This document shows, in pieces, positions 1 through 64,000 of a stretch of DNA of 64,000 nucleotides (position 1 is its first letter; each line of letters starts with the position of its first letter). The notes under the pieces are model-generated. The model was not told the DNA's origin. It did no database searches and saw only the letters and a program-made list of their open reading frames with translations. The position numbers and the translations under genes were made by a program. This DNA comes from Tetracentron sinense. Taxonomy: Eukaryota; Streptophyta; Magnoliopsida; Trochodendrales; Trochodendraceae. The stretch is taken from NCBI GenBank assembly GCA_015143295.1, contig CM026570.1, positions 26,047,250-26,111,249 on the forward strand. Direction: 5' to 3'.

Positions 1-301
1 CTCTCTCTCCCATCTTTTCTCTCCTTAAAAAATAAGGATTAAGTCTCCTATTTTAAATCCCATACGCAAGTTGTTGTGGAGGCTAAGAGAGTTGACTCTT
101 TTCGAGATTTAATAGGGATGGGGTCCCTTTTATCAATGGATGGATTCATTAGTATTAATAGATTCTTTTTAATTCTCATTATAAGATACATGAGTTTTTT
201 TAAAGGGATTGGAGAACTTTTCTCAAGGATTGCTACTCTGAAAATGCAAAAGAGAGAGGGTTAGGGTTTTTCATATTTTTCAGGTTTGAACTATCGGTGA
301 T

Positions 302-1000
302 TTTTTTTTAATTGGTAATATCAATATCATTAAAAAAAGGAAGATTCACAAAATGGGAATCACAAAAGGCACAAAGCATAAACTAAACACTAACATCAAC
401 TACAAGGAACTACAACAACACAAAAGCTGAAGGATACTCCCCTAACTCCACCAAGACATAATCTCGTCGAACCCCAACTCCATGTCATTTTTAGCTGCAA
501 CCCAATCCCGTAACAAGGCACGCGAATGATAGCACACACTCTCTAAAGGCATTGCGGAATTCTGAAAACCCTCCTATCCCGCTCTTTCCACAAAGACCAC
601 GATATCACCCCTGGGAGAAGTGCCCAAACAAAATCCAGCGGGTAATCCAATGAAACTGAGAGCCAACCGGATAACAAGCCCATGAATGATGAGGGGAATA
701 CCCAAGCGACCCCGAGCTGGGAAAGTAAATACAACCAAAGCCTCCACGCAAACGAGCAGTGAAGAAATAAATGGTCAACCGACTCTTCCACCATACACAA
801 ACAACGGCGATTTGGAAGGCCCCAACCTCTATTTTGCAAATTGTCCAACGTCAAATCTTACCCAAAACAGCAGACCAAACAAAAACCGATACTAGGGTAC
901 CCCATTATACCAAACCAACTTGCTGGGGAACCTCACAATGGGGCCCAAGTTGACAGCCTGCAGATAAGATTTCACCAAAAACCTTCCATTAGAGTTATCT
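302..1000 (-). mobile_element. 5'-truncated LINE (L1-type) with 13-bp target-site duplication
   Basis: Read on the minus strand, about 854-543 encodes the C-terminal zinc-binding region of a plant LINE ORF2 (zf-RVT): NRGWGLPNRRC, then C-x-H spacing in VDHLFLHC, then ISWSLWKERDRRVF. The minus-strand 3' end is an A-run (T-run at 303-310). The element is flanked by a perfect 13-bp duplication starting AACTATCGG (289-301 and 1001-1013), a mark of target-primed reverse transcription. Only the last ~0.7 kb of a LINE is present, so it is dead. Confidence 0.88.
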
Positions 1001-1239
1001 AACTATCGGTGATCTAAAAACGCTTCGGGGGTAGTGGAGTTTCGAGATTGAGCCGGGCTTGGAGCTTCGAGAAGTCTCGACAAATTTTCTCGACGATCCT
1101 GCAAGTTTCTTTTTCTTCCCGAATAAAGGTGAACAAATTATTTCTTGCCATTCGAGAACCTTGAAGGTTTCTATTTGTTAAGATCTATGGAGTTAAAAAA
1201 TTTCGCATATTAAATTAATTTTTTATTCGAATTCCCCCT

Positions 1240-1745
1240 TCATTCGTCTACCTCCCTCTTGCCGTGATTTTCCAATCTCGTGACTGGGAAGGCATTGAGT
1301 CTATCAGGGCAATGCCCAATTGAGTTGGTTAGGGAATTTTATTCCAATGTCTACAACATTGACGATTAACAACGGACTTTCAAAGTCCAAGTTCGTGGTC
1401 AAGTTATTGATGTTTCTATTGACCTCATTTCTCGGTTGATTCGGACCCCGCTTGTTTTCAATGCCTATTTTCCATACTTACATAGGGGTGATGCCGATCC
1501 CCATTTCTTTGATCTTGTTGCGTTATCCATGTTTGGGGTAGATAGACTTGAATTGTTTCCCACATTGCCCTAAGGGATCTTACTTCTGATTCTCGTATGG
1601 TACACATGATCATGTGTGCTAATATTGAACATGATTGCCTCATGCCATCATGGAGAGGGAGCCGATTTGCCTTGTCAGCACACATTGCTCAATTGATGAT
1701 GCTCTTGTTATGCACATTAGACATCATGAAGGTGCAATGCAAGAT
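1240..1745 (+). pseudogene. Degenerate retroelement protein fragment (resembles 'putative plant transposon protein' domain)
   Basis: Broken frames spell REFYSNVYNIDD, then VRGQVIDVSIDLISRLI and later DSRMVHMIMC. This spacing of motifs resembles the plant transposon-protein domain found in many retroelement gag-like ORFs. Frameshifts and stops separate the pieces, so no protein is expected. A second copy lies at 20730-21245. Recognition is by motif flavour only. Confidence 0.4.
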
Positions 1746-3660
1746 GGTAAGCCACATCCCCCTTTTATGTTGAACAATTACCATGTCCTATAAGAAAAAA
1801 ATAGTTTTTGTTCGACTGCGCTAGTAATTTTATTTTAGTTTCGATGATGGTTTGTTGAGACCGAAGGTTCTTTACAATTGTTGTTGCATTTGACTGTTCA
1901 AGATTTCAAATTTAGTCTGTTGGTTTAATCTAAGGACCAAATACCGTACATGATGGCTGGTGTGAAATTTACTGTCTCCGAATAATACGCAAAAATCTCA
2001 AAATGCAAACTTGAGTACACCACATAAATCATATAATCTGGACCTCAAACTTGGGCTCTCAAAGAAGCGAGGTTATCATCATATTTGGGGCTCTTCTGCA
2101 TTCGGTCTCTTGTGTGTGTTCCAACCAAAACTCAACTCTGAATTTGGATTTGCAGCCATGAAATATTCAGCTTGCACTCATTAGCTATTACACTCAAATA
2201 TTAACATGACACTTTAGCGCACTCATGATGATGCATTCCAATTTGTATTTAAGGTTTTGAATCATCTCTTATGTATAACTTTTAAGTGAGCTGATCTCTT
2301 TGGGCTTGGGTTTGGAGTCTATTCCATTCTATTTGTTCTTTTTCCCTTATGGTGTTTAGCACAATACAACTATATCTGCATCCATATTGCTTATAATAGT
2401 GTTTTATGGCATGCTCACACATGAAAAGAATGTGCATCTGTTAGAATGCGATCCACTTAAATTGTCTGAACATGTAGAACAAACACTTGTGATTTGACAT
2501 GAATATTTCTTGTTTAACTTAAAGCATGCTTTGACTTGTTATTTAATATCGAGAGTGGCACCACATTTCTTTTGTATAATTTATCAACTATATAATGCTT
2601 TAGTCTGGTTGAATATTACCATATGATACTTCACCTCATATTTCTCTCGTTCTAAAGTGTGCGACTTAAGTTGCTTCTTGCATCTAAAGTGTTTCTTGAG
2701 AATGTGATTGAAACTTACGTTATTGTGACTTGCGTTTAATATTTATTCTTTTTAGTTGAGATATGACTAACTAATTCAGAAAATGAGTCATAATTGATGC
2801 AACATCTACTCTACATTGATATTAAGAAAACATAAGTAGGGTTATGATGCATGTAGAACAAACACTTGTGACTTGACATGAATATTTCTTGTTTAACTTA
2901 AAGCATGCTTTGACTTGTTATTTAATATAGAAATTGGAAAACGACGAAAAAAATATTTATGATATATAGTGTGCGACTTAAGTTACTTCTTGCACCTAAA
3001 GTGTTTCTTGAGAATGTTATTGAAACTTACTTTATTGTGGCTTGAGTTCAATATTTATTCTTTTTAGTTGAGCTGTGACTAACTAATTCAGAAAATGAGT
3101 AATAATTGATGAAACATCTACTCTACATTGATACTAAGAAAACATAAGTAGGGTTATAATGCCAAAATAATCAACCTCTAATTCTTCGGTTAATTCAATA
3201 CCTGTAATTCATTATAGATTGTTTATTATTCACCATCTTTACTGATATTTTATTTTGATTGAACTAATATATATGATTGTCATATTTTATTTTGATATCA
3301 TTGAATTTCACCTCTCGGTGACTACGGTAGATCCATGCTTGAAATAGAGTTTGAACAGTAAGAATTGACAAATGCAAATTACTAAAAGAAAAACAGATTT
3401 GATTTAATTTGGCTTATGTTTAGAAATGGGTATCAAAATACTATTCATATTTGCTTCCATTTTTTTTGTTTTAATCTTACTAATGTCATGTTATCCATAT
3501 TTCAAATTTATGATTTTTTTGTTTAGAAACATGCTTAACTTAAACACTTGTTTGGATTAATATGACACATAGACATGATGTAGGCAAAACTAAAACTTTG
3601 TTTGCCAACTTAGAAAATATTTTAAGCAATAAAAGCTTAATTCTACCTTAAAACACTATT
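1746..3660. other. AT-rich non-coding sequence of block A
   Basis: I see no gene here. It contains a direct duplication (a unit of about 379 bp, starts near 2471 and 2850) and is repeated, without that duplication, in block A2. Confidence 0.6.
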
Positions 3661-3689
3661 TTCTAGTTTCTTCCTATTTTCATATCTTC

Positions 3690-3835
3690 TTCGTTAGTGA
3701 GAAGAAGCATTCCGATCATCATGTTCAATTACGCTTTGGTTCCTTTGGCTTTCTCCTAAAGTTTCTCCAACGCTCTCAACTAACTCCGCTGGTACGATCC
3801 AACTGATTTGTATTCTCTTATTCTTTTTTCTTCTC
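3690..3835 (+). pseudogene. LRR-protein pseudogene, first exon only
   Basis: By alignment with the better copies at 33100-33210 and 22870-22980, this is the exon that encodes the signal peptide of a small secreted LRR protein, ending just before a GTACGATCC donor. The following sequence leaves block A at about 3905, so the remaining exons are missing. Confidence 0.5.
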
Positions 3836-3905
3836 TAGGGTTTTTAGATTTCTTTCATCATTTCATCTCGTATCTTTTTTTTTGTCTTTTGTTCATCCGC
3901 GACCT

Positions 3906-4585
3906 TCTCTCTTAGCTGTAAGGAAATAAAACAATGTGTGCTTTTGCTCCTGTCCATGTGAGAAGGTTTGAAGAAAATGGTTATCAAGTCGATCAATAGA
4001 TAGCACGCATATGCCAAGATACTTCATCCACCAGTATTCAAAGGGGATGCACTATGCATATCGATGACAATGAATCATTTAACAATGGCTCTCTCGAACA
4101 CAATCTCAATCCATATGAAAAATATATAAGATATATGCTATTTGTTATTACTTACTATTTTCTTTACTTGTTAGAAATGAATATTTCATATTGTTATTAT
4201 TATTTGTAATAATAAATCAAGTATTGATTAACCGGCCCCAAAAAAGCCGTCCAAACCCTGCCTTACCCTGCCTCTGGGTCGGGTAGGGTCCAAAAACCAC
4301 TGACCCTTTACCAATAGGGCTAAGCAAGGGCAATCCCAGCCCGAACTGGTGGCCCTTCGACGAATATGGCATACCTTGATATAGAGAGAGAAGGGGAAGT
4401 CGGTACTATGAAGCATGGCTATGAAAATGTTTGAAGTTGTGAAAGAGAACAACATTTTGAGGAAAATGGTTTAATTTTTTTTTAACTGACATGTGGCATC
4501 GAATGGTAATCCTACGTGGCGAAATGAGGAAGAACGTCTTGCTATAGTATTAAGTAATAGAATAGAGAGATATGTAATAGATATT

Positions 4586-4588
<3 letters not shown>
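3906..4588. other. No gene seen
   Basis: AT-rich sequence with short open frames on both strands that have no recognisable motif. A GC-richer patch at about 4230-4370 has no protein match that I can name. Confidence 0.5.

Positions 4589-4647
<59 letters not shown>
4589..4647. repeat. (AT)n microsatellite
   Basis: About 29 perfect AT dinucleotides. It is immediately followed by a non-coding stretch with a C-run near 4731-4738, for which I see no gene. Confidence 0.95.
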
Positions 4648-4650
<3 letters not shown>

Positions 4651-4879
4651 GTATGAGACACACGGTTAGGCCGTAACTCCGGTTAGGTGTTAGTATTTGT
4701 TTTGCTTAGTGGGGAATGGAACCCCGGACCTCCCCCCCCTAAGCAGGGAATACACTACCACGGGGCTATGCCCATGGTGTGTCTAAAATGACTAATATAA
4801 CCCCATTTAATAGTTTAATAGTGAGGTTATACTCGTAATTACATAAATCCTCCCCCTATATATACTAGGTTTCTTCTCA

Positions 4880-5880
4880 AATTCAAATCCTAAATCGTCC
4901 ACCGAATCTCTCAAAGCTCTGACGCTCTCTCCTCTCGCAACGGCTCTCTCAAAGTACCTGTTCAGAGGTCCTCTTCCTCTCTTGCTCGAGTTCCAGTCTC
5001 AGATTAAAAAGAAAAACTCAATATTGATTAAATGACTACTGATACAGAAATTTTCAGAAGAGAAATCAATGGCAGATTTCGTTTCCTCACTAGGGTTTTC
5101 ACCGATCTTGTTCGGATTTCTATGTTACCTATCGATCTTCTCTTGCCTTGTTCGTTGTTCTTCGATCTACTGTTTTTTTTTTTTTTTGTTAGCATTAGGG
5201 TTTGGGGTTTTTTCCTGTTACAGTTCCTGTTCTTGATCGTAATTAAGGTTTTAATAATTTTCTTTTACAGGCTTTACCGGATCAGAAGACCGTTGATTGT
5301 CCGACCTTCAAACTCGTGATTGTTTGGTGATGGAGGAACCGGTAATTCTTTTTCCATTTTCTGTTCGATTTATCTCTCCATTTTCTTCTGTAAGGATTAT
5401 ATTTTCCCCTTTTAGCTGATTCTGTTGATCTAATTTTCTTTAATTGATTCGCTTTCTAATTCAGGAACATCTCCACCACGAATTTAAGTCACCACATCAT
5501 ATATCATGATTTTGATTCTGATTTGTCTTCGGAGTTTTGTTATTCGATTCCAATAATCGAACTGTGGTGTTGCAGAGAATCTCGTGTCAATCGATCACTC
5601 AATCAATCGCCCAACTAAGAAAGAAGATAATGTCAAAGAAGGACAAACCCAGCATCCCCTACACCCCGAGCTACCAGGCTCCGTTGCCTCTGAATCATCA
5701 TCATCCTCAATACTACGTCTGAGAAAATTCTTATCAGGCCGGAGCGATCCCTCCAAATGCCGTTGTAGATAATCCTAAGAAGATTCCTTTACAGCAGATG
5801 ATCTTCAGAGACTCTCCTGCTCCGTTCAACTGCGCGTCTACTGTGGGAATCCCAGCAACACCACCGTCAGGTAGTGAGAT
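4880..5880 (+). pseudogene. LITAF-domain (GILP-like) protein pseudogene, 5' part
   Basis: A leader-like stretch (4880-5628, pyrimidine-rich with intron-like AG/GT sites) precedes an ATG at 5629. The first frame gives MSKKDKPSIPYTPSYQ and runs into a stop at 5719. A shifted frame then gives ENSYQAGAIPPNAVV and IPLQQMIFRDSPAPFNC. A second shift gives YCGN followed by TTVR and a possible splice donor. PLQQ-FRDTPAPFNC-YCGN is characteristic of plant LITAF-domain proteins such as GILP, membrane-associated zinc-binding proteins that interact with the cell-death regulator LSD1. The C-terminal half of the domain is not found downstream. Two frameshifts make it a pseudogene. Confidence 0.72.
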
Positions 5881-8502
5881 CTCATAAATAGCAATCTGTT
5901 TCATCCCTAGGTTTTGCTTATCTTTTTTCTTGTCCTGAATTTCTGGATATATTACTGAAAAAAATAACTTGGTATAATTGGAATAAAGAATCAAAAGATC
6001 TAGAGAAATATTTTTTTTGTCTTTGTGGCATATTTTTGATTTTATTTTTGTAATTGGCATGTCTATAGATGATTGTCATGGTATTAGGGTTCTTTAGAAA
6101 TTCAAAGATTATCTGCCAGTCGATTAGGCAATTAAAGGAGAAGGAATCTCTTGATTCAAGAAAATGTTGTATGGATTTGTACATTTCAAATTGAATTATG
6201 TGCAGAAGTTATAGTTATGGTGTCATGGTTCTATAAGATTTAACAGAGGTGTTCAGTACTTGGTGTTTGGTCTGTTATGCATCTCTTGCTTCTAAGATGA
6301 TATCCGAAAGCTTCAACCCCTTTGTAAAGCGACAAAAAGATTCTCTATGTTACTGCCTATCTTCTGATTGACATGTGTTTGTAATTGAACTTATTAGATA
6401 CATCTACTGAACTATTATTTATAAATGACAAAAAGATTCACTATGTTACTGCCTATCATCTGATTGACATGTGTTTGTAATTGAACTTATTAGATACTTC
6501 TACTGAACTATTATTTGCAAGATTGGTCCATAATCTGAGTTTCTTTATTAGTCTTTTGATCTTTCTTTTTAAAAATTATATTCATGTAACTACCGTGCTC
6601 TAAAACCCTCTGTTATTTTTATTATCTATTTTCTGACTTGTCCCTAAGAGCCTAACCCTTATTTGTTGATTATGATGGTTTGCCCCTAATCTAATTCTAA
6701 ATGTAAATGTGCAATCATCATCAATTGCATGGTTCGTTTATTTATATGGTTTGTCCCTAATCTGTTGTGATACTTTAAATTTCTAAATATCTGATTCTGA
6801 TAATCTGTGGCGAATCTAATTAAGTATATTTTGTTCTGATACTTTTATTATTATTGTTTTAATCTGAATATTGAAACTATCATCTGATTTTGTTTTAATC
6901 TGAATATTGAATCTCTGAATTTGTTGATTCGAATATGGAGTGAATCTGTAATCTGAATATTGATTTGAATCATATAATATGTCGACCCTTGGTTCTAGTA
7001 ATGCAGGTTATAATCCTTCTCCCTTAGTTGAGGATATATTTTTCCATTTCCATGTCGTGTCGATCACTTTTTGCTAATTTTTTTTGGTTTAAATCTGCTT
7101 GCCTATATGGCTATTCTGAAATGAAAATGAACAAGAAAATTAGGAGCAGAGTTCAAACGTGCTCAAGGTTATACCGCCCACTGCACCTTAAAAAGCTCCG
7201 CAAGCCCCTACAACACTTAAGAAGCCGTGGTAGATCTTGGTAATTTTCTTTGCATGCGTTTCATCATTGAATTTCCAAACATTTGCAGCATATTTTTTTA
7301 AAACTTCTTTTAGGGCTTTAGTCTAAAAATTTGCTCAGATGTTATCCTGCTAAATTTAATATTTTATTGCTTGACAGCCGCATATCAAGGTGGATGTTGT
7401 AGGGGTACAGCCAAAGAGGAGAACCTCTCGACATGGGAATGATGAATTTTCTTAAGCTCTTCAACGCGAGGGCTCGCAGAAGGTTGTCTCTTCTTAAGCT
7501 TTTGTGTTTATTTCATCCATTGTCTAAGAATTCTTTTTAAAAAATTAATGTTTTCCCCTTGTTTATTACTTTTGTTTTTCTTTTGTGTGGATCAAATTTA
7601 AATGGGGAATATTAGGGCTAGGGTTAGGGTTTTCCGGTAATTAGTCCGGCTACATCTATTGATTGGTTAGGCCTGGTTCCGTTATCAATGGTTCTGTTTC
7701 CAGCATGTGCCCATCGAGATTACAACTTTGCAAGGTAAGAGACACTGAGTTTAATTATTGTGCCTTTTCATAACAATTGTATAAATTTAAGCACAGAGAA
7801 GAAATGAACCAATAGAAAACAATTTTTTTTAATAGTGAGTTGTTAGGTGTTTCAGTATGGTTCAGTAATTTAGTTTAGGATAATTAATTTTACCTCTTCA
7901 TTATGTTTTTTTAAATTAGGTGTTATTTGTAATCTTCATTCTTAATATTGAAGATTTTAAATGGGTACCATATAATCTTAAGGAAGAATAGCTGCAGAGA
8001 GAGCTAAAACAGTGGAAAAGCCATGCTAAGAGCTGTAATTTCCCTCTTGCTTATTATTTACTATGCACAAGGCACTTTCAAGCAAATATATGATGCACCT
8101 TGCTGAACCATAGATGATGCAGCGAACCACCTTATCCTGGACCTATACGTGCACTCCAAAATCATTGTTTCGAGATGATTAGATGTGGTGTATTTGAAAC
8201 CCCATACCATTGGAGAGTCCTAACTGCACGCTGTGTGGATTTTATTCTCCACGATGAGTTGTTAATTAGTTATCCATGTTTTGGTCTTAGAATTAATTGT
8301 TATATCGCCTCACTTGTAGGATTTTTGGATTGTTGCCCATATATCCATGAGGTTAGACAACAACTGGATGACCTTGATTGATGCATTGTGGGCCACATAT
8401 ATGTATGAAAGGGTGGTTGGCTGCATTACTCATGAACAGACACATTTTTATTTATTGTCAGTGACATTTTTGCTAGTCATAATGACTTCAATCTTTCAGT
8501 GA
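5881..8502. other. AT-rich, intron-like; only unidentified exon-like pieces
   Basis: No recognisable gene. Short GC-richer islands at about 7139-7243, 7378-7483 and 7706-7735 are bordered by AG/GT signals (for example CCAG before 7706 and GTAAGAG after it) and look like decayed exons. Their translations (EFKRAQGYTAHC, KVDVVGVQPKRR, HVPIEITTLQ) match no family that I can name. Confidence 0.35.
6331..6521. repeat. Tandem direct repeat, 96-bp unit, two copies
   Basis: Copies start at 6331 and 6427 with the sequence GACAAAAAGATTC and differ at a few bases. Confidence 0.85.
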
Positions 8503-10523
8503 TTTTTTTTTGGATCAATAAGCAAGCTCAAAATATATATCAAAAAGGAAATAGAAGATAGATAGAACCCGACCAGGGGAGAGGGTTACAAGCACATAAA
8601 CCCTACCCACAAGCCCCCGGACTCCGACACACCTGATCACCCCAGAACCTCCCTCAGGGCTTCCACATCAAAGACTAGCCTTGCCCATTCCAATACAACC
8701 AAATGGGTCCTAGAACAAATTCGCTCCACTGTAGAAGAGGAATCCTCAAACACCCTACGGTTTCGTTCCTTCCAAATCATCCAAGAGATGGCCCTCGGAA
8801 GCACTGCCCAAATCGCGTCCGTCGCCCCATCCGCATGAACCTTCGTCCAACAAGATAAGAAGTCTAGAAGGGATGAGGGAATGACCCAGCCTATCCCACA
8901 CGGGAGAGAAAGTACCCCCATAACTCGGACACAATAGGACAGTGCAATAAGAGATGATCCACAGACTCTTTTGCTTGCATGCACAAAAACAACGGTTAGT
9001 CATCCTCTATTCTTTACTCTGTAAATGGTCACATGGTAGAATTTTATTCAAAGTTGTATTCTATAAGAAGAACAATACCTTTGAAGGAATGCCAGGATTC
9101 CACACAATCCTATAAGGAAACGACCCAGAGGGAACAAGAGACAAATATTGGAGCAATGATCTTACTGAAAATCGACCATGGTTATCTTTAGTCCAAATCC
9201 TACTATCCCTAAGCTCGACACAAGGGGAGAACGAGTTGACGCACTCCAAGAGGTGAGTCATCCTCTATTTCTCAATCATTCAAAGCCCAACGCATACTCG
9301 GACACCACACCACCCCCTCACCCGAACTCTCATAAGAGTCCTGAACCAAGACTGTCTTATCAGAAGTTAGCATGAAGAGGTTCCCGAAGTCATCCTTTAG
9401 CTTAGATGCCCCACACCACACATCCATCCAAAACCTGACCTCTGAACCCTTCCCGACTCGATACTTGAAGTAAGGCACGACAAGGTTGGCGTTGATCAAA
9501 ATGCCCTTCCAGAGACTTTGGCCATGAGAGCCCTTCACCTCACTCGAGACCCAACACGAATGTTCCCTATATTTGGCAACAATCACAGAATGCCACAGAC
9601 TATCCCTCTCCTCCCCAAGCCTCCAAATCCATTTTCCTAGCAAGACCTTATGAACCTGGACTAGCGACTTGAGATTCAACCCCCGCTCTCTTTTGGCCGA
9701 CTCATATTCTTCCAAGCGACTAGATGATATTTGAAAGTGCCTCCTTTCTCTTGCCATAGAACGTTCCTATGGATTCACTCTAGAGAAGCAGCGAGCGAAT
9801 GTGGAATGGTTAAAGCGGACATAAAATTGGTAGGAAGACTACTCAAGGAGCTTTGGATAAGAGTCAATTTACTCCCTTTAGATAAGCAGACTGATTTCCA
9901 TCCTGAGAGACGTTTGACTACTCTTTCCAGCACCGGGGCCCACACTGCTTGAGCTTTGAAATTCTCCCCCCAAAGGCATACCTAGGTACACGGAAGGAAG
10001 TGATCCCATGGAACAACCTAGACATTCTGCCAGGAGATCTATGTCAGGAACTGGAACTCCACTCACAATCTCTGATTTCCTTAAGTTAACTCTCAAACCT
10101 GACACAGCCTCGAAAAGACGAAGGAGACATCTAAGATACAGGAGATCGCCTCTTTGGGATTTGCAAAAGATGAGGGTATCATCAGCAAACTGAAGATGCT
10201 ATATGCGAAGCCTCGACGGACCAATCGGAAACCCTTCAAACAGTCTTCCCTCTGCCCTAGATAACATGTGGCTCAAGGCATCAGAGACAATCACGAACAG
10301 GTTGGGAGAAAGTGGATCTCCCTGACGTAAACCCCTAGAGCTAGGGCAAAACCCCACTGGACTCCCATTAAGGAGGACTGTAAAAGACACTGCGGACACA
10401 CAAACCCTCATCCAACGCCTCCACTTCAACCCAAACCCCATCCTGCCTAGAACATAGTTGAGAAAAGCCCAATTTACATGATTAGAGGCCTTGTCTATGT
10501 CCACCTTACAAATAAGGCCCCAT
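8503..10523 (-). mobile_element. Degenerate 5'-truncated LINE with reverse transcriptase and zinc region
   Basis: On the minus strand, from high to low coordinate: [17 protein letters not shown] and [14 protein letters not shown] (reverse transcriptase fingers/palm, 10520-10199); SGLRVNLRKSE and YLGMPLGG (10105-9878); the post-RT connection region with KWIWRLGEE and VGKGSEVRFWMDVW (9757-9272); TKDNHGRFSVRS (9261-9061); and the terminal zinc region with ISWMIWKERNRRVFE (9003-8637). The pieces lie in different frames with stops between them, and the YADD-box region is not intact. A T-run at 8504-8511 marks the 3' poly(A). The endonuclease and 5' half are absent. No clear target-site duplication was found. 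Confidence 0.88.
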
Positions 10524-11388
10524 GATACTAGTTTCGTCTCTCTCTAGGATTTTTGGCCTTGGGGTTTGATTAAATGAATCAACACTATTTCAGTTTACGG
10601 ATCATAATTCTGTCACCGTAACTCCGATTTTGGTCTGATAGTATATCATTTTAAAGATCATTTCTAGATTTTTACCATAATCTATCGTTTTGAGGGTAAA
10701 ATGTCAGTTCAATAGAAAAGACAAAAAAAATGTTTTTTGTAGATTATTTTGTAGTCTTCTTCATTTGTTAGAAAAAAAGGAAAAATGATGTGATCCCTAG
10801 CTGTGTGCGTGTATTGAGGAATGGAGAAGGCCATTAGCTCTCCGTGGATGAACGTAGAAAATCAAATAGAGGAACAACATGAATCGACATAGGAGGCTGC
10901 ACACTTGAGTATCTTGCGAATAAAGGTTAGTTGTTCTTACACCTTCCATAAGATCTAACTCTTCAAGTGAAGATCTGAAAGGGGAAAATCGTTTTCCCAT
11001 CACGCGAAAATGTTTCGCAATCTATGTTTCCAATTTTGGTATTTATATGCCCCCCTCATCGTCTAGGGAGGTGAAAATTCCTCCCTTTCCTGCCTATAAA
11101 TTCCCATGCGTCCATTTTCTAGGAAACATTTCCCAGGTGTTGGAACTCCCAAGAATCGTATATTTTCTCGGGAAAAATCTTTTTTCAGAAATTCATCTGA
11201 TTTCTAGGAATCCATTTTCTAGTTTCTGTCTTGTATTTTAGTCTTTAATTGATTTATTAATTGTTTTAAATTATATTATTAGTGTTGGAGAGCTATAACC
11301 TTATATGGGTAGGAACTCTATAGGTTGTAATCGACGCTACTAAAGGTTCTTATGTAGGGAGAGAGGAATGAGAACCATTCCAACCCCT

Positions 11389-11584
11389 CTATACGTAGAC
11401 TATTTGCCAATCCCCAATGCTCTTGCTCAGCCACAAGAGGTTCCTATTTGCCTCCCTATAAGGAATGCCGGAATTTAAATAGGACTCTATACGTAGACTA
11501 TTTGCCAATCCTCTATGCTCTTGCTCTTAGCCACTAGAGGAACCTATTTGCCAATCCCCTATATGGAATGCCGGAATTTAAGTA
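11389..11584. repeat. Tandem direct repeat, 98-bp offset, two copies
   Basis: CTATACGTAGACTATTTGCC recurs at 11389 and 11487, and each copy ends near GGAATGCCGGAATTTAA. Confidence 0.85.
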
Positions 11585-11861
11585 GGACCCTAATTACAAA
11601 CAAGTTGTAATGGAAGAGTTTATTGTAATAAGTCTCTACCTTTGGGGTTTGCATTGCAATGTGTTAATGGACGCTATTTCAATATGTGAAACACGGAGTT
11701 TTCAGTAAAAGAAAATTTTCATAAGGTTTAAATTAGAATTCTAATTCTAATCCCACATCTAATGGTTGAGATCCCTTTAGATCCCATGATACTAGTTTTG
11801 TCTCTCTAGGGTTTTCGGCCTTGTGTTTGATAAAGAGAATCAACACCGTTTCGTTGTACGA

Positions 11862-12093
11862 ATCATAATTCTTTCACCGTAACTCTGATTTTGGTCTGAT
11901 AGTATATCATTTCAAAGATCATTTAAAGATCTACAACTTTCGTTTAAAAAGTTTTTTCATAATCAATCATTTTGAGGATCATAATTCTTTCACCGTAACT
12001 CTGATTTCGGTCTAATAGTATATCATTTCAAAGATCATTTAAAGATCTACAACTTTCGTTTAAAAAGTTTTTTCATAATCAATCATTTTGAGG
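11862..12093. repeat. Tandem direct repeat, 116-bp unit, two copies
   Basis: ATAATTCTTTCACCGTAACT recurs at 11865 and 11981. The copies differ by a few substitutions. The duplication is private to the middle member of the three-copy family. Confidence 0.88.
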
Positions 12094-13960
12094 GTCAAAA
12101 TGCTAGTAGAAAAGAAAAGGTAGGAAAAATGTTTTCTACATTATTTTGTAGTTTGCTTCTTTGTTTAGAAGAAAAGGAAAAGGGATGTGATCCCTATGGT
12201 TGGATGCACACATTGAGGAATGAAGGTCATTTGCTCTTCGTGGATGAATGAAGAGAATCAAAGAGAGGAATGTCATGAATCGACATAAGAGGCTGCACAC
12301 TTGAGTATCTTGCGAATAAAGGTTAGTAGTTCTTACACTTTCCTTAAGATCTAAATCTTCTAGTGAAGATCCAAAAGGGGAAAATCGTTTTCCCATCACG
12401 CGAAAAAGTTTGCAATCTATGTTTCCATTTTTGGTCTTATGTGCCCCCCCCCTCATCGTCTAGGGAGGTGAAAATTCCTCCCTTTCCCAGCTATAAATTT
12501 CCATGCGTCTATTTTCTAAGAAACAATTCCCAATAATCTTATATTTTCTCGGGAAAATTTCTTGTTTCGGAAAATTCCTCCCATTAACGAGCTTAAACTG
12601 CCCAAATATTCTTCTATACGAGCCTAAACTTGTTCAAAGGCACCAGATAGGAGCTAAAACTATCGAATCGCCTCCAATCTACGTATAATTCCCCAGAACT
12701 ACGTGTGGCTTGATTCCACTAAAAGTGGATATGTAGGCAAGCCTATTCTTGGGTTGAGTTCCGATATACGAGCCAAAACTTTCGATACTTATTCAATGAA
12801 CTTATCATTCTCCGATTCTATGTGTGATTTGATTCCACTAAAAGTAGATACTGTGGCAATCCTATTCTTGGATTAAGCCCTGACACGCTAGCCCATCTTT
12901 TCTCACAACCATTTGTTTTTTTGACTTTTTTCAGTGTTTTTTCACATGTCTGAGTGGTGGGCACAGTTTTAAATGTCCCTGCAGTTTGGCGTTTGATAAC
13001 ATCAAAGCCATACAAACAATGCATGAGAGGAGCAAATGCTCAAAGGAAATTATTCGTGTAGGAAGAATGCATTCAAATACTTTGATCATTAAGATTAGAC
13101 TCAATAAATCCATGCACGGTGCTTTTAATAAATGAGTTCATCTAAGCCCAAGCTTAAACTACCCAAACGCTCTTGGGTAGGAGCTTAAACTATTAACACG
13201 CTCTTAGCCATTAGTTTAAACTATAGCAATCCTCATTCAAAGATCATTTCGAGATCTACAACTTTCGTTTCAAAATTTTTTCCATAATCTATTGTTTTAA
13301 GGGTCAAAATGCTAGTAAAAAAGCAAAGACGGGAAAATGGTTGTTACATAGTATTTTGCAATCTTCTTCCTTGTTTGGAAGAAAAGGAAAAAAAAGGATG
13401 TGATCCCTAGGGCTGGATGCACACATTGACGAATCGAGAAGGCCATTAGTTCTCCGTGGATGAATGTAGGGAATCGAAGAAAGGAACAACATTAATAGGC
13501 TTAGGAGGCTCTATACTTGAGTCCCTTACGAATAAAGGTTAGTAGTTCTTACACCTTCCTTAAGATATAAATTTCAAGTCAAAATCCAAAAGGGGAAAAT
13601 TGTTTTCCCTTCATGTCAAAAGGTTTCGCTATCTATGTTTCCAATTTTGGTCTTTATATGGCCCCCTCTCATCGTCTAGGGAGGTGAAAATTCCTCCATG
13701 ATACTTATTCTTTTCTTATATTCGGTAAAATGAAATTGAATACTTGAAATTCAACAAATCCCTTGAATATGATGGTATAGAAGTTGAGAAATATAATAAT
13801 TATATAATATAATACACATCCCCATTTGATCTGAATGCATGGAACATCCTGTAATTCATTACTTCATAAACGATTGTTTATTACTCACATTTTTTATTGG
13901 TCTTCTATTTTAATTGAACTAATTTATATGATTGTCATATCTTTTTGGATGTCATTGAAT

Positions 13961-14496
13961 CAGTGTAGTCAAGGCGTCGCCTAGGCGACTTTGGGCCTGC
14001 GTCGCCTAGGCGCCCCTCTAGGCGGGCGATCCTATAAATTTTTTTTTTTTTTTTTTGCTTAAAAAAAATCTAAAATTTCCCAATAAATAAATAAAAATAT
14101 AAAAACATGTAACGAAGTAGTAATAAAATTCTAAATCGTTTTTTTCACCCCCCCGGGCAATTGTAGGGGACTCTAGTGCTCTACCTAATATTATACGTGG
14201 ACGACACAAATTTGGGTATTTTGCCCAGATTTTGAAGTGTTTAATACTCCACTATGTTAACATGTCTTTGGTTATGTGATGAATGCTTGTAATAGACTTT
14301 TTATTTTATGTTTTTGTGGAATGTGGGTGTGGAGTTTTGATCTTTTTGATGTTATAGATATACGTGATATATATATAATTATATATATATTTATATTAAA
14401 TTTATCGCCTAGGCCACGCCTAGGCGTCGCCTAGGCAACGCCTCGCCTAGCCGGGGCTAATCGCCTAGGCATCGCCTAGACGCCTTGACTACACTG
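13961..14496. mobile_element. Non-autonomous hAT-type element with perfect 8-bp target duplication
   Basis: The terminal inverted repeats begin CAGTGTAGTCAAGGCG and extend into GCCTAGGCG-rich subterminal sequence on both sides. The flanks are CATTGAAT at 13953-13960 and 14497-14504. The CAGTG start and 8-bp duplication are hAT hallmarks. The homologous positions in blocks A1, A2, B2 and B3 (about 3300, 22465, 24160, 32680) show a single CATTGAAT, i.e. empty sites. There is no transposase; the interior is AT-rich. Confidence 0.95.
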
Positions 14497-14889
14497 CATT
14501 GAATTTCTCCTCTAGGTGACTACGATTGATCCATGCTTGAAATAGAGTTTGATCGCAGTTAGAAGAATTCACAAATGTCGTCTAAAAGAATGCCAATTAT
14601 TAAAAGGAGAAAATTATTTGCTTTGATTTATGTTTAGAATTGGGCATCAAAATGCTATTCATATTTGGTTGCTTTTTTTGCTTTAATCTTATTGATATTG
14701 TGTTATCCATGTTTTGAATTTATGTTTTTTTTTTTTATTTAGAAACATGCATAACTAACACTTGCTTGGATATGAATATGACACGTGGATATGATTTAGG
14801 CAAAACTAAAACTTTGTTTGCCCACTTAGAAACATATTTTAAGTAATAAAACCGTTATTCTACCTTATAACATTATTTTCTAGTTTTTT

Positions 14890-16640
14890 CGTATCTTCAT
14901 CGCTTCTTCCTTAGTGAGGAAGAAGCATTCCAATCACCATCTTAAACGACACTTCGGTTCCTTGTCCCAGTACTACCTGACTTTTTCCTAAAAGTTTCTA
15001 TAATGCTCTCAACAAACTCCGAAGGTACGATCTAACTTTCACCAATTTCTGTTCTCTTATTCTTCTTTCTTTTCTAGGGATTTTAGATTTCTTTCATCAT
15101 CACATCACATCTCATATCATTTTTTTTTTCGTCTTCTTAATTGCAGGAAATGCTCTGCATGCTTTGAAAAGCAAACAATCTGATCCCACCAATGTTCTCC
15201 AGAGCTGGGTCCCTATTTTGGTTAATCCCTGCACTTAGTTTTATGTCACTTAAGACACAAATAACCAAGTTATTCGTCTATAATACGACCCGAATTTTCA
15301 GAAGAAATCTTGAGGTCAGAATGACTTTTAATTAGCAATAATCAAAGTGAAGATTAATATTTAATTGTATTAGGGTATCATTTTCCCTAATCGGAATCCG
15401 TAAAACCTCGGAAAAGTGTTTGGGTTTAACCGTAGGATTTGGTTATGGGATGGTGTTCGATAATTACTACTAAAACCAGGAGGTACCCACCAGGCATTCT
15501 CGTATTACACGTCGGTCAGATTTACTGGGTTTTGAGTACCTATTGCACGATGGCCGTGCGAATCGATGCATAATGGAACCAGCATGACGGGTAATCGTTC
15601 AGATAGCAGACTGACACGCACTACGAGAATACCGAGTGGGTACCTCCTGGTTTCACTGGTAATTATCGAATACCGAATCCGATAACCAGAACCCGCGGTT
15701 AAACCCAAATACTTTCCCGAGGTTTTACGGATTCCGATTAGGGAAAGTGATACCCTAATTAATTAAAGGTCATCTTGGCCTCAAGATTTCTTCCAAAAAT
15801 CCTGTTCGTTACCTAATCTTTTCGATTCAAATTCTCTCTTTTTAATTGAATAATCTCACCTACATACGTTTTCTTGGTTTTTATTTATTTCTTTTATCTG
15901 CAGGGATTTTGGCAAGTCTAAATATTTTTGGGACTTTGGGATCGGAGCTCGGTGAACTCCAACATCTTCAGCACTTGTAATTCCATCTCTCTTGAACTAA
16001 TTTCATAAAATGATTCCATTTTTTTCTTGAATTTCTTTGTCTCCACCTTGGATAAGTTAGAGAACTGTTTTTTTTGGTAATTATCTTTTTTTTAAAAATT
16101 GTTTGTTTGAGTAATTGTGGGTATGTTGCTTGATCGGTTGTAAGGGAGCTTTATAGGAACAATATTAGAGGGAGAATCTCTTAGGAGCTTTATAGGAACA
16201 ATCTTAGTATGGATTTATTTTGAAACATATTTGAATGAGAAATTCCAAAGTTTTACTAAGTTGAAGTCACTTAAATTTCTGTATGCATATCTTTTTAATT
16301 AGTTGGTGATCACCAGTCATGAGTTTTTGAATTTTGCAATACAATGTTAATATTAAAGATTGTCTGATATGTTAACACACTTGAAAACTCTTTCAAACTT
16401 GATAATACGACTCATCTGATCAACAACAAGCTGACAGTATCCATTCCTAAAGAGTTCACCACCGTTTGCAACCTCAAAGTTTTGTAAGTTGAAAAATCTC
16501 CTTTGATATTTGATTTCAACTATGTAGGTATTTTGTTTAGATTTTATGTAAGTGGGTTTTGACTATTGAATGTTACAGCGATGCTTCTAACAATGATCTA
16601 TGCGAAACGATTCCAATTGATCCAAGGAACAACAAATGAT
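14890..16640 (+). pseudogene. Small secreted LRR-protein pseudogene (block B1)
   Basis: Exon pieces in order: signal-peptide exon (about 14930-15020); N-terminal cap exon at 15147 ([20 protein letters not shown], then VNPCT with a stop replacing the next W); SELGELQHLQHL exon ending before 15978; a repeat-derived LYRNNI exon near 16145; NNNKLTVSIPKEFTT exon (~16420); and ASNNDLCETIPIDP exon (16580-16640). The series matches plant ~220-aa extracellular LRR proteins related to the SERK ectodomain. Stops, and an inserted fold-back element at 15281-15812, inactivate it. Its last exon runs straight into an MCM6 exon. Confidence 0.75.
15281..15812. mobile_element. Fold-back (long inverted repeat) element in the LRR pseudogene
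   Basis: The left arm (GACCCGAATTTTC... GGAATCCGTAAAACCTCGG... AACCAGGAGGTACCCACC) is repeated in inverted order on the right (GGTACCTCCTGGTTT... CCGAGGTTTTACGGATTCC... AAAATCCTGTTCGTTAC). The arms are over 200 bp and leave a loop of about 90 bp near 15513-15600. It sits just after the LRR N-cap exon. Equivalent copies at 24938-25505 and 33461-34029 show it predates block duplication. A MULE-like non-autonomous element is possible; the target duplication is unclear. Confidence 0.8.
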
Positions 16641-17335
16641 AAGCATTACAAAAGCGGGAATACAAGCGACACTAAATGCTTGAACACCAATTTTAACTGC
16701 TGCAAACCCAATGTAGGGTCGTTATGACAAGTCAAAATCACTCGAGGTGAGAAGATATTGTAAATTTATTGTCTTGTTTTCTCCTAAGCTTGTAACTAAT
16801 GTCAATCATGCATGATATGATGGTTCGAGTATTCGGTACTAATATATCATCTATAATGAATCTGGGCTCTGAAAGCATGGAACAATGTGCCCCTTCCACC
16901 TGCTATCCTTTCAAGGTTTGATCTGGAGTATGTTATGATTGGTGATCTAGACGATCAAACAGATTACCACATTGCTCACCACATCGTGAGAGTTGATAAA
17001 AAGCATGAAGATGCACTTGCTACTGCATTCACTACTGTGCTACTAAAGTGTTATATCGTATTTGCGAAGTTTTTGAAACCCAAGGTTTGTCTACTCTTCC
17101 TTGAAATAGGAGGGGATATTCTTTTGTTTGAAAATCCATTTGTTGTAACCCTCACCCCTTTAAAATTTTTTCAAATTCACGCCGCTCAGCCGAGAAGCTA
17201 GGAGACTTTTGGTGGATTCCTATGTTGCTCTTTGTAGAGGTGATACAGCTCCTGGGAGTAGTTAGGCAGCTGGAAACTTTGATCAGGCTTTCAGAGGCCG
17301 TTGCTCGAAGTCATTTGGAACTTTAGGTGTGTTAA
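16629..17335 (+). pseudogene. MCM6 replication-helicase exons, degenerate
   Basis: 16631 onward reads ISITKAGIQATLNA, stop, TPILTAANP, stop, GRYDKSKSLE and then a GTGAG donor. After an intron, 16887 onward reads [20 protein letters not shown] and [11 protein letters not shown], then SLKPK-type sequence. A further piece at 17270-17330 resembles QLETLIRLSEA-ARSHLEL. These are the AAA+ region, arginine finger (SRFD) and following helices of MCM6, a subunit of the replicative MCM2-7 helicase. Internal stops and an inserted stretch near 17160 make it a pseudogene. The first MCM6 exon abuts the LRR exon with no intron. Confidence 0.85.
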
Positions 17336-17770
17336 ACCTTACAACATATCTTACCATGTTTTACATGATCTATCCATATTGTTTATTTATTGAGACATTA
17401 TTTGTTTTTTTTATCTCATAATTGATATGGAATACTTATTCGTTTCTTATATTCAGTAGAATGAAATTGAATACTTGAAATTCAAGAAACCCCTTGAACA
17501 TGCCGATTTAGAAGTTGAGTTAATATAATACACATGTCTATTTGATCTGAAAAGCATAGAACATGCTGGTTTAGACTTATTGATATACATGCCTATTTGA
17601 TCTTCTCATTTATTTTTGATTTTTTTCTTTTATTCTTTTGGTGAACCTTAATTTGATGTTTATCACCTGGTTTGCCACACTGAAAAATGATCTCTAGTCC
17701 AATTATTGAGCCTTTATTTTATTCGCCGTGTTGCCAGCATCAAATGTTTTTTCAATGTATGTTATGTTGC
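17336..17770. other. Non-coding segment shared by the B-blocks
   Basis: AT-rich with no coding signal. Counterparts lie at 27006-27415 and 34976-35385. Confidence 0.6.
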
Positions 17771-18360
17771 AGAATGGGTGATACTTACTAGTGAATTCAG
17801 TTTTTACATGGGGTCAAGCATGAATTCCGTTTTTACATGGGGTCAAGGAATCAAAACTTCTTGATGTAATTCCATAAGCAGCCCAACCAATAAGGAGGAG
17901 ACCTATCTTGTTTTTGGTCTCCTCCCCCCCTCGCTCTCTCAAGGTCTATAAATAGGGAAAGTTCCCTCACCTCAATCCCAAGTTTACACCCCCCCCAAAC
18001 AACCCTTGGGAGTTCTTACACACTTATGCCCCTACACCCTCAACCCTTCTCTCACGGTTAAGCCAAACACCCCAAGAGTTCATTCAACCCTTACTCTCTC
18101 GTTCTATATCTCACTTCCCTTATCCAAACCCGCAACCCTTAGCAACCTCCCTTCCTCTCGGTTTGCACTTGAGCCAAACACCCACTTCAATGAGGAAGAG
18201 CATGAATCTCCACTTCATCGAGCCCCTAAGACTATGAGTGAGAGGCCCTCTAAAGCCTATCATTTGGATGTTCACTCAATTACCAGAAACTTGATATGTG
18301 AATTCTTAGACCCGAGGATTTCATTTATCACTGAGCAATAACCTAATTATTTTGATTCCA
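17771..18360 (+). mobile_element. Retroelement 5' region with CCAAT and TATA signals (deleted copy)
   Basis: Two direct copies of TTTTTACATGGGGTCAAG (about 17800 and 17831) precede CCAAT (17887) and CTATAAATAGG (17946), then a C-rich leader and an open frame containing SERPSKA. Compared with 27415-28870, about 0.9 kb downstream of that motif is deleted. The element class is unresolved (LTR-less promoter or LTR remnant). Confidence 0.5.
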
Positions 18361-18689
18361 CCAAAATAGTCTCAATTTGAGATTACTTGAAGGTGACAGT
18401 TGGATAATTTGAGATATGTTTGGGTGATGATGGAATTCCAACAAGGAATTTATACCCATCAAATTAGGAGATTATCCAAGATTAGGGAAGATATAATTTG
18501 AGCTGAAATCCTGCGCAAGTGATTTTAAAGGAAAGTTTTAAATATTATTTTCTGTATCAAAATATAATTAAATGTATTCAGAAGAGTTTTGAAAACCTTT
18601 TTGAGAAATTGTTTCTTATAGCTCGAATCTAATATCTTGGAACCCTGACGATTTTTATAGGATGTGGGTTAGATAGTATTTTATTCTCG

Positions 18690-19050
18690 AGGGCCTATGT
18701 TGAATAATGATATTGAAAGAATTAAGCAGATCAACAAGTTTCTTTGGAGGGATCCATTTTTGTTAATAACTGGGATTCAATTGGATGACATTGATAAATT
18801 ATGGGGTAGGCTCAACTTAGTTCCTATTAGTGACATCTATAGGGAGACCAACAAAGTGGCCAACGCTTTATCAAAGTTTTGTCCCCCTAATGGTGAGGTT
18901 TTGCTAGATAGTGATTCATTCACTCTCCACTTATCTAAGTTAGTTCAGGATGATGCTCGGGGTTGTAAACTCCTAAGAGTGTAATCTCTTTCTTAGTTTA
19001 TTTTATTCTGGTCGGGGTCTACCTAACCCCAACTTTCCTTGTTTTTTTTT
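18690..19050 (+). mobile_element. LINE 3' end with RNase H-like fragment
   Basis: The translation contains DIYRETNKVANALSKF, the signature end of the RNase H domain (REAN-VADALAK type) of plant LINE ORF2, and then stops at 18982-18984. The non-coding 3' tail (GGTCGGGGTCTACCTAACCCC) is shared with the copy at 29165-29490, which ends in an A-run. Confidence 0.7.
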
Positions 19051-19189
19051 AAAAATTGCATTATGCTTATCCCTCGTCACTTGCAATTCCTTTGTTTAAT
19101 GTATTATTTCGTTCAATGGGTTAACATTTTATAGCGAGGGATAGTATATCCCAGGGCAATCTGTGAAGGTGCTAAAGGTAGCTTGCCAA

Positions 19190-19714
19190 GCACGGACCAT
19201 AGATTAAATGTATGATAATTTATTATTTAACAAAACAGAATATACAGACTCCTCGGTGACTCGGGCATACGGGTTCCGAACTTCTTTAAAGCACTTAAAA
19301 CACATAGGTTATATTGATATATAAATGTTAGAAGAGACTGCATAAAAAACAGATCCCCGGTTAGGATGTGTCTCTCAATGTTAGATTTTGACTTAACACT
19401 TTTTACAAAATAGGCAATTCGAACACTTTGGTTATTGATATACAAGTATCAAAAAAGACCGAATAAAAAACAGAACCCCTGTTAGGGTTTGACGCGCAAT
19501 GTTAGGTGTAAACTTTAACTCTTTACAAAATAGGCAATACGTAATCCTAGGTGCTCAATTCGAACACTTTCGATATATTTAAAATACAAGTGTCAGAAGA
19601 GACTGCATAAAAAACCGATCCCCAGTTTGGATTTGACGCGCAATGTGAGGTGTAAAGTTGGCTATTTTTACAAAATAGGCAATACGGAATCCTTATTGCC
19701 TATTTTTACAAAAT
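19190..19714. repeat. ~175-bp tandem repeat cluster
   Basis: Repeated landmarks are TACAAAATAGGCAATACGG, CTCGGTG, CAGATCCCCGGTTAGG and TTGACGCGCAATGTTAGG, about three to four diverged units. A related cluster lies at 29640-30300 in B2. Confidence 0.75.
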
Positions 19715-19798
19715 AGGCAATAAGGATTGCTACTTTGAAAACTCAGAAGAGAGAGGGTTAGGGTTTTTCATATTTTTAAGGTTTGAACTATAGGTGAT

Positions 19799-20507
19799 TT
19801 TTTTTTTTAATTGGTAATATCAATATCATTAAAAAAAGGAAGATTCACAAAATGTAAATCGAAAAGGGACAAAGCATAAACTAAACACTCACATCAAGGA
19901 AGAGGAACTACAACAACCCAAAAGCTAAAGGATACTCCCCTGACTCCACTAAGATATAATCTCGTCGAACCCTAACTCCTCCATGTCATATTTAGCTGCA
20001 ACCCAATCCCGCAACAAGGCACGCGAACAATAGCACACACTCTCCAAAGGCATTGCAGAATTCTGAAAAACCCTCCTGTCCCGCTCTTTCCACAGAGACC
20101 ACGATATCACCCCTGGGAGTAGAGCCCAAACAAAATCCAACGGGCAGTCCAATGAAACTGAGAGCCAACCAGACAACAAGCCCATGAATGACGAGGGGAG
20201 TACCCAAGTGACCCCGAGCTGAGAAAGAAAATACAACCAAAGCCTCTACGCAAACGAGCAGTGAAGAAATAAATGGTTAACCGACTCTTCCACCATAGAC
20301 AAACAACAGCGATTTGGAAGGCTCCAACCTCTATTTTGCAAATAGTCCAATGCCAAAATCTTACCCAAAACAGCAGACCAAAGAAAAACCGATACCTTAG
20401 AGGCTACTTCATTAAACCAGACCAACTTGCTGGGGAACCTCACAATGGGGCCTGAGTTGACAGCCTGTAGATAAGATTTCACCGAAAACCTTCCATTAGA
20501 GTTATAT
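19799..20507 (-). mobile_element. 5'-truncated LINE, block A2 copy
   Basis: Same insertion as 302-1000. The minus strand encodes NRGWSLPNRCC, VNHLFLHC and SLWKERDRRVF. The target duplications have diverged (AACTATAGGTGAT at 19786-19798, AACTATCGGTTAT at 20508-20520), so the insertion preceded block duplication. Confidence 0.85.
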
Positions 20508-20729
20508 AACTATCGGTTATCTAAAAACGCTACGAGAGTAGTGGAGTTTCAAGATCTTGGAGCTTCAAGAAGTCTCGATAAATTTTCTCGATGATCCCTG
20601 CAAGTTTCTTTTTCGTCCCGAAGAAAGGTGAACAAATTGTTTCTTGCCATTCAAGAACCTTGAATGTTTCAATTTGTTACGATCTATGGAATTAAATTTT
20701 TTTGCATATTATATTAATTTTTTATTCGG

Positions 20730-21245
20730 ATTCCCCCTTCATTCGTCTACCTCCCTCTTCCTGTGATTTTCCAAACTCGTGAATGGGAAGGCATTGAGTC
20801 TATCAGGGCAATGCCCAGTTGAGTTGGTTACAGAATTTTATTCCAATGTCTACAACATTGACGATTAACAATGGACTTTCAAATTCCCAGTTCGTGGTCA
20901 GGTTATTGATGTTTCTCTTGACCTCATTTCTCAATTTATTTTAGACCCCGCTTGTTTCTAATGCCTATTTTCCATACTTACATAGGGCTGATGTCGGTCC
21001 CCATTTCCTTGATCTTGTTGCGTCATCCATGTTTGGGCTAGATAGACTTGAATTGTTTCCCATTGCCCTAAGTGATCTTACTTCTGATTCTCGTATGGTA
21101 CACATGATCATGTGTGCTAATATCGAGCGCGATTGCCTCATGCCATCATGGAGAGGGAGCCGATTTCCCTGTCAGCACACATTGCTCAGTTGATGATGCT
21201 CTTGTTATGCATATTAGACATCATGAAGGTGCAATGCAAGATGGT
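20730..21245 (+). pseudogene. Degenerate retroelement protein fragment, A2 copy
   Basis: Counterpart of 1240-1745, with the same frameshifted motif order (EFYSNVYNIDD, then GQVIDVSLDLIS, then DSRMVHMIMCANIE). Confidence 0.4.
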
Positions 21246-22849
21246 AAGCCACTTCCCCCTTTTATGTTGAACAATTACCATGTCATGTAAAAAAAAAATA
21301 GTTTTTGTTTGATTGCGCTAGTAATTTTATTTTTAGTTTCTATGATGGTTTCTTGAGATCGAAGGTTTTTTACAATTGTTGTTGCATTTGAATGTTCAAG
21401 ATTTCAAATTTAGTCATGTTGGTTGGGGTGAAATTTACCATTTCTCTGAATAATACGTTAAAATCTCAAAATGCAAACTTGAGTACACCACATAAATCAC
21501 AGAATCTGGACCTCAAAATTGGGCTCTCAAGGAAGCAAGGTTATCATCATATTCGGGGCTCTTCTGCATTCGGTCTCTTGTGCGTGTTCCAACCAAAACT
21601 CAACTCTGAATTTGGATTTGCAGCCATGGAATATTCAGCTTGCACTGATTACCTATTACACTCAAATACTTAACATGACACTTTAGCGCACTCATGGTGA
21701 TGCATTCCAATTTGTATTTAAGGTTTTGAATCATCTCTTATGTATAACTTTTATGTGAGCTGATCTCTTTTGGCTTGGGTTTTGAGTCTATTCCAATCTA
21801 TTTGTTCTTTTTCCCTTGTGGTTCTTAGCACAATACAAATGTATCTGTATCCATATTGCTTATAATAGTGTTTTATGGCATGCTCACACATGAAAAGAAT
21901 GTGCATCTGTTAGAATGCGATCCACTTAAATTGTCTGAACATGTAGAACAAACACTTGTGACTTGACATGAATATTTCTTGTTTAACTTAAAGCATGGTT
22001 TGACTTTTTATTTAATATAGAAAGTGGCACCACATTTGTTTTGTATAATTTATCAACTATATAATGATTAAGTCTGGTCGAATATTACCATATGTACTTC
22101 ACCTCATATTTCTCTCTTTCTATAGTGTGCGACTTAAGTTGCTTCTTGCACCTAAAGTGTTTCTTGAGAATGTGATTGAAACTTACTTTATTGTGACTTG
22201 AGTTTAATATTTATTCTTTTTAGTTGAGCTGTGACTAACTAAGCAGAAAATGAGTAATAATTGATGAAACATCTACTCTACATTGATACTAAGCAAACAT
22301 AAGTAGGGTTATGATGCCAAAATAATCAACCTCTAATTCTTCGGTTAATTCAATACCTGTAATTCATTACTTCATAACGGAATTTTAATTATTCACCATC
22401 TTTACCGATATTTTATTTTGATTGAACTAATATATATGATTGTCATAATTTTATTTTGATATCATTGAATTTCACCTCTCGGTGACTACAGTAGATCCAT
22501 GCTTGAAATAGAGTTTGAACAGTAAGAATTCACAAATATCGTGTAAAAGAATGCCAATTACTAAAAGAAAAACAGATTTGATTTAATTTGACTTATGTTT
22601 AGAAATGGGTATCAAAATACTATTCATATTTGCTTCCTTTTTTTTTTGTTTTAATCTTAGTGATGTGATGTTATCCATATTTCAAATTTATGATTTTTTT
22701 GTTGAGAAACATGCGTAACTTAAACACTTGTTTGGATGAATATGACACATGGACATGATGTCGGCAAAACTAAAACTTTGTTTGCCAACTTAGAAAATAT
22801 TTTAAGCAATAAAACCTTAATTCTACCTTAAAACATTATTTTCTAGTTT

Positions 22850-23705
22850 CTTCCTATCTTCATCACTTCTTCGTTAGTGAGGATGAAGCATTCCGATCAT
22901 CATGTTCACTTACGCTTTGGTTCCTTTGGCTTTCTCCTAAAGTTTCTGCAACGCTCTCAACTAACTCCGTAGGTACGATCCAACTGATTTGTATTCTTAT
23001 TATTTTTTCTTCTCTAGGGTTTTTAAATTTCTTTCATCATCTCATCTCGTCTTTTTTTTTTCGGCTTTTTAATATCAAGAAATGCTCTCCATGCCTTGAG
23101 AAGTACTCTCTGACCCGACCAATGTTCTCCGGAGCTGGGGCCCTATACTGGATAATCCCTACGCCTGGTTCCATGTCACCTGCGGCGTAAATAACCATGT
23201 TATTCGTCTCTAGGATAGATAATGCTTTCACCTTCAAATCTCTTATAACTCAATCTTCTCGCCTATATACGTTTTCTTGATTTTTCGATCAAAAAAAATA
23301 TATATGTTTTCTTGGTTTTTATCTTTTTTTAATTATCTGCCGGGATTTGGGCACTTCTAATATTTCTGAGACTTTGGGATCGGAGCTCGGCGAGCTCGAG
23401 CATCTTGAATTCCTGTAATATAATGTTTATATTAAAGATGGTCTGATATTATAACAGATTTGAAAACTCTTTCAAACTTGATGGTATAGTCGTTTGAACA
23501 ACAACAAGCTCATAGGATCCACTCCTAGAGAGTTCACCTCCCTCTCCAACCTCAAAGTTTTGTAAGTTAAAAAATCCCCACTTTCATATTTGATTTCAAC
23601 TTTGTAGTTATTTGGTTCTGATTTTATATGAGTGAGTCTTGACTCTTAAATATTATAGTGATGTTTCTGACAATGATCACGGAGGAACGATTCCAATTGA
23701 TCCAT
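22850..23705 (+). pseudogene. Small secreted LRR-protein pseudogene (block A2)
   Basis: Exons without the fold-back insertion: signal-peptide exon (~22890-22975), NALHALRS exon at 23080 followed by [39 protein letters not shown]-like exon near 23343-23410, NNNKLIGSTPREFTS-like exon near 23500, and VSDNDHGGTIPIDPWNN at 23660-23705. The LYKNN repeat exon is missing. It is the cleanest empty site for the fold-back element found in B-blocks. A frameshift occurs after NALHALRS. Confidence 0.72.
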
Positions 23706-23850
23706 GGAACAATAGATGATAAGCATTACAAAAGCACGAATACAAGCGACACTGAATGCTTGAACATCAATTTTAGGAAGCTGGAAGCTTTGATCAGGTT
23801 ATCAGAGGTTTTTGCTTGATGTCATTTGGAACTTCAGGTGTCTTAAAGCT
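23706..23850 (+). pseudogene. MCM6 fragment fused to LRR exon, with internal deletion
   Basis: The reading ISITKA-IQATLNA, stop, TSI is joined directly to RKLEALIRLSEVFA; the central exons seen in B1 and B2 are absent. The identical junction at 32195-32315 shows a deletion older than the A2/A3 split. Confidence 0.75.
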
Positions 23851-24539
23851 CAAAACATATCTTACCATTTTTTACACGATCTATCCAAATTGTTTGCTTA
23901 TGTGGACATTATTTGTTTTTTTAATATTCGGTAAAATGAAATTGAATACTTGAAATTCAACAAATTCCTTGAACATGCCTTATAGAAGTTAAGAAATATA
24001 ATAATTATATAATATAATACACATCCCCATTTGATCTGAAAGCATGGACCATCCTGTAATTCATTACTTCATCAAAGATTGTTTATTACTCACACGTTTT
24101 GTTGGTCTTCTATTTTAATTGAACTAATTTATATGATTGTCATATTTTTTTGGATGTCATTGAATTTCACCTCTAGGTGACTACGATAGATCCATGCTTG
24201 AAATAGAGTTTGATCGCAGTTAGAAGAATTCACAAATGTCCTGTAAAAGAATGCCAATTATTAAAAGGAAAAAATATTTGCTTTGATTTATGTTTAGAAT
24301 TGGGCATCAAAATGCTATTCATATTTGGTTGCTTTTTTTCCTTTAATCTTATTGATATTGTGCTATCCATGTTTCGAATTTATGTTTTTATATTATTTAG
24401 AAACATGCATAACTAACACTTGCTTGGATGAATATGACACATGGACATGATTTAGGCAAAACTAAAACTTTGTTGGCCCACTTAGAAAAATATTTTAAGC
24501 AATAAAACCTTTATTCTACCTTATAACACTAGTTTCTAG

Positions 24540-26330
24540 TTTTTTCGTATCTTTATCACTTCTTCCTTCGTGAGGAAGAAGCATTCCAATCACCATCTTC
24601 AACGACGCCTTGGTTCCTTGTCTCAGTACTACCTGGCTTTTTTCTAAAAGTTTCTCCAATGCTCTCAACAAACTCCGAAGGTATGATCCAACTTTCACCA
24701 ATTTCTATTCTCTTATTCTTCTTTCTTTTATTTGGTTTTTAGATTTCTTTCATCATCACATCTCATATCATCTGATTTTTTCTTTTCGTCTTCTTAATTC
24801 CAGGAAATCCTCTCCATGCTTTGAGAAGCAGACCCTCTAATCCCCCCAATGTTCTCCAGAGCTGGGACCTTATTTTGGTCAATCCCTGCACCTGGTTTCA
24901 TGCCACCTATGACACAAATAATCAAGTTATTCGTCTATAATACGACCTGAATTTTCGGAATAACTCTTGAGGTCCGGATGACCTTCAATTAGCAATAATT
25001 AAAGTGAAGATTAATATTTAATTATATTAGGGTATCACTTTCCCTAATCATAATCCGTAAAACCTCGGAAAAGTGTTTAGGTTTAACCGTGGGATCTGGT
25101 TATCGGATTTGGTGTTCGATAATTACTAGTGAAACCTGGAGGTACCCACCAGGTATTCTTGTACTACGTGTCGGTCGGATTTACTGGGTTTTGAGTACCG
25201 ATTGCACGATGGTTGTGCGAATTGATGCATAATGGAACCAACATGACGGGTAATCGTTCAGATAGCAAACTGACACGCAGTACGAGAATACCGGGTGAGT
25301 ACCTCCTGGTTTCACTGGTAATTATCGAATACCGAATCCGATAACCAGAACCTGAAGTTAAACCCAAACACTTTCCCGAGGTTTTACGGATTCCGATTAG
25401 GGAAAGTGATACTCTAATATAATTAAATATTAATCTTCACTTTAATTATTGTTAATTAAAGGTCATCCTAACCTCAAGATTTCTTCCGAAAATCCGGTTC
25501 GTTACCTAATCTTTTCGATTCAAATTCTCTCTTTTTAACTGAATCATCTCACCTACATACGTTTTCTTGGTTTTTATTTATTTCTTTTCTCTGCAGGGAT
25601 TTTGGCAAGTCTAAATATTTTTGGGACTTTGGGATCAGAGCTCGGTGAACTCCAACATCTTCAGCACTTGTAATTCCATCTCTCTTGAACTAATTTCATA
25701 AAATGATTCCATTTTTTTCTTGAATTTCTTTGTCTCCACCTTGGATAAGTTAGAGAACTGTTTTTTTTGGTAATTATCTTTTTTTTAAAAATTGTTTGTT
25801 TGAGTAATTGTGGGTATGTTGCTTGATCGGTTGTAGGGAGCTTTATAGGAACAATATTAGAGGGAGAATCTCTTAGGAGCTTTATAGGAACAATCTTAGT
25901 ATGGATTTATTTTGAAACATATTTGAATGAGAAATTCCAAAGTTTTACTAAGTTGAAGTCACTTAAATTTCTGTATGCATATCTTTTTAATTAGTTGGTG
26001 ATCACCAGTCATGAGTTTTTGAATTTTGCAATACAATGTTAATATTAAAGATTGTCTGATATGTTAACACACTTGAAAACTCTTTTAAACTTGATAATAC
26101 GACTCATCTGATCAACAACAAGCTGACAGTATCCATTCCTAAAGAGTTCACCACCGTCTGCAACCTCAAAGTTTTGTAAGTTGAAAAATCTCCTTTGATA
26201 TTTGATTTCAACTATGTAGGTATTTTGTTTAGATTTTATGTAAGTGGGTCTTGACTATTGAATGTTACAGCGATGCTTCTAACAATGATCTATGCGAAAC
26301 GATTCCAATTGATCCAAGGAACAACAAATG
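24540..26330 (+). pseudogene. Small secreted LRR-protein pseudogene (block B2)
   Basis: Signal-peptide exon (about 24600-24680, ending at a GTATGATCC donor), N-cap exon from 24805 ([34 protein letters not shown], two segments shown joined as one open stretch in short form: NPLHALRS ... CTWFHAT), fold-back insertion at 24938-25505, SELGELQHLQHL exon near 25640, LYRNNI exon near 25846, NNNKLTVSIPKEFTT near 26118 and ASNNDLCETIPIDP near 26273. No complete frame remains. Confidence 0.75.
24938..25505. mobile_element. Fold-back element, B2 copy
   Basis: Same long inverted-repeat structure and same site as 15281-15812. Here both arms keep the AATATTTAATTATATTAGGG segment, part of which B1 has lost on its right arm. 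Confidence 0.82.
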
Positions 26331-27010
26331 ATAAGCATTACAAAAGCGGGAATACAAGCGACACTAAATGCTTGAACATCAATTTTAGCTACTGCAAATC
26401 CAATGTAGGGTCGTTATGACAAGTCAAAATCACTCGAGGTGAGAAGATATTGTAAACTCATTGCCTTGTTTTCTCCTAAGCTTGTAACTAATGTCAATCA
26501 TGCATGATATGATGGTTCGAGTATTCGATATTAATATATCATCTGCAGTGAATCTAGGCTCTGAAAGCGTGGAACAATGTGTCCCTTCCTCCTGCTATCC
26601 TTTCAAGGTTTGATGTGGTGTATGTTATAATTGGTGATCTAGACGATCAAACGGATTACCACATTGCTCACCACATCGTGAGAGTTGGTAAAAAGCATGA
26701 AGATGCACTTGCTCCTGCATTCACTATTGTGCTACTAAAGTGTTATATCGTATTTGCGAAGTCTTTGAAACCCAAGGTTTGTCTACTCTTCCTTGAAATA
26801 GGAGGGGATATTCTTTTGTTTGAAAATCCATTTGTTGTAACCCTCACCCCTTTCACGCAGCTCAGCTATGAAGCTAAGAAACTTTTGGTGGATTCCTATG
26901 TTGCTCTTCGTAGAGGTGATACAGCTGCTGGGGGTAGTTAGGCAGCTGGAAACTTTGATCAGGCTGTCAGAGGCCTTTGCTCGAAGTCATTTGGAACTTT
27001 AGGTGTGTTA
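26331..27010 (+). pseudogene. MCM6 replication-helicase exons, best-preserved copy
   Basis: ISITKAGIQATLNA (from 26333), then after the intron an open frame of 120 codons at 26579-26941 with [28 protein letters not shown] and [19 protein letters not shown], ending at a stop. QLETLIRLSEAFARSHLEL follows. SRFD is the MCM arginine finger. The A of the expected QKHE-ALTPAFT region is recognisable. Missing upstream Walker A/B exons and stops in the first exon show it is not functional. Confidence 0.85.
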
Positions 27011-27414
27011 AACCTCACAACATATCTTACCGTGTTTTACATGATCTATCCATATTGTTTATTTATTGAGACGTTATTTGTTTTGTTTATCTGATAATTG
27101 ATATGGAATACTTATTTTTTTCTTATATTCAGTAGAATGACTTGAAATTCAAGAAACCGCTTGAACATGCCGGTTTAGAAGTTGAGTTAATTTACTACAC
27201 ATGTCTATTTGATCTGAAAAGCATGGAACATCCTGGTTTAGACTTATTGATATACATGCTGATTTGATCTTCTCATTTATTTTTGATTTGTTTGTTTTGT
27301 TATGTTGGTGAACCTTAATTTAATGTATATCACCTTGTTTGCCGCACTGAAAAATGATCTCTAGGCCGTGTGGGCAGCATCAAATGTTTTTTCAATGTAT
27401 GTTATGTTGCAGAA

Positions 27415-28870
27415 TGGGTGATACTTACTAGTGAATTCAGTTTTTACATGGGGTCAAGCATGAATTCCGTTTTTACATGGGGTCAAGGAATCAAAACTTC
27501 TTGATGTAATTCCATAAGCAGCCCAACCAATAAGGAGGAGACCTATCTTGTTTTTTGTCTCCTCCACCCTCTCTCTCTCTCAAGGTCTATAAATAGGGAA
27601 AGTTCCCTCACCTGAATCCCAAGTTCACACCCTCCCCTCCCAACAACCCTTGGGAGTTCTTACACACCCAAGCCCCTAAACCCTCAACTCTTCTCTCACG
27701 GTTAACCCAAACTCCCCAAGAGTTCATTCAACCCTTACTCTGTCATTCGATATCTCACTTCCCTTAATCAAACCCACAACCCTTAGCAACCCTTCCTCTC
27801 GGTTTGCACCTGAGCCAAACACCCACTTCAATGAGGAAGAGCATGAATCTCCACTTCATCGAGCCCCTAGGACTATGAGGGAGAGGCCCTCTAAAGCCTC
27901 GAAGGGCAAAGCCACTTCTTCCAAGGGTAAAGCCCTTTCATATTCTAGGGCACAAATTAGGCATGCCCTTCCTAGTCATCCAATTCCTAGATTCCATAAT
28001 GACGCCAGTGAGGGTGCCTACAATCGATTCATGTCCTGCTTGCCTATCTTATTTTTTTTTGGTAATGGTGGGTGTCCCAAAACCTTCGAGGCAAGGACTA
28101 GTCCCATTGAGTGTTCGTTCCAAAACACTCGAAATTTCCCTATGGGCACCATGGTATGTGGAAGAGTGGTATTTGAACACACAACCATAGGAACCTAACT
28201 CGGGATGCTTGCTAACTGCTCCAACCCGCAGAAAGTCCTCCTTGATGAATTCTTTGTTCGACTGAGTGCCCTGGAAAAGTCATTTACTTGTAAGACAATA
28301 TTAATTTGATTAATATTGTTGTTTATGCTTTGTGTATTGCATTCATTTTGGGTGGTAGACTATATACCGATCATGAGATGATCAACGCGGTATGAGATAC
28401 CGAGGAAAGGTCCTTAGAACAAATTGTAGAAAAAAGCGAAGTGTTTGGGCACGGGCCAACATTGATAGATTTAGCTTTTCATTTCCTTAGGCCAAAATTA
28501 TTCACAGCTATGGGTGAAGCTAGACACTTAGATGCCTGCCACAATGCATGGATGTTTTTTTTTTTGAAAGCCACTTAGAAGGAGTGGGGGTTTGGCATAC
28601 CCCTACAAGACAGCCAAAAGGAAAATAAAAGGACAAGACACAACATTGGATGTTCTTAATACTTGAGATATGGCTTTATCTCGAGCTATTGGAGTGTTGA
28701 CTACCCATTGACGTTGGAGTGCTTAATTGTACACTAACTGATTGCATCATTGGGAGAGACATTTTGTTTTTAAGTTACTATCATTTAGACGTTCACTCAA
28801 TTACCAAAAACTTGATCTGTGAATTCTTAGACCTGAGGATTTCATTTATCACTGAACAGTAACCTAATTA
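27415..28870 (+). mobile_element. Retroelement with promoter and short basic ORF (fullest copy)
   Basis: Two TTTTTACATGGGGTCAAG copies, CCAAT near 27526 and CTATAAATAGG at 27586 precede a C-rich leader. The frame from 27875 reads RERPSKASKGKATSSKGKA and then SRAQIRHALPSHPIPRF, a lysine/serine-rich N-terminus like those of plant retroelement gag proteins, and breaks after about 107 codons. Frames further on (for example AMGEARHLDACHNAW near 28500) are unrecognised. A T-run at 28557 with following sequence may be a separate small minus-strand LINE tail. Confidence 0.45.
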
Positions 28871-29159
28871 TTTTGATTCCACCAAAATAGTCTCAATTTG
28901 AGATTACTTGAAGGTGACAGTTGGATAATTAGAGATATGTTTGGGTGATGATGGAATTCCAACAAGGAATTTATACCCATTAAATTAGGAGATTATCCAA
29001 GATTAGGGAAGATATAATTTGAGCTGAAATCCTGCGCAAGTGATTTTAAAGGAAAGTTTTAAATATGTATTCAGAAGAGTTTTGAGAACCTTTTTGAGAA
29101 ATTGTTTCTTATAGCTCAAATCTAATATCTTGGAACCTTGACGATTTTTATAGGATGTG

Positions 29160-29490
29160 GGTTAGATAGTATTTTATTCTCGAGGGATCCATTTTTGTTA
29201 ATAACTGGGATTCAATTGGATGACATTGATAAATTATGGGGTAGGCTCAACTTAGTTTCTAGTAGTCCCATCTATAGGGAGGCCAACACAGTGGCCAACG
29301 CTGTATCAATGTTTTGTCCCCCTAATGGTGAGGTTTTGCTAGATAGTGATTCGTTCACTCTCCACTTATCTAAGTTAGTTCAAGATGATGGTCGGGGTTG
29401 TAAATTCCTAAGGGTGTAATCTCTTTTTTAGTTTATTTTATTCTTGTCAGGGTCTACCGAACCCCAGCTTTCCGTTTCTAAAAAAAAAAT
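29160..29490 (+). mobile_element. LINE 3' end with RNase H-like fragment, B2 copy
   Basis: PIYREANTVANAVSMF matches the end of the LINE RNase H domain. The 3' tail ends in an A-run at 29480-29489. Counterpart of 18690-19050, but shorter at its 5' side. Confidence 0.7.
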
Positions 29491-29639
29491 TGCATTATGC
29501 ATATCCCTCGTCATTTGCAATTCCTTTGTTTAATGTATTATTTGGTTCAGTGGGTTAACGTTTTTTTAGCGAGGGATAGTATATCCCAGAGCAATCTGTG
29601 AAGGTGCTAAAGGTAGCTTTCCAAGCACGAACCATAGAT

Positions 29640-30300
29640 TAACTGTATGATAATTAATTATTTAACAAAATAAGATATACGGACTCCTCGGTGACTCGGG
29701 CATACGGGTTCTCGGGCATACGGGTTCTGGACTTCTTTAAACCACTTCAAACACTTAGGTTATTTTGATATATAAATATTAGAAGAGATTGCATAAAAAA
29801 CAGATCCCGGGTTAGGATGTGACTCTCAATGTTAGATTTTGACTTAACTCTTTTTATCAAATAGGCTATTCGAACACTTAGGTTATTGATATACAAGTAT
29901 TGAAAGAGACCGAATAAAAAACAGATCCCCGGTTAGGGTTTGACGCGCAATGTTAGGTGTAGACTTTAACTCTTTACAAAATAGGCATTACGGAATCCTC
30001 GGTGCACAAATTAGGCATACGAGCTCTGAACTCCTCAAAACTAATTCAAGCACATGGGTTTTATTGAAATGCAAATGTCAGAAGAAACCACAGAAAAAAA
30101 CATAAACCAACTTAGGATTTGACAAGCTATGTTGGTTTTAGACTTAACACTTTTTACAAAATAGGCAATACGGACTCCTCGGTGCTCAAATCGGGCATAC
30201 GATATTATTTGGTTCAATGAGTTAACACTGGGTTAGCAAAGGATAGTATATCCCAGAGCAATATGTGAAGGTGCTCAAGGTAGCTTGCCAAGCACGGACC
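29640..30300. repeat. ~175-bp tandem repeat cluster, B2 copy
   Basis: About four to five diverged units with the same landmarks as 19190-19714, including CAGATCCCCGGTTAGGG and AAAATAGGCAATACGGAC. The following 30300-30640 is AT-rich with no gene and ends in a short CT microsatellite near 30643. Confidence 0.75.
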
Positions 30301-30957
30301 ATAGATTTAATCTATGATAATTAATTATTTAATTAATATTCTATGGGGATTGATGGGTATGACCCAAGTACATGCACGTATGAAGTTGTATTCATGAATA
30401 GGGTTAATGGGGTTGACCCGTACCCATGTCTAGTTTTAAATGGATAATGGATATGATCCATATCCTAATTGATAGCTAAAATGAAGCATAGAGGTGGGCC
30501 ATGCCCATGAAGTTGGAAACACTTTAATCCCTATTAAGTAGCTTGTGTTAATTAAACAATTAATGTATTATTTAATGGGATTAGATATTTAGTTGAAAAA
30601 TCAAAAATTGAGGATAAGGTTTAGAACCCTATCCACGCCCACTCTCTCTCTCTCTCCTTGCGTCAAGTCTCTGTCCTATCTTTTATCTCCTTAAAAAATA
30701 AGGATTAGATCTCCTATTTGAAATCCAATACGCAGGTTGTTGTGGAGGCTAAGAGAGTTCACTCTTTTCGGGATTTAATAGGGATGGGGTCCCTTTTATC
30801 AGTGGATGGATTCATTAGTATTAATAGATTGTTTTTAATGCCATTGTAAGATAATTTTTTTAAGGGGATCGGAGAACTTTTCTCAAGGATTGCTACTCAG
30901 AAAACGCAGAAGAGAGAGGGTTAGGGTTTTTCATATTTTTAAGGTTTGAACTTTTGG

Positions 30958-31264
30958 TGATTTTTTTTTAATTGGTAATATCAATATCATTAAAAAAAGG
31001 AAGATTCACAAAATGTGAATCGCAAAAGGCACAAAGCAAAAACTAAACACTAACATCAAGGACAGGGAACTACAACAACACAAAAGCTAAAGGATACTCC
31101 CCTGACTCCACTAAGATATAATCTCGTCGAACCCTAACTCCTCCATGTCATATTTAGCTGCAACCCAATCCCACAACAAGGCACGCGAACGATAGCACAC
31201 ACTCTCTAAAGGCAATGCGGAATTCTGAAAAGCCCTCCTGTCCCGCTCTTACCACAAAGACCAC
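30958..31264 (-). mobile_element. LINE fragment, A3 copy, truncated by deletion
   Basis: T-run at the minus-strand 3' end as in 302-1000. It ends abruptly at 31264 where the block-internal deletion begins. Confidence 0.78.
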
Positions 31265-31289
31265 AATAAAACCTTAATTCTACCTTAAA

Positions 31290-32194
31290 ACACTATTTCT
31301 AGTTTCTTCATATCTTCATCATTTCTTCCAAAGAGGGAAAGAAGCATTTCAATGACCATCTTGAATGGCTCTCTGGTTCCTTCTCTTAGTACTACTTGGT
31401 TTCTCCTAAAAGTTTCTCCAACGCTCTCAACTAATTCCGAAGGTATGATCCAACTGATTTGTATTCTTTTATTCTTTTTTCTTCTCAAGGGTTCTTAGAT
31501 TTCTTTCATCATCTCATCTCGTCTCTCTCTTCTTTTTTTTTTTCTTTTTAATTTCAAGAAATGCTCTCCATGCCTTGAGAAGTAGACTCTCTGACCCCAC
31601 CAATGTTCTCCAGAGCTGGGGCCCTACACTGGATAATTCCTGCACCTGGTTCCGTGTCACCTGCGACGTAAATAACCATGTTATGCGTCTCTAAGATAGA
31701 TAAAGCTTTCACCTTCAAATTCTCTTATAACTGAATGTTCTCGCCTATATACGTTTTCTTGATCTTTCGATTAAAAAAAATATACGTTTTCTTGGTTTTT
31801 ATCTTTTTTAATTGTCTCTCGGGATTTGGGCAATTCTAATATTTCTGAGACTTTGGGATCAGAGCTTGGCGAGCACGAGCATCTTCAGTTCTTGTAATAT
31901 AATGTTTATATTAAAGATGGTCTGATATTATAACAGACTGGAAAATTCTCTCAAACTTATGGTATAGTCGTCTAAACAACAACAAGCTGACAGGATCAAT
32001 TCCTAGAGAGTTCACCTCCCTCTGCAACTTCAAAGTTTTTTAAGTTAAAAAATCCCCCCTTTCATATTTGACTTCAGGTATGTAGTTATTTGGTTATGAT
32101 TTTTTATGAGTGAGTCTTGACTCTTAAATATTACAGTGATGTTTCCAACAATGATCACTGAGGAACGATTCCAATTGATCCTTGGAACGATAGA
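31290..32194 (+). pseudogene. Small secreted LRR-protein pseudogene (block A3)
   Basis: Signal-peptide exon (31350-31440), [20 protein letters not shown] at 31562 onward with [30 protein letters not shown]-type exon near 31825-31890, NNNKLTGSIPREFTS near 31980 and VSNNDH-GTIPIDPWN at about 32140. No fold-back insertion. A frameshift after the N-cap start and degraded later exons indicate a pseudogene. Confidence 0.73.
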
Positions 32195-32320
32195 TGATAA
32201 GCATTGCAAAAGCGGAAATACAAGCGACACTTAATGCTTGAACATCAATTTTAGGAAGCTGGAAGCTTTGATCAGGCTATCAGAGGTCTTTTCTCGAAGT
32301 CATTTGGAACTTCAGGTGTG
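32195..32320 (+). pseudogene. MCM6 fragment fused to LRR exon, A3 copy
   Basis: SIAKAEIQAT-like start joined to RKLEALIRLSEVFSRSHLEL, the same internal deletion as at 23706-23850. Confidence 0.75.
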
Positions 32321-33059
32321 TTAAAACTTAAAACTCAGAACATATCTTACCATTATATACATGTTCTATCCACATAGTTTGCTTATGTGGACATTATTTG
32401 TTTTTCTATCTGATATGGGATACTTATTCTTTTCACATATTCGGTAAAATGAATTGAATACTTGAAATTCAACAAATCCCTTGAAGATGTTGGTACATAA
32501 GTTGAGAAATATAATAATTATATAATATAATACACATCCCCATTTGATCTGAAAGCATGAAATATCCTGTAATTCATTAATTCATCAAAGATTGTTAATT
32601 ACTCACATTTTTTACTGGTCTTCTATTTTAATTGAACTAATTTATATGATTGTCATATTTTTTTTGGAAGTCATTGAATTTCACCTCTAGGTGACTACGA
32701 AAGAACCATGCTTTAAATAGAGTTTGATCGCAGTTAGAAGAATTCACAAATTCCGTGTAAAAGAATGCCAATTATTAAAATGAAAAAAATATTTGCTTTT
32801 ATTTAATTTGATTTATGTTTAAAATTGGGCATCAAAATGCTATTCATATTTAGTTGCTTTTTTTTGGGTTAATCTTATTGATATTGTGTTATCCATGTTT
32901 CGAATTTATGGTTTTTTTATTACTTAGAAACATGCATAACTAACACTTGCTTGGATGAATATGACACATGGACATGATTTAGGCAAAACTAAAACTTTGT
33001 TTGCCCACTTAGAAACATATTTTAAGCAATAAAACCTTTATTCTATCTTAAAACACTAT

Positions 33060-34854
33060 TTTTTAGTTTCTTCGTGTCTTCATCACTTCTTCCTTAGTGA
33101 GGAAGAAGCATTCCAATCACCATCTTCAATGACGCTTCGGTTCCTTGTGTCAGTACTACCTGGCCTTCTCCTAAAAGTTTCTCCAACGATCTCAACAAAC
33201 TCGGAAGGTACGATCCAACTTTTACCAATTTTTGTTCTCTTATTCTTCTTTCTTTTCTAGGGTTTTTAGATTTCTTTCATCATCACATCTCATATCATTT
33301 CATTTTTTTCGTCTTCTTAATTCCAGGAAATGCTCTCCATGCTTTGAGAAGCAGACTCTCTGATCCCACCAATGTTCTCCAGAGCTGACAACCTATTTTT
33401 GTTAATCCTTGCACCTGGTTTCATGTCACCTGAGACACAAATAATCAAGTCATTCGTCTGTAAGATGACCAGAATTTTCGGAAGAAATCATGAGGCCAGG
33501 ATGACCTTTAATTAGCAATAATTAAAGTGAAGATTAATATTTAATTATATTAGGGTTTCACTTTCCTTAATCGGAATCCGTAAAACCTCGGAAAAGTGTT
33601 TGGGTTTAACTGCGGGATCTGGTTTTTGGATTCGTTGTTCGATAATTACCAGTGAAACCAGGAGGTTCCCACCAGGCATTCTCGTAGTACGTGTCGGTCG
33701 GATTTACTGGGTTTTGAGCACCGATTGCACGGTGGTTGTGCGAATCGATGCATAATGGAACCAGCATGACGAGTAATCGTTCAGACAGCAGACTGACACG
33801 TAGTATGAGAATACCGGGTGGGTACGTCCTGGTTTCACTGGTAATTATCAAATAACGAATCCGATAACCAGAACCCGTGATTAAACCCAAACACTTTCCC
33901 GTGGTTTTACGGATTCCGATTAGGGAAAGTGATACCCTAATATAATTAAATATTAATCTTCACTTTAATTATTGTTAATTAAAGGTCATCCTGGCCTCAA
34001 GATTTCTTTCGAAAATCCGGGTCGTTACGTAATTTTTTTGCTTCAAATTCTCTCTATTTAACTGAATCATCTCGTCTACATACGTTTTCTTGGTTTTTAT
34101 CTTTTTCTTTTATCTGTAGGAATTTGGGCAATTCTAAATATTCTTGGGACTTTGGGATCGGAGCTCGGTGAACTCCAACATCTTCAGTACTTGTAATTCC
34201 ATCTCTCTTGAACTAATTTCATAAAAAGATTCCGTTTTTTTCTTGAATTTCTTTGTCTCCACCTTCGATAAGTTAAAGCTCTGTTTTTTTTTGGTGATTA
34301 TCTTTTTTTTAAAATTGTTTGTTTGTGTAATTGAGGTTATGTTACTTGATCGGTTGTAGGGAGCTTTATAGGAACAACATTTGAGGGAGAATCCCTTAGG
34401 AATTTGGCAATTTGATGACCCATCTTAGCATATATTTATATTGGAACATATTTGAATGAGAAATTCCAAAGCTTTTACTTAGTTGAAGTCACTTGAATTT
34501 CTGTAAGCATATCTTTTTAATTAGTTGGAGATCACCAGTAATGAGTTTTTGAATTTTGCCGTACAATGTTTGTATAAAGATTGTCTGATATGCTAACACA
34601 CTTGAAAACACTTTCAAACTTGATAGTATAGTCGCCTGATGAACAACAAGCTGACAGGATCCATTCCTAAAGAGTTCACCACCCTCTCCAACCTCAAAGT
34701 TTTGTCAATTGAAAAATCCCCTTGGATATTTGATTTCAACTATGTAGTTATTTGGTTTAGATTTTCTATAACTGGGTCTTGACTATTGAATGTTACAGCG
34801 ATGTTTCTAACAATGATCTATGTGGAACGATTCCAATTGATCCAAGGAACAACA
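33060..34854 (+). pseudogene. Small secreted LRR-protein pseudogene (block B3)
   Basis: Signal-peptide exon is clear: TLRFLVSVLPGLLLKVSPTI followed by STNSE and a GTACGATCC donor. The next exon at 33326 reads [20 protein letters not shown] and then a stop, followed by NPCTWFHVT. A fold-back insertion occupies 33461-34029. Then come SELGELQHLQYL (~34160), LYRNNI (~34361), NNKLTGSIPKEFTT (~34646) and VSNNDLCGTIPIDPRNN (34800-34850). This copy best shows the parent gene: a signal peptide plus SERK-like LRR N-cap and about five repeats. Confidence 0.78.
33461..34029. mobile_element. Fold-back element, B3 copy
   Basis: Same site and inverted-repeat structure as in B1 and B2. The right end reads GGGTCGTTAC, complementary to the GTCTGTAAGATGACC-type left end. 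Confidence 0.82.
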
Positions 34855-34980
34855 AATGATAAGCATTACAAAAGCGGGAATACAAGCGACACTAAATGCT
34901 TGAACATCAATTTTAGCTGCTGCAAACCCAATGTAGGGTCATTATGACAAGTCAAAATCACTTGAGGTGAGAAGATATTG
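34855..34980 (+). pseudogene. MCM6 first fused exon, B3 copy
   Basis: ISITKAGIQATLNA, stop, TSILAAANP, stop, GHYDKSKSLE, then a donor. The later MCM6 exons are deleted; the sequence jumps to the TTTATTTATTGAGACATT segment. Confidence 0.78.
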
Positions 34981-35384
34981 TTTATTTATTGAGACATTAT
35001 TTGTTTTTTTTTTTTATCTCATAATTGATATGGAATACTTATTCTTTTCTTATATTCAGTAGAATGAAATTGAATACTTGAAATTCAAGAAACCCCTTGA
35101 ACATGCCGGTTTAGAAGTTGAGTTAATATAATACACATGTCTATATGATCTGAAAAGCATGGAACATGCTAGTTTAGAGTTATTGATAGACATGCCTATT
35201 TGATCTTCTCATTTATTTTTGATTTATTTGTTTTGTTCTTTTAGTGTACCTTAATTTGATGTATATCAACTTGTTTCCCCACTTAAAAATGATCTCTAGT
35301 CCAATTATTGAACCTTTATTTTATTCGCAGTGTTGGCAGTATCAAATGTTTTTTCAATGTATGTTATTATGTTGCAGAATGGGT

Positions 35385-36950
35385 GATACTTACTAGTGAA
35401 TTCAATTTTTACATGGGGTCAAGCATGAATTCCGTTTTTACATGGGGTCAAGGAATCAAAACTTCTTGATGTAATTCCATAAGTAACCCAACCAATAAGG
35501 AGGAGACCTAACAAATTTTGGTCTCCTCCCCCCCTCTCTCTCTCTCTCAAGGTCTATAAATAGGGAAAGTTCCCTCACCTCAATCCCAAGTTCACACCCC
35601 CCAACAACCCTTGGGAGTTCTTGCACACCCAAGCCCCTAAAGCCTCAACCCTTCTCTCACGGTTAAACCAAACACCCAAAGAGTTCATCCAACCCTTACT
35701 CCCTCATTCTATATCTCACTTCCTTTAACCAAACCCACAACCCTTAGCAAACCTCCCTTCCTCTCGGTTTGCACCTGAGCCAAACACCAACTTCAATGAG
35801 GAAGAGCATGAATCTCCACTTCATCGAGCCCCTAGGACTATGAGTGAGGCCCTCTAAAGCCTCGAAGGGCAAAACAACTTCTTCCAAGGGTAATGCCCTT
35901 TCATATTCTAGGGCAAAACTTAGGCATGCCCCTCCTAGTCATCCAATTCCCAAAATGCCTCCAATGAGGGTGCCTACAACCTACAATCGATTCATGTCCC
36001 GCTAGCCTATCTTGTTTTTTTGGTAATGGTGGGTGTCCCAAAACCTTTGAGGCAAGGACTAGTCCCATTGAGTGTTCGTTCCGAAACACTTGAAATTTCC
36101 CTACGGGCACCATGGTAAGTGGAAGAGTGGTATTTGAACACACAACCATAGGAACCTAACTCGGATGCTTGCTAACTGCTCTAACCCGCAGAAAGTCCTC
36201 CTTGATGAATTCTTTGTTAGACTAAGTGCCCTAGAAAAGTTATTTACTTGTAAGACAATATTAATTTGATTAATATTGTTGTCTGTGCTTTCTTTATTGC
36301 ATTCATTATGGGTGGTTGACTATATACCGATCATGAGATGATCAACCCGGTATGAGATACCGAGGAAAGGTCCTTAGAACAAATTGTTGAAAAAAGCGAA
36401 ATGTTTTGGCCACGGGCTAATACTGGTAGATTTTGCTTTTCATTTCCTTATGCCAAAATTATTCACAGCTATGGGTGAAGCTAGACACTTCACTTAGATG
36501 CCTGCCACAATGTTTGGATATTTTTTTTTTAAAAGCCACTTAGAAGGAGTGTGGGGTTTGGCATACCCTTATAGGATAGCCAAAAGGAAAATAAAAGTAC
36601 AAGACACAACATTGGATGTTTTTAATAGTTGAGATATAGCTCTTTCTCGAGCTATTGAAGTGTTGACTAACCATCGACATATGAGTGCTTAATTGTACAC
36701 TAACTGATTCCATCATCGGGAGAGACATTTGGTTTTTAAGTTACTATCATTTAGATGTTCACTCAATTACTAGAAACTTGATCTGTGAATTCTTAGACCT
36801 GAGGATTTCATTTATCATTGAACAGTAACCTAATTATTTTGATTCCACCAAAATAGTCTCAATTTGAGATTACTTGAAAGTGACACTTGGATAATCAGAG
36901 ATATGTTTGGGTGATAATGGAATTCCAACAAGGAATCTATACCCATTAAA
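35385..36950 (+). mobile_element. Retroelement with promoter, B3 copy
   Basis: Same layout as 27415-28870: doubled TTTTTACATGGGGTCAAG, CCAAT, CTATAAATAGG near 35556, C-rich leader and a frameshifted SKASKGK-type ORF. No LINE 3' end follows because the block is truncated. Confidence 0.48.
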
Positions 36951-38231
36951 AGGGACACATGTCTAAAATTGGATATTAGAAATAAATATTCAAAAATTAA
37001 CTGGAGTTAAAAAAATTTAACCTTAGGGTGTGTTTAATAGTCACTAAAAGGGACACATGTCTAAATTTAGTTTTTAGAAATAGATATAAAAAACATTAAC
37101 TAGAATTAAAAAAATTTAACCTTAGGGTTCAAATTTCATTAAAAGGGACACATATCTAATATTGGTTTTTAAAAATAAATATCAAAAAAATTAACTAGAG
37201 TTAAAAATTCTTAACCTTAGGATGTGTTTAATAGTCACTAAAAGGGAGACATGTCTAATCTTTGTTTTTAGAAATAAATATAAAAAAAATTAACTAGAGT
37301 TAAAAAATTTTAACCTTAGGGTGTGTTTTATAGTCACTAAAAGGGACACAGGTCTAATCTTGGTTTTTAGAAATAAATATAAAGAAAATTAACTACAGTT
37401 AAAAATTTTTAACCATAGGGTGTGTTTAATAGTCACTAAAAGGAACACATGACTAAAATTGGTTTTCAGAAATAAATATCAAAATAATTAACTAGAGTTA
37501 AAAAAAATTTAACCTTAGGGTTGTTTAATAGTCACTAAAACAGACACATGTCTAAAATTGGTTTTTAGAAATAAATATAAAAAACATTAACTAGAGTTAA
37601 AAAAATTTAACCTTAGGGTTGTTTAGTAGTCATTAAAAGGGACACATGTCTAATATTGGTTTTTAAAAATAAATATCAAAAAAATTAACTAGAGTTAAAA
37701 ATTCTTAATCTTAGGGTGTGTTTAATAGTCACTAAAAGGGACATGTTTAATCTTGGTTTTTAGAAATAAATATAAAAAAAATTAACTAGAATTAAAAAAA
37801 TTTAACCTTAGGGTGTGTTTAATAGTCACTGAAAGGGACACCTGTCTAATATTAGTTTTTAGAAATAAATATAAAAAAAAATTATTATTGTTAAAAAATT
37901 TTAACCATAGGGTGTGTTTAATAGTCCCTAAAAGGGACACATATCTAAAATTGGATTTTTGAAAGAAATATTAAAAAAATTAACTAGAGTTAAAAAATTT
38001 TAACCTCAGGGTGTGTTTAATAGTCACTAAAAGGGACACATGTCTAAAATTTTTTTTTAGAAATAAATATAAAAAACATTAACCAGAGTTAAAAAATTTT
38101 AACCTTATGTTTGTTTAATAGTCATTAAAAGGGACACATGTCTAATATTGGTTTTTACAAATAAATATCAAAAAAATTAACTAGAGTTAAAAATTCTTAA
38201 CCTTAGGGTGTGTTTAATAGTCATTAAAAGG
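36951..38231. repeat. ~100-bp satellite array, left part
   Basis: About 13 units with the core TTTAATAGTCACTAAAAGGG, ACACATGTCTAA and AACTAGAGTTAAAA. The spacing between cores is near 98-100 bp. Units differ by scattered substitutions and small indels. Confidence 0.95.
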
Positions 38232-39665
38232 TTCTGTTTTAAAACTCGGCGAGTCGGCTCGAAACTCGGCTAAGTCAACTCGGCCCGGCCAGGTTTCGAG
38301 CCGGGTAGCCTTAAAACTCGGAAAAACCATAAACTCGCTAGTTTCTCAGTCGACTCGGGCGAGTCAACCTGATCCGGTAGACTCGCCCGACTCGCCAAGT
38401 TACGTAACAATGTTTTTTTTATATAAAAAAAAAAAACCCCTAACCCCTGATATGAAACTCGAATAGATTAGAGTGGGGGAGAGCTAGGGCACAGAGCAGT
38501 CACTCCCAAACCCCTCCCTCTCTCATTCTTCCTCGGCGATCATTTTGCGGTGATCGGTAAGTTCTTTTCCCCCTTTCTCTTCTCTCTTCCCTTTCTCTTT
38601 TCCCTTTCTCTATTCGTCCTCTGCTTAGGCTCTCTTACCATTAGAGAGAGAGAGAGAGTGCCACAACACTTTTGGGGATTTATGTTCGATAAACATAAAC
38701 CCTATAACCTTGTATTTTTTTTGAGCATGGTGGTCTCTCTCTCATCTCCGAAACCTCGCAGTTCAGATCTTCGATCAACCAAGAAACTTAGGGTTTCAGC
38801 TTTCTCTGCAGCCCCTGAATTTCCTACCGAGCCATTAAAGAACATAAATCTCCACTCAATGGTAGCCTCGGCCATGAAGATTTACAGGGATATCTTGGAA
38901 GCACCAATCTCCTTGGTGACACTTGCTTGGTTCTCACTACGGCTGAGCTTCATGACAGATTCGTCGATGCTGTCACTCAACTCGGCCATTTTAGGGCTCA
39001 TTCAAACCCAGGCAGTGGAGAAGAGAATTGTGCTCCCCTCTTGCTTAAACGGTAAAGGTCCTATCCCTTTTTCTTCCCTCCTTTTTTTTCTTTTGTATGG
39101 TTCATGATCGTCCATACCTGCGTCTAATCCTTGTATATGTGGAAAAAAAAAACTGATTAGTTATTATGAGTTAGGACGGTGATCTTTTAATTGTATTTAG
39201 AAGTATTGCAACATAAAATCAATCTCACTAATACACACCTCCACTATGCGTTTGATCCTTGTATTCATATAGAAATTTCTTTTGTTTTTTCACATCTGTA
39301 ATTTGTTTTTCTATTGTATCGTTTCCATACCTAGGTTTATCTCAAATGCTTCATGAAATACTATTCTTTCTGTGTGTTTATTCATTTGTTTTTCGATATT
39401 GGATGGTGATTGATGAATTGTATGATTTAATATTTAGTATTTTAAATATTTTTATAATTTTAATTCATCAATATTTCATTATTGAATTATGTAGCTCATT
39501 TTAGGCATGTTTTATCATTATTTCTCAATTTATACCATATATAATGTATTAAAAAATATTATGTATGTCCGAGTTTTAAGTGTCATTACTCGGACGAGAG
39601 TTTCCGAGTTGACTCTACTCGGCAAGTTTCCGAGCTGAGTCGGGTTTTCGGGTTTTAAAACACTG
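38232..39665. mobile_element. Non-autonomous hAT-like element inserted in the satellite array
   Basis: The ends are TTCTGTTTTAAAAC (38232-38245) and the inverse of CAGTGTTTTAAAAC (39652-39665), 11 of 14 matching, each followed by subterminal repeats of CGGCGAGTC/GACTCGCC type. The 8-bp flanks TTAAAAGG (38224-38231) and CTAAAAGG (39666-39673) match at 7 of 8 positions. Satellite units continue on both sides. No transposase is present; the interior carries a gene fragment. Confidence 0.83.
38915..39050 (+). pseudogene. MYB-CC (PHR-like) DNA-binding fragment inside the hAT-like element
   Basis: The frame at 38939 onward reads TAELHDRFVDAVTQLG, the first helix of the single MYB repeat of plant MYB-CC/G2-like transcription factors (phosphate starvation response family). 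The second and third helices are absent. The rest of the long open frame 38550-39107 is in another phase and unrecognised. It looks like a host exon captured by the element. Confidence 0.65.
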
Positions 39666-40475
39666 CTAAAAGGGACACATGTCTAATCTTGGTTTTTAGA
39701 AATAAATATAAAAAAAATTAACTAGAGTTAAAAAATTTTAACCTCAGGGTGTGTTTAATAGTCACTAAAAGGGACACAAGTCTAATCTTGGTTTTTAGAA
39801 ATAAATAAATTAATTAATTAACTAGAGTTAAAAAAATTTAACCATAGCGTGTGTTTAATAGTCACTAAATGGGGCACATGTCTAAAATTGCTTTTTTAGA
39901 AATAAATATCAAAAAAATTAACTATAGTTAAAAAAAACTTAACCTTAGGGTTGTTTAATAGTCACTAAAAGGGACACATGTCTAAAATTGGTTTTTAAAA
40001 ATAAATATAAAAAACATTAACTAGGGTTAAAAAAAATTTAACCTTAGGGTTGTTTAATAGTCATTAAAAGGGGCACATGTCTAATATTGGTTGTCAAAAA
40101 TGAATATCCAAAAAATTAACTAGAGTTAAAAATTCTTAACCTTAGGGTGTGTTTATTAGTACTAAAAGGGACACATGTCTAATCTTGGTTTTAAGAAATA
40201 AATATATAAAAAAAATTAACTAGAGTTAAAAATATTTAACCTTAGGGTGGTGTTTAATAGTCACTGAAAGGGACCCATGTCTAATATTGGTTTTTAGAAA
40301 TAAATATAAAAAAATTTATTATTGTTAAAAAAATTTATCCTTAGGGTGTGTTTAATAGTCACTAAAAGGGACACATGTCTAAAATTGGTTTTTAGAAATA
40401 AATATAAAAAACTTAATTAGAATTAAAAATTCTTCACCTTAGGGTGTGTTTAATAGACACATGTCTAGCCTTGGT
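39666..40475. repeat. ~100-bp satellite array, right part
   Basis: About 8 further units of the same satellite, resuming directly after the hAT-like insertion. Confidence 0.95.
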
Positions 40476-41194
40476 TCTTCTTAAATTGATTTAGATGCCT
40501 TAATCAACTTATATCAGTTTTGCCAAACGTCCCCTAAGGATTAGTGAATCTTAATTTATATTAGTAGCTGAGTGAGGCTATCATTACTCCAAAATACCAA
40601 ATAGATCATATCATAATTCATATGTGGTTGGTAAAGACAGAGTGAGGCTAGTAATCCTCATATGTGGCAGAGAATAGAGACAGAGTGAAGCTAGCAATCC
40701 TCATATGTGGCAGAAACAAAGTGAGGCTAGCAAATCCTCATTTGTATAACCTTGAAGTCTTCGATCTTATAAGATTTCAACCAAAAAAAAACCAACAGTA
40801 GGGGTTTTAACCTTACCTTGGCCAAAAGAGGGAAACAGCGAGGAAGATGGCGGCAAGCTCCCAACAGCACTCCTCCTCGGCTTTGCGATGGACGACAACG
40901 GCAACTCGATTGAAGCTTTGAAGATGATGGCGCTCTACCGTGGGCAATGGCACAATTATGTGCCCTAATTTTATTTTATTTTTTCTTTTTCTTCTTCTCA
41001 CTTCTCAATCTCTATTCTGTAGACTATAGATTGCTTTTGGGAGTTTTAGATTCCTCAATATTTATAGTGAAAGCATTCAAGCTAAGGTTGAAATTCAGAA
41101 TCGCGGGGTAAACAAGAACCCCTATACGGCTAGCATGCGTATGATGATTTATAGTGCGAATCTCTCCTCTTTTTATTAATATTCTACATTTTTT
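40476..41194. other. No gene recognised; short tandem repeats at 40570-40740
   Basis: Three copies of a ~50-bp unit with AGAGTGAGGCTAG and ATCCTCATATGTGG. A GC-richer piece at 40836-40970 has an ATG but no recognisable protein. Confidence 0.55.
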
Positions 41195-41415
41195 TTGTTT
41201 TTTTTCTGGCTGATTATTGCAAACAGGTTTTTTTTTTTTCAACTATTGCATATCGGCCTATATCAAGCCGTATCGAACTGTATCGGTCCGATACACACAA
41301 TACGGTCTCGATACGCTGTATTTTCTTCTTTTGAGCGTATCTGGGTATCGGGTACTCGAAAAACCGGTTCGTATCGGCCCGTATCGACCGATACGTATCA
41401 ATATTTTGAACCATG
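41195..41415. repeat. TATCGG-rich repeat, probable small transposon remnant
   Basis: Many direct and inverted GTATCGG/CCGATAC words within 170 bp, ending TATTTTGAACCATGG. This is typical of non-autonomous DNA transposons in plants, but no clear terminal repeat or target duplication was found. Confidence 0.35.
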
Positions 41416-41813
41416 GTTTGACCTTTTACTCAAAATGGTCACGCCAATTTCAAGGTCTCTCATGTGTATCAAGAGGCAATTAGTGGCAGATGGACTTGGA
41501 AACTATTGCTTATTTGGCAATGTATGTGAAAACTTTGATTCATGCATATTGATTTTTGCCTCTATCCTTGTACACTCTAAATGAATACCTGACGAAAATT
41601 GATAAGTTACCGATAGCCACACATTTCCAAATCCATATACATTTACTAAAGTATATAATTCTGAGATGTATCCGAGTTGTGTTGCTTGTAGAGTCCAGAT
41701 AATGTAGTAAGAAGTGTGATTCTATCTTGATTCTGTATAGAATGACTGGCGTCTCAAACAATTCTGTTATACACTAGACTGTGCATTAATTGACTTCTTG
41801 GGTTTGTTAATAG

Positions 41814-42856
41814 GATTCGTTACCTTCTTATCGCAAGAATGGTGCGATTAATCAGGCTTTTGATGCATGTTCAACGTTACAGAGCTTTTGTTGCAACATT
41901 CTTAAATCTCATACCGAGTTTGATGCCATACCTTGGGACTATCTTTTGCATACTACGTATTTATTGCTCTCTTGGCTTACAGGTACATGAGATATTCTTC
42001 ATAAAGGAATTACTTTTCTTTTGCTGGTTTATGATTTTTAATATTTAGGAATGGAGATTTATAAAATAATGTAGTTGTCTAGTAAACCTTGGTTCTGGAT
42101 TTCTCTAGTTTCTTACACAATAAGGTTCCTATCATCCCAAGTGCATGCTCAATTGTACTTGCTTCAAATGCTAGATTTCCATTAGAACATGTTTGAAAAT
42201 TTGCAGTTATAATAAATAGCTAGTGCAATATTGGGTCAGCATTTTCATTTCTTCCATTTGAATTTTGTGCTAGTGACAAAGGTTTCATGTCGTCTTCAAC
42301 TTCACTTCTCTTGAGTTCCCTTAATCTGCAAATTGCAGTTACAAGACTTGAGAATGTCATACAAACACATTATTATTATTATGCATGAAGATGTAACATG
42401 AAATTCTTCCCACCTTTTCGTAAAAGATTCAACATTTCTCTAATATTTGCTTGTAATTTTTAGATCTTTGGTGGGATTGTCAACTCTGGAAACTCTGATT
42501 TGCAAGGGACAGATCTTGCTGACAATGAGTATCCTTTGTCATCAGTGAAACTTTCTTAATACACATGGAGTGCTTTTGATTGACATCTGCAAGTAGTCTT
42601 TTATCTGATAACAATTCAGCACAAACTCATAGCATTTTTGGAATGGATGAACAATCCATATTTTACCAACATTACAATGATGTGATTGAAACTGTCTTGT
42701 CAAATGTTCATTGCTCATCCCAAGTTACTCTATATTCTCTGAATAAATTTTCTTGACAAAGTCAGCTATCTGCTTTTCAATTTCAATGACTACCCAAATG
42801 GGATGGTGACGCTTTTCAATTTGCTAGTTATGGGAAACTGGCAAGCATGGATGCAG
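41814..42856 (+). pseudogene. TPC1-like two-pore channel gene fragment, three consecutive intact exons
   Basis: Exons at 41814-41982, 42464-42528 and 42766-42856 have AG/GT borders and compatible phases. They read through [40 protein letters not shown] and [18 protein letters not shown], then [12 protein letters not shown]. This is the S4-S5 linker, S5 and pore loop of the second channel repeat of plant TPC1, the vacuolar SV channel. No stop or frameshift is seen. The preceding voltage-sensor exons and the following S6 exon were not found nearby, so it is a fragment, though unusually well preserved. Confidence 0.85.
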
Positions 42857-43979
42857 GTATTAAAAACAAGTCATGGTTCCTATGTCATGTTTATGTGATT
42901 TTCTGTCATTATAATTTTCACCATGCTGAGAATATTGAACATTGTATTTAACTTTTCTAGGTATTGCCATAGTAAACTACCAGTGGCAAAACCACGATAG
43001 CTTGTCTATTACTTTAATTTGCACTTGTGTGATTACAACTATTCTGTATTAAGTAGGTTCATTGTATTTCTTTTTTAATATTTTTTTTACAATTCCTTTT
43101 CTAATAGGCACCAAGGCCCACAGGTCAAACAATTGAAATCTTGCTCTTTTTATGTTAAGCTTTTATTGTGCAGGGCTTTATGTGCTTTCTCTAGGGATCC
43201 AAGGGATGTTCATGTGATGTTTACATTCGTTTTGATTTCTTCAAATAGTTATGACAGGGTGGTAGTTGCTTATTACAATCCTGTACTTCTGAATTATGTT
43301 ATGCTAATCAAGTAAATAACTTCTTGTCAGTATTCCATTATGATGGTGTGTTACCTTGGTAAAATATCGGCTCACAATAACTTGCTTTTCTAGTTTGATT
43401 GTAGTTGTGTGATTGTGAGTCTACTTTTAATTCTTTATATGCTAGATTCTCTCCTTTGGGGTTTATTTTTCATTTTTGTTTTTCTAATATCGGCACGAAG
43501 ACCCATTTACAAAATAATTGAAAATCTTGTTTAATTTTGAATATTTCTTTGGTTTGACTAGGATTTATTCCTTATGTTCTTATGGGGAGAGAATAATGCT
43601 CATTATATGATGTTAATATAGGTTATGATTTCTTGAAATACTTATTAGATTATGGTGTCAAGGCCATATTGGGAATAATATAAATCTACTCTCCAACTTG
43701 AGTGGAATCTGTTCATAGCTTTCACATGCTTGGGACTGAGCATACACCAATTGTTTCAGCTTCTCATAATTGAACCGGTTGCAGCCTTGCGGGCTTTTGA
43801 ATGAATCAAGGAGAATATGCCAATTCCTCTCTCAGGTGCTAGATGACGTTGTTTGGGATATGGATATTATAGTAATTTCCCTCAGATTGGGGGCATCCAA
43901 ACTATAGAAACCACCATTCAGATGCATGAGGAAAGCAATTTCTTATTAAACCTCTTACTAAATACGAAATAGTAATGTA
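42857..43979. other. AT-rich sequence, no gene seen
   Basis: The next TPC1 exon would be expected here but is not recognisable. Only short unrelated open frames are present. Confidence 0.5.
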
Positions 43980-44264
43980 TCTTTACTATTATAATGCGAG
44001 AGGGAGGCATAGCCTGTTTTTTCTAAAATTCCTAAACTACCCTTATATAAAATAAAACTTTGATTCAATGTTTTACTTTAATGTGGTAATGTTTTACTGT
44101 AATTCCCAAACTACCCCTTATCTATTTAAAGAATAGAATCACAGCCAATTGTTATTGAACTCAAGGAGAGTTCAATCGCACCCTCAGGTTAACATGTGTC
44201 CCTTTTAATTGTGGTTAACTCCTTCCCCTCGCTCTCACGTGCATCGCACGTGCCACCCGCTAGG
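43980..44264 (+). mobile_element. Small non-autonomous Helitron
   Basis: Begins TCTTTACTATTATAATG and ends with a perfect 7-bp stem hairpin (CACGTGC-ATC-GCACGTG, 44236-44252), then 7 bases and CTAGG at 44260-44264. It is flanked by A on the left and T on the right. TC start, 3' hairpin, CTRR end and A/T insertion fit Helitrons. No Rep/helicase. Confidence 0.85.
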
Positions 44265-44895
44265 TATTTTAAAACTGAATTACCTAGTTGGTCTTCTTCT
44301 CTTACCATTCCATCACCAAACCCATACATGACGTCCCGAAAGATTTTGCCCTACCATACAAAATTTGAGTGTCAATTTTATAGGAACATATATAATCCAC
44401 AATATATCATATCAATGTATAATATGTAACTTCTTTTCCTCCATGAGTGTCTAAGGCCCTTAGATAGACCTTTCTCTAGTTTTTGCATGACACAGAAAAA
44501 TTAAAAAATTGTTTATGAAATCATTTTAAATTTCAGATCTTAAAAGAAAAGTGAGAAACAATTGTCGATTTATTTACTCATTTTGGGTTGATTACCACAT
44601 ATTTAATTATTTACATGAATTTAAACGAATAAAATAGGGAAAAGAATGAAAATTTAAACATACTTTCAAATTTTGGGGAAACCTTTGAATCCGAAGTCAA
44701 ATGTTTTTAACCTAGAATCGACAATGGAGTTGATCTTTTAGGGGTAGAAATTGATTAAAAGGAAAGATGGGTTCATAAGGGGTTTTATAGTTGCGTATTG
44801 TAATAGTATCGATCGTATCGACCAATACTGTTATGATACTCAACAATATTGGAGCTACTAATTGTTGAAACCAAACTAATAGGAGAGGATAAATT
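44265..44895 (-). mobile_element. Probable Copia internal remnant, otherwise non-coding
   Basis: The part next to the primer site (about 44710-44895, minus strand) would be the retrotransposon leader/gag start. No gag or pol domain is recognisable. The remainder is AT-rich with no gene. Confidence 0.4.
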
Positions 44896-44907
44896 GCTTT
44901 GATACCA
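44896..44907 (-). other. Primer-binding site for initiator tRNA-Met (Copia type)
   Basis: Minus strand reads TGGTATCAAAGC directly after an LTR ending in CA. Confidence 0.75.
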
Positions 44908-45135
44908 TGTGAAATTAGTGACAACAAATATACTCAATTCATTAATTGACAAATAATCCAAACCAGGTACAAATAGAGTACAAGACAATCAAACCATAGA
45001 AAATAAATCACATGAAATCTGAAGAACCTAACCCAATATTATTAAGATAACTATGACAACTAGTTAATCTTAACCTAATATTTAGTTACTAGTATACCAT
45101 AGAAAGAATGGTCAACTGAAACATATCTCTCAACA
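44908..45135 (-). mobile_element. Copia-type LTR (228 bp)
   Basis: Minus strand starts TGTTGAGAGATATG and ends TTTCACA, giving TG...CA, immediately followed by a tRNA-Met primer site. The length and ends fit a Ty1/Copia LTR. The partner LTR is not found in the window, so the element is truncated on its internal side. Confidence 0.75.
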
Positions 45136-45686
45136 CTAAAGTTACATTTTTTTCCCACGAAAATTCATTAGTCATCTCTTTATGGAAATACAATCTTCCC
45201 TATTTAAACTCCTATCCTATTTATAAATTTCGGTCAAAATATTGTTAAATTTTGAACAAACACCCTTTTTTTTTTTTTTGACGATTTCATAATATCTCCC
45301 ATACAACCCATTTATTTCCAATGTTTCTTGCTTGAATGTGCAAGAAACAATCAAATCCATTTGAGTAATCATCAATCAAATCCACTAAAATTTGGAAAGC
45401 ATTATGTGGGGGTTTTGTAAATTTTCACCTAAAGGTTCGTTTATTTTTTATTTTTCTTATTGTTATGTTGTTTTTTCATATAATCAGGCTGATTAGGCAA
45501 AGAACATAAAATATCTAAGAAAACCACATTTTTTTTTTATATCACCTTAAAACTTACCGTTTTGGAATTTGGTCTAAATAGTTATGTGTAACGTTGAATG
45601 ATGTTTATAGATTGGCAAGAAACTTTTGGGTAAATAATATTTTTTAAAATTTTATTCCAAAAATATATATATATATATATATATAT
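45136..45686. other. AT-rich, no gene; ends in a TA microsatellite (about 45663-45686)
   Basis: No coding or element signature other than the TA tract that abuts the Helitron end at 45687. Confidence 0.55.
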
Positions 45687-48067
45687 ACTAGTAAAGGTGC
45701 ACGTGCTTTGCACGTATTGATTTTTTTACTAACAAAATTAAAATATTTTTTTATTTATAATTAGAGGGGTATAATTATAGAGAGAGGTGCAACAAGGATG
45801 GATAAACAGAGAGCCACTTAATTGCTTCAAAATTTAGTTGTTTATTTTCTTCAATAGATGGTTTTATAGGCAAAGTCGTGTTCTTTTTCTTCAATGGATG
45901 CTACCTGATATTCTTCTTCTCACTCATGCACATGCATCCCTCACCCGTGCACATCACTGCACACCCAGCCTGAAAAAAAATACACATGCCTGAATATATC
46001 ATTTTATTTTATGGTTTGGAAGATAAAGGAGCCACAATCATATGGTGTTCCAGTCATTGAAACATGTCAGCCATATTTGTAACGATGCTCTCAATCTCTT
46101 AGTTCCTCCCACCCCCACCCAAATAAATAAAGAGGTCTACATACATTAGGCTGTGTTTGCGTGATGTAGACCGATTCTGTTTCCTCCCATGCATAATGGA
46201 AAGTTATACACTACATTCGCACAAGGATCACCCAAGTGAAATTATTGCATCTAAAATCTGCAAACCAAAAGATGCAAAAAAAAAGATAGATGAATACACA
46301 ACCAGACCCCAAATATACCAACATACCTGGCATTTTTCAACTTTGGTTGGTGGTAAGAAACGAGCAGTTTCATTACTCATTCTCATTTTTAAGAGGGAAT
46401 ACTTTATGATTAGGATTAGTTGAAATTAATTTATAAATATACTGAATAAATAAAAAACATGAATGATCCCAATATCCAACGATAAAGACAATTGAAGGGG
46501 CAACAATTAGAAGTATGAGACTTGTGTAATGAAAGCAATGAAGGCAGCTACACAATTTCTATTTTCTAATGTACCAAAATAGTCACCTTCCATACTAAGA
46601 TTTCTTTGCTTCGGAGATACTGAGCTCTCATGTCAACTGTGTTCATCCATGAGTCACAAACAAGCTGGACAGTTGGACCACCATACATGCTGATCAAGGT
46701 TTTGTAAGGTGGAGGTCCAAATCTTTCGATGTCGGGCCTGTATAAAGCCCCAAACAAGATAGTTCCATCAATTCCTTGTAATTGGACGATCTCTGGTGGC
46801 TGAAGTTGAAGAATTTTGAAACGGGGGATGGTGAATGGCTGCTCATATATAGGCATTATTAAGCTTCCATCACGCAAGGAACAGAGTAATACCCTAGGTG
46901 GAGTGTCCAGAGAGTCAAGAACATCAACGAACCTCTGCATCTGATGATCAAGTACAACCACATGTCTTCCTTTCCCATATGTTAATATACTACTTATTTG
47001 ATAGCGAGTTCATAAATCTACCATCACATGCTCAATCCGAAAAAGATAAACTTAAAAATCTGAAGAGTTCTAAAAAAATAATTTAGACTCACCTGTATCA
47101 GTTTGAAGCAAGATCTTCAAGAACATAGACACCCTTCTATCACAACAAGCTTGCACGTAAAATATAAAGACTGAAAGTTTGTTGTTGATGATGATTCCTT
47201 CTTTGACTCAACTGTATCAATTTAAAGCAAGTTTGTCTCAAGAACTCCTCTACGAATTAATTGGATCAAAATCAAAAACTCAAAAATAATTTCCATTGGC
47301 AATGCTTAAACTAAGGCTAGTGATTATATGCAAAAAGAGCTTCTTGAACTGCCTCAAACTCCCTTGTTATCTATCAAAGAACTCGATTATAAGATGCTAG
47401 CAAGCATGGCATGCATATAAGGGCAAGATCAATTGATAAACAATGAACCAGGTTTTATCAAGTTCTGACCTTATTTATAAGATTCAAAAGGGGGAGGATT
47501 CGATTTCGAGAACAAATTCGTTATGAAATTATCGAATGCAAAGAGGCATAATCCAAATAATTACAAAGAGAAGTGGATTCAATGCCCTATTATTGAGATT
47601 AATAAAGGAGGCTATCCAAAGATATTTGAAGAAATCAGAACCAACGTGAAGTCAAATTCTTCAACCAAAAAAAATAAAAAAATCTCACCTTTCTTCCGGA
47701 CTTGAAAGAGAGTTTAGGGTTCTGCTTCTGAATCAGTTGCGAAATGCCTTCGACGTTTCAGAATAAGAAGGAATTTAGGCTGAAATATTTTTCTGCGAAT
47801 TTCTTTAGGAAACGAGACTCTTTAATACAGGGGGAAGTTTTGGAGGAAAGGGAGTTCTTGTGGAGAAGGAGTTCTTGGTTATGAGAGTCTTCTACGTGAG
47901 TTGGAATTGGAGTTGGAGAAGGAGTGTTCTACGTGAGCTATACTTCCTTTAAAAAGTCTTTTAATGTTTTTTGTTTTTTTTTGCACTTAGTAAACTTAGG
48001 TTATTCTATAAGTTATTAATAAACTGAGGGTATTTATGTCAAAGTAAAGTTTAGGTTACTCCTTGTA

Positions 48068-48070
<3 letters not shown>
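45687..48070 (-). mobile_element. Probable minus-strand Helitron carrying a dipeptidyl-peptidase exon
   Basis: Read on the minus strand, the 3' end is a 6-bp hairpin (ACGTGC-AAA-GCACGT, 45701-45715), then CACCTTTACTAGT ending at 45687, the canonical Helitron CTAGT terminus, and it abuts a TA tract. The 5' end is not firmly placed. The minus-strand sequence at 48070-48000 (TATAAGTACAAGGAG, then TAAATACCCTCAG) resembles Helitron 5' sequence. Between lie a host exon (46587-46966) and otherwise unrecognised sequence (45716-46586 and 46967-48070). Confidence 0.5.
46587..46966 (-). pseudogene. Dipeptidyl-peptidase (DPP IV/S9B-like) exon fragment
   Basis: The minus strand encodes QRFVDVLDSLDTPPRVLLCS, then EQPFTIPRFKILQLQPPEIV, GIDGTILFGALYRPD and YGGPTVQLVCDSWMNTVDMR, ending in ILVWK at a GTGACT splice donor. 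This is the junction of the beta-propeller and the start of the alpha/beta-hydrolase domain of plant prolyl-oligopeptidase-family dipeptidyl peptidases. The catalytic serine exon lies further downstream in the family and is absent. The single exon has no stops. Confidence 0.82.

Positions 48071-48110
<40 letters not shown>
48071..48110. repeat. (TA)20 microsatellite at the viral integration border
   Basis: Perfect AT dinucleotides that stop exactly where similarity to the endogenous pararetrovirus begins at 48111. Confidence 0.97.
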
Positions 48111-48113
<3 letters not shown>

Positions 48114-48672
48114 AGATGTGAAATATCTTGTTTAATAAAATTAATCTCAGTTTGTAAATCTTGAATAGATATATCCTTTTCCTGGGGGGTTTTGAAATCA
48201 AATTTCTTAAAGATATCATTAACGTTGTAAGTAATAGTTGGTTTGATAGGTTGCTTACCTTTGAGTTTATTTTTGTAATCCTCTTTTGATGTTGATGCCA
48301 TTTTATCCAAGACCTACGTTTCCTGATATCCAGATCGAGGAACGTGGACAACATCGTCAAGCTTCCTATCATAGTGAATCTATTTATGAATGGAATATTG
48401 ATGCAATGACAGAATACCAAATATTAAATTTACTTCAAGAAATGACAATGGTAGGAACTGCCAGTGACAACTATGGTAAGTCCTTTGGCATACCATACGA
48501 GTCCAAAAAACAAAACAATTTTTATTCAAACAGATTTAACCAAAGCAAAAGTCGCAACTCCTGAGTTTATAACAAACTGGAATGAAGTTAAAGTTCCGGT
48601 TCAATGGTGTTTACAAAATAAACCTCCACAAAGAAAATTAACTCAACCAGATCTCAAAGATCCAACTCAAAG
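48111..48672. other. Scrambled left border of the endogenous pararetrovirus
   Basis: Four viral pieces are joined: 48111-48265 is an inverted copy of 51066-51220 (capsid-protease linker); 48260-48301 is an inverted copy of 54914-54955 (end of the 425-aa ORF); 48301-48462 is a direct copy of 58318-58479 (capsid region, following the component B variant CCAAGACC); 48466-48671 is a direct copy of 56883-57088 (C-terminal movement-protein region). Joints share 0-6 bases. No functional ORF is expected. Confidence 0.9.
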
Positions 48673-50095
48673 AATTGAACAAGAAGAAAACGAATCAAAC
48701 ACATCTCAATCACCTCAACTATCACCAACAATTTCACAAATGCATACACATTCTCAAATTGATATGATAGAAAAAGAATTTGAAATTGATAAACCATATA
48801 TTCGTAAAGACTTTAATTCTCAAGAAAATAAACCACTCAGAGATTGGTATTTCTCAAATTTTGATAAACAAAAAGAAGAACTTTTACAAACATATTATCA
48901 ATTTTTAACAAAACATAAATGTCAAATGTATTTCTTCAAATGGTTTGAAATATATGCTAAAGAAAATTCAATATGTTTTCCTTTTGCCAAATCTATAAAT
49001 GAAACAACAAAATCCTCAATTACATGGCAAACAACTACGAATAAAAATATTGAATCAATACATCCCCCATTAGAAGCCATAAAATTAACTCATCAAGATA
49101 CTCCTTTAGTAGTATCTCCTTTCAAAAGAAAAAATGATTTAAACGCTCCTAATGCTAGAGATATAGACAAAATATTTGAACAAAATAATTATACAAACCA
49201 AAATTTAAACACAATAGGTACGCAGCTCAACAGAGTAGAAAATTTAATTCAAAAAGAAAAAATTTTACCTCAAGCTGAACCACAAAAACAAAATGATAAA
49301 CCAATGTTTATACCACATGAAATTCCAAAATAATTGTCTTCACAATTATCTTCTAGAAATTTAATGGAAACAATTGATGATAAATTAAACAAATTAAATA
49401 CGATAATCTACAAATGTGCTCAAGTCCCTGACACGCCTGAAACACAAAGTTCACATATCAACATGGTAAAATTAATATTAGATTCTGATCCAGATTTTGA
49501 TCCAAACACAATTGATCCAAGTGCTATAAATGTTTTATCAAAACTTCCAAACATTCTAGAATCTGACTCAGATGATTTATCTGATGTTGCAGATATAGAT
49601 CAATTAGAACAAAATTTCTCAAAAGACTTAAACAATTCATTAGACAAAATCCGTAATTCAATTAATCGTTTAGATTGGAAACAAGCTCCAACTAAAAACT
49701 TTTATCCAAAACCTACGTTTCCTGATATCCAGATCGAGGAACGTGGACAACATCGTCAAGCTTCCTATCATAGTGAATCTATTTATGAATGGAATATTGA
49801 TGCAATGACAGAATACCAAATATTAAATTTACTTCAAGAAATGACAATGGTAGGAACTGCCTATAGGAACAGACATGATTCATCTGATCATTCTGTTGCT
49901 CAAATGTTAGTTGCTGGTTTTACTGGTCAACTCAAAGGTTGGTGGGATCATTGTATCACACAAACTGATCGACAAACAATTCTCAATGCTTTCAAAACAA
50001 CAAGTGATGGAACCACAATTCAAGATGAGAATAATGACAATTCAAGATGCTGTTGCAATTTTAATCTTTTCAATCGCAAAACATTTTATAGGTGA
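48673..50095 (+). pseudogene. Component A capsid N-terminal region, interrupted
   Basis: Near-identical to 57290-58720 of component B, with a TAA at 49331-49333 (CAA in B) and a one-base deletion near 50037 that shifts the frame. It includes the acidic low-complexity region and the WxxDxxTEYQ stretch (NIDAMTEYQILN) preceding the capsid core with KGWWDHCI. In caulimovirids this part of the ORF1 polyprotein is the coat protein, which packages the DNA. A 201-nt in-frame deletion at 48666-48671 removed the linker between movement and coat domains. Confidence 0.85.
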
Positions 50096-53000
50096 TCCTT
50101 CCAAAATCAAAGATAGATCTTCTGATCTAATCAACAATCTCAAATGTAGAAAACTTCAAGATTTCAGATACTACAAAGATACATTCCTTACGAAGGTTAT
50201 GCTTCGTGATGATTGTGGCAAATCTTACTGGAAAGAAAGATTTCTTTCTGGTTTACCAAATGTTTTTGCAGAAACAATTAGGGAAAAAATTAGAGACAAA
50301 AACAATGGAGATATTCCTTATTACAAATTAACTTATGGTGATTTAATCACATTAGTCAATACAGAAGGTTTAATCTTATGTAGAGCTTTAAGACTCAAAG
50401 ATAAACTCAAAAGAGATCAAGTTACTAGCAGAAAAGAACTTGGTTCTTTCTGTGAACAATTTGGTTTTGATTGTGACAACGATAAAACTCACAAACACAA
50501 AAAATCAAAACACAAATACATTAAACCTCACAAAAACAAATATCCTCATAAAGGAATAGAAAAAGATAGCCAATATTATAAACAGAAATATTCTAAACAG
50601 AAATCGAAATCTCGATATCACAAAAGAAATCCTTCAAAAATGTCAAAATGGTTTTCTCAATCTAAACCATCCTCTTCAAAACAAAATAAATTTACTAAAC
50701 CTCCAATTTGTTTCAATTGTGGAAAAGAAGGTCATCTCAAACTAAATTGTCCCGAAGAAGCTAAAAAGAAAATTAATGTAATTAATTCTTTAGACATTTC
50801 CGAAGAAATCAAAGATCAATTAAAACAATTAATTCTCAATTCATCTGATGATGAAATTCCTCAAATTGATGAAATTTACACAAGTACTGATTACTCAATT
50901 TCTGATTCTTCTGATTCAGAACCAATTAAATCAAACTGTCAATGTCCTCATTGTGTTAGAAGTATTAACATGATTACTCAAGAACAAACATTTCTATTAG
51001 ATTTAATTGATAAAATTCAAGATCCTTTGTTACAAAAAGAATGCTTAATCAAATTAAAAGATAATCTCAAAGGTAAGCAACCTATCAAACCAACTATTAC
51101 TTACAACGTTAATGATATCTTTAAGAAATTTGATTTCAAAACCCCCCGGGAAAGGGATATAACTATTCAAGATTTACAAACTGAGATTAATTTTATTAAA
51201 CAAGATATTTCACATCTCAAACATAATACTCATTTTGAAATTAAAGATATCATAGACATTTCCGAAGAAATCAAAGATCAATTAAAACAATTAATTCTCA
51301 ATTCATCTGATGATGAAATTCCTCAAATTGATGAAATTTACACAAGTACTGATTACTCAATTTCTGATTCTTCTGATTCAGAACCAATTAAATCAAACTG
51401 TCAATGTCCTCATTGTGTTAAAAGTATTAACATGATTACTCAAGAACAAACATTTCTATTAGATTTAATTGATAAAATTCAAGATCCTTTGTTACAAAAA
51501 GAATGCGTAATCAAATTAAAAGATAATCTCAAAGGTAAACAATCTATCAAACCAACTATTACTTATAACGTCCATGATATCTTTAAGAAATTTGATTTCA
51601 AAACCCCCCGGGAAAGGGATATAACTATTCAAGATTTACAAACTGAAATTAATTCAATTAAACAAGATATTTCACATCTCAAACTTAATACTCATTTTGA
51701 AATCAACCAACTTAAAAACCAAATTTCTCAAAAATATTATATACCACACAGACTTGAAATCACTTCAGATAATGAAGAACCAAATGATCAAAATAGTAAT
51801 GGACAAGATGAACAAACAAGTAAAAATCAGGATTACATCAATTTAATCACACAAACTATTCAACAAAAATGGTTAGTCAACATATCAATTATAGTAAACA
51901 AAGAATTTAGACTTGATACAATAGCCCTTATTGATTCAGGTGCTGATTTAAATTGTATTCAAGAAAGTTTAATTCCAACCAAGTATTTTGAAAAAACAAA
52001 AGAAATTTTACACACTGCAAGTGGAAGTCAACTTAATATAAACTACAAATTAACCAAAGCTCACGTATGTAATGAAGGGATATGTATCTCTACACCCTTT
52101 ATCTTAGTAAAAAATCTTACAAGAGAAGTAATTCTAGGTTCTCCTTTTATAACCTTAATCAAACCTTTCACAGTAACTCATGAAGGAATTCAAACAATAA
52201 TTAATACTCAAACTATTAATTTCCAGTTTATCAATCCACCACATTTAAAAAACATTAATATAATCAAGGAATATTCCATATTCAAAAATCATCATATTCA
52301 TTTAATAACTCAAAAACAAAAACAAATTTGTTTTCTAAAAAATGAAATACAATATAAAAAGATTGATGAACAACTCAATGATTGGAAATTGCAACAACAA
52401 ATTAAGAATTTTGAAGAAAAACTCAAAACTGATGTATGTTCAGACTTTCCTAATGCCTTCTGGCACAGGAAAAAACATATTGTTAAATTACCTTACTTCA
52501 AAGAATTTAATGAAACAAATATTAAAACTAAAGCAAGACCAATTCAAATGAATCATGAATTATTAGAATATTGCAAAAAGGAAATTCAAGAATTACTCAA
52601 AAAGAACTTAATTCGTAAATCTCAATCTCCTTGGAGTTGTGCTGCTTTCTATGTTCAGAAAAATGCTGAATTAGAAAGAGGAACACCAAGATTAGTAATC
52701 AATTATAAACCACTCAATGATGTTTTACAATGGATAAGATATCCGATACCAAACAAACAAGATCTTCTACAAAGACTAAACAATGCAAAAGTATTCTCAA
52801 AATTTGATATGAAATCAGGATTTTGGCAAATACAAATTTCAGAACAAGATAAGTACAAAACTGCATTCACAGTTCCCTTTGGACACTATGAATGGAATGT
52901 CATGCCGTTTGGTTTAAAAAATGCTCCTTCAGAATTTCAAAATATAATGAATGAAATTTTTAATCCTTATACACAATTTTCAATTGTTTACATTGATGAT

Positions 53001-53810
53001 GTCTTAATATTCTCAAATTCAATTGATCAACATTGGAAACATCTCAATACATTCTATTCAATAATCAAACGAAATGGCTTAGTAATTTCCTCATCAAAAA
53101 TTCAATTATTCCAAACAAAAATAAGATTTCTTGGTCATAATATTCAATTTGGAACTTTTATACCAATCAATCGATCTATCGAATTTGCCAGCAAATTTCC
53201 TGATGAAATAAAAGATAAAACTCAATTACAAAGATTTTTAGGAAGTCTTAATTATGTATCAAATCATTGCAAAGATATCAGTCAAATTTGCAAACCTTTA
53301 AGAGAAAGGCTTAAAAAGAATCCTCCTCCTTGGACAGAGGAACACACACAAATAATAAAACAGATTAAATTATTAGTAAAAACTCTCCCTTGTTTACATT
53401 TTGCTGATATAAACCTTCCAAAAATTGTAGAAACTGATGCTTCTGAATTAGGTTTTGGAGGTATTTTAAAACAAAAAAGAGATAATTTAGAAGAATTAAT
53501 TAAATTCACTTCAGGAACTTGGAATCAGGCACAAAGGAATTATTCTACAATCAAAAAAGAAATTTTATCAATAGTATTATGTATTTCAAAATTTCAAAGT
53601 GATTTAATAAACCAAACTTTTCTTATTAAAGTAGATTGCAAAGCTGCAAAAAATGTTTTACAAAATGATGTTCAAAATATTGCTTCAAAACAAATATTTG
53701 CTAGATGGCAGGCAATATTATCCGTTTTTGATTTCCAAATAGAATATATCAAAGGAGAAAATAACTCTATCCCTGATTTCTTAACCCGTGAATTCTTGCA
53801 GGGTCGATAG
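49911..53810 (+). CDS. Component A: capsid C-terminus, aspartic protease, reverse transcriptase, RNase H
   Basis: Authentic coding begins about 50037, after the frameshift; the first ~40 residues are out of frame. Rough residues: capsid core to 200; CCHC zinc knuckle CFNCGKEGHLKLNC (267-280); a duplicated linker (50791-51714); retroviral-type protease LIDSGAD (~672-678); reverse transcriptase from ~900 with KFDMKSGFWQI and YIDD (~1027-1030); RNase H with ETDAS (~1173), KKEIL (~1216), KVDCKA (~1241) and PDFLTR (~1288). All catalytic acids are present. The family copies viral RNA into DNA inside capsids. No LTR or integrase is found, so this is a pararetrovirus, not a retrotransposon. Confidence 0.93.
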   Translation: MLVLLVNSKVGGIIVSHKLIDKQFSMLSKQQVMEPQFKMRIMTIQDAVAILIFSIAKHFIGDPSKIKDRSSDLINNLKCRKLQDFRYYKDTFLTKVMLRDDCGKSYWKERFLSGLPNVFAETIREKIRDKNNGDIPYYKLTYGDLITLVNTEGLILCRALRLKDKLKRDQVTSRKELGSFCEQFGFDCDNDKTHKHKKSKHKYIKPHKNKYPHKGIEKDSQYYKQKYSKQKSKSRYHKRNPSKMSKWFSQSKPSSSKQNKFTKPPICFNCGKEGHLKLNCPEEAKKKINVINSLDISEEIKDQLKQLILNSSDDEIPQIDEIYTSTDYSISDSSDSEPIKSNCQCPHCVRSINMITQEQTFLLDLIDKIQDPLLQKECLIKLKDNLKGKQPIKPTITYNVNDIFKKFDFKTPRERDITIQDLQTEINFIKQDISHLKHNTHFEIKDIIDISEEIKDQLKQLILNSSDDEIPQIDEIYTSTDYSISDSSDSEPIKSNCQCPHCVKSINMITQEQTFLLDLIDKIQDPLLQKECVIKLKDNLKGKQSIKPTITYNVHDIFKKFDFKTPRERDITIQDLQTEINSIKQDISHLKLNTHFEINQLKNQISQKYYIPHRLEITSDNEEPNDQNSNGQDEQTSKNQDYINLITQTIQQKWLVNISIIVNKEFRLDTIALIDSGADLNCIQESLIPTKYFEKTKEILHTASGSQLNINYKLTKAHVCNEGICISTPFILVKNLTREVILGSPFITLIKPFTVTHEGIQTIINTQTINFQFINPPHLKNINIIKEYSIFKNHHIHLITQKQKQICFLKNEIQYKKIDEQLNDWKLQQQIKNFEEKLKTDVCSDFPNAFWHRKKHIVKLPYFKEFNETNIKTKARPIQMNHELLEYCKKEIQELLKKNLIRKSQSPWSCAAFYVQKNAELERGTPRLVINYKPLNDVLQWIRYPIPNKQDLLQRLNNAKVFSKFDMKSGFWQIQISEQDKYKTAFTVPFGHYEWNVMPFGLKNAPSEFQNIMNEIFNPYTQFSIVYIDDVLIFSNSIDQHWKHLNTFYSIIKRNGLVISSSKIQLFQTKIRFLGHNIQFGTFIPINRSIEFASKFPDEIKDKTQLQRFLGSLNYVSNHCKDISQICKPLRERLKKNPPPWTEEHTQIIKQIKLLVKTLPCLHFADINLPKIVETDASELGFGGILKQKRDNLEELIKFTSGTWNQAQRNYSTIKKEILSIVLCISKFQSDLINQTFLIKVDCKAAKNVLQNDVQNIASKQIFARWQAILSVFDFQIEYIKGENNSIPDFLTREFLQGR
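50791..51714 (+). repeat. In-frame 462-nt tandem duplication in component A polyprotein
   Basis: TAGACATTTCCGAAGAAATC begins both copies (50791 and 51253). Each encodes 154 residues covering DISEEIKDQLKQL, an acidic SDSSDSEP stretch, a CQCPHC motif and a coiled-coil-like QDLQTEIN-IKQDISHLK. Component B has one copy (59415 onward). The downstream copy is closer to B (KQSIKP, VHDIF); the upstream copy has KQPIKP and VNDIF. Confidence 0.93.
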
Positions 53811-53812
53811 TC

Positions 53813-55090
53813 ATGTCTAAAAAAGTTCAAACCTCTAAACCCAAAACCTCTCAACAAAAGTCTTGGTATGATAAAGTTCAGGATGAACTTCAACATCCAG
53901 TTCCATTACCCCCATTAGCCTTAACGTTCGGATCAAGTTCCATGCAACCAACCAAATCTTATGCAAAAGCTATGTCTACCACTGGTTCTCAAAAGGGTTC
54001 TGTTGTCCCTCAACAACACCAGGCAATTAGGGTTAATGACCCAATGCCTCTTTCAAAATCACAATATCTTTTAAAACCTCAAAAGATGTCTTTATTTCCA
54101 ATAGAAAAGGGATTTTCAAATTCAAATCCAAACATAGTTGCTCAAAACTATTTTCATCAAAACTGGGAATATCCCACTACTGATTTTCGTAAAAAACAAG
54201 AATACTATGAATACATTTTAATTGATACTCAATCTATCTTTCTTACTCATTATTATGATCAAGATTGTATTGTTCATTCTACTTGTAGAATTGGGCATGT
54301 TATTTCTCCAAAAGAGTGGGGTCAATGTCTCAGTACACCAAAACAATTTGTCACCAAGTTTGTGCCCACAACTTATCCAAAAGAGCAACCACAACCTCCT
54401 CAATTATTCAATTACTGGGATTATCGTCATGCCTGGTACAATTGTTTTTACCTTCAAAATGATAGTCGTCAACACTCATGGTGTTTTTTATTCAAATCTT
54501 ATTTCAATTATTCTGTACCTCTCTGGTTTCTTGATTGGTGGGTATACTTTGGTCCCATCCCTGAAATCCTTCCTCCACCTGTTTTACAAGGATTCCATTT
54601 ATTCCAATCCAATTACCTAATCCCAAAAGATTTATCCCACTTTTCACATATTTACCTTTTCTTTTCATATTTCAAATTAGCCTGGATAACTTCTTGTTCT
54701 TTTTCCTTTGTTCCTTCTCCTTCGCAATCCTTCTATTATTTAGGAAGACAATTCAAAGTCAAGTGGTGGGATGAGTTCAAACCATACAAAGCCGTTCCAA
54801 AAGCAATCAGTATTTGGTTAGTAGACAATCCTTCTCTAACCTTATCTTCACCAACTCATTCAACAAGTTCAAACAAATTTGTTCAAGTAAAGACAAACAC
54901 TCAAAGCAATTTAATGGCATCAACATCAAAAGAGGATTACAAAAATAAACTCAAACAAGCGTTATTAGAATTGGAAGAAGAAGACAGCGACAATGGTTCT
55001 CAAGCATCTGTCAATCTGGGAAACGACAATGAAGATGATTGCTATGGAGTGTTCCCGGCAATTCAACAAAGAAAAAATACAAGTCAGTAA
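53813..55090 (+). CDS. Component A ORF2, 425 aa, unknown function
   Basis: Opens 2 nt after the polyprotein stop. The N-terminus is basic and serine/proline-rich (KKVQTSKPKTSQQKS). The middle is rich in aromatic residues (WYNCFYLQND, WFLDWWVYFGPIPE, KWWDEFKPYK). The C-terminus is acidic (ELEEEDSDNG) after ASTSKEDYKNKLKQ. The frame is intact. Florendoviruses carry a second ORF of unknown role after the RNase H, and position and size fit. No known domain is recognised; it has no counterpart in component B. A splice-acceptor-like CTTGCAG ends at 53801. Confidence 0.85.
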   Translation: MSKKVQTSKPKTSQQKSWYDKVQDELQHPVPLPPLALTFGSSSMQPTKSYAKAMSTTGSQKGSVVPQQHQAIRVNDPMPLSKSQYLLKPQKMSLFPIEKGFSNSNPNIVAQNYFHQNWEYPTTDFRKKQEYYEYILIDTQSIFLTHYYDQDCIVHSTCRIGHVISPKEWGQCLSTPKQFVTKFVPTTYPKEQPQPPQLFNYWDYRHAWYNCFYLQNDSRQHSWCFLFKSYFNYSVPLWFLDWWVYFGPIPEILPPPVLQGFHLFQSNYLIPKDLSHFSHIYLFFSYFKLAWITSCSFSFVPSPSQSFYYLGRQFKVKWWDEFKPYKAVPKAISIWLVDNPSLTLSSPTHSTSSNKFVQVKTNTQSNLMASTSKEDYKNKLKQALLELEEEDSDNGSQASVNLGNDNEDDCYGVFPAIQQRKNTSQ

Positions 55091-55386
55091 AAGTGGACAG
55101 AAAAAGCAGTCAAAAGAAGCACAGCAAGCAGACAAAAGGAGACAGCAGTACAAAGCAAACAGTGAAAGCAGTCAAAAGTAAACAGTACGGCAAAGATTCG
55201 TTCAATTCAAAACAATCAAGAGTTACTAAGGGTTAAAGCAAAAGTCATTCAACCGAAAGCAAGTTACTCAAGTAAAAGCAACCGAAAGCAAGTAAAAGCA
55301 GAAGCATTCAACATTCACTCAAGGTAAAACAAAAGAGATTCGAGTTAAAGCATTCAACACTCAAGTACCAAGATTCGGCAACTCAA

Positions 55387-55393
55387 CTATAAG
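55387..55393 (+). promoter_or_regulatory. Candidate TATA box of the pregenomic RNA promoter
   Basis: CTATAAG, conserved at 63236-63242 in component B at the same distance from the primer site. No experimental support. Confidence 0.4.
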
Positions 55394-55701
55394 TTCAGAA
55401 GTTCAAGCCATCTACAAGGGAGCTCAATCAGACAACCCAAGTCCTTAGTCCTTAGTCTCAAATTTGTAATCTTTTTCTTTCTTTCTTAGTTCAACATTCC
55501 TCTTCTATTGTAACATTCTACTCTCTTCTCTTTTCCTTTTTTCTTTCAAGTATGGTGCTGTAAGCGGGAGATTACTGCATCCAATCTGTAACCATCAGTC
55601 CAAAAGGTATTTTCATTTATCAAATGTATGTTTGATTTCATCAATATATGAAATAGTTTTCTTTCTCAAATATTATGCCTTTCGCTCTTCAAAATTTTTT
55701 A

Positions 55702-56011
55702 CACTGCACACTGTTTAACTGAGAGACAGCTGTAAGCCGCGGCTATTCTGCACTGGAATAGAAAAGCGCAACTGTGTCCCTAATCTCAGGACTAACTAGA
55801 ACAGTACTGTGCACCCAATCATATTATTTCCGCAATTTTATATGATCCATGCCTGGCACTGCACACTGTTTAACTGAGAGACCGCTGTAAGCCGCGGCTA
55901 TTCTGCACTGGAATAGAAAAGCGCAACTGTGTCCCTAATCTCAGGACTAACTAGAACAGTACTGTGCACCCAATCATATTATTTCCGCAATTTTATATGA
56001 TCCATGCCTGG
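55702..56011 (+). repeat. Two direct copies of a 155-bp leader segment
   Basis: 55702-55856 and 55857-56011 both run from CACTGCACACTGTTTAAC to GATCCATGCCTGG and are almost identical (one visible difference, GAGACAG/GAGACCG). Component B has a single copy at 63554-63708. They contain CTGTAAGCCGCGGCTATTC. Confidence 0.97.
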
Positions 56012-56020
56012 GATAGAAAA

Positions 56021-56033
56021 TGGTATCAGAGCC
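56021..56033 (+). other. Pararetroviral primer-binding site (tRNA-Met)
   Basis: TGGTATCAGAGCC is complementary to the 3' end of plant initiator tRNA-Met, used by Caulimoviridae to prime minus-strand DNA. It conventionally marks nucleotide 1 of the circular genome. The second copy is at 63718. Confidence 0.95.
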
Positions 56034-56292
56034 AAGGAAGTAGGTAAGGCGACTGATTAGAAGATAGAGATATTGATGAATAGTATGTATTGCTGTTATA
56101 ATCAATTCTCAAAAGAATTATACAGTGCTGAGGACTGTGTTCCTGAACGTTGCTGTGTAAGTCCCGCAGTAAGACCACGTGTGTTGGCAGAAGGGCGATT
56201 AGAACGGTAATACACAGGGTAGTCACTTCGTAATTCTCGATAATTTATTATCGCAATAATTCATAATATTCTGACTATATATCTTTCTTATA

Positions 56293-57300
56293 ATGAGTTC
56301 TTTATTTAGATCCATGTCTTCGAGATCATGTTCATACAGTAATAGTAATCAAATAGTAAATAGTGAAGAAAGAAATTTAACAAACATAGAAAAGAAATTA
56401 GATAATTGGAAAATTCCTAAAATACCAATTCAACAAATTTATAAAAAAGGAACTTTTGATTTCTCAAGTGATTATTCAATCAAAACTGTTGAACAAACAA
56501 TTTCTTTATCTGAATCTCAAGAAGAATTCAAATTATTTAGTGAAAAAGCAATTGAACAACACAAATTAAAATACAGATTTCTGCATGTTGGAATGGTCCA
56601 AGTAGCAGTCAAATCCTTAATTCGTGAAGGATTAAATGCTCAAGTGTTATTATGTCTTCGTGACTGTAGACATAATCAATTCAAAGATTCCTTGTTAGGA
56701 ATGGTTCAATCGACACTATACAATGGTCCAATCTATTTTGATTGTTCCCCAAATTTCTCTCTTTCAATTACAGACACAAATCTATTAGAATCTTTGGTGT
56801 TAAATCTTCAAACAAATGGTATTGACATGTTACCAGGGTCACAACCCTTAACATTGATATACAGAGTCCATTATAAAGTTATGACAACTATGGTAAGTCC
56901 TTTGGCATACCATACGAGTCCAAAAAACAAAACAATTTTTATTCAAACAGATTTAACCAAAGCAAAAGTCGCAACTCCTGAGTTTATAACAAACTGGAAT
57001 GAAGTTGAAGTTCCGGTTCAATGGTGTTTACAAAATAAACCTCCACAAAGAAAATTAACTCAACCAGATCTCAAAGATCCAACTCAAATAAGAGAACAAG
57101 CTGATGGTAAAGTCATTATTGACTTTTCTTCATCAGAATTCCAAATAGATGATTTAGATTCCAGAAGATTCAATTTTGAACCTTCTAGATCTTCTTGCTC
57201 CTCAATTCCTTCAAAATCTAAAGTCAATCTGTCAGGATTAAGAAATTTAAAAATTCCTCAACCAATTTACACAGTTAAAACTCCTCAAAGAATTGAATAA
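56293..57300 (+). CDS. Component B movement protein region (ORF1 N-terminus)
   Basis: 335 codons from the first ATG after the leader. Central part: KLKYRFLHVGMVQVAVKSLI, LLCLRDCRHNQFKDSLLG and NGPIYFDCSPNFSLSITD, the pattern of caulimovirid cell-to-cell movement proteins of the 30K superfamily, including the conserved aspartate region. Such proteins enlarge plasmodesmata. It ends at TAA 57298-57300 where component A has CAA, so the stop is a C-to-T lesion that separates it from the capsid frame. In florendoviruses both belong to one polyprotein. Confidence 0.88.
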   Translation: MSSLFRSMSSRSCSYSNSNQIVNSEERNLTNIEKKLDNWKIPKIPIQQIYKKGTFDFSSDYSIKTVEQTISLSESQEEFKLFSEKAIEQHKLKYRFLHVGMVQVAVKSLIREGLNAQVLLCLRDCRHNQFKDSLLGMVQSTLYNGPIYFDCSPNFSLSITDTNLLESLVLNLQTNGIDMLPGSQPLTLIYRVHYKVMTTMVSPLAYHTSPKNKTIFIQTDLTKAKVATPEFITNWNEVEVPVQWCLQNKPPQRKLTQPDLKDPTQIREQADGKVIIDFSSSEFQIDDLDSRRFNFEPSRSSCSSIPSKSKVNLSGLRNLKIPQPIYTVKTPQRIE

Positions 57301-57357
57301 GAAGAAAACGAATCAAACACATCTCAATCACCTCAACTATCACCAACAATTTCACAA

Positions 57358-60300
57358 ATGCATACACATTCTCAAATTGATATGATAGAAAAAGAATTTG
57401 AAATTGATAAACCATATATTCGTAAAGACTTTAATTCTCAAGAAAATAAACCACTCAGAGATTGGTATTTCTCAAATTTTGATAAACAAAAAGAAGAACT
57501 TTTACAAACATATTATCAATTTTTAACAAAACATAAATGTCAAATGTATTTCTTCAAATGGTTTGAAATATATGCTAAAGAAAATTCAATATATTTTCCT
57601 TTTGCCAAATCTATAAATGAAACAACAAAATCTTCAACTACATGGCAAACAACTACAAATAAAAATATTGAATCAATACATCCCCCATTAGAAGCCATAA
57701 AATTAACTCATCAAGATACTCCTTTAGTAGCATCTCCTTTCAAAAGAAAAAATGATTTAAATGCTCCTAATGCTAGAGATATAGACAAAATATTTGAACA
57801 AAATAATTATACAAACCAAAATTTAAACACAATAAGTACGCAGCTCAACAGAGTAGAAAATTTAATTCAAAAAGAAAAAATTTTACCTCAAGCTGAACCA
57901 CAAAAACAAAATGATAAACCAATGTTTATACCACATGAAATTCCAAAACAATTGTCTTCACAATTATCTTCTAGAAATTTAATGGAAACAATTGATGATA
58001 AATTAAACAAATTAAATACGATAATCTACAAATGTGCTCAAGTCCCTGACACGCCTGAAACACAAAGTTCACATATCAACATGGTAAAATTAATATTAGA
58101 TTCTGATCCAGATTTTGATCCAAACACAATTGATCCAAGTGCTATAAATGTTTTATCAAAACTTCCAAACATTCTAGAATCTGACTCAGATGATTTATCT
58201 GATGTTGCAGATATAGATCAATTAGAACAAAATTTCTCAAAAGACTTAAACAATTCATTAGACAAAATCCGTAATTCAATTAATCGTTTAGATTGGAAAC
58301 AAGCTCCAACTAAAAACTTTTATCCAAGACCTACGTTTCCTGATATCCAGATCGAGGAACGTGGACAACATCGTCAAGCTTCCTATCATAGTGAATCTAT
58401 TTATGAATGGAATATTGATGCAATGACAGAATACCAAATATTAAATTTACTTCAAGAAATGACAATGGTAGGAACTGCCTATAGGAACAGACATGATTCA
58501 TCTGATCATTCTGTTGCTCAAATGTTAGTTGCTGGTTTTACTGGTCAACTCAAAGGTTGGTGGGATCATTGTATCACACAAACTGATCGACAAACAATTC
58601 TCAATGCTTTCAAAACAACAAGTGATGGAACCACAATTCAAGATGAGAATAATGAACCAATTCAAGATGCTGTTGCAACTTTAATCTTTTCAATCGCAAA
58701 ACATTTTATAGGTGATCCTTCCAAAATCAAAGATAGATCTTCTGATCTAATCAACAATCTCAAATGTAGAAAACTTCAAGATTTCAGATACTACAAAGAT
58801 ACATTCCTTACGAAGGTTATGCTTCGTGATGATTGTGGCAAACCTTACTGGAAAGAACGATTTCTTTCTGGTTTACCAAATGTTTTTGCAGAAACAATTA
58901 GGGAAAAAATTAGAGACAAAAACAATGGAGATATTCCTTATGACAAATTAACTTATGGTGATTTAATCACATTAATCAATACAGAAGGTTTAATCTTATG
59001 TAGAGCCTTAAGGCTCAAAGATAAACTCAAAAGAGATCAAGTTACTAGCAGAAAAGAACTTGGTTCTTTCTGTGAACAATTTGGTTTTGATTGTGAAAAG
59101 GATAAAACTCACAAACACAAAAAATCAAAACACAAACACATTAAACCTCATAAAAACAAATATCACCATAAAGGCATAGAAAAAGATAGTCAATACTATA
59201 AACAAAAATATTCTAAACAAAAATCGAAACCTCGATATCAAAAAAGAAATCCTTCAAAAATGTCAAAATGGTTTTCTCAATCTAAACCATCTTCTTCAAA
59301 ACAACCAAACAAATTCACTAAACCGCCAATTTGTTTCAATTGTGGTAAAGAAGGTCATCTCAAACCAAATTGTCCCGAAGAAGCTAAAAAGAAAATTAAT
59401 ATCATTAATTCTTTAGACATTTCTGAAGAAATCAAAAATCAATTAAAACTTTTAATTCTCAATTCATCTGATGATGAACTTCCTCAAATTGATGAAATTT
59501 ACACAAGTACAACTGATTACTCAATTTCTGATTCATCTGATTCAGAACCAATTAAGTCCAACTGTCAATGTCCTCAATGTGTTAAAAGTATTAATATGAT
59601 TACTCAAGAACAAACATTTCTTTTAGATCTAATTGATAAAATTCAAGATCCTCTCTTACAAAAAGAATGTTTAATCAAATTAAAAGATAACCTCAAAGGT
59701 AAACAATCTATCAAACCAACTATTACTTATAACGTCCATGATATCTTTAAGAAATTTGATTTCAAAACCCCCCGGGAAAGGGATATAACTATTCAAGATT
59801 TACAAACTGAAATTAATTCAATTAAACAAGATATTTCACATCTCAAACTTAATACTCATTTTGAAATCAACCAACTTAATAACCAAATTTCTCAAAAATA
59901 TTATATACCACACAGACATGAAATCACTTCAGATAATGAAGAACCAAATGATCAAAATACTAATGGACAAGATGAACAAACAAGTAAAAATCAGGATTAC
60001 ATCAATTTAATCACACAAACTATTCAACAAAAATGGTTAGTCAACATATCAATTATAGTAAACAAAGAATTTAGACTTGATACAATAGCCCTTATTGATT
60101 CAGGTGCTGATTTAAATTGTATTCAAGAAGGTTTAATTCCAACCAAGTATTTTGAAAAAACAAAAGAAATTTTACACACTGCAAGTGGAAGTCAACTTAA
60201 TATAAACTACAAATTAACCAAAGCTCACGTATGTAATGAAGGGATATGTATCTCTACACCCTTTATCTTAGTAAAAAATCTTACAAGAGAAGTAATTCTA

Positions 60301-60972
60301 GGTTCTCCTTTTATAACCTTAATCAAACCTTTCACAGTAACTCATGAAGGAATTCAAACAATAATTAATACTCAAACTATTAATTTCCAGTTTATCAATC
60401 CACCACATTTAAAAAACATTAATATAATCAAGGAATATTCCATATTCAAAAATCATCATATTCATTTAATAACTCAAAAACAAAAACAAATTTGTTTTCT
60501 AAAAAATGAAATACAATATAAAAAGATTGATGAACAACTCAATGATTGGAAATTACAACAACAAATTAAGAATTTTGAAGAAAAACTCAAAACTGATGTA
60601 TGTTCAGACTTTCCTAATGCCTTCTGGCACAGGAAAAACCATATTGTTAAATTACCTCACATCAAAGAATTTAATGAAACAAGTATTAAAACTAAAGCAA
60701 GACCAATTCAAATGAATCATGAATTATTAGAATATTGCAAAAAAGAAATTCAAGAATTACTCAAAAAGAACTTAATTCGTAAATCTCAATCTCCTTGGAG
60801 TTGTGCTGCTTTCTATGTTCAGAAAAATGCTGAATTAGAAAGAGGAACACCAAGATTAGTAATCAATTATAAACCTCTCAATGATGTTTTACAATGGATA
60901 AGATATCCAATACCAAACAAACAAGATCATTCTACAAAGGCTAAACAATGCAAAGATTTTCTCAAAGTTTGA
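57358..60972 (+). CDS. Component B capsid, zinc knuckle, protease and RT N-terminus
   Basis: 1204 codons, nearly identical to component A. Capsid core around KGWWDHCITQ and RKLQDFRYYKDTFLTKVMLR; zinc knuckle CFNCGKEGHLKPNC (~659-672); single linker copy; protease LIDSGAD (~912-918); then the conserved KARPIQMNHELLEYCKKEIQ and SPWSCAAFYVQK of the RT fingers. A one-base insertion near 60929 shifts the frame and ends it at TGA 60970-60972, before the RT active site. The start is taken at the first ATG after the 57298 stop; translation in the virus would have begun upstream. Confidence 0.92.
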   Translation: MHTHSQIDMIEKEFEIDKPYIRKDFNSQENKPLRDWYFSNFDKQKEELLQTYYQFLTKHKCQMYFFKWFEIYAKENSIYFPFAKSINETTKSSTTWQTTTNKNIESIHPPLEAIKLTHQDTPLVASPFKRKNDLNAPNARDIDKIFEQNNYTNQNLNTISTQLNRVENLIQKEKILPQAEPQKQNDKPMFIPHEIPKQLSSQLSSRNLMETIDDKLNKLNTIIYKCAQVPDTPETQSSHINMVKLILDSDPDFDPNTIDPSAINVLSKLPNILESDSDDLSDVADIDQLEQNFSKDLNNSLDKIRNSINRLDWKQAPTKNFYPRPTFPDIQIEERGQHRQASYHSESIYEWNIDAMTEYQILNLLQEMTMVGTAYRNRHDSSDHSVAQMLVAGFTGQLKGWWDHCITQTDRQTILNAFKTTSDGTTIQDENNEPIQDAVATLIFSIAKHFIGDPSKIKDRSSDLINNLKCRKLQDFRYYKDTFLTKVMLRDDCGKPYWKERFLSGLPNVFAETIREKIRDKNNGDIPYDKLTYGDLITLINTEGLILCRALRLKDKLKRDQVTSRKELGSFCEQFGFDCEKDKTHKHKKSKHKHIKPHKNKYHHKGIEKDSQYYKQKYSKQKSKPRYQKRNPSKMSKWFSQSKPSSSKQPNKFTKPPICFNCGKEGHLKPNCPEEAKKKINIINSLDISEEIKNQLKLLILNSSDDELPQIDEIYTSTTDYSISDSSDSEPIKSNCQCPQCVKSINMITQEQTFLLDLIDKIQDPLLQKECLIKLKDNLKGKQSIKPTITYNVHDIFKKFDFKTPRERDITIQDLQTEINSIKQDISHLKLNTHFEINQLNNQISQKYYIPHRHEITSDNEEPNDQNTNGQDEQTSKNQDYINLITQTIQQKWLVNISIIVNKEFRLDTIALIDSGADLNCIQEGLIPTKYFEKTKEILHTASGSQLNINYKLTKAHVCNEGICISTPFILVKNLTREVILGSPFITLIKPFTVTHEGIQTIINTQTINFQFINPPHLKNINIIKEYSIFKNHHIHLITQKQKQICFLKNEIQYKKIDEQLNDWKLQQQIKNFEEKLKTDVCSDFPNAFWHRKNHIVKLPHIKEFNETSIKTKARPIQMNHELLEYCKKEIQELLKKNLIRKSQSPWSCAAFYVQKNAELERGTPRLVINYKPLNDVLQWIRYPIPNKQDHSTKAKQCKDFLKV

Positions 60973-60973
60973 T

Positions 60974-62773
60974 ATGAAATCAGGATTTTGGCAAATACAA
61001 ATTTCCAAACAAGATAAGTACAAAACCGCATTCACAGTTTCCTTTGGACACTATGAATGGATTGTTATGCCATTTGGTTTAAAAAATACCCCTTCAGAAT
61101 TTCAAAATATAATGAATGAAATTTTCAACCTTTACACACAATTTTCAATTGTTTATAACAATGATGTTTTAATATTCTCAAATATAATTGACCAATACTG
61201 GAAACATCTCAATATATTCTTTTCAACAAACAAGCATAATAATTTAGCTATATCAAAAATTCAATTATTAACAAAAATAAGATTTCTTGATATTCAATTC
61301 GGAACTTTTACAAAAAACAATCGTTCTATTAAATTTGCTAACAAAATTCCTAATGAAGAAAATTACAAAACTCGGTTTTGGCAAATAAAGGATATGAATC
61401 AACCTAAAACATATTTAGAAAAATTTCAAATTAGCAATTCAAAAATAAATAGAATATTAGTATGGAAAAATCTTAGTATAATAAAAATACCAATTAATGT
61501 TGACTTATTACAATATTTGGCATTAAGGATTTACAACAGATATCTTCCTAAAAGTTTTGCATATTATCTTAGAAAAGAGGATTTATTTCCAAAACAGTTA
61601 TTCAGTTTTCTCAAAAACCTATTTTATCTATATTTAGAAAATATGAATTATCAAATATTATTATCTTATTTTCAGGATATGATGGCTCGAGAAAGGTCTG
61701 CAAAAGGATACAATTTTGGAAATACTTTCTTACAAAATGTTCAACAAAGAAAATACATTTATCCTCATAAAACAAAAGATTTATCAAATTTGGAAATATG
61801 TCTTTTAGATAATTTATGGCATGCTAAATCTCTCAATTCTACTCAATTAATGGAAAAATCAATTAATGCTTTGCAGCATTATTTTCTATCAAAAGCCCAA
61901 ACTTCCAAAAATACAAACACCTCTTATGTTTCCTTAACTAATAGGATCAATGAAAATCCTCAATTCTTCTCAAAATTAATTTTCAATCCAAAATTATCTT
62001 TATGTGAAGCTTTCAAAGTCAAGTTAAGAAATAAAGTCCGTACCCAACTGCCAGTTGGCATCCAACAACTCATTTTCTCAAAATCCCTTGACCAGTATCA
62101 CAAATGGATTCATGTGTTTTCTCAAATTGAAGCCAGAAATTTTCCATTCCATAAATCAAGACTCATCCATTGCCATCCTTACAATCTTCTCAAAATTTTT
62201 AATACAGAACCAGAAGACCAAGAAGAAAAAATTTGGTTATTTGAAAATGGATTTATTAGAGGAATTTATTCATATAGCCAAAAAGACTTGGAAGGATTCC
62301 CTCAATGTATCATTGATATATGTTTGCAACAAAGATTAGCAAAGCCAGACCCATTCCTTTTCTTAGAAATCCTAAGCTCCTGTCCAGAATGGTCTGATAA
62401 TGGTTACCGTCTTTTCCCAACCAGTCATGTAATTCTTATTCATGACAATGACCCATGTTACAATGTTACTCCTTGCAAAAGAACAAAACTCAATTATAAC
62501 AAACTAGATATTCAAACCCGAAAGATCTGGGGTCTTAGTTATATTTACCAAACCCTCAAAACCTGTCCTTGGAATGTCATGATTGACACAGGAAGGATTG
62601 TCATTTTTGCCAAACCAGTTCCAAGCAATACAGATTTCCATCCAATTATATATCAAATTACCAATGGGTTAGTGAATTCTTCACACGATTTTTATCTTGA
62701 CTTACAACGAGCATGGGGACCTCAAATAAATGAAGAAGATTGGCCAATAGAAGAAATAATACAGGAAGATTAA
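60974..62773 (+). CDS. Component B: decayed RT remnant joined to a unique ~466-aa region
   Basis: 599 codons. Residues 1-133 align with component A RT (MKSGFWQIQIS, MPFGLKN) but the active-site box is YNND (61154-61165) instead of YIDD, and small in-frame deletions follow. RT similarity ends near 61373. RNase H is absent. The rest is unlike component A: LLQYLALRIYNRYLPKSFAYY, LPVGIQQLIFSKSLDQYHKW, NDPCYNVTPC, DLQRAWGPQINEEDWP. No domain is recognised. Two in-frame ATGs at 61679/61682 lie just after a splice-acceptor-like TTTCAG, which could give a separate 364-aa protein. Confidence 0.82.
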   Translation: MKSGFWQIQISKQDKYKTAFTVSFGHYEWIVMPFGLKNTPSEFQNIMNEIFNLYTQFSIVYNNDVLIFSNIIDQYWKHLNIFFSTNKHNNLAISKIQLLTKIRFLDIQFGTFTKNNRSIKFANKIPNEENYKTRFWQIKDMNQPKTYLEKFQISNSKINRILVWKNLSIIKIPINVDLLQYLALRIYNRYLPKSFAYYLRKEDLFPKQLFSFLKNLFYLYLENMNYQILLSYFQDMMARERSAKGYNFGNTFLQNVQQRKYIYPHKTKDLSNLEICLLDNLWHAKSLNSTQLMEKSINALQHYFLSKAQTSKNTNTSYVSLTNRINENPQFFSKLIFNPKLSLCEAFKVKLRNKVRTQLPVGIQQLIFSKSLDQYHKWIHVFSQIEARNFPFHKSRLIHCHPYNLLKIFNTEPEDQEEKIWLFENGFIRGIYSYSQKDLEGFPQCIIDICLQQRLAKPDPFLFLEILSSCPEWSDNGYRLFPTSHVILIHDNDPCYNVTPCKRTKLNYNKLDIQTRKIWGLSYIYQTLKTCPWNVMIDTGRIVIFAKPVPSNTDFHPIIYQITNGLVNSSHDFYLDLQRAWGPQINEEDWPIEEIIQED

Positions 62774-63717
62774 AATATACCAACCAAGATTGATGCGTCA
62801 TTTATTTTGACAAATCAGAGATAAAACAATTAAAGCAACTTGATATAGACGATCGTGATAAGATATTTCAAACAGAAGACAACAGTTCAAATCAAGAAAA
62901 CAATAGCAGAACAAGTGCAAAAGTGAAAAGGTGAACAGGAAGCGGCAAAAATCAGTCAGCAAGCAGCAGACTCGTCAACAGCATTCAATGCAAAAGCAGA
63001 ATTGTGCAGAATCCAACAACAAATCGACAAAAGTACAAAGCAAACAGTAAAAGTTAAACAGTACAGTCAAAAGAAATCAAGATTCTTCAAACAGTCAAAA
63101 GCAGAAGACAAGTTACTCAAGTAAAAGCAACCGAAAGCAAGTGAAAACAAAAGCATTCAACATTCACCAGAGGTAAAGCAAAAGAGATTCGAGTTAAAGC
63201 ATTCAACACTCAAGTATCAAGATTCGTCAGAAGGCCTATAAGTTCAGAAGTTCAAGTCATCTACAAGGGAGCTCAATCAGAAACCCAAGTCCTTAGTCCT
63301 TAGTCCCAAACGTGTAATCTTTTTCTTTCTTTCTTAGTTCAACATTCCTCTTCTATTGTAATCTTCTACCCTCTTCTTCTTTTTTCTTTTTTTTCTTTCA
63401 AGTATGGTGCTGTAAGCGGGAGATTACTGCATCCAATCTGTAACCATCAGTCCAAAAGGTATTTTCATTTATCAAATGTATGTTTGATTTCATTAATATA
63501 TGAAATAGTTTTCTTTCTCAAATATTATGCCTTTCGCTCTTCAAAAATTTTTACACTGCACACTGTTTAACTGAGAGACCGCTGTAAGCCGCGGCTATTC
63601 TGCACTGGAATAGAAAAGCACAACTGTGTCCCTAATCTCAGGACTAACTAGAACAGTACTGTGCACCCAATCATATTATTTTCGCAATTTTATATGATCC
63701 ATGCCTGGGATAGAAAA
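62774..63717 (+). other. Component B non-coding region shared with component A
   Basis: AAAGCA/CAGTCAAAAG-rich sequence, then from about 63110 near-identity with 55255-56020, including CTATAAG (63236), the pyrimidine tract, GTGCTGTAAGCGGGAG and one 155-bp segment (63554-63708). Confidence 0.85.
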
Positions 63718-63730
63718 TGGTATCAGAGCC
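63718..63730 (+). other. Second pararetroviral primer-binding site (tRNA-Met)
   Basis: TGGTATCAGAGCC, identical to 56021-56033. The interval between them, 7,697 bp, is a plausible full circular genome length for this family. Confidence 0.95.
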
Positions 63731-63951
63731 AATTATCAAATGGTGCTCAAATTGTCATTTCTATCCCAGGGTAGTCACTTCGTAATAGTTTGACTTAAAC
63801 AATAATGAAAATACCTTTTACACTGCACACGGTAATACACAGGGTAGTCACTTCCTAACAAGTGATTTCTTTGATAAACGTTATCAAAAGACTTTTATCC
63901 CAGGCAATAGATGGCTTGACTGTAAACACCATTGGATGCAGCATTATTTTC
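63731..63951. other. Scrambled patchwork just after the primer site
   Basis: Short viral pieces in both orientations: CAGGGTAGTCACTTCGTAAT (direct, as at 56215), inverted CCTGGGATAGAAA-type sequence at about 63757-63770, inverted AAAGGTATTTTCATT (63803-63817, as 55604-55618), and a joint of TTTTTACACTGCACAC-like sequence to CGGTAATACACAGGG near 63820-63850. No gene. Confidence 0.75.
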
Positions 63952-64000
63952 TAGTATGTATTGCTGTTATAATCAATTCTCAAAAGAATTATACAGTGCT
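63952..64000 (+). other. Start of a third pararetrovirus copy
   Basis: Matches the leader at 56081-56129 base for base until the window ends. Confidence 0.88.

What the first reader, a model, noticed from the sequence alone, without database searches (positions are those of the whole stretch)
48111..64000. Two different genome components of a bipartite pararetrovirus in one head-to-tail array
Seen: two units share near-identical capsid/protease coding sequence and the same promoter-leader-primer region, but diverge downstream. A has YIDD RT + RNase H + a 425-aa ORF; B has movement protein, a YNND RT remnant, no RNase H and a different ~466-aa region. Known: some florendoviruses have been described as bipartite, which is unique among viral retroelements. 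Inference: these are the paired segments of one such virus, with B dependent on A for reverse transcription and both sharing packaging and priming signals.
Basis: partly seen in the sequence, partly recalled or inferred. Interest (0 to 1): 0.92.

Follow-up and report, generated by a model that had tools for sequence, protein, structure and literature searches.

The report
Plant virus fossil with dependent partner
Two related virus genomes were captured side by side in a plant chromosome; one belongs to a type with a full set of genes, the other lacks an essential enzyme part but carries a conserved gene of unknown function, and copies scattered over the plant genome suggest the two travelled and diversified together for a long time.

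Summary
An insert of about 16 kb (48111 to at least 92 nt past the window), TA repeats at both edges, is a 5'-truncated unit A (capsid-protease-RT-RNase H-ORF2) head-to-tail with unit B (MP-capsid-protease-RT remnant-unrelated ~466-aa region). In 29 of 29 other loci it follows RT and some protease. The B domain is under purifying selection (dN/dS 0.09-0.31), has no recognised relatives and stands where RNase H would be. B's RT relaxes toward the junction (0.09 to 0.48); A's stays 0.04-0.10. A and B share 14 of 79 clusters, 0.05 expected, and their non-homologous regions co-diverge (r 0.80, 1/20000). But A does not look like a complementary half: pieces read at other A loci include MP and capsid. 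Best reading: an autonomous florendovirus-like virus plus a long-term non-autonomous partner; it works much like, but does not meet, the published definition of a bipartite florendovirus. YNND and the frame break between protease and RT are damage of this copy.

The parts
48070..48110 (.). (TA)n tract at the left edge of the insert
   Evidence: a second TA tract follows the right edge in L009
48106..48683 (.). scrambled left edge of unit A: inverted capsid piece 48106-48279, capsid duplicate 48301-48462, MP piece 48465-48683
   Evidence: self-BLAST
48684..50790 (+). unit A: DUF7588, DUF7746 and capsid region, broken by an in-frame stop and a frame change
50791..51706 (+). 462-bp tandem duplication in the capsid region of A, 97.4% alike, single in B
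51708..52610 (+). unit A: protease (RVP) region
52611..53230 (+). unit A: reverse transcriptase with YIDD
53231..53810 (+). unit A: RNase H, not found in B
53792..55090 (+). unit A: ORF2-like 432-codon open frame in another frame than RT-RNase H, related to the C-terminal part of a Salix protein that also has MP and DUF7746
   Evidence: dN/dS 0.093 among 12 copies
55091..56274 (+). unit A intergenic region and leader; primer site at 56021; 155-bp tandem duplication
56275..57300 (+). unit B: movement protein
   Evidence: PF01107, 4.3e-24
57301..60972 (+). unit B: DUF7588, DUF7746, capsid, zinc knuckle, protease in one open frame
60817..61453 (+). unit B: decaying RT remnant (YNND here; YIDD or YVDD in 23 of 29 other loci), ending in a hypervariable junction
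61454..62773 (+). unit B: conserved B domain of unknown function in the place of RNase H and most of ORF2; this copy lacks a stretch of about 44 residues near 62685 that the 12 other copies of alignment A2 have
62774..63730 (+). unit B intergenic region; homology to A resumes at 63109; primer site at 63718
63731..64000 (+). scrambled leader pieces at the right edge; the match to the insert continues at least 92 nt past the window

Best explanation
The array is one captured concatemer of two co-infecting genomes of a florendovirus-like pararetrovirus. Unit A is a (here truncated) copy of an autonomous virus. Unit B is a copy of a non-autonomous partner that makes its own movement, capsid and protease proteins plus a conserved B domain of unknown function, but lacks RNase H and carries an eroding RT. 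B carries the same promoter, leader and primer site as A, so its RNA is most likely packaged and copied by A's RT-RNase H. Recombination with A keeps B's 5' part and intergenic region A-like, the effect fading toward the B domain. Shown: structure, dispersal, selection, no RNase H in the loci held, repeated co-location, co-divergence, intermixed A/B phylogeny of the shared region. Inferred: supply of RT-RNase H in trans, co-packaging, A's autonomy (from pieces at several loci), and what the B domain does (perhaps capsid assembly, transmission or silencing suppression).
For: B-unique DNA: 40 scored of 159 candidates, this copy included; B-domain protein: 92 match rows from 91 scored of 474 candidates, a few loci split over two rows. 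RT and some PR (71-946 nt) lie upstream in 29 of 29 other loci, and intergenic sequence follows in the same direction in 24 of 29 (my reading). At C6 leader, MP, CP, PR, RT, B domain and IGR follow in order. Six of 29 loci have one open frame from within PR through RT and the B domain, one of them (L015) ending about 30 residues early. Median dN/dS among 30 copies: RT 0.23, B domain N half 0.31, C half 0.09. RT dN/dS climbs 0.085, 0.106, 0.204, 0.476 toward the junction in B (the last from 18 of 30 copies), but is 0.04-0.09 in 4 A copies over the same intervals. No RNase H match at E <= 1 in 30 of 30 B loci held. 14 compound clusters of 79, 0.05 expected. A-unique and B-unique distances correlate: r 0.796, 1 of 20000 permutations, 10 loci; r 0.916, 0 of 20000, 12 loci. 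In the PR tree 15 A and 27 B rows are intermixed (12 changes, shuffled mean 12.5; A as one clade rejected, p-AU 1.8e-73). Of 16 non-viral flank pieces one pair is alike.
Against: RT reads YIDD or YVDD in 23 of 29 B loci and dN/dS is low in its 5' half, so a working RT in B is not ruled out; I attribute it to recombination with A. The A/B sister pairs at single loci could partly reflect gene conversion after integration, and in the RT tree the window's A and B are not sisters. 45 of 79 clusters hold B without A and 20 A without B, both lists capped. Five of 11 A loci had no MP where expected, and no A copy was read from end to end. Helper supply and packaging were not observed.
Confidence: 0.65

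Rival explanations
1. True bipartite virus: A and B both needed, the B domain supplying an essential function that A alone lacks.
For: Co-divergence of non-homologous parts, strong selection on the B domain, B copies next to older A copies (C5, C4:35, C22, C23:20), and a published precedent (PMC4241990).
Against: Pieces read at A loci include every gene recognised in monopartite florendoviruses; 20 of 79 clusters hold A alone (capped lists); nothing shows that A needs B.
Confidence: 0.25
2. Local rearrangement: B arose once at this locus by a foreign insertion or deletion and is no viral genome.
For: The insert has scrambled edges, a tandem duplication and broken frames.
Against: B-specific DNA on many chromosomes with conserved order and mostly different flanks, purifying selection, B-domain relatives at 36-37% identity with CP and PR upstream.
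Confidence: 0.02
3. B is an independent virus that merely shared hosts with A and picked up A's promoter, capsid and protease region by recombination, without dependence on A.
For: Mosaic identity profile; a distant relative (L083, L084) with CP, PR and B domain and no RT match.
Against: No RNase H found in 30 of 30 B loci and no RT match in the two distant loci read, so copying by the known route needs a helper; co-divergence with A.
Confidence: 0.07
4. The A/B sister pairs within loci are only post-integration gene conversion (not exclusive of the others).
For: All five compound loci with both units in the PR tree (window, C6, C23, C2:52, C1049) pair with themselves, and the units lie within 15 kb.
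Against: A copies with no B near them in the lists (L047, L048, L051) also fall among B copies, and co-divergence is seen in regions with no shared sequence.
Confidence: 0.2

Closest known systems
Bipartite florendoviruses, components A and B (Vitis vinifera B and D viruses, Oryza sativa B virus, Sorghum bicolor virus; PMC4241990)
   Same: B-type polyprotein with MP, CP and protease and a C-terminal extension; near-identical intergenic regions; compound A+B insertions; TA-repeat integration sites.
   Different: Here A loci carry MP and CP; B keeps an eroding RT and no RNase H was found; the C-terminal extension shows no detectable homology to ORF2, although an ORF2 tail survives downstream in a few copies.
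Non-autonomous grass pararetroviruses, eRTBVL2 with autonomous partner eRTBVL (PMC5491270)
   Same: MP, CP, PR kept, RT/RNase H function lost, an unknown domain in its place, shared and recombining regulatory region, many fossils.
   Different: Different virus group; no SFKTE-like pattern in the 30 B loci held; here RT is retained and decaying, and the unique regions of the two partners co-diverge.
Monopartite florendoviruses (two-ORF type, PMC4241990)
   Same: Unit A type: MP-CP-protease-RT-RNase H plus a separate ORF2; primer site of the sequence that PMC13308828 calls tRNA-Met (passage).
   Different: Accompanied by the B genome type; RT phylogeny against reference florendoviruses was not tested.

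Membership tests
Florendovirus (unit A) | ORF1 polyprotein with MP, CP with zinc finger, protease, RT, RNase H1 | tested here: met
   Domains by Pfam in the window except MP; MP and capsid start at 6 of 11 further A loci. Frames in the window are broken and no A copy was read end to end.
Florendovirus (unit A) | A second ORF after ORF1, usually in another frame | tested here: met
   53792-55090 overlaps the end of the polyprotein frame in another frame.
Florendovirus (unit A) | ORF2 related to ORF2 of known florendoviruses | not tested
   No reference ORF2 was held. No Pfam match; its one hit at E <= 0.01 is a Salix protein with MP and DUF7746.
Florendovirus (unit A) | RT groups with florendoviruses in a phylogeny | not tested
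   No reference caulimovirid RT sequences were held or typed.
Florendovirus (insertion) | Frequent location at TA simple repeats | tested here: met
   TA tracts at both edges of this insert; long TA tracts in 4 of the 29 other B loci.
Bipartite florendovirus, component A | ORF1 N-terminus truncated, CP partly or wholly deleted | tested here: not met
   A loci with MP and CP.
[quoted passage not shown]
   C6 unit: one frame from within MP on, apart from one in-frame stop.
Bipartite florendovirus, component B | RT missing | tested here: not met
   RT present but relaxed in this lineage; no RT match in the distant lineage L083 and L084.
Bipartite florendovirus, component B | C-terminal extension homologous to ORF2 | tested here: not met
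   BLASTP and two profile comparisons negative.
Bipartite florendovirus, A/B pair | Intergenic region over 90% and MP over 87% identical between A and B | tested here: met
   Intergenic pieces 94.5% and 98.9%, MP piece of 219 nt 98.2% in the window.
Non-autonomous pararetrovirus | RT/RNase H function absent | tested here: inconclusive
   RNase H not found in 30 of 30 loci; RT retained with YIDD or YVDD in 23 of 29 other loci but relaxed.
Non-autonomous pararetrovirus | Multiple independent fossils and a regulatory region shared with a partner | tested here: met

The most novel reading that the evidence does not exclude
A two-component reverse-transcribing virus in which component B carries an essential protein of a new family, the partnership having lasted through the whole radiation of the virus seen in this genome, with one B lineage that has already lost RT and another caught while its RT erodes: a sequence record of how a monopartite retroelement virus splits in two.
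Probability: 0.3. Interest if true: 0.82.

Novelty: new variant of a known kind. Interest (0 to 1): 0.62.

Why it matters
Divided genomes are rare among reverse-transcribing viruses and rest on fossil evidence that is open to the objection of helper viruses. Co-divergence of the non-homologous parts, together with the gradient of relaxed selection in RT, gives a direct way to test long-term partnership against chance co-infection. The B domain is a conserved viral protein family without recognised relatives in the searches made here.

Tried and rejected
Structure of the B domain from a single sequence: mean pLDDT 34.8, so no fold search was made. Relatives of the B domain: none at E <= 0.01 among 2137 and 1952 candidates from 5.8 billion proteins; none confirmed in viral contigs, where records of this genome may be left out; no Pfam match with the window's protein or the two distant ones and three weak ones (E 0.045-0.25), each in one of 13 members; weak PDB matches (flagellar motor switch, 0.22; one WD repeat of 38 residues, 0.0035) that I hold to be chance. 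Homology of the B domain to ORF2: not found. SFKTE-like pattern: absent from 30 loci. Local rearrangement: rejected. A DNA search with MP did not complete; instead I read stretches at the expected distance from 11 chosen A loci: MP matches in 6 (two full-length, one short by two bases, three partial), none in 5.

What my counts leave out: one search scored 40 of 159 candidates, 40 of 204, 91 of 474. The 79 clusters used 76 B places; rows under 50% identity were dropped. Mantel loci were 10, then 12, of the 14 compound clusters; at C1049, C4:14.7 and C2:62 one B of several was used. The PR tree held 15 of 16 A rows and 27 of 30 B rows, the others giving no match of 600 bases. The dN/dS of A in RT rests on 4 copies.
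Full report
WHAT IS THERE. The window is G000:C20:26047250-26111249 of a 1.16-Gb genome in 1479 contigs. From about 48111 to at least 92 nt past the window lies one insert, with a TA tract at its left edge (48070-48110) and another after its right edge. It holds two units in the same direction. Unit A starts with scrambled pieces, among them 219 nt of MP, then DUF7588, DUF7746, capsid, zinc knuckle, protease, RT, RNase H, an ORF2-like frame (53792-55090) and an intergenic region with primer site TGGTATCAGAGC at 56021. Unit B has MP, the same capsid and protease region, an RT fragment, an unrelated region to 62773, and an intergenic region with the primer site at 63718.

HOW ALIKE THE UNITS ARE. 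In blocks of 100 nt, identity is 97-100% over much of the capsid and protease, dips to 93-96% in one capsid stretch, and then falls through RT: 98, 93, 93, 85, 86, 70% before homology ends. On the other side it climbs from 85-95% to 98-100% toward the promoter. RT differs between the two at dS 0.42 and dN 0.105; of four capsid/protease pieces three give dS 0-0.02 and one 0.12. The unique part of B is thus flanked by transition zones, as expected if recombination keeps replacing the shared parts.

B IS A DISPERSED GENOME TYPE. B-specific DNA gave 40 scored places of 159 candidates; the 39 besides this one are 78-90% identical and lie on many chromosomes and some small contigs. In the 29 other loci held, RT and some PR (71-946 nt) lie upstream in 29 of 29, and intergenic sequence lies downstream in the same direction in 24 of 29 by my reading; the exceptions are L013, L014, L023, L029 (contig end) and L035. 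At C6 leader, MP, capsid, PR, RT, B domain and intergenic region follow in order. Six of 29 have a single open frame from within PR through RT and the B domain (L012, L015, L021, L025, L032, L036), L015 ending about 30 residues before the others. RT reads YIDD or YVDD in 23 of 29, YTND in one, and the motif was not found in five. Of 16 non-viral flank pieces of 250 nt or more, only L037/L038 are alike (99%), so most of these copies look like separate integrations.

SELECTION. Median dN/dS over 427 pairs of 30 copies: RT 0.227, B domain N half 0.312, C half 0.093. Along RT the B copies give 0.085, 0.106, 0.204, 0.476 toward the junction (the last from 18 copies and 130 pairs); four A copies give 0.044, 0.047, 0.087, 0.073. 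ORF2 gives 0.093 among 12 A copies. B's RT is therefore under little constraint near its end, while the B domain beyond it is strongly constrained. RNase H gave no match at E <= 1 in any of the 30 B loci held. The low values at the 5' end of RT speak for either function or steady replacement from A; I prefer the second because identity to A falls in the same direction.

A IS PROBABLY COMPLETE. A-specific DNA matched at 40 scored candidates of 204 (41 rows; 79-97% identical besides this one). Upstream of A at C8 lie MP (partial), capsid, PR and RT; at C16 only part of the capsid, PR and RT. Of 11 further A loci read at the expected distance, six have MP: full-length at C443, C5 and (bar two bases) C813, partial at C4, C8 and C20; five have none there. 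At C5, PR-RT also entered the PR tree (L058). A type thus has the gene set of a monopartite florendovirus, put together from pieces at several loci; no A copy was read from end to end.

A AND B BELONG TOGETHER. With 15-kb linkage there are 10 compound clusters of 53 (expected 0.025), and 14 of 79 after adding B places from the protein search (expected 0.05). Older A copies at C5, C4:35, C22 and C23:20 have older B copies next to them. Distances of the A-unique and B-unique regions, which share no detectable sequence, correlate over 10 compound loci (r 0.796; 1 of 20000 permutations; without C6 r 0.79, 3 of 20000; without C6 and the window r 0.751, 18 of 20000) and over 12 (r 0.916, 0 of 20000), the last figure being helped by one deep split. 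In the shared PR region the A and B labels are intermixed (12 changes, shuffled mean 12.5, A as one clade rejected with p-AU 1.8e-73), and A and B of one locus group together at all five loci with both in the tree (window, C6, C23, C2:52, C1049); the A of C2:62 pairs with a B on contig C743 whose flank matches that locus. In the RT tree, with only two A rows, the window's A and B are not sisters. Gene conversion inside loci may contribute, but A copies without a listed B nearby (L047, L048, L051) also fall among B copies, while four others (L052, L058, L059, L060) form an outer group.

ORIGIN OF B. Three B copies (L037, L038, L040) keep codons of the end of ORF2 downstream of the B frame, so B probably descends from an A-like genome in which RNase H and most of ORF2 were replaced. 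A second lineage (L083, L084; B domain 36-37% identical) has capsid, protease and B domain in one long frame with no RT match, and L084 has a longer ORF2 tail. Whether the present lineage is losing RT or regained part of it from A cannot be told. The B domain has no recognised relatives in the searches made.

COMPARISON WITH PRINT. I read passages and section 7 of PMC4241990, the outline with abstract, passages and section 6 of PMC5491270, and passages of PMC9719215, PMC10377300 and PMC13308828. Bipartite florendoviruses and compound insertions are published, as are non-autonomous pararetroviruses that share recombining regulatory regions with a partner. What I did not see in these passages or in the listings of the five paper searches is a B component with a domain unrelated to ORF2 beside a complete A, or co-divergence of the two unique regions. 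Supplements were not read.

VERDICT. A real and dispersed two-genome system, best read as autonomous virus plus long-term non-autonomous partner; not a member of the bipartite florendoviruses as defined, though it works much like one.

Noticed in passing
G000:C6:28885520-28890545: B followed by an inverted A at another locus; its A-specific part is 97% identical to the window's A, the closest relative listed, while its B is 90%.
   Followed up: partly
L083, L084 (C4:3.10-3.12 Mb): A distant virus lineage with capsid, protease and B domain in long open frames (1459 residues in L083) and no RT match; two inverted copies about 13 kb apart.
   Followed up: partly
window 36944-38231 and 39666-40460: Two blocks of a tandem repeat with a period near 99 bp, about 84-93% alike between offsets.
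   Followed up: no
window 33467-34023, 24942-25502, 15360-15767: Long palindromes matching their own reverse complement at 77-83%, inside larger duplicated stretches.
   Followed up: no
window 14497-18258 and 24158-27899; 22807-26453 and 31264-34981: Large direct duplications of 3.6-3.8 kb, 89-92% alike.
   Followed up: no
window 63731-63951: Short pieces of the intergenic region in new order after the primer site of B, a scrambled junction.
   Followed up: no
P0005 (Salix suchowensis, 751 aa): A predicted protein with MP, DUF7746 and an ORF2-like C-terminus and no RT in its Pfam list, perhaps a B-like or a deleted form in willow.
   Followed up: no
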